A DNA stretch of 43,421 nucleotides from a virus: the IMG/VR virus record IMGVR_UViG_3300001450_000073, positions 1 through 43,421 of that record; one strand, given 5' to 3'. Both the position numbers and the translations under genes were made by a program. Under the pieces are notes generated by a model that was not told the DNA's origin, did no database searches, and saw nothing but the letters and a program-made list of their open reading frames with translations. Shown here piece after piece: positions 1 to 43,421 of this stretch (the stretch's first letter is position 1; each line of letters starts with the position of its first letter).

Positions 1-2
1 AT

Positions 3-119
3 AAAGAAGAGGTTTTTGACAAAACAGGTAAAAAACAATATATTTTAACTAAAGATGATGTAGAGAATTTTAGTGACGCTGAGATATCAGATAGTTTTAC
101 CGACGAAGAAGAAAAGTAA
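3..119 (+). CDS. C-terminal end of an unidentified acidic protein (partial)
   Basis: An open frame enters from the left edge and ends at a TAA at 117-119, giving 38 visible residues. The tail is strongly acidic (ends SFTDEEEK) and lysine-containing, with no recognisable motif. It lies upstream of the ssDNA-binding protein gene with a 90 nt promoter-bearing gap between them. In T4 the genes next to gene 32 encode replication and late-transcription accessory proteins, but nothing here identifies this one. The frame is credible because it is open throughout and co-directional with everything downstream. Function unknown. Confidence 0.55.
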   Translation, partial: KEEVFDKTGKKQYILTKDDVENFSDAEISDSFTDEEEK

Positions 120-136
120 ATTAAACCCCAATTTAG

Positions 137-168
137 TTTGACATCCCAAAAGTATATTCTTATATTTA
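137..168 (+). promoter_or_regulatory. Promoter candidate for the ssDNA-binding protein gene
   Basis: TTTG at 137-140 is followed after 20 nt by TATATTTA at 161-168. This fits the Bacteroidota housekeeping promoter pattern TTTG-N19-21-TAnnTTTG at seven of the eight positions in the -7 box. The same stretch can be read as an E. coli-like promoter, TTGACA at 138-143 with a 17 nt spacer and TATATT at 161-166. It sits about 40 nt before the start codon at 210 in an A/T-rich leader. It also overlaps a TATTTAT (163-169) that recurs in other intergenic gaps of the window. The transcription start is inferred, not shown. Confidence 0.55.
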
Positions 169-209
169 TCCATATGTTTATTAATTAATAATATTTAAAA
201 AAAAAATTT

Positions 210-1076
210 ATGAGTAATAGTTTAGACGCTGTATTAGCCCAATACGAAAAGAACAAAGTTAGTGGTAGTTCCACAAAACCACAAATGACATCAGAAGAAA
301 GAATGAAACAATATCTTTCCATCATGTTACCAAAAGGAACAAAACAAGGAGAAAAAAGAATTAGAATCGTACCGACACCAGATGGTACGTCACCATTTAA
401 AGAAGTATTTTTTCATAATATACAAGTACAAGGTAGATGGACCAAACTTTATGACCCAGGAAAAGATGAAACTGGAAAACCATCCGGTGAAAGAAGTCCA
501 TTAAATGAAGTTGAAGAAGCTTTAAGATTAGCTGGTGATGCACAATCAAAAGAATTAGCACGTTCTTATCGTTCACAAAAATTTTATATTGTGAAAGTTG
601 TTGATAGAGATAATGAAGAAGATGGTGTAAAATTTTGGAGATTTAAACACAATTGGAAAGGCGACGGACCAATAGATAAGATTATCCCTATTTGGAGAAA
701 TAAAGGAGACGTTACTGATGTTAATGAAGGTAGAGATTTAATTTTAATTCTACAAGCAGTACCTTTACCAGGTGGTAGAGGAGAATACACAACAGTATCT
801 TCTGTTATGTATGAAGACCCAGGAACACTATCGGCAGACCCAGCTAAAGCAAAAGAATGGACAGAAGATGAAAGAACTTGGAGAGATGTTTATTCACAAA
901 AACCAGTAGAATATTTAGAAGCTGTTTCTAAAGGATTGGACCCAGTATGGGATTCAGAACTTAAAAAATATGTTTATGATGACCCTAACGCGGTAAAAAA
1001 TACTACAGACACAACAGTTTTAGGTAGCACTGACCCACAAGCAAATGACCCACAATCCGAAGATTTACCATTTTAA
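210..1076 (+). CDS. 32: gp32-like single-stranded DNA-binding protein without zinc ligands
   Basis: This 288-residue protein is expected to coat ssDNA during phage replication and recombination and to load the recombinase and helicase encoded downstream. The core resembles the T4 gp32 OB fold: a beta-rich region around residues 50-80 (RIRIVPTPDG, VQGRW) and a central stretch near 125-150 (FYIVKVVDRDNEEDGVKFWR), matching the gp32 'LVVKDP...GKVFKYRF' region. The C-terminus is Asp/Glu-rich and ends SEDLPF, similar to the acidic protein-interaction tip of bacterial SSB (DDIPF). T4 gp32 binds zinc through a His and three Cys after 'GKWY'; here the equivalent stretch has no cysteine, and there is none in the whole protein. 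The start at 210 follows a ten-A run with no Shine-Dalgarno. The next gene, uvsX, starts 9 nt after the stop. The family call is by motif and context. Confidence 0.8.
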   Translation: MSNSLDAVLAQYEKNKVSGSSTKPQMTSEERMKQYLSIMLPKGTKQGEKRIRIVPTPDGTSPFKEVFFHNIQVQGRWTKLYDPGKDETGKPSGERSPLNEVEEALRLAGDAQSKELARSYRSQKFYIVKVVDRDNEEDGVKFWRFKHNWKGDGPIDKIIPIWRNKGDVTDVNEGRDLILILQAVPLPGGRGEYTTVSSVMYEDPGTLSADPAKAKEWTEDERTWRDVYSQKPVEYLEAVSKGLDPVWDSELKKYVYDDPNAVKNTTDTTVLGSTDPQANDPQSEDLPF

Positions 1077-1085
1077 TTAAGGACT

Positions 1086-2090
1086 ATGGCATTGAAAAAA
1101 AGAACATTTTCAGAACTGAAAAACAAGTTTTCAAAGAAAGCTAACTTTAAACCAGAAAGATTTTTTGATTTAGGGAAAGCTTTTCTTGATGCTACCGGAC
1201 TACCAGGACCAGCAATGGGACATCTACAAATGTTTCTTGGTCATTCAGATACCGGTAAAACTACAGCTTTAATAAAATCAGCTGTTGATGCACAAAGCAA
1301 AGGTATTTTACCAGTATTAATCATTACCGAACAAAAATGGGGATTTGAACACGCTAAACTTTTGGGTTTTGATTGTGAAGAAGTTGTAGATAAAACTACC
1401 GGTGAAGTAGACTGGGACGGATTCTTCCTATTTAATAACGATTTTCAGTACATAGAACAAATTACTGACTACGTAAACGAGTTGTTAGATGCTCAAGATA
1501 AGGGAGAATTAGAATACGATTTATTATTTTTGTGGGATTCTGTTGGTTCAGTACCATGTAAAATGACATTTGATGGTAAAGGTGGTAAAATGCATAACGC
1601 AGCTACCTTAGCTGATAAAATAGGTATGGGACTAAATCAAAGAATAGGTAAATCAAGAAGACAGGATTCTAAATACACAAATACACTAGTAGTAGTAAAT
1701 CAACCATGGGTAGAACTACCAGACAACCCATTTGGACAACCAAAAATTAAGGCAAAAGGAGGAGAATCTTTGTGGTTAAACTCCACTTTAGTTTTTAGGT
1801 TTGGAAACCAAAAAAATGCGGGGACAACAAATATTTCTGCTGTTAGAGATAAAAGAAAAGTAAAATTTGCCACCAGGACAAAAATAACCATTATGAAAAA
1901 TCACGTAAATGGTTTGGGTTATGAGGATGGTAAAATTTTAATAACTCCACATGGGTTTGTTTCTGGAAGAGAAGCGGTAGAAGAAAAAAAATCAATTGAA
2001 AAATATAAACAAGAATATGCTACATTTTGGACTAACCAATTGGGGTCCGGTGGCGATTTCGACTTAAAAATAGAAAAAGAAAATGACTAA
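1086..2090 (+). CDS. uvsX: UvsX/RecA-type recombinase
   Basis: This 334-residue ATP-dependent strand-exchange protein is expected to form filaments on ssDNA for homologous recombination, repair and recombination-dependent replication. Visible RecA-core motifs are Walker A GHSDTGKT (52-59), the catalytic-Glu strand ITEQKW (E82), Walker B LLFLWDS (146-152) and the NQPW motif (205-208) at the position of the RecA Gln switch. It is slightly shorter than T4 UvsX (391) and has no RecA-type C-terminal domain. It lies directly after the ssDNA-binding gene, the usual functional pairing. Its last 8 nt overlap the FKBP gene in the string ATGACTAA. The start has AAGGA only 2 nt from ATG, too close for a classical Shine-Dalgarno. 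Confidence 0.93.
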   Translation: MALKKRTFSELKNKFSKKANFKPERFFDLGKAFLDATGLPGPAMGHLQMFLGHSDTGKTTALIKSAVDAQSKGILPVLIITEQKWGFEHAKLLGFDCEEVVDKTTGEVDWDGFFLFNNDFQYIEQITDYVNELLDAQDKGELEYDLLFLWDSVGSVPCKMTFDGKGGKMHNAATLADKIGMGLNQRIGKSRRQDSKYTNTLVVVNQPWVELPDNPFGQPKIKAKGGESLWLNSTLVFRFGNQKNAGTTNISAVRDKRKVKFATRTKITIMKNHVNGLGYEDGKILITPHGFVSGREAVEEKKSIEKYKQEYATFWTNQLGSGGDFDLKIEKEND

Positions 2091-2520
2091 ATTAAAAACA
2101 GGAGACAAAGTAAAAGTACATTATGTAGGCACTTTAGGAGACGGTACCAAATTTGATGACTCTAGAGATAGAGGAGAAAGTGGGTTAGAATTTGTTATTG
2201 ATGACGGAAACTTACTTATGGGGTTTAATGATGCGGTAAAAAAATTAAATGTTGGTGAAAAAGTTAATGTAGAAATAAAATCAGAAAAAGCTTACGGTAA
2301 GTATATGGAAGAAGCTGTAATAACAGTACCTAAGAGTGACTTCCCACAAGACATGGATTTCCAACTAGAAGGGTTTGTACAAGGTAAGGATGCAGAAGAT
2401 AGACCAGTACAAGGACAGATAGTTAAAATTAATGAAGAGGACATCAATTTAAATATGAATCACCCACTAGCTGGTGAAGATTTAAATTTTGAAATTGAGT
2501 TATTAGAAGTAGTAAAGTAA
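2083..2520 (+). CDS. SlyD-like FKBP-type peptidyl-prolyl cis-trans isomerase
   Basis: This 145-residue protein is predicted to catalyse cis-trans isomerisation of X-Pro bonds and act as a folding chaperone in the cytoplasm. The FKBP pattern is clear: VHYVGTLGDGTKFDDS (12-27), LLMGFNDAVKKLNVGEK (44-60), AYG (70-72), an insert-in-flap-like stretch (about 75-118) and the SlyD signature NMNHPLAGEDLNFEIEL (124-140). It lacks the His/Cys-rich metal-binding tail of E. coli SlyD. The gene overlaps uvsX by 8 nt, so it is part of the phage operon and translationally linked to it. The fold call is strong. The role is inferred: assistance in folding the proline- and cysteine-rich structural proteins encoded downstream, or of a replication protein. 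Confidence 0.92.
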   Translation: MTKLKTGDKVKVHYVGTLGDGTKFDDSRDRGESGLEFVIDDGNLLMGFNDAVKKLNVGEKVNVEIKSEKAYGKYMEEAVITVPKSDFPQDMDFQLEGFVQGKDAEDRPVQGQIVKINEEDINLNMNHPLAGEDLNFEIELLEVVK

Positions 2521-2551
2521 AAAAAATTGTTTAACCTTTTAAAAGTGTGTT

Positions 2552-3556
2552 TTGACAAGAACATTATTAGTTGACGGAAATTCTTTATTAAGTACGGGTT
2601 TTCATGGTATAAAAAATATGTATAATGGTGCAGACCACATAGGTGGTCTGTATCATTTTTTAAACAACCTAAGAAAACACATTGATAGTTATCTCATAAC
2701 AAAGGTTGTTGTGTTTTGGGATGGTAAAGAAAATACACACCCACGTCTTAAATTATACCCAGATTATAAATTAAATAGAAGATTAAAAAAGAAATCGGAA
2801 GATGACCTACAATCCTACTCTAGACAAAAATTACGTGTACAAGAATATCTAGAAGAACTTTACGTTAGACATTCTACGTTTGATTTATGTGAAGCAGATG
2901 ATTGTATAGGTTATTATTGTGACAAATCTAAAGATGAGGAAATTATTATTCTTACCTCGGATAGAGACCTATTACAACTCATATCCCCAACAGTGTCGTT
3001 ATACATAATTTCATTAAATAAGTTATTTAAATATGGGGATATGGTACCATTAAACGGCATAAATATACCTCACAACAATGTAAGGTTGGTTAAAACTATT
3101 TGTGGTGACTCTTCGGATAATATATACGGTATAAAAATGGTAGGGGTAAAATCGTTAATAAAAATAAAACCGGAAATACTAGAAGGAAAAGTTACACTAA
3201 AACAAGTCATAGACACAATCAACGAAAAAGACAAACCCACACAAAAAGAAAAAAATATCATAAATGGTATAACACAAAACAAACAACAACAAAACATATT
3301 ATACATCAACCACACTATTATAGGTATTGGTGAACAATTTTTAACAGAAGAAGCTATAGAAGGAATAAAAGGATTATCAAAAGAAGCCATAGACCCAACA
3401 GGAAGACACTGGAAAAACGCTCTAGGCTTGATGATGTCAGATGGAATTCTTAATATTTTACCTAAGAAAGATGATGCTTGGGTAGATTTTGTAAGGCCAT
3501 TTTTAAGATTAACAAGAATAGAAAAAGATTTTTATAAAAATAAAATAAATGAATAA
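2552..3556 (+). CDS. rnh: T4 RNase H / FEN-type 5'-3' exonuclease
   Basis: This 334-residue metal-dependent 5' nuclease is expected to remove RNA primers and 5' flaps from lagging-strand fragments. Metal-site acidic motifs occur in family order: LLVDGNSL (D8), VFWDG (D57), EADD (E114, D116, D117), TSDRD (D137, D139) and GDSSDN (D186, D189). The last is followed by GIKMVGVKS, a helix-hairpin-helix-like DNA-binding turn. The length matches T4 Rnh (305) more closely than DNA polymerase I. The start is TTG: an in-frame TAA lies 12 nt upstream and no ATG or GTG lies between. The protein begins MTRTLLVDGNSLL, so TTG leaves the correct family N-terminus. Its end overlaps the next gene by 8 nt (ATGAATAA). 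Confidence 0.88.
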   Translation: MTRTLLVDGNSLLSTGFHGIKNMYNGADHIGGLYHFLNNLRKHIDSYLITKVVVFWDGKENTHPRLKLYPDYKLNRRLKKKSEDDLQSYSRQKLRVQEYLEELYVRHSTFDLCEADDCIGYYCDKSKDEEIIILTSDRDLLQLISPTVSLYIISLNKLFKYGDMVPLNGINIPHNNVRLVKTICGDSSDNIYGIKMVGVKSLIKIKPEILEGKVTLKQVIDTINEKDKPTQKEKNIINGITQNKQQQNILYINHTIIGIGEQFLTEEAIEGIKGLSKEAIDPTGRHWKNALGLMMSDGILNILPKKDDAWVDFVRPFLRLTRIEKDFYKNKINE

Positions 3557-3998
3557 AATGAAACAAAAAACAGAAAATATACAAAAATGTGAATTTGTAC
3601 TAACATTAGGAAAGAATATAGTATGTCAAAGATATTTCACAGTTAGAGACTTCAATTACTCAGCTGCGCACTCACTAGACCTACACTACTATATTACAAA
3701 TCTAAAAGATGAGTTAGAAGAGGAATTAAAACGTAAAACGTTATTTTTACTAGACAGTAACTATAGAAATAATAATATAGACACCAACACAGAAGAAGAT
3801 TACTTCGCTCTAACAATTAAAAAAGGTAACCAAGTGGTCTACACTAGAATTTTTCTAGCTAAAGTATACCCCCCTAAGGTTAGATTTACGGTGGACATAA
3901 GACCAAAAATGACAACCATATTGGGAGAACTAACCAACTTACTATCGGATAAGAAAGTTACAACATACTACCAAGATTATAGTTTAATTAATAATTAA
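3549..3998 (+). CDS. Unidentified protein between RNase H and helicase genes
   Basis: This 149-residue protein is of unknown function. It overlaps the nuclease gene by 8 nt, and an alternative ATG lies 9 nt downstream (3558). It has no signal peptide, membrane segment or catalytic motif I recognise. The sequence looks like a compact alpha/beta domain, with a charged helix (about 52-64, KDELEEELKRKT) and beta-rich stretches either side (FALTIKKGNQVVYTRIFL). Its place between the FEN-type nuclease and the replicative helicase suggests a replication accessory role. I see no similarity to T4 gp59 (helicase loader) or gp33, so I leave it unnamed. Confidence 0.75.
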   Translation: MNKMKQKTENIQKCEFVLTLGKNIVCQRYFTVRDFNYSAAHSLDLHYYITNLKDELEEELKRKTLFLLDSNYRNNNIDTNTEEDYFALTIKKGNQVVYTRIFLAKVYPPKVRFTVDIRPKMTTILGELTNLLSDKKVTTYYQDYSLINN

Positions 3999-4003
3999 TA
4001 AGG

Positions 4004-4018
4004 TATTTATTAATAAAG
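4004..4018 (+). promoter_or_regulatory. TATTTAT-type intergenic motif upstream of the helicase gene
   Basis: TATTTATTAATAAAG lies in the 30 nt gap before the helicase gene, beginning 25 nt before its ATG. The same TATTTAT core is in five other short gaps of this window (163, 7719, 10088, 24952, 36882). It is a candidate promoter element heading the helicase-nrdJ block. Function is inferred from position and recurrence only. Confidence 0.45.
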
Positions 4019-4028
4019 AAATTAATAT

Positions 4029-5408
4029 ATGAATGACAATAAAAATTTTGGTTATCTAGGGTATAACTTTCAACTCAAACTAGTAAATTTAATAATAACT
4101 GATAATAACTTCTTCAGGTCTATAATAGACGCTATTTTAGCTAAATATTTTGATAACCAATACTTTAAATTAATTATGCAATTAATTAAAGAATATTATG
4201 AGAAATACGAAACCTCACCATCATTTGATGCGTTAGACCAACTAACTAGGATAGAAATTTCTTCTGAAATGGCAAGAAAAAACATATTTGATATGTTAAA
4301 AGAGATTAAAGAAGCTTCTTTTGAAGACCATTTATTCGTTAAAGAAAAGTCTATTAAATTTTGTAAACAACAAGAACTTAAAAAAGCTATTCGTAAAGTA
4401 GAAAGTATAATGGAGAAAGGTGATTTCGAAAGTTATGATAAATGCGAAGAATACATTAGAAAAGCTATCATAATAGGTGACGGTGATAATGGAAGTTTTG
4501 AAATTTTTACAGAATTGGATAAATTACTAGATGAAGACTATAGACACCCACTACCTACAGGGGTGGATGGTTTAGATAACATTCTAAATGGTGGTTTAGC
4601 TAAAGGTGAGATTGGTGTTGTATTAGCCCCTACTGGTGTAGGTAAAACAACAATGTTAACAAGATTTGCTAATACAGCTTTTAATATGGGGTACAATGTA
4701 CTACAAATATTTTTTGAAGATAACCCAAAAATTATACAGAGAAAACATTTTACTTGTTGGACCGGAATAGTCAACGACGAACTAAGTGACCATAAAGAAA
4801 CAGTTTTAGAAAAAGCTGACGAAATGAAAAAAACTGGTGGTAGACTAATACTTAAAAAATTACCATCAGATGAAATGACTATACTACAGATTAAAAATCA
4901 AGTAAGAAAAATTGAAGCGGATGGAGTTAAATTAGATATGATTTTAATTGATTATATTGATTGTATATTACCAGACAGAGCTTTTAATGATGAATGGAAA
5001 GGTGAAGGTTCTGTTATGAGAAAATTTGAAGGTATGTGTCACGAACTTAACTTAGCGGGGTGGACAGCTACACAAGGTAATAGAACCTCTATAAGTTCTG
5101 AGGTCGTAACGACTGATATGATGGGTGGGTCAATTAAAAAAGCTCAAGTAGGTCATGTAATTATATCAGTCGCAAAAACATTACAACAAAAAGAGATGGG
5201 GTTAGCTACAATAGCTATAGTAAAATCCCGATTAGGTAGAGATGGGGTCATATTTGAAAACTGTAAGTTTGATAATGGTACTTTAGAAATCGATACCGAA
5301 ACTACACAAACATTCTTAGGTTTCGAGGAAGAAAAAACACAAAGAAACAGAGAAAGGGTCACTCAAGCACTACAGAGAAGACAACAAGTAATAAATAAAA
5401 ATAATTAA
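4029..5408 (+). CDS. 41: Replicative DnaB/gp41-type DNA helicase
   Basis: This 459-residue protein is predicted to be the hexameric 5'-3' helicase that drives the phage fork and recruits primase. The C-terminal RecA-like DnaB domain begins with PTGVDGLDNILNGGL (176-190). Walker A follows at 200-208 (APTGVGKTT), then a catalytic Glu strand (IFFED) and Walker B LDMILIDYID (302-311). Next come a QGNR motif (about 349-352) and a MMGGSIKKAQVGHVI stretch equivalent to the DnaB 'sensor/arginine-finger' region. The N-terminal 150 residues are helical, as in T4 gp41 (475 residues). No primase (gp61/DnaG) gene is in the window. A 13 nt A/T gap separates it from nrdJ. Confidence 0.92.
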   Translation: MNDNKNFGYLGYNFQLKLVNLIITDNNFFRSIIDAILAKYFDNQYFKLIMQLIKEYYEKYETSPSFDALDQLTRIEISSEMARKNIFDMLKEIKEASFEDHLFVKEKSIKFCKQQELKKAIRKVESIMEKGDFESYDKCEEYIRKAIIIGDGDNGSFEIFTELDKLLDEDYRHPLPTGVDGLDNILNGGLAKGEIGVVLAPTGVGKTTMLTRFANTAFNMGYNVLQIFFEDNPKIIQRKHFTCWTGIVNDELSDHKETVLEKADEMKKTGGRLILKKLPSDEMTILQIKNQVRKIEADGVKLDMILIDYIDCILPDRAFNDEWKGEGSVMRKFEGMCHELNLAGWTATQGNRTSISSEVVTTDMMGGSIKKAQVGHVIISVAKTLQQKEMGLATIAIVKSRLGRDGVIFENCKFDNGTLEIDTETTQTFLGFEEEKTQRNRERVTQALQRRQQVINKNN

Positions 5409-5421
5409 TAAAAAATAAAAT

Positions 5422-7332
5422 ATGGAGGTATCAAATAGAATCCTTTCGGATATTACAGTTTATATGAAGTATGCAAAATACTTACCAGAATTAAACAGAA
5501 GAGAGACATGGGAAGAATTAGTAACACGTAATAAAAATATGCATATTAAAAAATATCCAGAATTAACGGATGAAATAAATGAAAAATATGAATTTGTGTA
5601 CGATAAAAAAGTTTTACCATCAATGAGGTCAATGCAATTCGGTGGTAAACCAATTGAAATAAGCCCAAATAGAATTTATAATTGTGCATACCTACCAATT
5701 GAAGCTGTTGATTCTTTTAGTGAAACAATGTTCCTACTATTGGGGGGTACAGGTGTGGGTTACTCCGTTCAAAAACACCATGTTGAAAAACTACCAGTAA
5801 TCCAAAAACCATACTCGAAAAGAAAAAAAAGATTTCTAATCGGGGACTCAATCGAAGGATGGGCAGACTCAATTAAAGTTCTTATGAAGTCCTATATGAA
5901 TGGTGGTGGGTCGAGTATTGAATTTGATTTTTCAGATATTAGAGCAAAAGGTGCGAGACTTGTGACCTCAGGGGGAAAAGCTCCGGGTCCACAACCATTA
6001 AAAGAGTGTTTAGTAAAAATTAAAGGAATATTAGACGAAAAAGAAAATGGAGACCAACTGACAACACTAGAAGTGCATGATATTGTCTGTTATATTGCAG
6101 ACGCTGTACTCGCTGGAGGTATCAGAAGAGCAGCACTAATTAGTTTGTTTTCTGCTGATGATGAACAAATGATTTCATGTAAAACAGGTAATTGGTGGGA
6201 ACTAAATTCCCAACGTGGTAGAGCGAACAACTCAGCGTGTCTAATGAGACATAAAATCACCAAAGAGTTTTTTATGGATTTGTGGAAAAGAGTAGAATTA
6301 TCTGGAGCAGGTGAACCAGGAATTTATTTCAACAACGATAAAGATTGGGGAACAAATCCATGTTGTGAAATTGCACTAAGACCAAACCAATTCTGTAACT
6401 TATGTGAGGTAAATGTATCTAATATAGAATCACAAGAAGACTTAAATACAAGAGTAAAAGTAGCAGCGTTTATAGGTACACTTCAGGCTGGATACACTAA
6501 TTTCCACTATCTAAGAGAAATATGGCAAGAGACTACAGAGAAAGATGCTTTAATTGGTGTGTCAATGACAGGTATTGGTTCTGGTAAAGTGTTAGACTAT
6601 GATATGTCAAAGTCAGCAAGTTTGGTAAAGAGAGAAAATACTAGAGTGTCTAAACTAATTGGGATAAACCAATCAGCAAGATGTACCACAGTTAAACCTG
6701 CAGGAACAACATCATTGACATTAGGAACTTCATCAGGTATTCATGCGTGGCATAACGATTATTACATTAGAAGAATTAGAGTTGGTAAGAATGAATCTAT
6801 ATACCACCATTTAGTTATCCACCACCCAGAATTAGTCGAAGATGAATATTTCAGGCCTCATGATACCGCAGTAATAGGTATACCACAAAAGGCACCTGAA
6901 GGTTCTATAATGAGAACCGAATCACCATTCCAACTACTTGAAAGAGTTAAAAAAGTAGCACAAGAGTGGGTTAAAGCTGGACATAGAAAAGGTTCAAACA
7001 CCCATAATGTATCAGCAACCATTTCTTTAAGAGACCATGAATGGGATGCAGCAGGTGAATGGATGTGGGAAAATAGAAAATACTATAATGGATTATCAGT
7101 ATTACCTTATAATGGTGGGACATATATACAAGCTCCATTTGAAGATATAGACGAAGATACCTATGAAAGAATGTTAGAAACACTTAAAGATGTGGATTTA
7201 TCAAAAGTTATAGAAATAGAAGACAATACAAATTTATCTGGTGAATTAGCTTGTGCTGGTGGAACCTGTGAAATAGATGTTGATTTAGAAAGTATTGAGA
7301 AAAAAAAAGTTGACGAATTAAATGAAGCATAA
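5422..7332 (+). CDS. nrdJ: Class II (adenosylcobalamin-dependent) ribonucleotide reductase
   Basis: This 636-residue enzyme is predicted to reduce ribonucleotides to deoxyribonucleotides using a coenzyme-B12 radical, supplying DNA precursors. It matches monomeric RTPR-type enzymes. IYNCAY carries the first active-site Cys (C88). NPCCE (312-316) carries the thiyl-radical Cys C314 with N312 and E316. C325 (FCNL) lies 11 residues later, the same spacing as C408/C419 in Lactobacillus RTPR. The loop CTTVKPAGTTSLTLGTSSGIH (from about 425) and a C-terminal shuttle pair C611-x4-C616 complete the set. At 636 residues it is about 100 shorter than RTPR. No small subunit (nrdB) or activase (nrdG) gene is nearby, as expected for class II. 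The following zinc-ribbon gene overlaps it by 11 nt. Confidence 0.9.
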   Translation: MEVSNRILSDITVYMKYAKYLPELNRRETWEELVTRNKNMHIKKYPELTDEINEKYEFVYDKKVLPSMRSMQFGGKPIEISPNRIYNCAYLPIEAVDSFSETMFLLLGGTGVGYSVQKHHVEKLPVIQKPYSKRKKRFLIGDSIEGWADSIKVLMKSYMNGGGSSIEFDFSDIRAKGARLVTSGGKAPGPQPLKECLVKIKGILDEKENGDQLTTLEVHDIVCYIADAVLAGGIRRAALISLFSADDEQMISCKTGNWWELNSQRGRANNSACLMRHKITKEFFMDLWKRVELSGAGEPGIYFNNDKDWGTNPCCEIALRPNQFCNLCEVNVSNIESQEDLNTRVKVAAFIGTLQAGYTNFHYLREIWQETTEKDALIGVSMTGIGSGKVLDYDMSKSASLVKRENTRVSKLIGINQSARCTTVKPAGTTSLTLGTSSGIHAWHNDYYIRRIRVGKNESIYHHLVIHHPELVEDEYFRPHDTAVIGIPQKAPEGSIMRTESPFQLLERVKKVAQEWVKAGHRKGSNTHNVSATISLRDHEWDAAGEWMWENRKYYNGLSVLPYNGGTYIQAPFEDIDEDTYERMLETLKDVDLSKVIEIEDNTNLSGELACAGGTCEIDVDLESIEKKKVDELNEA

Positions 7333-7528
7333 AGTTAGTAAAGAAGTGTTGTACCATTTTAATTGTGGTGCATGTGAAAAATGGTGGTCAATTGCTGACC
7401 ACCATTTAATTTCTAATAATGTACCAGAAAATGAAAAAAAGGTACCTATTTTAATAATATGTCCCCACTGTGGACATAATGAAGAAATAAAAGAAATAGA
7501 AAATGACGAGAAGAGACGATTGGATTAG
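7322..7528 (+). CDS. Small zinc-ribbon protein
   Basis: This 68-residue protein has two Cys pairs, C-G-A-C near residues 15-18 and C-P-H-C-G-H near 47-52. The spacing suits a single four-Cys zinc ribbon. Between them lies a WW plus His-rich linker (KWWSIADHHL). It overlaps nrdJ by 11 nt and is itself overlapped by the next gene by 26 nt, so the three are translated as a unit. Function is unknown; nucleic-acid or protein binding is plausible. Position suggests a link to nucleotide metabolism, but that is inference. Confidence 0.75.
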   Translation: MKHKVSKEVLYHFNCGACEKWWSIADHHLISNNVPENEKKVPILIICPHCGHNEEIKEIENDEKRRLD

Positions 7529-7709
7529 TGAACTACACTATAAAGAATTTATTAAACCTAAATTACAACCCCAAGACTTTTATTGGGATGGTGGTAATAT
7601 GGTAATGACAGAAGAGTATCATAAAAAAAGAGGGAGTTGTTGTGGTAGTGGGTGTAAACACTGTCCTTTTTGGCCCAGATACAAAAAAGATAATAAAAAC
7701 ACAAACTAA
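7503..7709 (+). CDS. DUF5522-like small Cys-rich protein
   Basis: This 68-residue protein has the motif MVMTEEYHKKRGSCCGSGCKHCPF (residues 33-56). It matches my recollection of a conserved cellular family annotated DUF5522 (pattern TEEYHxxRGxCCGxGCxHCP), common in Bacteroidota. Four Cys in CCGxGCxxC spacing could bind a metal. It overlaps the zinc-ribbon gene by 26 nt. A host-like gene of this type in a phage suggests capture from a Bacteroidota host. The role is unknown and the family name should be confirmed by a profile search. Confidence 0.72.
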   Translation: MTRRDDWISELHYKEFIKPKLQPQDFYWDGGNMVMTEEYHKKRGSCCGSGCKHCPFWPRYKKDNKNTN

Positions 7710-7718
7710 ATTTCCAAG

Positions 7719-7735
7719 TATTTATTATAAAAAAG
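7719..7735 (+). promoter_or_regulatory. TATTTAT-type intergenic motif upstream of the gp25-like gene
   Basis: TATTTATTATAAAA (7719-7732), followed by AAG, occupies most of the 27 nt gap and starts 18 nt before the ATG at 7737. Its first 14 nt are identical to the motif at 24952. It marks the switch from replication genes to baseplate genes, where a new transcription unit is expected. Promoter function is inferred. Confidence 0.5.
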
Positions 7736-7736
7736 A

Positions 7737-8195
7737 ATGCCTAACCAAAGATACGGTATAAAATTTCCATTTAATGATAGTGACCAAGGATTTTTCCTAG
7801 GGTTAAACAAAACTACTGATAGTGAAGTTAGGTCTAATTTAATACACCTTATATTGACGGTAAAAGGGTCACGGTACTTTTTACCAGATTTTGGTACTAA
7901 CTTGGTTAAGTATGTTTTTGAACAAATGGATACAACAACTAAAATAGCTATAGACAGTGAAATTAGAGAAGCGGTAAGTAAATACATACCTAATTTAGTG
8001 GTAAATAATGTTGAGGTTAAAACAGCTGATGACGTCAGGTTAGAAGAAGAGGAGACAACTGACCCTATAACAGACATAAATAGTTTTAATTTTATAGGTG
8101 AATCAGAGAGTGAGTACGCAATTCGAGTTAGAATAGATTATAGTGCTGGTGATGGGGTTTTTAGGACTAAAGATTTTGTAATAATAAATTTATAA
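7737..8195 (+). CDS. 25: gp25-like baseplate wedge protein
   Basis: This 152-residue member of the GPW/gp25 family is the lysozyme-like wedge component of contractile tails, binding the gp6-type protein at the baseplate and sheath boundary. It has the family hallmarks RSNLIHLILTVKGSRYFLPDFGTNL (32-56), with the PDFG signature, then EIREAVSKYIPNLVVNNVEV (75-94). A C-terminal beta strand pair ends IRVRIDY...FVIINL. It is slightly longer than T4 gp25 (132), mostly through an acidic insert near 100-120 (RLEEEETTDPITD). It is followed after 1 nt by the gp6-like gene, the standard order. Confidence 0.92.
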   Translation: MPNQRYGIKFPFNDSDQGFFLGLNKTTDSEVRSNLIHLILTVKGSRYFLPDFGTNLVKYVFEQMDTTTKIAIDSEIREAVSKYIPNLVVNNVEVKTADDVRLEEEETTDPITDINSFNFIGESESEYAIRVRIDYSAGDGVFRTKDFVIINL

Positions 8196-8196
8196 T

Positions 8197-10038
8197 ATGG
8201 CAGATAAAAAAATAGCGTACACAGAAAGGGATTTTCTAGGGATTAGGAATGAATTATTAAGGTTAACTAACACTTACTACCCAGACTTAATAAAAAATGC
8301 TAATGACGCTTCAATATATTCAGTATTTTTAGATTTGAACGCAGCAGTAGCAGATAATCTAAATTTCCAAATAGACAGAACGTTCCAAGAAACAGTACTA
8401 CAATTCGCACAAGAAAGAAGTTCTTTATATAATTTAGCTAGAACTTACGCATTAAAAATACCAGGAAATAGACCTTCAGTAAGTGTTTGTGAAATATCTA
8501 TAGTGGTTCCAGTATTGGGTGATAAAGAAGATTTTAGGTATTTGGGTTTATTAAGGAAAGGTTCACAATTTAGGGGCGGAGGACAAATATTCGAATTAAT
8601 TGATGATTGTGACTTCTCTTCACAATATAGTGCAGAAGGAATACCAAACCAAACTAAGATACCAAACAGAAGTGGTAATGGTATAATACAAAATTATACT
8701 ATAATTAAAAAAGAAGTTGTGGTTAATGGGATTACTAGAATATTTAAGAAAGAAATTACTGACTCACTAAACAAACCTTTCTATAAGTTATTTTTACCAG
8801 AAAAAAATGTAATAGGTGTTACTTCAGTAATACAAAAACCAGGATTAGGGTACCAAACACTACCAACTAACCTAGATTTTAATTCTCCAGTAAGTGATAG
8901 ATGGTATGAAGTAGATGCGTTAGCACAAAATGAAGTTTTTGTGGAAGACCCATCTTCCCCATCAGATAAACCAGGAATTAAAGTGGGGAAATACATCACA
9001 GCAGACCAAAGATTTATAACCGAGTTTACCCCAGAAGGATTTTTTCACCTAACCTTTGGTAGTGGGAACAACACATCCCAAAGTTTACTAGACGATTTTT
9101 CATCTAAAGGTATTAAACTAGATATGTCTAAATTTATGAATAATATATCTTTAGGGACTATGGTTAAAGGTAACACCACCTTATTTATACAATATAGAGT
9201 AGGTGGAGGTCAATCATCAAATATTGGAGCGGGAGCTATAACTAATTTAGGTACTGTAGACTTTGTGGTTGTAGGTCCTAGCCAAACGATAAACGAGTCG
9301 GTAAAACAAAGTTTGGCGGTAACCAACACTACCGCAGCTATAGGGGGAGCAAACCCAATGACAACAGAAGAAATACGAAATTATATATCATATAATTTTG
9401 CGGCACAAAATAGAGCGGTTACCATACAAGATTATATATCAGAGTTAAGAACGATGCCAGCGACATTTGGAGCCGCCGCGAAAGTGGGTGTACAAGAAAT
9501 AGAAAATAAAGTAAATTTAGATATATTATCTTATACCCCAGATGGTAAATTAACAAGTTTTGTTAGTAAAACACTTAAAGATAATATCGCTAATTATTTA
9601 TCTAATTATAGGATGATGAATGATTATATAGTTGTTGGTTCTGCAAATGTTATAGATTTGTCCGTAGAAACTTCCCTTATTGTAGAAAGTTCTATAAATC
9701 CAGGAGAAGTTGTTGCTAACGTAATAACAAAAATAAGTGATTATTTTTCTGTTGATAAAATGGAAATGGGTAAGGACTTATCTGTTAGTGCACTGAGAGG
9801 TAACATCCAAAAACAAATCGGGATAATAACTGTAGTAGACCTAAAAGTCTATAATAAAGTGGGTGATGGATATTCTGAATCAGTAACATCACAACCATAC
9901 ATTAACCCTTCTACTAGAGAGATTGGTCTTATAGACGACACAGTATTCGCACAACCTGATGAGATACTACAAATAAGAATGCCACAGAAAGATATAGTTA
10001 TTAGAGTTAAAAAACCAACTAAACCTATTTACACCTAA
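8197..10038 (+). CDS. 6: gp6/J-like baseplate wedge protein
   Basis: This 613-residue protein is predicted to form the iris-like wedge ring of the baseplate, partnering with the gp25-like protein. The N-terminus follows the baseplate-J pattern: YTERDFLGIRNELLRL, a YPDL turn, then DLNAAVADNLNFQIDRTFQETVL (about 47-69) and SSLYNLARTYALKIPG. The central part has an ANPMTTEEIRNYISYNFAAQNRAVTIQDY segment (about 386-414), another hallmark of gp6/J proteins. Length is near T4 gp6 (660). No signal or membrane segments are seen. A 117 nt gap follows, with a weak hairpin and a TATTTAT motif, so this may end a transcription unit. Confidence 0.88.
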   Translation: MADKKIAYTERDFLGIRNELLRLTNTYYPDLIKNANDASIYSVFLDLNAAVADNLNFQIDRTFQETVLQFAQERSSLYNLARTYALKIPGNRPSVSVCEISIVVPVLGDKEDFRYLGLLRKGSQFRGGGQIFELIDDCDFSSQYSAEGIPNQTKIPNRSGNGIIQNYTIIKKEVVVNGITRIFKKEITDSLNKPFYKLFLPEKNVIGVTSVIQKPGLGYQTLPTNLDFNSPVSDRWYEVDALAQNEVFVEDPSSPSDKPGIKVGKYITADQRFITEFTPEGFFHLTFGSGNNTSQSLLDDFSSKGIKLDMSKFMNNISLGTMVKGNTTLFIQYRVGGGQSSNIGAGAITNLGTVDFVVVGPSQTINESVKQSLAVTNTTAAIGGANPMTTEEIRNYISYNFAAQNRAVTIQDYISELRTMPATFGAAAKVGVQEIENKVNLDILSYTPDGKLTSFVSKTLKDNIANYLSNYRMMNDYIVVGSANVIDLSVETSLIVESSINPGEVVANVITKISDYFSVDKMEMGKDLSVSALRGNIQKQIGIITVVDLKVYNKVGDGYSESVTSQPYINPSTREIGLIDDTVFAQPDEILQIRMPQKDIVIRVKKPTKPIYT

Positions 10039-10051
10039 ACTTTACTATTTT

Positions 10052-10070
10052 AGTAACCAACGTTACTTTT
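10052..10070 (+). terminator. Weak terminator candidate after the gp6-like gene
   Basis: AGTAAC (10052-10057), a CAAC loop and GTTACT (10062-10067) form a six-pair inverted repeat running into T-rich sequence (TTTTACTTTT). The stem is short and not GC-rich. It is placed 13 nt after a stop codon, in the longest gap of the window and upstream of a promoter-like motif. Confidence 0.35.
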
Positions 10071-10087
10071 ACTTTTGGTAGAAGAAC

Positions 10088-10101
10088 TATTTATTTCATA
10101 T
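10088..10101 (+). promoter_or_regulatory. TATTTAT-type motif in the longest intergenic gap
   Basis: TATTTATTTCATAT lies 68 nt before the ATG at 10156, farther than the other copies of the motif. The rest of the 117 nt gap is A/T-rich, with an imperfect AT palindrome near 10121-10135 and nothing else I can name. It is a candidate promoter for the 1202-592-291-2837 block, by recurrence of the core only. Confidence 0.35.
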
Positions 10102-10155
10102 ATGCCATAACACTTTTAACTTTAAATTTAAAAGAATAATCAGTAAAAAATAGAT

Positions 10156-13100
10156 ATGTCTCAGTCATCGTTTAGAGTAAGAACTCAAGTAGGTAAAGAT
10201 AAGAAAGTAACTTTTGAATTAAAACAAGATTTTGATTTATTAGAGATACTAAGTCTATCCCTAACACAACAAGAAGTTTATACACGAATGTGTGCGGATT
10301 TTGGTGTTGTTGTTGGTAGAGTCATAACTAACGGTGGGTACGGAGTACCAAACGCAAAAGTATCTATATTCATACCATTAGATGATATAGATGAAGATAA
10401 CCCAGTTATAAGGGCAATCTACCCATACAAAGAAGTTTGGGATTTAAATGATGATGGTAAAAGATATAATTTATTAAGCTCAGACCCTAACTTTAATTGC
10501 CACGTACCAATAGGAAGTTTCCCATCTCTACCAAGAATACTTGCGGACCAAGATGTGGAATACGTATTTAACAAATACTATAAATTTACCGCTAAAACAA
10601 ATGAAGCTGGTGATTTCATGATATATGGTGTCCCCATCGGACAACAATCAGTAGTTATGGATATTGATTTAAGTGATATTGGTTGTTTTTCTCTATTACC
10701 AGAAGACTTTAAGAATATGGGGTATTCACCTAGTGAGTTTGATGGAGCAAAATTTAAAACAAATGATTCCATAGATGCTTTACCCCAACTTATAAATCAA
10801 CAAAAAGCTATAGATGTTAGACCTTTTTGGGGTGACGAAGAATTTTGTAGAGCCTCAATTACAAGGGTAGACTTTGATTTAGGTAACTCAGGATTTAAAT
10901 TACAACCTAACGCTGTGTTTATGGGTAGTGTGGGTCAAGATACAGACAAGGATTCGGTTAATATGAACTGTAGACCAAGAGCTAGTATGGGGGAATTGTG
11001 TAGTTTAATAACCAAACCAGGAATGATTGATGCTATTAGATATACCCCATTCCTTGAAGAAAACCCAAACGCTTTTCCAGCTTGGGACGCCGGCACATCA
11101 AGTTGGGATTACGCAAACCCAATAGGTGGAACAGTACCAATACTAGAAAGATACTACCTATCTAATGGTGGTAGAGTTATAGATAGTTATGGAGCTTTTC
11201 TTGTTCATATGCCAATGAATTTAGACCATTTAATTACAGATGAATTTGGAGACCTAGTTAAATCTGGTGACCCAGATGTTGGTGTACCAACAAGAGCAAG
11301 ATATAGGTTTAGGGTTAGACCAGAAAAAGCAACTGGTGGTGCAAGATTTAGACGGGTAGGTTCCTACTTGGTACCAAATATACACGAGTTTACAACCCAA
11401 GACAATAATGACGGTGATTGGCCAGGTATAGATAGAAGGTCGTACGCTTTCTCTACTGATTATGCAGACTACCATCCTTGGGCACAAAGAAATTTATTAC
11501 CAGGAGCGGATGACTATTTTTATGAAATGACATTTAATCGTGTGTATACATTTTCCCAATTTCATGACCATGTAAAACATGGTGGTAGAAGACAATTTAT
11601 TGGGATAAAAAATATATTGCCTGAACAAGAACAACAATGCTCCACTTCAGCTATGTTTTTCCCCATAAATAGTGCTGTAAGACAAGTTAAATTTATTATT
11701 TTCTTAAATACTTTTATAATAGGTTTTTTAGGTATGCTTTTTATGATTATAGATTTAGTGGTAAGTATACTAGCCGTACTAATTGGTACAATGCTGGCAC
11801 CGGTATTAATTATCATTTGGGCTATATGTAAAATGTGGTGTGCTATTTGGGATATAAATATTAGTCTTTGGGGTGTTACAATCATAAATATGTCAAACTA
11901 TATACCAACACCACCTAAATTATGTAGTCAAATTAATTTAACAGGTTTTGGTTGTGGAGAAAAATGTGAGTATTTTGGTATCCCACTAGGATTCATTTTA
12001 TTTAAACTTAGACAAACCAAGTATCCAGAATGTGAAAAATGTTTGTGTAGACCTAACACTAACGCACAAATGATTGACCTAGCTAATAATTTCCCATGTC
12101 CTGGAGACCCACCAACAACTGGGGGTACAAATAATGGTTCACCATGTCCAGTAGGAAACGGTTCACTAAACACTACAATTGGTGGAAACTTCCAACATGA
12201 TTGTTGTGAACCTACCGACGATACTTATGTGTGTTGTAATGACAACTATGGTTATAATTCAGCTGTGTATTATGACGGACAATGTGCACCACAACCAGAA
12301 ACAGATGGAACAGCTGGTATTGCTGGTGGTGGATGTTATATTAAGGTTATATGTTTTAACCCAGCTTGTCTATTTGAAAATTTAAATATGGTTGTTTTTC
12401 GTCAATGGGCTAGAAGGGAAAAAATGGCGTCAGCACTTTGTAATGGTGTTATGAATTACTATTGGGAAAATAATTGGGTAAGTGGATTTTTATATATGTT
12501 TCAGTTTAATGCTAAGTTGGAATTTGATGAGTCTAACCCAGCATACCCAGAAGGTACATACGCTACAAAATCAAGGTGGTGTAAAAAATTAACATACCTA
12601 CATCCAGACGATAATACTTTCTTTTATAGGTCTACACCTTTTAGGACTATAGGACCTTCAAAAACCGACGGACAGTTTATTGGTGATACAGATGGTGTAT
12701 ATTCACCATGGTGGTCGTTTAATGGTAACGGGTCATCCAACAATCATGCAGATGGAGACATGGACCGACACATACTATTTCCAACAACTATGGTTGACAT
12801 GGGTTCTAGAAATCAATGTATACAACAAATATGTTTAGATACTAACTTTGCCGAAGACTGTTCAGTTACCGACCAAATAGGGAGTACCACATTCCAAGAC
12901 ATAACAGACCTAGTTATGGACATATATAACGTAAAATTACTAAACGATAGTAGCTCAATCAGTACCTTTTACCCAAGACCAGAAATGTCTGTTGGTGGTG
13001 ATGTTGGACAAGCATTAATGCAAAATTGTATGTTGGGGGTCTATGGGTACGAAGCTAATTTAGGTAATACACAGTGTAAATGTGACTATGATAATAACAC

Positions 13101-13764
13101 CATGCTACCAAATGATGATACTGATGCGTTAGGTGGTTTAGAATACCCAGAACCTAATTTTGATATAACCACTTGGGTAGACCACGCAGTAAACGCATCC
13201 TGTAATAAATATTACCCAATTCAGTGGGAACCACTTTTATTTACAGGCCAAACAGAAACTATAATGGACGCAGAAAATCTAATAGAATGTCTTACCTTAG
13301 AGTTGTCAGCGGCCACACAACGAGTACCATTTTATGCTTGGGAAACCTCTAGTAATAACGCTAATCCACTAGCCCCTGGCTTTGGTAGTGATTTTAACGA
13401 TTGGATGTACACTAAAGGTGAGTACGTACATAGACACTCAATGAATGCCCCTGGTATGTCAACAGTACCATCACTATTTTACAGTTTTCAAAGTGACATT
13501 CACGTACCAAATCTTTCATGGCCATCAGGAGGTCCAGGCGCGGGTGGGTATATACAAAGTGCTGGGTTTTTCCAAAACGATTTAGGTCAAGAATTAGGGT
13601 TTACCCACCCCAATTCCTATCCAGTAATGACCAGTATGAGTGATAAACAAATGGTTTTCTCACAACCCTTATTCTTTTATTTTGGTTTAAGACCTGGGAA
13701 TACATCGTTTAATATATTTGTAAGAAAATATATAGATGAAGAATTAGCGGATGGTGTAATATAA
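10156..13764 (+). CDS. Large baseplate/tail protein with hydrophobic helices and a Cys-rich region
   Basis: This 1202-residue protein of unknown family is probably a virion baseplate component. Residues about 50-170 look like a carboxypeptidase-regulatory-type beta domain (VVGRVITNGGYGVPNAKVSI, then after a long insert TNEAGDFMIYGVPIGQQSVV). Residues about 513-556 form a continuous hydrophobic stretch (two helices, FIIGFLGMLFMIIDL and LAVLIGTMLAPVLIIIW). It is followed by a Trp/Cys-rich segment and many Cys (about 595-640 and 680-745) in CxxC-like spacings. It follows gp6 where T4 has gp7 (1032 residues), and the size suits, but I see no convincing gp7 motif. A membrane-contacting or host-envelope role is inferred from the helices. 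The stop overlaps the next ATG (TAATG). Confidence 0.85.
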   Translation: MSQSSFRVRTQVGKDKKVTFELKQDFDLLEILSLSLTQQEVYTRMCADFGVVVGRVITNGGYGVPNAKVSIFIPLDDIDEDNPVIRAIYPYKEVWDLNDDGKRYNLLSSDPNFNCHVPIGSFPSLPRILADQDVEYVFNKYYKFTAKTNEAGDFMIYGVPIGQQSVVMDIDLSDIGCFSLLPEDFKNMGYSPSEFDGAKFKTNDSIDALPQLINQQKAIDVRPFWGDEEFCRASITRVDFDLGNSGFKLQPNAVFMGSVGQDTDKDSVNMNCRPRASMGELCSLITKPGMIDAIRYTPFLEENPNAFPAWDAGTSSWDYANPIGGTVPILERYYLSNGGRVIDSYGAFLVHMPMNLDHLITDEFGDLVKSGDPDVGVPTRARYRFRVRPEKATGGARFRRVGSYLVPNIHEFTTQDNNDGDWPGIDRRSYAFSTDYADYHPWAQRNLLPGADDYFYEMTFNRVYTFSQFHDHVKHGGRRQFIGIKNILPEQEQQCSTSAMFFPINSAVRQVKFIIFLNTFIIGFLGMLFMIIDLVVSILAVLIGTMLAPVLIIIWAICKMWCAIWDINISLWGVTIINMSNYIPTPPKLCSQINLTGFGCGEKCEYFGIPLGFILFKLRQTKYPECEKCLCRPNTNAQMIDLANNFPCPGDPPTTGGTNNGSPCPVGNGSLNTTIGGNFQHDCCEPTDDTYVCCNDNYGYNSAVYYDGQCAPQPETDGTAGIAGGGCYIKVICFNPACLFENLNMVVFRQWARREKMASALCNGVMNYYWENNWVSGFLYMFQFNAKLEFDESNPAYPEGTYATKSRWCKKLTYLHPDDNTFFYRSTPFRTIGPSKTDGQFIGDTDGVYSPWWSFNGNGSSNNHADGDMDRHILFPTTMVDMGSRNQCIQQICLDTNFAEDCSVTDQIGSTTFQDITDLVMDIYNVKLLNDSSSISTFYPRPEMSVGGDVGQALMQNCMLGVYGYEANLGNTQCKCDYDNNTMLPNDDTDALGGLEYPEPNFDITTWVDHAVNASCNKYYPIQWEPLLFTGQTETIMDAENLIECLTLELSAATQRVPFYAWETSSNNANPLAPGFGSDFNDWMYTKGEYVHRHSMNAPGMSTVPSLFYSFQSDIHVPNLSWPSGGPGAGGYIQSAGFFQNDLGQELGFTHPNSYPVMTSMSDKQMVFSQPLFFYFGLRPGNTSFNIFVRKYIDEELADGVI

Positions 13765-15542
13765 TGAGTAATAGAAAAAATATAAGAATTGTTAAGGGTA
13801 GTTCCAGGTTTGCTGGAGCACAAGATAAAAATGTAGGGTTACAACCATTTCTATCATCTGATGTAAGAAATATGATAGAAGGTGATAGAAATCTAGTACT
13901 AAACTTACAAACCCAATTTGAACTAGAGAGAGAAAGTTGTGATATATATAGGATGTATGGCAATGTTTCTATTTTGTATAATAATGTTATAAGTGGGGAT
14001 ACTGATGATAGTGAATTTTTAAATAGCATGTTTTTTTTACCTGCTTATTTAGGATGTCCCAATGGGGGACCCTGCACAGGGTTACCACCAGCTGACACAT
14101 TTAACTTTATTCCCCAAAAGAATTATGGGTCATCCAACACTAGTGTATATAATTCCTTAACCGCATATCAAGACAATTGGTTAACTTACATATCCTACAT
14201 ACATGGTTCAGAAGAAAATGAATCTATGACTTTCTATTTTAATCCAGACACCAACAACCTAGAAGGCTTAAATTTTGTAGCTGGAGATGGAATCCCATTC
14301 CAACTAGAAATCATAAGTATTGATGGTAGAGACGCTGCACAATTTACAAGTCCAGTACCACATGGTTTAGAAGTTGGTGAGTATATTGTATTACAGAGTG
14401 GGACCACATTAAGTACTTTCCCAAACGCAACAAACCTAACAACATATTTAACAACATCATATGATTTACAAGGTGCTACCTACACATCCATACAAAACAC
14501 TTTTAGGGTAGATTCCCTAGGTAGTGAAATTGCCGGCACTGAAAAATACATAATAAACATATACCTAAGGAGTTTAGATAGTTCTACACTCCCACCAAAC
14601 CCAGTAGGTACCTTTAAAAGGATGATAAATTTAGGGAACCCTATAGAGTTTACATCTAACTATTATACCCATAAACATAAATTAATAACAAACCCTAATG
14701 ATTATTCTTTAGATAGGACAGGGTTTGAGTCTGGGATATTTAATAGGAAAGGAAGAGTCTTTAAACAAAAAAAGACACCACCAGGGTACGGGGAAAAAAC
14801 AGTAATAACAGAAGAATTTAAATCTTATTTATGGAATGTTAATTTAGATATTGATAGGACCGACTATTTTGATAATTTAAATAGACCAATAGGGGACTTA
14901 TATCTAACTATACTACCTAGTAATAAAAATCTAATGTGGAATTATCAGAGCCACCAATCCCCAGCTGGGTACGGGTGGGATTGGAATTTTAGAAAAAATG
15001 GGTATGTAGACCCATTTATAGATAATAATACTAATTGGGTAAATTTAACACAAACTGCAAATAACGCAGTAAGCTTACCACCTAGTGGTACAACATTTAG
15101 AGGAGCGTTTGTAGAATATAACCCATACGAATTAAAAGAAACTATAATTTCAGAAATAGGACACTCACTTAAATTTAATAAGGACGTTATGCGACAACCC
15201 GACACACCTAATGATTTTATAAAGTCTATATACAGGTATGAACCACACCATAGAATACCTATTAGAAAATTTTCTACCAGTATAAGTTCTAACGATACAC
15301 TATTTACATCACCTCAATATGCAACATATTCTTTATCAGAAAGTGTGTTTAGGTGGAGAGCTATTTTACCTATAGGGTATTACGAAGACGAAGTTCATGG
15401 TGTTGATTATCCATATTTAAATGATGCACACTACCCACATCTAGATTTAAATTTTAATATAGAGCCTATATTTTCCTATCCAGACGGAACTCTATATTCT
15501 GGAATAACTATAATAAACGATTACGTAGATGACTGTCAATAG
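13764..15542 (+). CDS. Unidentified probable baseplate/structural protein (592 aa)
   Basis: The family is not recognised. The 592-residue sequence is beta-rich, Asn/Tyr/Gly-rich and soluble-looking, with no signal peptide or membrane helix. The N-terminus (NRKNIRIVKGSSRFAGAQDKN) is basic. A segment near 345-420 has several aromatic residues (GYGWDWNFRKNGYVDPF). The C-terminal part has WRAILPIGYYEDEVHGVDYPYLNDAHYPHLDLNF, which looks like a conserved core. It starts inside the previous stop codon (TAATG) and overlaps the next gene by 14 nt, so it is tightly coupled to both. Position between the gp6-like gene and the giant fibre suggests a baseplate wedge or fibre-attachment protein. That is inference from context. 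Confidence 0.8.
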   Translation: MSNRKNIRIVKGSSRFAGAQDKNVGLQPFLSSDVRNMIEGDRNLVLNLQTQFELERESCDIYRMYGNVSILYNNVISGDTDDSEFLNSMFFLPAYLGCPNGGPCTGLPPADTFNFIPQKNYGSSNTSVYNSLTAYQDNWLTYISYIHGSEENESMTFYFNPDTNNLEGLNFVAGDGIPFQLEIISIDGRDAAQFTSPVPHGLEVGEYIVLQSGTTLSTFPNATNLTTYLTTSYDLQGATYTSIQNTFRVDSLGSEIAGTEKYIINIYLRSLDSSTLPPNPVGTFKRMINLGNPIEFTSNYYTHKHKLITNPNDYSLDRTGFESGIFNRKGRVFKQKKTPPGYGEKTVITEEFKSYLWNVNLDIDRTDYFDNLNRPIGDLYLTILPSNKNLMWNYQSHQSPAGYGWDWNFRKNGYVDPFIDNNTNWVNLTQTANNAVSLPPSGTTFRGAFVEYNPYELKETIISEIGHSLKFNKDVMRQPDTPNDFIKSIYRYEPHHRIPIRKFSTSISSNDTLFTSPQYATYSLSESVFRWRAILPIGYYEDEVHGVDYPYLNDAHYPHLDLNFNIEPIFSYPDGTLYSGITIINDYVDDCQ

Positions 15543-16404
15543 AATACAGATAAAAGCTTCTTTAGGTGATAAGAATATTACCATTCCTATAAGTCAAAAT
15601 TTTGATGAAGTAGGAAGAGAGCAACTTTTAGAGATATACGATGAAGTGGAATTACAGGATAATATAAATCCAATTATAGATTATGAAACAACCAGATATT
15701 CACACCTTTTTCCACCCGACAATAAAATATATTACAAATTCCAGTTCCGTGACTATAATTCCCAAACCTATAATGATGACTTTACTTTATTGGGGTATAC
15801 ACAAAAAGAGTTAGCAAAAAAGAGTAGTGCTGTTAATAAAAGCTTTTTTAAACTTGATTATTACGATTCCCCAGTAAGGGAAGAACAGAAATTAATGTTT
15901 TCTGTTATTATGCCTTTAAATAATTGTATAAAGGTAGAAAGACAAGTAATACCAGAGGAAGACCCATATGAATACTATAGCCAAATTGCACAAGGTATAA
16001 TCCCACCAGTATATGGTGTTTACAGTCCTACAATGATTTTAGGCCCAAATAAAGGGATAAATGAAAACTATTACATACAATGGTTGAAAAAAAGAGATAT
16101 ATACGATATGGATACTTTTTATATGTCTTGTAAATTTTTTAACGCTAAAACTGGTAAAGTAATAAAAATGATAAATGAAAGCCCACCAACCCCATTACCA
16201 GAAGCATACGATTTTAGGAATTGGTTTTATTATCAAGTTAAACTTAATATAAATCCTGCGTTAGTAGGACCTAAATATTATTATGAGGTTAGAACCTTTA
16301 ACATTAATAATTATAATACCGGAGTCTTAGGTCAGATAGTTGGTAGGGAAGACAACCCGCCAACCAGTTACCCTATAAGATTTTATGAATATATAAACCC
16401 TTAA
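15529..16404 (+). CDS. Unidentified probable structural protein (291 aa)
   Basis: This 291-residue protein is of unknown family. It begins MTVNRIQIKASLGDKNITIPIS, beta-strand rich, and is Tyr/Pro/Asn-rich throughout, with no membrane segment or enzyme motif. The ATG lies inside the end of the previous gene (14 nt overlap). The next gene, for the giant protein, starts 3 nt after its stop. The tight coupling suggests it works with the giant protein, for example as its attachment or connector subunit, or is a baseplate part. This is inference. Confidence 0.78.
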   Translation: MTVNRIQIKASLGDKNITIPISQNFDEVGREQLLEIYDEVELQDNINPIIDYETTRYSHLFPPDNKIYYKFQFRDYNSQTYNDDFTLLGYTQKELAKKSSAVNKSFFKLDYYDSPVREEQKLMFSVIMPLNNCIKVERQVIPEEDPYEYYSQIAQGIIPPVYGVYSPTMILGPNKGINENYYIQWLKKRDIYDMDTFYMSCKFFNAKTGKVIKMINESPPTPLPEAYDFRNWFYYQVKLNINPALVGPKYYYEVRTFNINNYNTGVLGQIVGREDNPPTSYPIRFYEYINP

Positions 16405-16407
16405 TAT

Positions 16408-19400
16408 ATGGAAGTACAAAAGTTTAGAATAACAAGAAAAAATGCACCCAGTTATTGGAGTATCCCCTGTTCGGGAGGCACCGACTACTGGCCTATAAAT
16501 TACAGTACTAACTGTTCGGGAGTTACTATGTACAATTCCACAACTAGTCAGGTACAATTAAGTTTGAGTGGGGATGTGACCACATTTCCAGAAGAGTTAA
16601 GGGGGTGTTCCATATCTAACCCTTGTGTGTTACTTAATGACCAGTTTACATCCACAAATCTAGCTCAATGCACAAATATAGGTCAGTTCGGGTATGTTAA
16701 GTTTATGGGACTTAAAGCAATATTTAGTGGTACATTCATACAAAACGGGAGTTATGACGAACTAATCCATCTTAAAGACCTAACCAACGCAAACCAATAC
16801 ACCTTTACTCAAAATGTGGGAGGTTGCTTTTGTGTCGACCCACTAGAGGAAAATTTAAGTCAAATAACATTAAAACTAACCCAAGATTTTAATGATATAG
16901 GTCATTATTCTATTTGGGACGGAAACATAAGTCAAAAAGAAATATTTAGTAATTTTATAGTTACCGCAGACACCAATAACCCTATGAAAATACGGGTATA
17001 TAACACTACAGATTTTTCTTACTACAAGTCACTACAAGAATCCCCATATACTATTAGTTTTGGGGGCGCTCAACAAGCTATACTACAATACCCTAATTTA
17101 AGTACTGCACATACGTATACCAATACTACACCCATGCAGAAAAAAATTACCATAACACAAGAAACACCCTGGGGTCCTATGTCAGTAAGTCAAACTATTT
17201 GGGTTCCATTTATGTCTTACCCACAATTAAAAGCACTAGGTCCGGTTGTGGGAATTCCACCACAAGAATATCCAATCTATAACCACCTAGGAACACAAAT
17301 TTCAAGTGGGTTCCATGAGATATCACCAGGAACACCATGGGATTCTGGTACCGATATCATGCAGTACAGTGCGTTAAGTCCAACTGCATGCTTCGATGTT
17401 TCAGGTGTAACAGAAAGTATGCTAAGTCTATTCCAAACATATTCCTCAACACCATCAGGGAGTCCTTTCTTACCTCCTGGATATTTTGAACTCGTACCAA
17501 CAGAGTTAGGTTCTGATGTAGTCAACCCAGTAACGGATGAAATAGTACCAGCTATGATTGGTCAAATAACACAAGCGACTAACGGTTATACAGCATATAC
17601 TATTAGTTCTGGTGTGAATAACGCTGCGACAGTAGAATTATATGACTTTTCTAATGGGATAACCCTCTATAACGCAACCAGTTGTGGGTTAAATTCTTTA
17701 GCTTTTGGAGCGTACGATTGTTTTAAATGTTTATTAGAAGATTGTGCTTTTTGTGAGACCAAAGACGAATATACTGATAGAATAACTGGAGTACCGATGA
17801 GCATCTTGTCAGGACCATCTTTTCAGAAAGGTGTGTGGAGTTCCAGTGTAGATTATGTTCGTGGTGATATAATTTTTGATGAAAACTACGGACAATGTTG
17901 TTGTTATATGGCCGTTGAAGATATAAACCAAACTAGTTCACCATCACCATGGGCATTCGTACCACCAACAGAGACATATCAAGGAGTTTGGTACGATAAT
18001 GGATTACCAACTAAACATATTTGGGAAGCGTGTGACCAGTCTTGTTTAGTATGCCCTCCAGGTACCACAGTACCATGTGAAGACCCAACTATAGTACAAC
18101 TTGCTCCAGAAATATCTTTGGGTGTCCCACTTTTAGGTGGTGTATACGCGAACGGTAATAGTTATACTACAGGACAATATGTTACTGGGTTAGATAGTAA
18201 TTGTTACCAAGCTTTAGCAACAGGTAATTTAGGTTCCCCAAGTGCATTTACTAATAGTAATGAATGGGACTATATAGGTTGTGGTTCTTGGATATGTCCT
18301 CAGGACTTAACAAGTGTTAGTACTACTAGTTGTGATTTTATAAATTCTTCAGCATTAACGGTAACAACACCACAAGGACCTTTTACATTAAATGGTTACC
18401 CATTTTATGGTGACTGTATTGATGATTATAATGACGGTGAATGTTATCCGGATAGATGGTTATGTGGGGATGAACTGGGTAATATCACACAATATAGTTG
18501 TAATGGATGTATAGAAATAACAACAAATAACCCACAATATACTAATTTTGACCCAGCCGACCCTTATGCTGGACCAGTTTTTCAAAACCCTGATGATTGT
18601 ATGGATTGGTGTGAACCACCAGCTTGGTCATGTACCACAGCTACAGGTCCGGCTGGAGAATGTTGTAGTCTAATATCCTGTGCTGAAGATTTTCTAACAG
18701 GAATACCAGTATATACGAGTTTGATAACTAATGTGATAAATACATTACCTTCTCCAATACCACCACCTTTTAGTCAAGCAGAGTATATAGCGAATATACA
18801 CCAATTATATTTTGAGGATGGTCCATGGCTACCAACAGCACAATGGGCATGTAATCACGGGGTACCCTTAATATCAGATACATGTTGTGAGTATACAGGG
18901 TGGAATTATGATTGTGAACAAGGGTGTTATGAAGTTACAATAGGGGGTAGTTACTCAACCCAATATTCCTGTCAAACAGCTAATCCAGCTGGAATAACTC
19001 AATGTGGTTGGAGTTGTGAGACAATGAATTCACCATGTATTCCGTGTTGGACTTTAGGTTGTGGGTGGCCAGTACCTAACGAAGATTTATGTAACCAAAA
19101 CTGTACCGCTTTAACAACTTGTATAGTTTGTGATTGTACAAGTCAAACACCTTGCTCAATGTACGCAGACCCAAACAATAATGGTCAACCAGGGTGTCCT
19201 TATTGGCCACCAGACCCATTCGGAGTTCCACCAACCTTTACCTCTTACACACAATGTGACGAATATTGTGAATGTGACGTAGGTTGGGATTGTGTTCTTA
19301 ATGACGATGGAACACCAACCTCGGAAGGGTGCACACAATACCCGAGTGCTTATGTTATGGCACAACTAGGGGTAACGTTTTCTCAACCACCACCATTTAC

Positions 19401-22400
19401 TGGGTATGCTACATCTGGCGAATGTTGTGAAGCAACTAGATGTTGTCACGCAGCTTGTAATGACGATGACTTTATAGCTGGAACAGGTACAACCCAAATG
19501 TTCCCAGCAGGATATTATCCATGTTACTGGTTTTTACCACTTGGTAATGTTGAGATGTGTTCTCATGGTGGACCAAATGCTGCTGGGAATACAATTGTGA
19601 CACAAGGTCTGTATGGACTACCTTATTGTGATATAATTGAATGTACCACAGACCTATGTGTTATACCCAATACTACACCAGACGAGTATGAGTGTTGTCC
19701 TGATGCTGATAGTTGTATGTGTGCTTGTAATTGGTTAGAACCAGACCCAGGTAACCCCGTATTTACAGATAAAGGGTACTGGGATAATAATTTATTTTAT
19801 GGTGAAGGTGATATAGTTTCTTATTGGGACCCTAATTCACCAGGTACAATGGACAACCCTTGTTGTTATCTTTGTGCTTGTCCTTGGTTAGGGGTGGGTA
19901 CAGCGGGAACAGACCCTCTTGGTACCGGTATTGTTTATGATTGCACTGTTTTTACTCCAGATGATGGTCCAGCAACGGATGGAACACCTAATTGTTGGTT
20001 AGCTTGTGACCATACAGCAGGAGGTACAGTACCTTCTCCTATATGTGGTGAACCTTGTGGACCATGTTGTGGTGACAGCGGTGATACATTTGAGTGTACC
20101 CCAGCTGGGTGTATTGTCTCCTCATGTGTAATAGATGTAAACTTCACTCAGACATCACAAAATTGTTATGGTGATATAGGGACATGTGATAATGAATGTG
20201 GGGCAAGTTGTTTTTGTGAGGAAATAATAGGAGGAATAGATGAAACCGGATGTGTATCCCAATATGATTGGATAACTCAAACAGATACCATACTACAACT
20301 ATCAACAGCTAGTATTATGTATCCTAATTACCCACCTACTGTACCACCAGGGTTATTCGCACCTACATTTCCGTTAACTACATTCAATGATTGTTTAGCT
20401 ATAGCAGCACCAACAGGAGCCTTAGATTGTTGTGATACTTCAGGTGTGACGTTTAATTGTGATGATTCTTCTAATTGTGAACCAATGTCAAATACAGCGG
20501 GGTTAGGGTGTATACCTATACCACCTGGACACGGTTCATACCCAGGACAATTTACTAGTATAGCTGCCTGTCAAGAGTGGTGTACGTGGACTTGTAATCC
20601 AGACCCACTAAGTTTTGCGGGATGCTCCTGTACATTTCTCTCCAACCCAGCTTCACCACCAGTACCAACATATGTGTCGGCGTTTGATTGTTGGATGCAT
20701 ACTAATAATTGTGATTGTTGTGTAGCAACTACTTATTTTTGTGACCAAAATGGTGCGATAAATGGGTTGTATGGGACACCAGGAGTTTCGGCTTGTGTAT
20801 CATCATCCTACATTAATGGTGCGTCTCCAAGTGTACAGGCACAAGCGTGGGGGATAGGTCAAGTTAGTTATACTAACGGGGGTACTGGGTTTGCTAGTCT
20901 TCAAGATTGTGAAGACCAATGTGTATTTTGCTGTCAATGTTCACCACCTGGTAGTGGGTTCTGTGAGTTGGAATGGGGGCAAACTTTGTGTTGTACTGGT
21001 GCCGTCCCACAACTTAACCCTTCAGACTGTCAGATAACAACAACATCAACAATTGGTTATTATCCTTGTTCAGCAGCTACCACAGAATATTATTGTGATG
21101 ATTTAGACGGTTGTACTGGGTACCTAGCCACCAATCCACCTTTAACATTTGCTTCTGGACCATACCCTTCTATGGCCTTATGTCAAGCAGAATGTAATTT
21201 TTTATGTGGTGATTGTATAAATGGGTGTGTATGTGTGTTTTTAAATCAAACAACCACCTGTACCCCAGTATTTGATAGTATGACAGGGTGTACGTTTAGT
21301 GTTAATAACGGACCATATACAAATTCACCAACAGACAATTGCTGTAACTGTTATGAATGTATACAAATAGGTAGTGTTAATTACTATTCGTGGGATAATA
21401 TAAATAGCAATTGGATTTTATCCAATACTACTATGTCAATACCACCTACCCCATCTACACTAGGTTCTATATGGGATAATACCACACTATACCAGTTAGG
21501 TGACGTAGTGTTATTTACACAAACATTTGGTCCACCTTCCTATAGTAGTACCACATGTTGTTACGTGTGTGTTACTGATAGTTACACACAACCTACCCAT
21601 GGAGCTTTAACACCATTCGACTGGTATGAAGCATATTGGAATGACTACCAAACCAATACACCAGTATGGGAAAATGGTGGTGGTACTGGAAATTTAATAT
21701 GGATACCATGTGATACTGGATGTATCGGACCAGTTAACGTTATTAGTTGGAATTGTATAGAAGGTACACAAACAAACAGTTGTAACGGAGTCGTATATTT
21801 GGATGGTGCTACAGACCCTACTTTACCGTGGGCTGGGGGGTTGATACCAAACTTTAGTGAGTACATGCAGTACATAGCCATCGCATCAAACGGACTACAG
21901 TCAACACCACATAGTGGAATTAGAGTTGAAACTGCTGGTAATAGTGCTTGTGATACATCGTATGGTGGACAATGGATGAGTGTTGGGTTAAAGATAAAAA
22001 GTTGTAATGCTGACCCAGTAGTGGACGCAGCAATTCCTGGAGGAGGCCTATCCACAACTTCCTACGCTGATTTTGTGAACCAAGCAACAATGTTGGGGAT
22101 ACTAGGACTAAGCCTATCCAACACACACCCAGAAAATTGGGCAGCTTTTCAGATACATTGTGGTCAAGCAAATAATGAATCTGGAAATGACTCTACATGG
22201 GCCGCAACATACGGTATACCTAACAATAGTCTAAATGTTAGTGGGTACGACTACGCAGACCCTAATTTATGTATTTGCACAACATCACCGTGTTATTGTA
22301 ACAGTGTGATTGGAAATGGAGGTCAGTATAATACAGAACAAGATTGTCAAGATGTTATTGATTCCTTTGGTCCTGGTGCTCACCCATGTTGTGAATCTGC

Positions 22401-24921
22401 TACTACAGGATATTATGTATGTGATGTAGGAGCAGTTTGTAGTTGTATATTTGACCCAGCAGCACTTTCCGGGTATCCAAACCAAACAGCGTGTGAAAAC
22501 GATACTACAACTTGTTGTTATATTCCGGTACCTTGGGAATGTGTCCAAAGTTTTACACCTAGTAATTACACTGACCATTGTGTGAATACCCCAATACTGG
22601 ATTCAAACGAATCTTCGAATCTAGTAAATTTAGGTTGGGACTCACAAGATATTAACGACGAAATGGCAAATAATAGTTTCCTTTATCCTACTGATATATG
22701 GAGTTATGAAACTATTATAGCGTCATATGGTATAAGTGCGGACTTTAGTGCTTATAGATGGGCAAAATGGACGTTAGCATGTCCTCCAGCGTTACAAGGA
22801 ACTACATGTTGTAGAGCCCCAAACAATGACTATCAATACGTCAAAGGAAATGGTATGCATAATTTAATATTAGACGCTATAGCCGGGTCAGTCCAAATGT
22901 TCTACACACTTAAAGATTATGTTGATACTGCGGTTGCATTGGGAGCTCCAGCAGTTCAGTTAAATACAGGACTAAATGTAGGAGCCTATGGGGTGTACCA
23001 AGGGTATCAATGTGATTATAGTGTTATAGCTCATATTATCGGGAATTCTTTAGGAGCAACTGCTTCAATGCCTAATGGGTGTAACGCTGAAGCTGGTGGG
23101 TTACTTTCATTTATTAATTGTGATAGATTTATTGCAGAACCATGTTGTATATCCGATTGTACGTGTGTACAAAATGCAGCCGCTGTTGCCCCGAACTCAT
23201 TTATTGACGCTATTAGTTGTGAAAACGACCCTAATTTCTGTTGTTATACCCAACCACTACAAAAATGGGAATGTTTTGATTGGGGTGATGATGAATGTGA
23301 ATGTCTACCAAGTGGAACTGGGATTTATGACAATAAACTTGATTGTGAAAACGATTACCCAAATAACTGTTGTTCTGAACCACCAGTACCGGGAGCATTT
23401 GTGTGTGATGGTAATTGTAACTGTGTATGGGACCCAGCGGCCACTATTGGTTTTCCAAACCTACCTTCATGTCAAGCAAGTCAAACTACATGTTGTTTTT
23501 TACCCCCTTCAGGGTTTTGGGTGTGTGAACAAACATTAAGCCCACAACAACAATTGATTTGTAATTGTGTTTTTGACGCAACAGCACTAAGTGGTAGCTT
23601 ATCACTATTAGACTGTCAAACGGACCCAAATACGTGTTGTGGCCCACAGACATATTATAGATGTTTTGATTGGGGTGACGATGAATGTGAATGTTTAGTA
23701 GACCCAACATGTTTTACAGTAGGTAATGGTTGTTACGCTAACCTTAGTGATTGCCAAAACCACTATGGACAAAATTGTTGTAGTCCAAATGTTATGGTAC
23801 AGTCATGGGATTGTGACCAGGGAACTTGCTATGACCCAGGAACGGGATTAGGACAATACGCGAGTTACCCAATGTGTGTAGCAGCTTGTTCACCACCACT
23901 TATCGGTTGTGAGGATTGTGCTCTTACACTAGGTTTATATTTAACCGCACCAATTACATTTTTAGGGAATTGGACATCACCACTTAATTACCCACTAAAT
24001 AATTGTGTGGTGGACCCAGATGATGAGTGTTGTTACTGTTGTGTTAAGTGGGTAGACCCATCTGACCCACAAGACGCTACATTACAAGCTAAAATGAGTG
24101 CACCACCTAGATGTGCACTGGGGAATCAACCATCAGTAAGCATAGGTCAAAACATTGGTGGTGGTATGTGGATGGATTGTGGGTTTAATGATAATGGTGA
24201 CCCTTGTAACCCTACTGTTGGTGAGTGTGGTGAATGTGCCATTACTTTAGCTAGTGATTTAACAGGACCTATAAATTACGTACCATACAATGGGGTCTAT
24301 GGGAATTATTTTGAGAATGACTGTATACCAAACACAGCAAATGAACAGTGTTGTCATTGTTGTGTATTGGACAGTAACCCAGTAGTGGGTCCTTTGGGGA
24401 TAAAAGAGTCTAGGACAAGTGTTATACCATGCCAAATTATCAATGACGTCTTAATTATAAATTCCCAAGGATATGCATGGAAAAATTGTGGTTACGATAG
24501 TTCAGGTAACTGGCAAGATTGTACGGGGGGACCGGTAGATATTTGTAAAAAATGCTGTATGGATAGTGCAGGTAACGTAGTTTACCTTATTCAAAACCAC
24601 CCAACGTGTGAGTGTAAGCCAGATGAAACAGAAGTTAACTGTCACCCAAATGACCCATGTAAGTCTATGCCACTTAGTAATTGTTGTGTTCACTGTGCAA
24701 GTGGTGCGGCACTAAACATTAACCACGATTGTTATTTATTTTGTCAACAATGGGGTCATTGTTGTACTGGAGGGCCTAGTGACCCACATGACCATGACCA
24801 TGAGCCAATGGAGTTAATAGAAGCTCCTTGTATACAAACAGAATCGTGTGCAATGGGGTACCAATGGAGTTGGAGTCAGTGTAAGTGCGTAGCAAGTAGA
24901 ATAAATTTAAATGAAGGTTAA
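16408..24921 (+). CDS. Giant cysteine-rich multidomain adhesin/fibre protein (2837 aa)
   Basis: This 2837-residue protein occupies a fifth of the window. Residues 1 to about 430 are beta-rich with few Cys. After that Cys density is very high (about 15% over residues 2246-2460, counted by eye). Two module types recur. One resembles CBM5/12 carbohydrate-binding domains: [WY]-x5-Y-x2-G[DQ]-x-[IV], then Cys-Tyr-x-Cys and Trp, starting at residues 477, 580, 1125 and 1689. The other is small disulfide-type modules ending in [FY]-x-[ST]-x3-C-x3-C or CC, including a tandem array at the C-terminal end. A His/Asp cluster (DPHDHDHEP, about 2791-2799) lies near the end, where it could bind metal. No signal peptide is seen, as expected for a virion protein. 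I infer a receptor- or glycan-binding fibre. No family name can be given. Confidence 0.85.
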   Translation: MEVQKFRITRKNAPSYWSIPCSGGTDYWPINYSTNCSGVTMYNSTTSQVQLSLSGDVTTFPEELRGCSISNPCVLLNDQFTSTNLAQCTNIGQFGYVKFMGLKAIFSGTFIQNGSYDELIHLKDLTNANQYTFTQNVGGCFCVDPLEENLSQITLKLTQDFNDIGHYSIWDGNISQKEIFSNFIVTADTNNPMKIRVYNTTDFSYYKSLQESPYTISFGGAQQAILQYPNLSTAHTYTNTTPMQKKITITQETPWGPMSVSQTIWVPFMSYPQLKALGPVVGIPPQEYPIYNHLGTQISSGFHEISPGTPWDSGTDIMQYSALSPTACFDVSGVTESMLSLFQTYSSTPSGSPFLPPGYFELVPTELGSDVVNPVTDEIVPAMIGQITQATNGYTAYTISSGVNNAATVELYDFSNGITLYNATSCGLNSLAFGAYDCFKCLLEDCAFCETKDEYTDRITGVPMSILSGPSFQKGVWSSSVDYVRGDIIFDENYGQCCCYMAVEDINQTSSPSPWAFVPPTETYQGVWYDNGLPTKHIWEACDQSCLVCPPGTTVPCEDPTIVQLAPEISLGVPLLGGVYANGNSYTTGQYVTGLDSNCYQALATGNLGSPSAFTNSNEWDYIGCGSWICPQDLTSVSTTSCDFINSSALTVTTPQGPFTLNGYPFYGDCIDDYNDGECYPDRWLCGDELGNITQYSCNGCIEITTNNPQYTNFDPADPYAGPVFQNPDDCMDWCEPPAWSCTTATGPAGECCSLISCAEDFLTGIPVYTSLITNVINTLPSPIPPPFSQAEYIANIHQLYFEDGPWLPTAQWACNHGVPLISDTCCEYTGWNYDCEQGCYEVTIGGSYSTQYSCQTANPAGITQCGWSCETMNSPCIPCWTLGCGWPVPNEDLCNQNCTALTTCIVCDCTSQTPCSMYADPNNNGQPGCPYWPPDPFGVPPTFTSYTQCDEYCECDVGWDCVLNDDGTPTSEGCTQYPSAYVMAQLGVTFSQPPPFTGYATSGECCEATRCCHAACNDDDFIAGTGTTQMFPAGYYPCYWFLPLGNVEMCSHGGPNAAGNTIVTQGLYGLPYCDIIECTTDLCVIPNTTPDEYECCPDADSCMCACNWLEPDPGNPVFTDKGYWDNNLFYGEGDIVSYWDPNSPGTMDNPCCYLCACPWLGVGTAGTDPLGTGIVYDCTVFTPDDGPATDGTPNCWLACDHTAGGTVPSPICGEPCGPCCGDSGDTFECTPAGCIVSSCVIDVNFTQTSQNCYGDIGTCDNECGASCFCEEIIGGIDETGCVSQYDWITQTDTILQLSTASIMYPNYPPTVPPGLFAPTFPLTTFNDCLAIAAPTGALDCCDTSGVTFNCDDSSNCEPMSNTAGLGCIPIPPGHGSYPGQFTSIAACQEWCTWTCNPDPLSFAGCSCTFLSNPASPPVPTYVSAFDCWMHTNNCDCCVATTYFCDQNGAINGLYGTPGVSACVSSSYINGASPSVQAQAWGIGQVSYTNGGTGFASLQDCEDQCVFCCQCSPPGSGFCELEWGQTLCCTGAVPQLNPSDCQITTTSTIGYYPCSAATTEYYCDDLDGCTGYLATNPPLTFASGPYPSMALCQAECNFLCGDCINGCVCVFLNQTTTCTPVFDSMTGCTFSVNNGPYTNSPTDNCCNCYECIQIGSVNYYSWDNINSNWILSNTTMSIPPTPSTLGSIWDNTTLYQLGDVVLFTQTFGPPSYSSTTCCYVCVTDSYTQPTHGALTPFDWYEAYWNDYQTNTPVWENGGGTGNLIWIPCDTGCIGPVNVISWNCIEGTQTNSCNGVVYLDGATDPTLPWAGGLIPNFSEYMQYIAIASNGLQSTPHSGIRVETAGNSACDTSYGGQWMSVGLKIKSCNADPVVDAAIPGGGLSTTSYADFVNQATMLGILGLSLSNTHPENWAAFQIHCGQANNESGNDSTWAATYGIPNNSLNVSGYDYADPNLCICTTSPCYCNSVIGNGGQYNTEQDCQDVIDSFGPGAHPCCESATTGYYVCDVGAVCSCIFDPAALSGYPNQTACENDTTTCCYIPVPWECVQSFTPSNYTDHCVNTPILDSNESSNLVNLGWDSQDINDEMANNSFLYPTDIWSYETIIASYGISADFSAYRWAKWTLACPPALQGTTCCRAPNNDYQYVKGNGMHNLILDAIAGSVQMFYTLKDYVDTAVALGAPAVQLNTGLNVGAYGVYQGYQCDYSVIAHIIGNSLGATASMPNGCNAEAGGLLSFINCDRFIAEPCCISDCTCVQNAAAVAPNSFIDAISCENDPNFCCYTQPLQKWECFDWGDDECECLPSGTGIYDNKLDCENDYPNNCCSEPPVPGAFVCDGNCNCVWDPAATIGFPNLPSCQASQTTCCFLPPSGFWVCEQTLSPQQQLICNCVFDATALSGSLSLLDCQTDPNTCCGPQTYYRCFDWGDDECECLVDPTCFTVGNGCYANLSDCQNHYGQNCCSPNVMVQSWDCDQGTCYDPGTGLGQYASYPMCVAACSPPLIGCEDCALTLGLYLTAPITFLGNWTSPLNYPLNNCVVDPDDECCYCCVKWVDPSDPQDATLQAKMSAPPRCALGNQPSVSIGQNIGGGMWMDCGFNDNGDPCNPTVGECGECAITLASDLTGPINYVPYNGVYGNYFENDCIPNTANEQCCHCCVLDSNPVVGPLGIKESRTSVIPCQIINDVLIINSQGYAWKNCGYDSSGNWQDCTGGPVDICKKCCMDSAGNVVYLIQNHPTCECKPDETEVNCHPNDPCKSMPLSNCCVHCASGAALNINHDCYLFCQQWGHCCTGGPSDPHDHDHEPMELIEAPCIQTESCAMGYQWSWSQCKCVASRINLNEG
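17836..17965 (+). other. CBM5/12-like module 1 within the giant protein
   Basis: W477-x5-Y483-x2-G486-D487-x-I is followed by Cys-Cys-Cys-Tyr and, further on, SPWAFVPP. The spacing matches chitin-binding CBM5/12 modules (W....Y..GD.V ... Y.C ... W). Extra cysteines suggest a disulfide-stabilised variant. Further copies start at 18145, 19780 and 21472. This is a by-eye motif match only. Confidence 0.5.
18145..18282 (+). other. CBM5/12-like module 2 within the giant protein
   Basis: Y580-x5-Y586-x2-G589-Q590-x-V592 keeps the spacing of module 1, with Tyr for Trp and GQ for GD. It is followed by NCYQA and, about 25 residues later, EWDYIG. This is the most degenerate of the four copies, and it lies only about 100 residues after module 1. 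Confidence 0.42.
19780..19908 (+). other. CBM5/12-like module 3 within the giant protein
   Basis: W1125-x5-Y1131-x2-G1134-D1135-x-V1137 is followed by CCYLCACPWLG. Same residue spacing as module 1, with the CCY-x-C signature shared with module 4. Confidence 0.5.
21472..21642 (+). other. CBM5/12-like module 4 within the giant protein
   Basis: W1689-x5-Y1695-x2-G1698-D1699-x-V1701 is followed by CCYVCVTDSYTQPTHG and then tryptophans (DWYEAYW). It is the best match to the CBM5/12 layout, including the downstream Trp. It shares CCY-x-C with module 3. Confidence 0.52.
23143..23905 (+). repeat. Tandem array of six-cysteine modules (coding repeats)
   Basis: Six consecutive modules of about 30-50 residues follow each other with no spacer. 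Five follow C-x(n)-C-x-C-x(n)-C-x(n)-CC, with an aromatic residue two before the first Cys in most. The last ends in a four-Cys form, C-x4-C-x15-C-x3-C. An isolated relative begins at 22411. Two modules carry the identical 12-residue string CFDWGDDECECL, coded at 23272-23307 and 23662-23697. The nucleotide copies differ only at two third-codon positions and one synonymous Leu codon. This indicates module duplication within the gene. Confidence 0.7.
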
Positions 24922-24951
24922 TAAAATGAATAATATAAATTAAGAGTCCGA

Positions 24952-24968
24952 TATTTATTATAAAATAA
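24952..24968 (+). promoter_or_regulatory. TATTTAT-type intergenic motif after the giant gene
   Basis: TATTTATTATAAAA followed by TAA starts 20 nt before the ATG at 24972. The first 14 nt are identical to the motif before the gp25-like gene. It would head the block of genes from 24972 to 36867. Promoter function is inferred from recurrence and position. Confidence 0.5.
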
Positions 24969-24971
24969 CTT

Positions 24972-25193
24972 ATGGCATTTAATATTGTAAAAGTAACTGG
25001 TTGTATAGTACCGTTGACAAAAGAAGAAGTGTTAATGAATGTATGTACACGTCCAGAAACAAGGTCAAATATATTTATTGAAAGAGGTGTTATTAGTGTA
25101 TTTGAAAGACCACAAAGATTAGGACAAACCCCTAACATGGGAGAATTAGAGTATCATGGACACGGGTATTATAAAATAGAAAAACAAATATAG
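24972..25193 (+). CDS. Small unidentified protein (73 aa)
   Basis: This 73-residue protein has two cysteines (CIVPL, NVCTRP), is mildly basic and has no membrane segment. It follows the motif at 24952. Its TAG stop abuts the next ATG, with no intervening base. The frame is credible because it is cleanly placed between two supported genes and has a good A/T-rich leader. Function unknown; perhaps a small tail or connector protein. Confidence 0.65.
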   Translation: MAFNIVKVTGCIVPLTKEEVLMNVCTRPETRSNIFIERGVISVFERPQRLGQTPNMGELEYHGHGYYKIEKQI

Positions 25194-26114
25194 ATGGCAT
25201 TAGGAGCATATGGAATAAAAAGACCCGCAGATGTATCAGTACAAGATATACAGATAATCTATCACTATACACCTAGTAGGGACGCTACACAACCATTTTC
25301 AGTTAATGAGCTTCCCTCTACCGCTGTACTATCACCTATAACGCACGGACTAGCAACAGGTGGTGTAAGTGGTACAGAAGTATTAGGTGGTTTATACAAT
25401 CTAAATTTACCATCTAGTGTATTCTCTAACAAAGGTATATATACGGTGTATATAAGACCTATAGAAATTAGAACAAGTATTGTAGACTGTGGGATACTAT
25501 CATCACTACCCAACGTAAAAGGGTTAGTTTTTGACTTAAATTCTATACCAGCACAATTTAGAGGTAGATTTGTGGCACAAGGATTGGTTGGGTATAGAAT
25601 AGAATATATGGAAATAGACGACGTAACCAAAAAGAGGGCCAACTTCTTTAGGATAGTCACATCTAACTTTTTTTGTCAAGCAGAACCAGCAACTAGTTCA
25701 CAACCTAATCAACAATCACCTAGGTATACATATACTAATTCCGAAACCAATTTAATATTTTGTACTCTAACGCCAACTAGTTCACCAACAAATAATCCAA
25801 ACGCAATACCTTTTATTGGTGCACCAGGACAAAACGTTATTATAACTAACACATTCTTTAATCCAACAGTCCTAGATATAGAAATGGTTGACCATGACTT
25901 TGATACACTAGCCATAGCTTTATATGGTAACCAAACCAAGTCAATTGATGATGGTATATACACCCTATATGACTTATCTGGATTAAATAACCTCTATATG
26001 CAATATGATTTATATGAAGTCAGAGATGAGTTTAACGACCAATTATATGAAGTGAGACAAAATAGAGGAAATAATATTGATTTTAGTAAAGCATTTAATC
26101 AAATAATAGTTTAA
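25194..26114 (+). CDS. Unidentified probable structural protein (306 aa)
   Basis: This 306-residue, beta-rich protein is of unknown family. It begins MALGAYGIKRPADVSVQDIQIIYHYTPSRD and has a Pro/Ser/Asn-rich loop near 165-205. Near the C-terminus, YEVRDEFNDQLYEVRQNRG shows a short internal duplication of YEVR. No enzyme motif, signal or membrane segment is seen. The next gene starts 8 nt after its stop. Its place in a run of tail genes suggests a virion protein. Confidence 0.75.
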   Translation: MALGAYGIKRPADVSVQDIQIIYHYTPSRDATQPFSVNELPSTAVLSPITHGLATGGVSGTEVLGGLYNLNLPSSVFSNKGIYTVYIRPIEIRTSIVDCGILSSLPNVKGLVFDLNSIPAQFRGRFVAQGLVGYRIEYMEIDDVTKKRANFFRIVTSNFFCQAEPATSSQPNQQSPRYTYTNSETNLIFCTLTPTSSPTNNPNAIPFIGAPGQNVIITNTFFNPTVLDIEMVDHDFDTLAIALYGNQTKSIDDGIYTLYDLSGLNNLYMQYDLYEVRDEFNDQLYEVRQNRGNNIDFSKAFNQIIV

Positions 26115-26122
26115 TAAGGATT

Positions 26123-29100
26123 ATGGCTAGTAATAGATTCAGATATCCTCCCGCACCTAATAAAGGAACAGACACTTTTAGTGATAGTTTAGTAGGGTTA
26201 CAATTTACCGATGGTACATCCCAGATGACTATGGGTACTTTTTCCTCACAACAAAACTTAAGTATTACTAGTTCTGCTCTGACGGACTCATTAGAATCTT
26301 TTTCCGCTCCAATAACACTAGAGTCTTTAAATATTTCTAGTACTGAAAATGCTAAATTATTACTTAATAGTAATTTAGAAGTTTTTATAAATAATGATAC
26401 TAATGACATAAAAAAACTTGTTTTATATGGGTCTCTTAAAAAAAGGTTATCAGTCGCTACACAAAGTATTGTTAATTTTTTTCCAGGAGCAATCTTTGTA
26501 GATGGTATAGATGTAAATAATGTATCAGGATATACGACAGCTACTAATATTGTTTATGATAGTGAGACACAAGAAACAACACTTAAAGTAAATGTTAACT
26601 ACCTATCTAACCCATTCGACATAGAGTTTACCACAAACGGAAATCTAATAAAAGACAATGTTACTAAAGAACAAATTATTAATAATTTGGATATGTTTGG
26701 TTATACCGCTAATACGTTAGTGAATGTCGCTGATGGTACCGTAGCTAAACTAAGAAATCTAACAAAAGAATTTAAAAATTACGCAATAAGTTTTACGGGG
26801 ACGGTAAACGCTAAAGAATATAAAATTATAGAACTAACACCCCAAAACACATCAACAACATATATCGAATTAGTCATTAAAGGTAAACCATTTGGGACAG
26901 CGACGACAACAACTACACCATTTTATATAAAACCAAATATAGAAAAATCGGAAGAACAATTTAAACTGTTCAAAGGAGTTGAAGGGTTTTTAATGAATAG
27001 AGACATAAGACCTATATATACTTCAACATTTACCACTATTGGGGAAAATACTTTCGGAAAAACTTTTTATAATTACGTAGATAAGACATGGCCGTTACAA
27101 GATGATATAAATATAGATGTAACAACCACTAAATATACCGACTACTTAACCGAACTATCTAATATAGGTGATGAACTAGACATGGAAAAAACTAACCTGG
27201 TATCTAGATTTTTAACTTCCCCGATACTAAAAGAATTTGACACATCAGGACAAAAAGTAGAAAAAACACTTCAGATATATGGAAGAAGTTTTGATGATAT
27301 AAAAACCTATGTAGACGGTATTGCTTATATGACTAACGTTACCTATGAAGGTACTAATAATATACCTAATAAATTAATTAAGAATTTTGCACAAACTTTA
27401 GGGTGGGCAACCCCATCCACACTAGACAATGATACTTTTTTGAATAGTGTTTTAGGTGTATCCACACCACAATATTCTGGTTCCAGCATAGGAAAAACAC
27501 CAGCCGAATTAGACGTTGAATTATATAGAAGAATACTAATGAATACGTCTTATTTATTTAAGTCCAAAGGTACAAGAAAATCTATAGAATTTTTATTGGG
27601 CTTATTAGGGGCACCAGAAGCTTTAATAGAATTTAATGAATATGTGGTTATAGCTGACACAAAATTTAATATGGATAAATTTGACTACATATGGTCAACA
27701 ATATCCGGTGGGTCATACACAAGTGGTAAGATTAAATATAGTCCAGTCCTGGTCAACCAAGGACTACCTGGGTGGTATATAGCGACAGCTACAACACAAA
27801 ACCCATTTAAATTATATGATATAAATGGGGAGCAAGGTGATTACCCAGTAACTAAAGATGGGTACCCTACACAACCTAGAGTAACAAACAACTATTTTTT
27901 CCAAAGAGGAGCCGGTTGGTTTGAAAGAACGGAAGACCACCAATCAGAGCTGGTTATAGATAATGACAACTCAACCATAAGTGGGTGTAACCCAACCATA
28001 GTACAAAAGTTTGTAGATTTTACGTGGGGGGGATTTTGGACCGCTGGAAAATACTCTAACGATGTAAAATCACCTTATTTAGATAGATTTTGGAGATTTC
28101 CACATATGCCTTTCGGATTTGGTTTAAATAGGGTTATAGACGATAAGAAATCGTGGGTGCACCAAGACCCAGGACTACAAACTAGAGACTTTACATTTAA
28201 AAATAGAGATGCCTACTACCAAACCACAGATGAAAGATTGGTTATAAATGTAAAAAATGTTGATTTAAGTTTAAATGTGGGTCAGGCGTTAGTTTATGAT
28301 GTTTGGCAACAATCAGTAAAAAGTAATTGTATGTTTAGTGGTGGTTCGTTACCACCACCATACCCTAATTTTGGTGGTATCTGGGATTCAACAAACCCAC
28401 AAATAGACGCTAAAAAATATGATTTTAAGACATTTAATAGGTATTTTTGGAGACTTTTTATCGACACCAAGAATAGGATGACTATAAATGATGGAAGAAC
28501 TGGTGGATACCCAACCCTACAACAAATGTATATTGATTACTTAACTAAAAATTGTGGTGGTAATAATCAATATACGTATAATAAAATGATAGAGTATGCT
28601 CAAGCAATGGGTGATTACTGGATTAAAATTATAGAACAAATGGTCCCCGCGACTACTTTATGGACAAGTGGTGTAAAAGTACAAAATTCAGTATTTCATA
28701 GAGATAAATTTGTATATAGATGTTTTAGTTTATCAGGGACTGTAAGTCAAAGTGCGACAACAGGAGCATTAAATATAGCATTAAGTGGGTACACAGGAAC
28801 AAATAACCCACAATTTTCAACTATGCCTATATCGTTCCCACCCCCCGCCAATCCTTTAGTTGGTACAGAATATTATAATAATATTATTAGTGGGGTAACA
28901 GTAAACCCCACATCCTCCTACTCCAATAGCTACACTATTGATAATCAAGGAGAGTTATTTGGTAGTGAAATAGTTAGTTACGTCACAAATCTTTTAGCGA
29001 ATGAATTTCACACTAATAAAAAAAAGTATACATCACAACAGATATTTACAAAACAAGGTGGAACTGATAATTTTGTATGTGTTGATGGTTTTAGAGAATT

Positions 29101-29278
29101 GGGCGCATCTGGTGTTGAGTGGGTAAATACATATACCTTAGGTAATAGTAATAATTCAGGACCCACAGATGTTCCTACACGAGGAATATCCCCAACCCAA
29201 ACCCCTAATGGTGGAAATAGAACTCAAACACCTAATAGTGGTGGAAGAATAAATGTGGGTAGTACGTCAGCATATTAA
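26123..29278 (+). CDS. Large tail/baseplate structural protein with a wedge-like motif (1051 aa)
   Basis: This 1051-residue protein is probably a baseplate or tail-wedge subunit. The best clue is residues 461-498, AELDVELYRRILMNTSYLFK then SKGTRKSIEFLLGLLGAP. This pattern (R.LL.N..YL.KSKGT...IE.LL...G.P) resembles P2 gpI-type tail proteins and related phage wedge subunits. The N-terminus is Ser/Thr-rich and low in hydrophobics. The C-terminus is a Gly/Asn/Thr-rich low-complexity tail with repeated TQTPN (about 1028-1044). No membrane segments. AAGGATT precedes the ATG too closely to act as a normal ribosome-binding site. Confidence 0.75.
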   Translation: MASNRFRYPPAPNKGTDTFSDSLVGLQFTDGTSQMTMGTFSSQQNLSITSSALTDSLESFSAPITLESLNISSTENAKLLLNSNLEVFINNDTNDIKKLVLYGSLKKRLSVATQSIVNFFPGAIFVDGIDVNNVSGYTTATNIVYDSETQETTLKVNVNYLSNPFDIEFTTNGNLIKDNVTKEQIINNLDMFGYTANTLVNVADGTVAKLRNLTKEFKNYAISFTGTVNAKEYKIIELTPQNTSTTYIELVIKGKPFGTATTTTTPFYIKPNIEKSEEQFKLFKGVEGFLMNRDIRPIYTSTFTTIGENTFGKTFYNYVDKTWPLQDDINIDVTTTKYTDYLTELSNIGDELDMEKTNLVSRFLTSPILKEFDTSGQKVEKTLQIYGRSFDDIKTYVDGIAYMTNVTYEGTNNIPNKLIKNFAQTLGWATPSTLDNDTFLNSVLGVSTPQYSGSSIGKTPAELDVELYRRILMNTSYLFKSKGTRKSIEFLLGLLGAPEALIEFNEYVVIADTKFNMDKFDYIWSTISGGSYTSGKIKYSPVLVNQGLPGWYIATATTQNPFKLYDINGEQGDYPVTKDGYPTQPRVTNNYFFQRGAGWFERTEDHQSELVIDNDNSTISGCNPTIVQKFVDFTWGGFWTAGKYSNDVKSPYLDRFWRFPHMPFGFGLNRVIDDKKSWVHQDPGLQTRDFTFKNRDAYYQTTDERLVINVKNVDLSLNVGQALVYDVWQQSVKSNCMFSGGSLPPPYPNFGGIWDSTNPQIDAKKYDFKTFNRYFWRLFIDTKNRMTINDGRTGGYPTLQQMYIDYLTKNCGGNNQYTYNKMIEYAQAMGDYWIKIIEQMVPATTLWTSGVKVQNSVFHRDKFVYRCFSLSGTVSQSATTGALNIALSGYTGTNNPQFSTMPISFPPPANPLVGTEYYNNIISGVTVNPTSSYSNSYTIDNQGELFGSEIVSYVTNLLANEFHTNKKKYTSQQIFTKQGGTDNFVCVDGFRELGASGVEWVNTYTLGNSNNSGPTDVPTRGISPTQTPNGGNRTQTPNSGGRINVGSTSAY

Positions 29279-29280
29279 TT

Positions 29281-32200
29281 ATGGAGAATAAAATATATAG
29301 AACTAAAATAGATTTTAGAGAATTATCAGACAAACTAGTTTTTGAATTCTTTGTGTCTGGTAATTTACAATACTATAGTGTTAATAAAAATTGTAATAAA
29401 AGTAGATGTTATACCATAACTTACAATAATACTAAAGCGGTGGACGCAGTATTACAAGTTGATGATAATAATAACACCAGATTATTTTTAATGTTTGATT
29501 CTAGTAGTCTAACCCTAGAAAATCATTTTCAGAATTTAAGTATTGGTAGTACTGATATCATTTTGGAGGTCTTTAAAAATAGTAATGGTGTGTTTGGTTT
29601 TGAAGAAATTAAAGATAGAAGCTTTGGAGCTTTTTTATCTCATAAAAATTACTTTAACGCTAGTGTGGGTAGAAGTATAAACGAGGGGCAAGGAGCCATC
29701 AGACATTTTGGTAAAACTATAAACGGTAAAAATCATGCGATACAAATGATACTACCAAAAGTTCGAATAAATAAAAATAAGAATAGTAACATATCTTTTG
29801 ATATGGATATGTATATGGAAACTGGAGGACAGTACACCAAATCACTAGGATTTAAGATTGGTATAGATGAAACACGTATTATAGAGGGTGATGTTATAAC
29901 TATTAAACCAGTATGTCCAATTATTAATAAACCACAAAACATTAAATTAAATAATGTATATATAAGTTTAACTAAATCTGATTTAGCGTCTCAAGAAGTA
30001 TTGTATGATTATAAAAATCAGTTATTAAAACAAAATGTGGAAACTGAAAGTCTACAATTAATAAGTAGTGAGGTTTATGCGGTACAGAACAAGAATTATA
30101 ATAATGTTAATTTATCTTCATTTAATTTAAGTGCTAATAATATTATAGAAATACCTTATAATGTTTCTAGAGAGGTGGATAATGATGGTAATATTACACC
30201 ATCTAGAGGAGTAAAGAAAAATGGTAAAAAGGTATACCCACTAAATTGGGTGAATGAAATTAGAGATAACGACCTCTTTTCTTCTGCCAACAAATGTTTA
30301 ACACTGAGATTCTCAAGTAGAGAACAATTATTAGCCTTTACAGATAGTTTAAAGAAACAACAAATAGGAAATGTTGAGGGATACCTAGTAATGAACCCTA
30401 ACGGCATAAAAGAACCGGTAAAAAGAACATACACCAAAATCTCCCAATGGATAGAAAGAACAACAATAGACCAATATAATGATGTTAGATTTACCTACGA
30501 CACAAATTTATATATAAATACAATAACAATATGCCCTAAAAAGAGGTCAAAACTAGGGTCAAAATATGAAGGTACACAAAATTCTTTATATACTAACGAC
30601 AAATCTTATGTGTTGCCTGGAGGGGGTTATTATAGTGGATACTTTCACTCTGACCCTAAAATAGGGTTTATAACAGGAAAGGATAAAAAAAGTACAGAAC
30701 AGATATTATTAACTCCATTATATCAGTACGCACCTATCGCTAAAAATAGTAGTACTGATTTTTGTTTCACCACATTTAATAATACCGTACCACAATATTC
30801 TGCTTTTTCTGCCACTTCTACTAGTGAAAACGAACCAAATAAGACTTATGATTTACATATAAGTGCCTCTTCATTTTCAGCTGAAACTATAATACCTATT
30901 AGTAATATAGTTAGGGCTCAGAATTTAACATTAATAGGTGACTTAACAGAAAATTATGCCCCTTACGCTTTTTCCGAGGTTTATAGTGAAAATGGTGGTA
31001 GTGTTGGGTTAGATAATACAGACCCAGATAACTATATGACGTTTTCCGCTAGGAGTTCCGGAGTATACAGATTTACGTATAAAGCCTATCTAGATATCAA
31101 ATATACAGACACCAAATGGTGTCAATATATTACAAATGCATTCCCATCAGCGTTTACTACCAATTACCCAACTAACGATTACGAAATTAAAAGGTTAATA
31201 AATACTTCGATAATAAAAGCCGGTGATGGAGAAACTACCACAGTATTACAAGATACTGGATTTAAGTACAATCCAGGTGTAAGATATAAAATTGGTGATG
31301 AATACGATGTTCCAGACAATACTGGTGTATTAGATTTTTCATTCATTACAAAAATAGTAAAAACTTCAGGTACTGGAGCAACAAAAACAATTTTGAAAAG
31401 TTTTGAGGTTTTAAGGTGTGAGGGTGATGGTTCTGCGGATGATTACTTAACATTAGAAGTAAGCCCTAATGATGTGACTACTAGTGGGGCTAACTCATGT
31501 ATTTTAAGTGGTGTATCCTCATCAACTATTTTCCACAAATCTATCCCGGTTACAGTGGACACTGGATTTATAAACCTAGCGAGTGGAGATACAATCCAAC
31601 TACTATATGAGGGAAGTTGGTCGACAACCTCAAAGGGAGGACACTACTCTTTAGTGGGTGAAACAAACATAGATGCAAATCTTGGGAGTAAATTAAACTT
31701 CAGTGGAAGCCCAGTAGAATCACCTTGGTTTAGAGGGATTAAATTAGCGGACGAGGTTGTCGAGAAAAATTTATTTTTTGACCAAACAAAGACATCAAAA
31801 CCATTTAAGATGACAAATAGTGATATAGGGGGCGTAGTTACATTAAACGGTTCATTATATTTGTCTGACAAGAGATGTGGGAATATACAACCACCGACCA
31901 TAGATGATACTACATTTAAAAACCAGATGTTTATAGACTCTGATGGGAAAGACCAAAAGTTAATATGGAATATTAAAAGTAATAAAATAACTAATAAATG
32001 GCAAAGATTAATAGAGTCTAATACCATAAAAGATTATACATTAGCACCACAAAGTAATGGTAAAATGACCACAATGAAAAAAGATGGTGTATTCTGCTTT
32101 TACTTACCAACGTATAATAATGATGATAGAGCTACGTGTATATATAAATTTCCACAATTAGCTCAATCGTACGTTATTAAAAATGTATTTAAAAATTATT

Positions 32201-33318
32201 TTGGTGGTGAGGTTAGTAATTATATAATTGTTACGACAGACTGCGATTTTCACATGCCTTGTTCAACAACCCAAGTACTTTCTGCCTATGATATTTTACA
32301 TAAAACAACCCCAGATAAATGGAAATTAACTAACGATGGGTCAAAAATAAGTATAGGTGGTAAAGAAGTTACAATTTTGGGTGGTGTAACTAATAGAAGT
32401 AAACCAGCCAAAGTTGCTACACAAACTGATAAATGTCAGTACTATTGTAAGTGTGGACAACTATTAGCGGAACAATTAAAACTAGACCCCATATATGGGA
32501 TAACTAACGAATTAACTGATTTAGAGGTTAGTAATTGTCAAGGATGTATAGAAAAGGCAAATAATTATTGTAAAAGTTTACACACTAATTGTACACCAGT
32601 AGTGTTAGGCGATTGTAAAGGTCAAAATGCCTATTTACCACAAGTAGATACTGGTATTATAACTAAAACTAAAGGAAATGTGCCAGAACCTATAGACAAA
32701 GGAAATGATAGTGGGACAAGACCACCAAGTCCACCACCAAGCCCACCTGAAGGTGAAGGTAGAGGTGTAGATGGAGAAGGTAGAGGAGGACCAAGAGGGC
32801 CAAGAGGAGGTGGAGGACCAAGAGGTGGAGGAGCTAGTATGGGTGGAGGAGCAGGATTTACTTCAACTCAAACAACATTTGAGGGGTGTCCGTGTGGTGA
32901 CGGTTCAGTTATTGGTAGAATTCCAGAAACATATTCGATAGAATGTTGCGAAACACCAATAGTACCACCAGTAGGACCACCGCCACCACCACCACCAGTA
33001 AATATGTTATATTCTTGTATTGAGGGTATATGTAGACTATCTGATAGGGGGGAATATAAGACAATAGAAGAATGTGAAAAAAGGTGTACAAAGGTGATAG
33101 TAGACGAAGGAAAACCTGTAGAACCAAAAAAACCAGAAGAGGTGGAGGATATGGTAATAAAAGGGTATGATGAAGAAAAAACAATAGAAAAAGATGGGTC
33201 AATTAAACCTGCTGAGGAAGAAAAAGGGGGTATATGTAAGAAAGGTTTTTATTGGTGTCAGGAATTCGGTAGATGTATCCCTGATGACATAACATGTGGA
33301 AAAATAGAATTAAAATAA
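29281..33318 (+). CDS. Large structural protein with Pro/Gly-Arg linker and C-terminal Cys modules (1345 aa)
   Basis: This 1345-residue protein is of unknown family and probably a virion adhesin. Residues 1 to about 1050 are beta-rich and Cys-poor. A first Cys cluster lies near 1050-1120 (CQYYCKCG, NCQGC). A low-complexity linker at about 1145-1195 (PPSPPPSPP, then repeated GGPRGP/GGGGPRGGG) leads into a second Cys cluster. A four-Cys module (C1246, C1251, C1265, C1269) follows the same C-x4-C-x13-C-x3-C plan as modules in the 2837-residue protein. The tail has GICKKGFYWCQEFGRCIPDDITC, another small Cys motif. The linker plus modules suggest an exposed, flexible binding tip. The next gene follows immediately (TAA then ATG). 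Confidence 0.75.
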   Translation: MENKIYRTKIDFRELSDKLVFEFFVSGNLQYYSVNKNCNKSRCYTITYNNTKAVDAVLQVDDNNNTRLFLMFDSSSLTLENHFQNLSIGSTDIILEVFKNSNGVFGFEEIKDRSFGAFLSHKNYFNASVGRSINEGQGAIRHFGKTINGKNHAIQMILPKVRINKNKNSNISFDMDMYMETGGQYTKSLGFKIGIDETRIIEGDVITIKPVCPIINKPQNIKLNNVYISLTKSDLASQEVLYDYKNQLLKQNVETESLQLISSEVYAVQNKNYNNVNLSSFNLSANNIIEIPYNVSREVDNDGNITPSRGVKKNGKKVYPLNWVNEIRDNDLFSSANKCLTLRFSSREQLLAFTDSLKKQQIGNVEGYLVMNPNGIKEPVKRTYTKISQWIERTTIDQYNDVRFTYDTNLYINTITICPKKRSKLGSKYEGTQNSLYTNDKSYVLPGGGYYSGYFHSDPKIGFITGKDKKSTEQILLTPLYQYAPIAKNSSTDFCFTTFNNTVPQYSAFSATSTSENEPNKTYDLHISASSFSAETIIPISNIVRAQNLTLIGDLTENYAPYAFSEVYSENGGSVGLDNTDPDNYMTFSARSSGVYRFTYKAYLDIKYTDTKWCQYITNAFPSAFTTNYPTNDYEIKRLINTSIIKAGDGETTTVLQDTGFKYNPGVRYKIGDEYDVPDNTGVLDFSFITKIVKTSGTGATKTILKSFEVLRCEGDGSADDYLTLEVSPNDVTTSGANSCILSGVSSSTIFHKSIPVTVDTGFINLASGDTIQLLYEGSWSTTSKGGHYSLVGETNIDANLGSKLNFSGSPVESPWFRGIKLADEVVEKNLFFDQTKTSKPFKMTNSDIGGVVTLNGSLYLSDKRCGNIQPPTIDDTTFKNQMFIDSDGKDQKLIWNIKSNKITNKWQRLIESNTIKDYTLAPQSNGKMTTMKKDGVFCFYLPTYNNDDRATCIYKFPQLAQSYVIKNVFKNYFGGEVSNYIIVTTDCDFHMPCSTTQVLSAYDILHKTTPDKWKLTNDGSKISIGGKEVTILGGVTNRSKPAKVATQTDKCQYYCKCGQLLAEQLKLDPIYGITNELTDLEVSNCQGCIEKANNYCKSLHTNCTPVVLGDCKGQNAYLPQVDTGIITKTKGNVPEPIDKGNDSGTRPPSPPPSPPEGEGRGVDGEGRGGPRGPRGGGGPRGGGASMGGGAGFTSTQTTFEGCPCGDGSVIGRIPETYSIECCETPIVPPVGPPPPPPPVNMLYSCIEGICRLSDRGEYKTIEECEKRCTKVIVDEGKPVEPKKPEEVEDMVIKGYDEEKTIEKDGSIKPAEEEKGGICKKGFYWCQEFGRCIPDDITCGKIELK

Positions 33319-36300
33319 ATGGCAGTATATCAAGGTAGTATACATATGAGTGGGTTTATATTAACGAGTACGTTAAGTGGTACTTGTAGTGGTGCCATCT
33401 TAAATACACAAGTTTCTGGTGGTACAGCCCCATATATTGTTAATTGGTCAGCAGACACTGGTTTTAGTGCTACTACTTGGGACATTATAAATTTGTGTAG
33501 TGGTGACTACTTGGCATCAATAACGGATGTTAATGGTGGTACAGGTAGTACACTTATTTCTTTAAGTGCTTTTACAGTACCGCAAATTTCAGCTTCACTA
33601 ACTGACAGTAGTTGTATCCTAGACCCAAACAAACTAGGAGAAATAACTGTTGTTTCTTCTGAAACTAAAACCTTAAGTTATAAATATGAATTACGTAAAG
33701 ACGGTGCATTAATTGATACTCATTACGGTACTAGTGCGGATACACAACATACTTTTACAGATATAAAAAATGGTATGTATTCTTTAAGTGTTGTTGAAGA
33801 TTCACCATTAAATACCACCACTTCACCTGATAATACTGGGTGTACTTCTTACGATTATAATGATGGTGGTGTTTATAGAGGGTGGACAATAAACGCAACA
33901 AGTCTATTTAATAAGTGGAAGAAATATATACCAAATGCGAATAGCACTATATTTTTTCAAGCTGGTTGGGGACCTGCACCATATGGTGGTGGTACTAGAT
34001 ATTTTGAAAGTGGTTTAGGGGGTAACGGAGAAATTTATGTTGACGACCCCTATTGTTGGTTTTATACTGGAGCGACCGACACTAGGAAAACCAACTCTAG
34101 TAATACTTGGTACTTAGGTGCAACAGCAATGACTATGACCGAAGGAACCAATCTAGGTCCTGACAGTATAAATCCAGCTCTTAACGTAAACATAGGATGT
34201 TTTTATTATAATACAGTAATTAATAAAATGGTAATAAATTACCCAACCAGAGATTCTAATATAGCTTGGGTTACCTATGACCCCAGAGAAGATTATGGTC
34301 ATGAAGGTAGTCCTATAGCCACATCAACACTAACTGGTGCTACATATGGGGTAACGACAACTAATGTACTAAGTACGGATATTACAATAAATGAAAGTAA
34401 TGTTGTAATTGCGGCCAACTCAATACTAACCGGGTCCCAAGATAAGTTTTTCTGTGGTACAGGAGCAAACGGAACCCAAGCAATAGGTATGGTTAGTTTA
34501 TGTTCTTACAACAACTATACTTGGCAAACATCTCTTTCATCTTTATCTAATGACACCTCAAGCATGTCTTTAATTTTAGCATCTTTTAGAGATACATATG
34601 GTAAATACGGACCAACAGGTGTGACCCACACACTATCAATCCAGTTCGCCCCAAGTGGTAGTATATTTGTAAACAATAACAAAAATCAGAGTGCTTACGG
34701 ATTTAATAAAACACCTATAAGTGAGTTTATGGATTGTTGGGATGATGGGTTAAGTGGGATAACCAATAACGGTTGTAGTAGTATCTCTAACCCTAATTAT
34801 GGGTACACCACAGTAATTAAGAATAGTGGTACAAAGTCCCCATTTAGTGGGCAGACCCAATGGAATAATGTTGGGGCTATAAGAGTTAAAGTAATTCGTT
34901 CCGGTACTGTAGGTGAACAGTTCAATATACAAATAACTGATACTATGGGAACAAGTGTTACTGCGGGTAAAACAAAAGGATTGACAGACTCTAACCCGTA
35001 TAACCCAGCTTACGATATAGAGTTTAACTTACTAGATAAAACTACATGGTCCGGAAATACAGCGAGTGCCCCAATTTGGGCGGATGAATATAGTTTATGT
35101 AAATATTTAGGGTCTAAAAATATAGGGTTTGAAGAAACGTCGGTACCAGAATCAGGATGGTATCATATGCAATTTAGTGGTGACCCAGTTGAGTCCGTTA
35201 TAACCACGCCTAGGTGTGGTCAAGAAGACGGACCTAGTAAGACTATAGAAATTACTGCAACTACTGGAACCACAATCAACATTATAAAAAATAAACCAAC
35301 AACACAATATGTTAGTAGTGAACCAGGAGTGCCACAAGTATCACCTAGGGTTAAAGTTAGTTTACAAACTATGCCTGAACCATCAGTTACTATAGCTGGA
35401 CTAAGTTCACCAAAAGATAAACTAACACAAACTAAAGGTGGGCAACCTAGATTACAAATTTATAATACAGCGGATTATGATAGAAGGTTATGTGTGGATG
35501 GTGGCTGTTTTAGTATTTGTGATGGTGACCCATGTGGGTTTGGTAAAAATGTGGATTTTTATTTTGGCGGGGATAACTCAGATATAGCATTTGGAAACAT
35601 GTATCCAAAATTTAGGATATATCCTTATTTACAAGAAACTGATGAAGTGGCTACCGTACCTGTTTATGAAGCACTTTTTGATACGTTACCATCCTATGTA
35701 GACCCAGGAATTAAAAGCCTTGTTTTTAGTGCACAAACTTATTTACCTTTTAATGGTTTTGATATTGATATATCGTGGCAATATATAGTACGATTAAGTT
35801 ATTTATTTAAAGATAAAAATTCGGATGTTTGGATTGATACAGCTCAATACCCACCTAATAGTCAAGTAAATAATAACAAAGATTTTTATATGGTACTATT
35901 ATCCAACCCACCGGTACCAAATTTAAAATTTGATGACGGAACATTCGCAACACCAACATATTCCCCATCACTAAAAACTGAAAGAATTACCATATCAGAT
36001 ATGCCAGACATAACTGCTAGTACTTACAGTGCTTATACTTTTATATATACACTACAAACAAATAGTGCTTCTAGGCCACTAGTAACAGCAAATGGTGTTA
36101 TTTTGACACCAGGAGTTAGTGCTTCCACATCTACTGGACCTACAGGTGATTATAGATATTTAACAACGTCTAGAGCTTGTGTATTTTTTCCTGAGACAGT
36201 AAGAAATGGGGATACACTACAATTTGTGTATGATGCTGCTGGAGGGTCGTATACTCAGAATCTAATAATTCCTAACTCAGTTTCTGCATCTAGTGCTGAA

Positions 36301-36867
36301 ACAATATATTCAGAAAATGGGTACTATTATATTAATTTAGATAAACAATCTGTGGGGGCTGTCGTAGTTGCTATAAATGGAATAACCCAAGTAAATGACA
36401 CAGATTATAGAAAAGCTGGAGATACAAAAATACAACTACGATTAGGTACCTCTAACTATCAATCCGGTGATACAATAAGTCTTTTTTATAGGACCATCTA
36501 TCAAGTAATACAATTTTCCACAACTAAAAACCCAGTAGTGCCTGTGTCATACTACAAAGGAAATAACCTAAAAGATGAAGTTATTATACAGATGTTTGAC
36601 AGTGAAGGGAATAATATAGAACAATTACAACAAATAAATGATATGGAGGTTACTGGAACATTATTAAACAGCTTTCAGTTAAACCCACCCGCACCAGGAA
36701 ACTATTCCTATAAAGTATTGATAAGAAGATACTACCCACTTATGAATGGAGAAAACACAATCACAGAGTCATCAACAGACCTTGTCGGGTTTGAAATAAC
36801 TAATGATGTGTTCTTTTCACCATCCAATAACAAAAATATAAATGGTATTGGTTTGGTTACTTCTTAA
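33319..36867 (+). CDS. Adhesin-like structural protein with N-terminal SprB-type repeat (1182 aa)
   Basis: This 1182-residue protein is probably a fibre or receptor-binding protein. Residues 23-74 match the SprB repeat plan (C-S-G, V-x-GGTAPYIVNW, then LCSGDYLASITDVNGG), a module typical of Bacteroidota gliding and surface adhesins. The middle is Ser/Thr/Asn/Gly-rich and beta-rich. Two similar segments near 915-1060 contain an N-G-[VI] turn and a later G-D-T-[LI] strand ending in Tyr (ANGVILTPG...RNGDTLQFVY; INGITQVND...SGDTISLFY), a layout common in phage adhesin tips. No membrane helix. It is coded directly after the 1345-residue protein. The host link is inference. Confidence 0.75.
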   Translation: MAVYQGSIHMSGFILTSTLSGTCSGAILNTQVSGGTAPYIVNWSADTGFSATTWDIINLCSGDYLASITDVNGGTGSTLISLSAFTVPQISASLTDSSCILDPNKLGEITVVSSETKTLSYKYELRKDGALIDTHYGTSADTQHTFTDIKNGMYSLSVVEDSPLNTTTSPDNTGCTSYDYNDGGVYRGWTINATSLFNKWKKYIPNANSTIFFQAGWGPAPYGGGTRYFESGLGGNGEIYVDDPYCWFYTGATDTRKTNSSNTWYLGATAMTMTEGTNLGPDSINPALNVNIGCFYYNTVINKMVINYPTRDSNIAWVTYDPREDYGHEGSPIATSTLTGATYGVTTTNVLSTDITINESNVVIAANSILTGSQDKFFCGTGANGTQAIGMVSLCSYNNYTWQTSLSSLSNDTSSMSLILASFRDTYGKYGPTGVTHTLSIQFAPSGSIFVNNNKNQSAYGFNKTPISEFMDCWDDGLSGITNNGCSSISNPNYGYTTVIKNSGTKSPFSGQTQWNNVGAIRVKVIRSGTVGEQFNIQITDTMGTSVTAGKTKGLTDSNPYNPAYDIEFNLLDKTTWSGNTASAPIWADEYSLCKYLGSKNIGFEETSVPESGWYHMQFSGDPVESVITTPRCGQEDGPSKTIEITATTGTTINIIKNKPTTQYVSSEPGVPQVSPRVKVSLQTMPEPSVTIAGLSSPKDKLTQTKGGQPRLQIYNTADYDRRLCVDGGCFSICDGDPCGFGKNVDFYFGGDNSDIAFGNMYPKFRIYPYLQETDEVATVPVYEALFDTLPSYVDPGIKSLVFSAQTYLPFNGFDIDISWQYIVRLSYLFKDKNSDVWIDTAQYPPNSQVNNNKDFYMVLLSNPPVPNLKFDDGTFATPTYSPSLKTERITISDMPDITASTYSAYTFIYTLQTNSASRPLVTANGVILTPGVSASTSTGPTGDYRYLTTSRACVFFPETVRNGDTLQFVYDAAGGSYTQNLIIPNSVSASSAETIYSENGYYYINLDKQSVGAVVVAINGITQVNDTDYRKAGDTKIQLRLGTSNYQSGDTISLFYRTIYQVIQFSTTKNPVVPVSYYKGNNLKDEVIIQMFDSEGNNIEQLQQINDMEVTGTLLNSFQLNPPAPGNYSYKVLIRRYYPLMNGENTITESSTDLVGFEITNDVFFSPSNNKNINGIGLVTS

Positions 36868-36881
36868 AGTGAGATAAAATG

Positions 36882-36896
36882 TATTTATAAATAAAG
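36882..36896 (+). promoter_or_regulatory. TATTTAT-type motif, palindromic copy containing TATAAATA
   Basis: TATTTATAAATAAAG starts 21 nt before the ATG at 36903. Its first 12 nt are a perfect palindrome and contain TATAAATA (36886-36893), the T4 late-promoter -10 consensus. The other copies do not contain exact TATAAATA, so a T4-type late promoter is only one possibility. Confidence 0.5.
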
Positions 36897-36902
36897 AAAA
36901 AT

Positions 36903-39311
36903 ATGAGTTATATAATTAAAAACAGTACACAAGGAGCTATTGTCGCTCGATTAACAGACGCTGGTAGAAAAAAACTATCCGAAGGAAAACTAAACATAAG
37001 TCTATTCCAACTAGGAGATAGTGAAATGTGCTATGATTGTTATAGCACTCTACCAACACAATTAAGTAGTGGTATTAATATATTACAAGCTGAACATAAC
37101 GCACAAAATTTAACACCATTACCAGAAAAAAATAAAGGTCATGTTAAATACCCATTAAATGGTGGTATCGCTACTGGAGACACCTTTGGACCAACCATAG
37201 CCCAACATACATACGAAGAAGTATTTAATACCGCTACGGCAAGAGGATTTTTTGAGGTTCCCACACAAACTCCAGCGGAAGCTTTAGTTGGGGCATACAC
37301 ATCTTTTTCAGCAAATACTGGTAGTAGTTATACATTATCGTCTAATTGGACAACCTGTTTTTCAGCTTTAACTGGAACTACCACCTTAGCTATAGTAAGT
37401 GCAACCTGTAGTACACAAAATTATACACCAGTGGTGGGTGACCTACTTTCTATTACTTATGGTTATAGTGGAACTAATTGTTCAGAATTAAATTATACTG
37501 CCGCATCCCAAACACTGTTTTATCAAGTACTTGGTGGTAATAGTAATAGTGCACAAACAAATGTTTCTTTAACTTTAACTGTTGATAGGGTTCTACCTAA
37601 TTATTCTTCGGATACAACTACATATTCTGCTTTTACTGGTACTTGTATGTATGTTAAAGTATACCCTTCTTTTTCAGCAAACCCATTAACCACTTCTAGT
37701 ATTTACAATACAGCAGCCACTACTTCTGATTGGTGTGACGACACACTATCGTTTAACAATTGTTCAAGTGCTTCCGCTACGGATGTAAAAATATGGAATA
37801 TGAATATTAATTGGACACATACAGTAGCTGGGGTGACCACACCTACATATGAAAGCGCTCAATATTACGGGTCTAGTGGTTATTGTGGGTCAAAAGAATA
37901 TTTTGGGTTAGAAAGTGATAACGGACAAACTTTCTTTGGTGATGTTAAAACTGACACATATCACGGGGTTAGTTGGGGTACTTGGTACTATGACTCCTTC
38001 GATAATGTTAGAACAGTACTACCATCCCAACAAAAATGTGCAGGATTCATTCACTACACTAATAACACTACAACTGATTTTTACGGAGAAAAATTTGCAT
38101 TAAAACAACAAGGATATAACCCACTAACCACTATAGGTGAAGCTAAAAACTTTAAATTACATCTACCGTGGTTAATGTGGCATAAAAAGAGTTCTAATGG
38201 TTCAGGTACCGGTACTGGAGCTGGTAATGAAACTGAATTGGGACAAACGTTTTATGTGGACCCACCGGGGTATAATGTTTTCCCAACACAACCTAATATT
38301 ATGCAATCTAACTTGAATATTAATATGAATGATGATGGTCTTAGGTATTACACACTATGGGATGATAACGCAGGAAGTGGAACCACACCAAACAGAGTGG
38401 GTAAAGTATTTCCAGATTACAAAATGTTGGTTATTGATGATGAAGAATTATTAACAGCAATGTCATACAAATCTAATAGAAGTTGGACACTACCAGCACC
38501 TAAAACAAATAAATTACCTGCTGGTACCTGTGACAGTACAGGATGTACCAGTGGTGTTCTACAAGCTGTGGGTGATACATTATATGTTACTTATTTCTTT
38601 ACAAACGGTACGGGGATGACAACCGGGTTACATTGTAACTACTATGTTCATGAAACATTATCTCCAGGTGAAGATTCATTTGACTTATCGGTAACTTTTG
38701 GTCCGGAATTTCCATATTTAAGAGACTTTACAGCTGGAGGTACTGGATTTGAAGCGGATGGACTACACCTACTTACACAGGTGGTGCCAAACGGAGGAGT
38801 CCTCCAACCAACCGCTTGGAAATATAAAACCGTAACCAATGAAATACCAAATCATGTTGTTGGTGGTAAAATACAAGCACCTAACCTAATCAATAAGACT
38901 TTTAATTTAACAGGTAACGATTTTGACGCTAGTTGTTTATGTTGCTATTCAGCACTTACAGCTTATACACTAAATACTTTTATTACTATACCACAAACAG
39001 GTATCGATAGTGAAAAATTACAATTTGGTGACGAATACTTTTTATATGGGACAATAGAAACAGATATAATGGCAACTATCTATGAGATGAAACATGTGGT
39101 ACAGTTAGGTACTAATGAATTTGTAACATCAACTAACCCAACATGGACAAACTATAATAATAATAACAACACTATAACCACGCCCCTACTAACTGAGGTT
39201 GGGTTATTTGATAATGAAAATGGATTCCCAGACTTAATGGCTATAGCAAAATTTCAAAATCCAGTCCAACGTACTGGGACCCAACAATTTGTAATAGCTA
39301 TTGATTTTTAA
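36903..39311 (+). CDS. Tail fibre-like protein with shared N-terminal domain (802 aa)
   Basis: This 802-residue protein is probably a virion fibre. Its N-terminus (residues 12-47, VARLTDAGRKKLSEGKL then FQLGDSEMCYDCY) matches the N-termini of two proteins encoded just downstream (39311 and 40140). The rest is Thr/Ser/Asn-rich and beta-rich, with a Cys-bearing segment near 543-547 (CDSTGC) and a C-terminal strand-rich part ending FVIAIDF. The shared N-terminus suggests a common attachment site on the virion, the divergent remainder a specificity region. No membrane segment. Its stop shares an A with the next start (TAATG). Confidence 0.78.
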   Translation: MSYIIKNSTQGAIVARLTDAGRKKLSEGKLNISLFQLGDSEMCYDCYSTLPTQLSSGINILQAEHNAQNLTPLPEKNKGHVKYPLNGGIATGDTFGPTIAQHTYEEVFNTATARGFFEVPTQTPAEALVGAYTSFSANTGSSYTLSSNWTTCFSALTGTTTLAIVSATCSTQNYTPVVGDLLSITYGYSGTNCSELNYTAASQTLFYQVLGGNSNSAQTNVSLTLTVDRVLPNYSSDTTTYSAFTGTCMYVKVYPSFSANPLTTSSIYNTAATTSDWCDDTLSFNNCSSASATDVKIWNMNINWTHTVAGVTTPTYESAQYYGSSGYCGSKEYFGLESDNGQTFFGDVKTDTYHGVSWGTWYYDSFDNVRTVLPSQQKCAGFIHYTNNTTTDFYGEKFALKQQGYNPLTTIGEAKNFKLHLPWLMWHKKSSNGSGTGTGAGNETELGQTFYVDPPGYNVFPTQPNIMQSNLNINMNDDGLRYYTLWDDNAGSGTTPNRVGKVFPDYKMLVIDDEELLTAMSYKSNRSWTLPAPKTNKLPAGTCDSTGCTSGVLQAVGDTLYVTYFFTNGTGMTTGLHCNYYVHETLSPGEDSFDLSVTFGPEFPYLRDFTAGGTGFEADGLHLLTQVVPNGGVLQPTAWKYKTVTNEIPNHVVGGKIQAPNLINKTFNLTGNDFDASCLCCYSALTAYTLNTFITIPQTGIDSEKLQFGDEYFLYGTIETDIMATIYEMKHVVQLGTNEFVTSTNPTWTNYNNNNNTITTPLLTEVGLFDNENGFPDLMAIAKFQNPVQRTGTQQFVIAIDF

Positions 39312-40087
39312 TGGGTTATTTAAATATACATAATAATACTTTATCGGGCAATACATTTAGAATGTATTTGTCAGATTATGGCAAAAGTGTGTTAAGTACT
39401 GGTGGGTTTTTTAGTGCGTTAGATAAATTTGGGTTGTCGGATTCTGATATAGACTATAGAAGATTTGTAGGTGACGGTAATTGTGTTAATCAACTAACAT
39501 TAAGTGCACTTACAGGTTCTTGTTTTTATGATTTACCGGATTTAAGAGGTGGAGAACCGACAACACTATCAACAACATATGGAACTACAACTTCGGTAAT
39601 GGTAGGTCCACGATGTGATGTAAAAAATGGGGCGGTTAGATTACATGAAACATGTTATGGAGTAAATCCAGTAAACTCTACTTTATGGCATACGTACACA
39701 CCACAACCGAAATACGGGGAAATAGATAACCCCGAAAGTGGAATGGAGAGTAGTTGTTGGACACTAGGTAAAAATGTAACTAACTATTACCCATCATATT
39801 GTATAACATGTGCAGACTTCAATACTGATGGTCAGATAGATATTACGGATTTAAAAACCATGTTAAATTTTGTAGGAGCAAACAATTATGAGGGTGAGGA
39901 GTTAATGGGAGATTTTAATGGTGATGGTAAGGTAGATATATTAGATTTAACTAGTTTTATGGAATGTATGAAATTTAATAATGTAGACATAAATAATTTT
40001 TGTTCAGATAAAGAAGTTTTTTGTTTGCTTTGTGAACATTTAGGAAATAAATCACCTTGTAACGGGGACTGTTTAAAATGTGTTTAA
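39311..40087 (+). CDS. Fibre-type protein with dockerin-like domain (258 aa)
   Basis: This 258-residue protein has three parts. The N-terminus (15-51) matches the shared fibre domain: FRMYLSDYGKSVLSTGGFFS then FGLSDSDIDYR. A middle segment has scattered Cys. A dockerin type I-like pair of Ca-binding loops spans 169-212, D169-F-N-T-D-G-Q-I-D-I-T-D180 and D201-F-N-G-D-G-K-V-D-I-L-D212. Ligand positions 1, 3, 5, 9 and 12 are kept in both loops, which start 32 residues apart. The end (231-257) is Cys-rich (C-x6-C-x2-C and CNGDCLKC). Dockerins normally bind cohesin domains in multiprotein complexes; no cohesin is evident here, so the partner is unknown. Confidence 0.8.
   Translation: MGYLNIHNNTLSGNTFRMYLSDYGKSVLSTGGFFSALDKFGLSDSDIDYRRFVGDGNCVNQLTLSALTGSCFYDLPDLRGGEPTTLSTTYGTTTSVMVGPRCDVKNGAVRLHETCYGVNPVNSTLWHTYTPQPKYGEIDNPESGMESSCWTLGKNVTNYYPSYCITCADFNTDGQIDITDLKTMLNFVGANNYEGEELMGDFNGDGKVDILDLTSFMECMKFNNVDINNFCSDKEVFCLLCEHLGNKSPCNGDCLKCV
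39815..39946 (+). other. Dockerin type I-like domain (two Ca-binding loops)
   Basis: The coded loops are DFNTDGQIDITD and DFNGDGKVDILD. Both fit D-x-N-x-D-G-x-[IV]-D-x-x-D exactly, and 32 residues separate their starts, as in dockerins. Each loop is followed by a Leu-starting helix (LKTMLNFV and LTSFMECM), completing the half EF-hand pattern. Confidence 0.85.
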
Positions 40088-40139
40088 AATATAACAGAAA
40101 TCAAATAACAAGATAATTATATAATAATAGGATAATAAT

Positions 40140-42023
40140 ATGGGATATATAGATAGTGCAACCACTATAACATTGAGGTTAACTCTAACTGATGAGGGGC
40201 GTAATAAAATGCTAAACTCTGGAACTCAGGTTATGGATTTATTTGATAAATTTGGTATTTCTGATGGGGATATAGATTATAGGAATACACAAATACATGC
40301 AGATAGTACAAATACCAGTAATGATTCGGCACAATTAGGTTACCTACCAAATGTAACGGGTAATCTAACAAACTTTAGACAAGCCGTAAATAACGGATAC
40401 AAGTTAAATAACTTTGTTTGGAGTACACCACAAAACAATAAAATTATTGCGAGCCCAAAAACCTATGTCGCTATAGGATTTAGAGGGAGTGATAACTTAG
40501 TAAAACACTATAGAGATAATGTAGAGATAGATGTTTACCTACATGACTATTTTGTACTAAATAAACTGTTAAGTCTAAGATATGTGGATGACCACAAAGA
40601 CATACTCTCAAGTGACCCTACAGGAATAAGTGACTCAGTAACTAATTATTATAATGACGTTTTAAACGTAAAAAGTAATAATGAATATTTAACTTTATTA
40701 AATGATTTAAGTGAACACGGGATAGGTCAGTATTTAGATTTTTGGGATAGTGTTAAAGTATATAATGGAACAACATTAAAAAGTGAAAATGTTAAATTAG
40801 TTCCACAAAAAGACGATTCGTACTATAATGCGTTGGCTTTAGCTGGTGGAGCATTTATGGGTAGAGGAGAACACACCGGGATAGACTTCTCGCAAACCAA
40901 CCTAAAAGGTACAAAAATAGCTTCTCCGTTCTCAATGGTATTTTCACCAGGAATTAACGCAACGAATACTAGATATGTTAAGGGAGCTGGGAATGCTGGG
41001 ATAGGATTTGCCGCGTTTGATGTTGGTTATTTAAATAGTGGAGGGATAAATGTATGGAATCAAAATGGGGAATCCTACCCAATCTTTAATATGACTAGTA
41101 TGATGGATGGATGGTCCACACAAGTCGATAATATTAAAAATGTGTTTGTTGGGTTCGTAACATCTGTAGATATGGAAAGTAGTTTAACTACCGACACCGC
41201 ACAACTAGGGGCAAATGGATACTCCAACATAAACACAACTATTACATCCGCAAGACTAGTACTAAATGTAGCAACAAGTGAGTTAAGTCCGACATACTAC
41301 CCAATAAAACTTAAAAGATTAACAAAGAATCAAGGAGAGTATGTTAATATTAATAACCAAGAAGCAAAGGGGATAAATATAACCACAACAACACACCCAT
41401 CAGACACATATGGTCTTTTAGTGGGTGGACTAGAATATACATCTAATTGGGTACAATCCCAACAAGGATATAAATCAGGAGCACCTTATTTTAATATTTA
41501 TCCATCACGTGATAATGGTAACAGAATAGAAGCTAATAAAGTTGTTGCACAACAAGAACCATATTATACTTTAGGTACTAGAATGATGAAAATGAGTGAT
41601 GATATTTTTCTTAATGTCGCAGGACAACTAAATAGCTTTTGGAAAACAGATACATACACTGGTGGATTCAAAGGAGGGTTAAGTGGTACAGGTATAAGTT
41701 CTTATAACATATCAATACCTATTACTTGGAATGTACATTCGTTAGATTCACCTAACGCAACCCCATGTAAAGTAACAGTAAGGTTTAAATTTAATAAAGA
41801 TGCTGTAAAACAATCCATATCCTATAATAACCTAATGTCCCAAAACTATTATAGGGTTTTTGATAACTCGACAATTAGATTTTATGGTGAAGCAGGAGCC
41901 GACCAAAGTTCGTACTCACAAGACCCAAGAGGGTATGGGTTTGTTAGTGCATCCACATATGCGTGGCAAACTAGTGGTGGAAAAGCTCTATTTAGAAAAT
42001 TAATAAGTGGTCAACAAATATAA
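40140..42023 (+). CDS. Tail fibre-like protein with shared N-terminal domain (627 aa)
   Basis: This 627-residue protein begins with the same N-terminal domain as its two upstream neighbours (residues 11-48: LRLTLTDEGRNKMLNSG, FGISDGDIDYR). The remainder is Asn/Ser/Tyr/Gly-rich and beta-rich, typical of fibre or adhesin shafts, with few Cys. No enzyme motif or membrane segment. A 52 nt A/T-rich gap without a TATTTAT core precedes it. The 143-residue gene begins 6 nt after its stop. Function as a fibre is inferred from the shared domain and context. Confidence 0.78.
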   Translation: MGYIDSATTITLRLTLTDEGRNKMLNSGTQVMDLFDKFGISDGDIDYRNTQIHADSTNTSNDSAQLGYLPNVTGNLTNFRQAVNNGYKLNNFVWSTPQNNKIIASPKTYVAIGFRGSDNLVKHYRDNVEIDVYLHDYFVLNKLLSLRYVDDHKDILSSDPTGISDSVTNYYNDVLNVKSNNEYLTLLNDLSEHGIGQYLDFWDSVKVYNGTTLKSENVKLVPQKDDSYYNALALAGGAFMGRGEHTGIDFSQTNLKGTKIASPFSMVFSPGINATNTRYVKGAGNAGIGFAAFDVGYLNSGGINVWNQNGESYPIFNMTSMMDGWSTQVDNIKNVFVGFVTSVDMESSLTTDTAQLGANGYSNINTTITSARLVLNVATSELSPTYYPIKLKRLTKNQGEYVNINNQEAKGINITTTTHPSDTYGLLVGGLEYTSNWVQSQQGYKSGAPYFNIYPSRDNGNRIEANKVVAQQEPYYTLGTRMMKMSDDIFLNVAGQLNSFWKTDTYTGGFKGGLSGTGISSYNISIPITWNVHSLDSPNATPCKVTVRFKFNKDAVKQSISYNNLMSQNYYRVFDNSTIRFYGEAGADQSSYSQDPRGYGFVSASTYAWQTSGGKALFRKLISGQQI

Positions 42024-42029
42024 AAAATT

Positions 42030-42461
42030 ATGAATATAAATGCATTAAATTGGTATAGAAAACACAGTAATTTTACTGAGAATAGTAAGAATGCACAAAG
42101 AGTTCCATTACTTTATTTTGATACACAAAATGTACCTGGTGGAAGAAATAGATTTGTGGATTTTGTAAAAGCAAAAAGTGGTCTAGAGTTTTTTGGTACA
42201 CCTGGTGAATATGGAGCACAATACAAAGCATCTAAATATATATCTGTGGTGAGTCCACCAGACAAAGGAAAGATTATGTTTACAGATTATCCAGGAAATA
42301 CGCAACTCACAGCTACAAAAGTTTTTCCAGGGACCCAACAAAATGATAACGCTACAACTGACGCTAGCCCTTTTCATATGGTAAAACTTTACTTTGTTGG
42401 TAGAGCGTCCTTAAGTTTAGACGTACGTCCTAACTCAAATAATTATAAACAATGGTATTAA
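42030..42461 (+). CDS. Unidentified small probable structural protein (143 aa)
   Basis: This 143-residue protein is of unknown family. It is beta-rich and aromatic-rich, starting MNINALNWYRKHSNFTENSK and ending RPNSNNYKQWY, with no Cys and no membrane segment. It sits between two fibre-type genes, 6 nt after the first and 1 nt before the second. The context suggests a fibre-associated or minor virion protein, without direct evidence. Confidence 0.7.
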   Translation: MNINALNWYRKHSNFTENSKNAQRVPLLYFDTQNVPGGRNRFVDFVKAKSGLEFFGTPGEYGAQYKASKYISVVSPPDKGKIMFTDYPGNTQLTATKVFPGTQQNDNATTDASPFHMVKLYFVGRASLSLDVRPNSNNYKQWY

Positions 42462-42462
42462 A

Positions 42463-43421
42463 ATGGGAAAATTAAAGAAAATACAAACAAATCAAAAAAC
42501 TATAGAAGCTGTTCTAGTTCCTTTCAGTGCAGGCACCGGATGGAATACAATAAGTGGTACAAATTTAACATTTACCTCGGTACAAAGAAGTGCAACTAAT
42601 GGTAGAGCATTCTCTAATCTATACACTTCATTTAACCTACCAACTAATTCCGCACAGACAACTAATTATACTTCTAGTTGGGTAAATACCGGTATGAGTG
42701 GGTTAAATGTTGCTGATATTATAGTTGTAGATATACCTAATAACACCTATGGGGAACTAATAGACGGTAGAACTATAAAATTAGTAATCCCAAACAACAG
42801 TGGTGGTACATATGACATGTATAGTTCTTATTACGAACCAATTCCCACATCTTCAGACAACTCCAGTCAAGCAGAATATTTTGGAAATCCAATAATATCC
42901 GGAAGTTTGGTTGGTAGACCTGGAATACCATCGTCTAATATAGCTTTTCTATTTTGTGATGAAATGGGGGGCCCAACCTTATCGGCTTCTAATTCCACAA
43001 TTACTAGTTGGGCAAACGGATGGCAAGAAGGTTTAACACCTAACGGTTACGTAGGTGGGGGTACGGATAACTTTAGGTTTGGTAATACCATATCTAGTAG
43101 TAACACACCAAAAGCTTACGCACAAACTAACGATAAACCAGTAGGTATTTGTTATCTAGATAAAGGATTTATAGTTTTAAGTAGTTCTGCTTTAACAACT
43201 AATAATGTTGCATTACCAGGGTTTATGTTTTCAGGAGCATCAAGTGGTGGGTCTCAGACATATGGTGGTAACTCTTCAGCCTTCACACAGGTACATTTTA
43301 CTGGTGCTACTTCCGCTTCCTGTAGTTACTACTCTTTCGAAAAAGAATGGATTATGTCAATTAATGTGGTTGCTGATTCTGGAGAATTCTATATAACAGA
43401 AAATCAAACCGCAGCAAGTTC
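42463..43421 (+). CDS. Fibre-like protein cut by the window end (partial, 319 residues visible)
   Basis: ATG at 42463 opens a frame with no stop to the window end. It begins MGKLKKIQTNQKTIEAVLVP and is Ser/Thr/Asn/Gly-rich with beta-rich character. Near the visible end are KPVGICYLDKGFIVLSSS and WIMSINVVADSGEFYITENQ. The last resembles an N-x-x-G-E-F-x-x-[ST]-x-N-x-T turn I associate with phage structural proteins. It starts 1 nt after the previous stop. The frame is supported by its length, low-complexity composition and neighbours. Probably another virion fibre or decoration protein. Confidence 0.75.
   Translation, partial: MGKLKKIQTNQKTIEAVLVPFSAGTGWNTISGTNLTFTSVQRSATNGRAFSNLYTSFNLPTNSAQTTNYTSSWVNTGMSGLNVADIIVVDIPNNTYGELIDGRTIKLVIPNNSGGTYDMYSSYYEPIPTSSDNSSQAEYFGNPIISGSLVGRPGIPSSNIAFLFCDEMGGPTLSASNSTITSWANGWQEGLTPNGYVGGGTDNFRFGNTISSSNTPKAYAQTNDKPVGICYLDKGFIVLSSSALTTNNVALPGFMFSGASSGGSQTYGGNSSAFTQVHFTGATSASCSYYSFEKEWIMSINVVADSGEFYITENQTAAS

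Follow-up and report, generated by a model that had tools for sequence, protein, structure and literature searches.

We show that a 43,421-base virus record (the window, by which we mean the whole stretch of DNA analysed) encodes a 2,837-residue protein with 240 cysteines, amounting to 8.5% of its residues. Its sequence and conserved position, the conservation and grouped loss of its cysteines, a module shared with Flavobacteriales and a fast-changing distal region in its relatives together suggest that this protein is probably a baseplate-anchored adhesin, binding a receptor or another surface, of a T4-related myovirus probably of marine Flavobacteriales, and that it would be oxidised after lysis.

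The window also encodes SSB, UvsX, an exonuclease, a DnaB-like helicase, a ribonucleotide reductase and the gp25 and gp6 baseplate wedges, a gene content that indicates a contractile-tailed, T4-related phage. None of 22 window genes has a Shine-Dalgarno-like site, an absence that is usual in Bacteroidota, and the preliminary description's assignment to a phage, probably of Bacteroidota, is supported. We regard the virus as an uncultured marine phage with a probable Flavobacteriales host. The same giant protein, at 100% identity, is present on a longer contig (IMGVR_UViG_3300025168_000078, 65,948 bases).

Table 1. Features of the giant protein and its neighbours, with positions in the window.
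Feature	Position	Strand	Basis
gp25-like baseplate wedge	7737..8195	+	PHROG 261, 5e-16
gp6-like baseplate wedge	8197..10038	+	PHROG 219, 7.7e-18; 27% identity to Flavobacterium phage immuto wedge
orf1202, orf592, orf291, unnamed, between gp6 and giant ORF	10156..16404	+	synteny
Giant Cys-rich ORF	16408..24921	+	2,837 aa, ATG start, without internal stop
N-terminal core, residues 1-430, common to short members (540-1,254 aa)	16408..17697	+	family alignment; BFVD relative
PKD-like domain, about residues 181-268	16948..17211	+	Foldseek to Vibrio PKD1 domains
Cys-dense part, residues 426-2837	17683..24918	+	Cys counts and conservation
'W..Y..GD.V..CC' module, copy 1, residues 462-505	17791..17922	+	hhalign P94 with 1674-1724
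Lys/Arg-free stretch of 716 residues, 1123-1838	19774..21921	+	residue count
'W..Y..GD.V..CC' module, copy 2, residues 1124-1156	19777..19875	+	hhalign P65 to 1688-1721
Hairpin-helix Cys modules, residues 1347-1603	20446..21216	+	module profile; predicted secondary structure
'W..Y..GD.V..CC' module, copy 3, residues 1674-1738	21427..21621	+	hhalign P88-89 to 460-516
Fast-diverging distal region, residues about 1801-2650	21808..24357	+	by analogy with relatives
Tandem Cys modules, residues 2237-2494	23116..23889	+	self-comparison, module profile, predicted secondary structure
28-residue 4-Cys module WDCDQGTCYDPGTGLGQYASYPMCVAAC, residues 2467-2494	23806..23889	+	GTDB-module profile match
orf73, 73 aa (~60-aa anchor alone)	24972..25193	+	comparison with relatives

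Composition, family and genomic position

The preliminary description had reported a cysteine-rich reading frame of this length, with cysteine concentrated in its last four-fifths and peaking at about one residue in seven. The frame is real, and both it and the high cysteine content are kept in 19 other full-length relatives; the dense part is slightly larger than proposed, beginning at residue 426 and occupying about 85% of the chain, with 0-5 cysteines per 100 residues before residue 400 and up to 15 (1 in 6.7) afterwards. Cysteine content in the other labelled cluster ORFs of more than 300 aa from related loci has a median of 1.0% and a maximum of 6.9%, the latter in a long orf73 homologue, and the cysteine richness of the giant protein exceeds chance. 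A point missed earlier is the scarcity of basic residues, with Lys and Arg together accounting for 49 of the 2,837 residues. When these 49 were placed at random, the mean longest gap was 255 and the observed 716 was reached in none of 1,000 trials; the longest such stretches in relatives span 206-572 residues. An in-silico tryptic digest places only 293 of the 2,837 residues within peptides of 7-30 aa, and trypsin-based proteomics would largely miss giant cysteine proteins of this class.

Alignment of the first ~460 residues defines a family of 55 loci that splits into two sets, giant members (2,440-2,991 aa when complete, with cysteine totals of 181-255 among 20 representatives) and short members of 540-1,254 aa (with 3-6% cysteine). 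A core bearing a QDFNDIG-like motif is common to all members. Since sizes range from 540 aa, hardly more than the core, to ~3,000 aa, the cysteine part appears to be an addition to this core, which is presumed to be the baseplate anchor. At loci with enough DNA the gene order is conserved as gp25-gp6-orf1202-orf592-orf291-CYS-orf73-orf306-orf1051, with giant and short members in the identical CYS slot. Where the CYS protein of a virus is short, the place of orf73 is taken by a cysteine-bearing protein of 225-1,078 aa that ends in the ~60-aa piece of orf73, as if the cysteine decoration had moved between the two neighbouring genes. Some of these long orf73-type proteins contain GCTDPxAxNYNPxATxDDGSC repeats.

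By eye, two hydrophobic stretches form a long double segment in the middle of orf1202 (10156-13764), beside a cysteine cluster, which is odd for a baseplate-cluster protein. Successive ORFs of 802, 258 and 627 aa (36903-42023) seem, also by eye, to have a similar N-terminal stretch, perhaps a joint attachment piece; the second of them, orf258 (39311-40087), lies in a phage cluster and contains dockerin type I repeats that score 32.6 bits in Pfam, over a cut-off of 22.9. One short family member (L091:9665-12622) weakly matches dockerin and EF-hand profiles on the N-terminal side of its core.

Consistent with the earlier statement that no known family could be recognised, neither the whole protein nor its slices matched Pfam, PHROGs, NCBIfam or PDB sequences above cut-off, known fibre and RBP families in these four collections included. 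Cultured phages (INPHARED) yielded no match to giant or short members, GTDB genomes no relatives of the core, and an open-access paper library, searched for cysteine-rich phage or Bacteroidota proteins, no description of the giant protein; profiles of orf1202, orf592 and orf291 likewise gave no usable PDB match. The protein family is new, and its probable kind, the phage adhesin, is already known. It suggests an unnamed large class of marine-phage baseplate-cluster proteins to which standard annotation assigns nothing.

Structure prediction for residues 1-1120 had a mean AlphaFold pLDDT of 56, and local domains alone were used. In a medium-confidence model of the core, Foldseek aligned a domain to 6aem/4l9d with probability 1.00 and a target TM-score of 0.65-0.67, which points to a predicted PKD β-sandwich fold. 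At the sequence level, Pfam PKD (PF00801/PF18911) is below threshold in relatives (at best 18.8 bits, in L085, vs a cut-off of 27), and the window slice has no match to these two entries. The core also has a BFVD fold match to A0A6J5L9U6 (E 3e-15).

Cysteine modules and their Flavobacteriales counterparts

The repeating modules noted in the preliminary description are borne out by a profile self-comparison, which finds two kinds of repeated unit, namely the 'W..Y..GD.V..CC' unit and a unit with 4-6 cysteines in many copies (consensus TTWECDDTGTGGCNCVPDPPAGGGYASLADCQNDPNNCC), of which 11 copies were detected in the giant protein with a module profile. For residues 1330-2500 AlphaFold gave a mean pLDDT of 56, with local values near 70 in several modules, and predicted a strand-strand-helix arrangement in each of residues 2285-2322, 2329-2363 and 2369-2411. 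A PDB fold search with this low-confidence model returned no confident match, and the profile of the cysteine region matched no PDB sequence at E<=1. The proposal of an undescribed structure may thus hold, with low confidence, for the cysteine modules, but it does not hold in full for the N-terminal part with its PKD-like domain. Resemblances of the modules to Kunitz domains and zinc fingers are visual or topological and hence not claimed, and a plant late-nodulin likeness, likewise not claimed, is below threshold (23.9 bits in a host protein vs a cut-off of 30.4).

The preliminary description had called the modules typical of secreted disulfide proteins, and this is supported by the module at residues 2467-2494, which is also found in Flavobacteriales proteins that seem to bear export signals. 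A profile built solely from modules of GTDB genomes recovers the window module at E 3.4e-11 and 38.9 bits, whereas five cysteine-preserving shuffles of the family score at most 4.9 bits. This profile gives no significant score for the remaining modules of the giant protein, whose kinship to the 2467-2494 module is drawn from the family profile alone; a module-like C-terminus seen by eye in orf1345 (YSCIEGICRLSDRGEYKTIEECEKRC) was rejected as not significant (E 6.1). Searched for as a DNA pattern with fixed spacing, the module occurs in 11 viral contigs and in 33 genome stretches, several of them from one genome, of which 32 are titled Bacteroidota, mostly Flavobacteriales, and some lie on contigs longer than 500 kb. 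The remaining stretch belongs to a 'Euryarchaeota' MAG and may be mis-binned; its ORF is close to one from Crocinitomicaceae (L132, L137).

By eye, many of the Flavobacteriales module ORFs have an apparent signal peptide, lipoprotein signal or C-terminal sorting tail; Pfam/TIGR04183 confirmed a Por secretion tail in one of the eight scanned, and one host module protein has a trypsin-like peptidase domain. Lys and Arg make up 0.1% of residues within host modules (2/2,001) vs 4.5% outside them. The scarcity of these residues is characteristic of the module class, and protease resistance as its cause is a guess on our part. The shared module ties these phages to Flavobacteriales and could serve as a host clue for uncultured phages.

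Distal divergence, probable cysteine pairing and competing readings

That the protein is an exposed chain, as proposed earlier, is supported by the distal part of its relatives. Between L064 and L065, dN is 0.08-0.14 over residues 1801-2700 vs 0.000-0.013 over residues 1-1800 and 0-0.007 in flanking genes; between L071 and L076 it reaches 0.13-0.43 over residues 1801-2700, vs 0-0.010 over residues 1-1500, 0.047 over residues 1501-1800 and 0-0.009 in flanking genes. In a third pair (L049/L050) distal divergence is weak, with dN of 0.01-0.05. Distal dS is raised too, up to 0.85 vs 0.03-0.09 over residues 1-1500, which identifies local recombination as one source of the divergence, besides relaxed or diversifying selection. 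Diversification by a retroelement was rejected, since no reverse transcriptase (RVT_1) was found in 12 larger contigs, which may be fragments, and three control genomes were positive. Rapid change at the far end, with the cysteines retained, would be expected if the protein were exposed and served attachment, and the combination of a conserved place in the tail and baseplate cluster, a constant N-terminus and a variable C-terminal part is shared with receptor-binding proteins and tail fibres.

From these observations we infer a place in the virion, disulfides and the time at which they form, receptor binding and, tentatively, a direction of module exchange. The first ~430 residues, including the PKD-like domain, would form the constant piece attaching to the baseplate, the remaining chain a stiff, protease-hard string of small modules with two or three disulfides each, and the last ~1,000 residues the variable part contacting the target or host. 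The chain would be made reduced in the cytoplasm and then carried on the baseplate, its cysteines pairing once lysis frees the particle into oxic seawater, and the modules would probably have been traded with extracellular proteins of the host. It is tempting to go further and view the protein as a host-recognition organ that matures only after lysis, a very long, nearly Lys/Arg-free chain of disulfide modules derived from extracellular proteins of the host. Oxidation in seawater would give the chain its final fold, and its specificity would change as phages and hosts trade distal modules; this extension is tentative.

The same structure and folding would also suit a chain that binds glycans, particles or algal surfaces and so raises the encounter rate, with a target other than the host receptor. 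The PKD-like fold fits such a role, as do the first Foldseek hits of the core, to surface glycan-binding proteins of Bacteroides (E 1.6e-4, with poor superposition), and weak similarity to CBM5/12, which is below threshold and confined to the relatives L091 (19.2 bits) and L085 (15.1 bits; cut-off 26.2). However, the window copy of the 'W..Y..GD.V..CC' module has no CBM5/12 Pfam match and the window modules themselves match no CBM, and the fast, probably recombining distal region of near-identical phages is better explained by co-evolution with a variable host surface. We therefore consider an environmental target unlikely, though worth keeping in mind.

Cysteine conservation was assessed on 23 sequences, reduced to 20 rows less than 90% identical. 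In this alignment the window's cysteines are kept at 80%, vs 41% for tryptophan and lower values for all other residues, and 124 of the 240 are invariant across all 20 full-length sequences; in pairs at 60-95% identity, cysteine is exchanged at 1.7% and tryptophan at 16.9%. When a consensus cysteine is lost, another tends to be lost within four cysteines of it (32/54, vs 11.1 +/- 3.5 on random placing). Kinship among the relatives inflates this count, and separate examples exist, with L052, L053, L069 and L079 having lost one pair and L057 another. CC and C-x3-C are in excess, and CxxC is not enriched (16 observed vs 17.9 expected).

This pattern favours disulfides over metal, in that it is what disulfides predict without being proof of them. 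The preliminary description had allowed for stabilisation by metal, in which clusters of cysteines would bind zinc or Fe-S in the cytoplasm with no need for oxidation. Synthesis in a reducing compartment and a predicted strand-strand-helix topology resembling that of zinc fingers would suit metal binding, but the unenriched CxxC, the rarity of His (31 residues), the frequent loss of cysteines in twos and the occurrence of the 2467-2494 module in exported-looking host ORFs weaken the proposal and make it improbable.

Odd cysteine totals in 9 of the 20 relatives indicate that some cysteines are free or join chains. One could thus imagine that the main task of the cysteines is to tie adjacent chains together or to make the particle resistant to proteases, with no role in recognition, all the more as near-absence of Lys and Arg would resist trypsin-like proteases and a disulfide network links baseplate and fibres in Agrobacterium phage Milano (PMC10811340). 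A hypervariable distal third is nevertheless unexpected for armour, and the cysteines lie mostly within small self-contained modules, so we hold a purely covalent role to be distinctly improbable. Very improbable is a protein released at lysis to act on neighbours or debris, as the exported look of host module proteins, one with a peptidase domain, might suggest, given the invariant baseplate-cluster position, the lack of a signal peptide by eye and the conservation of the N-terminal core down to 540-aa members.

The adhesin reading raises a testable question, namely how a 240-cysteine protein synthesised under reducing conditions in the cytoplasm comes to function as an exposed chain. One might expect a phage so rich in cysteine to encode helpers for oxidation, and the absence of DsbA from the 12 larger relatives (contigs that are possibly fragments) counts against this reading. 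Thioredoxin is present in two of these 12 and possibly serves ribonucleotide reductase, and an Erv/ALR search of the larger relatives was silent, as it was in control genomes.

Comparison with known systems

The nearest cultured phages have no recognisable homologue in the slot of the cysteine protein, a point against the adhesin reading. Flavobacterium phage immuto (Immutovirus) and Microcystis phage Mel-JY01 share the gp25 and gp6 neighbours (~27% identity for gp6) and a weak downstream orf1051 homologue, as in the window cluster, but in the stretch read they have no detectable homologue of orf1202, orf592, orf291 or the cysteine protein. The core itself resembles A0A6J5L9U6, a PKD domain protein of an uncultured Caudovirales phage, in fold and at 25% identity; at 364 aa, however, that protein is too short for a cysteine-rich part.

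The Flavobacteriales WxCxxGxCxDPGxGxGxY(x5)CxxxC proteins (GTDB L115-L147) share the 4-Cys module and the near-absence of Lys and Arg inside it. They differ in having one to five modules each by the simple pattern, no phage core and, in many cases, what seem to be export signals at the N-terminus or sorting tails at the C-terminus. Viral ORFs (L105, L107 and L108-L114) also bear single or tandem copies on viral contigs, and in L107:1793-4828 several tandem modules occur alongside DUF285/BspA-type repeats and a region weakly matching PKD.

Phage Milano offers a precedent in a cysteine-rich contractile-tailed virion, with disulfides in the baseplate and fibres. Its baseplate disulfide network includes the short tail fibres, and its structural proteins contain 2.1% cysteine vs 0.9% in T4 (PMC10811340). 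While Milano relies on an extensive inter-chain network, the window protein concentrates 8.5% cysteine in one chain of small modules.
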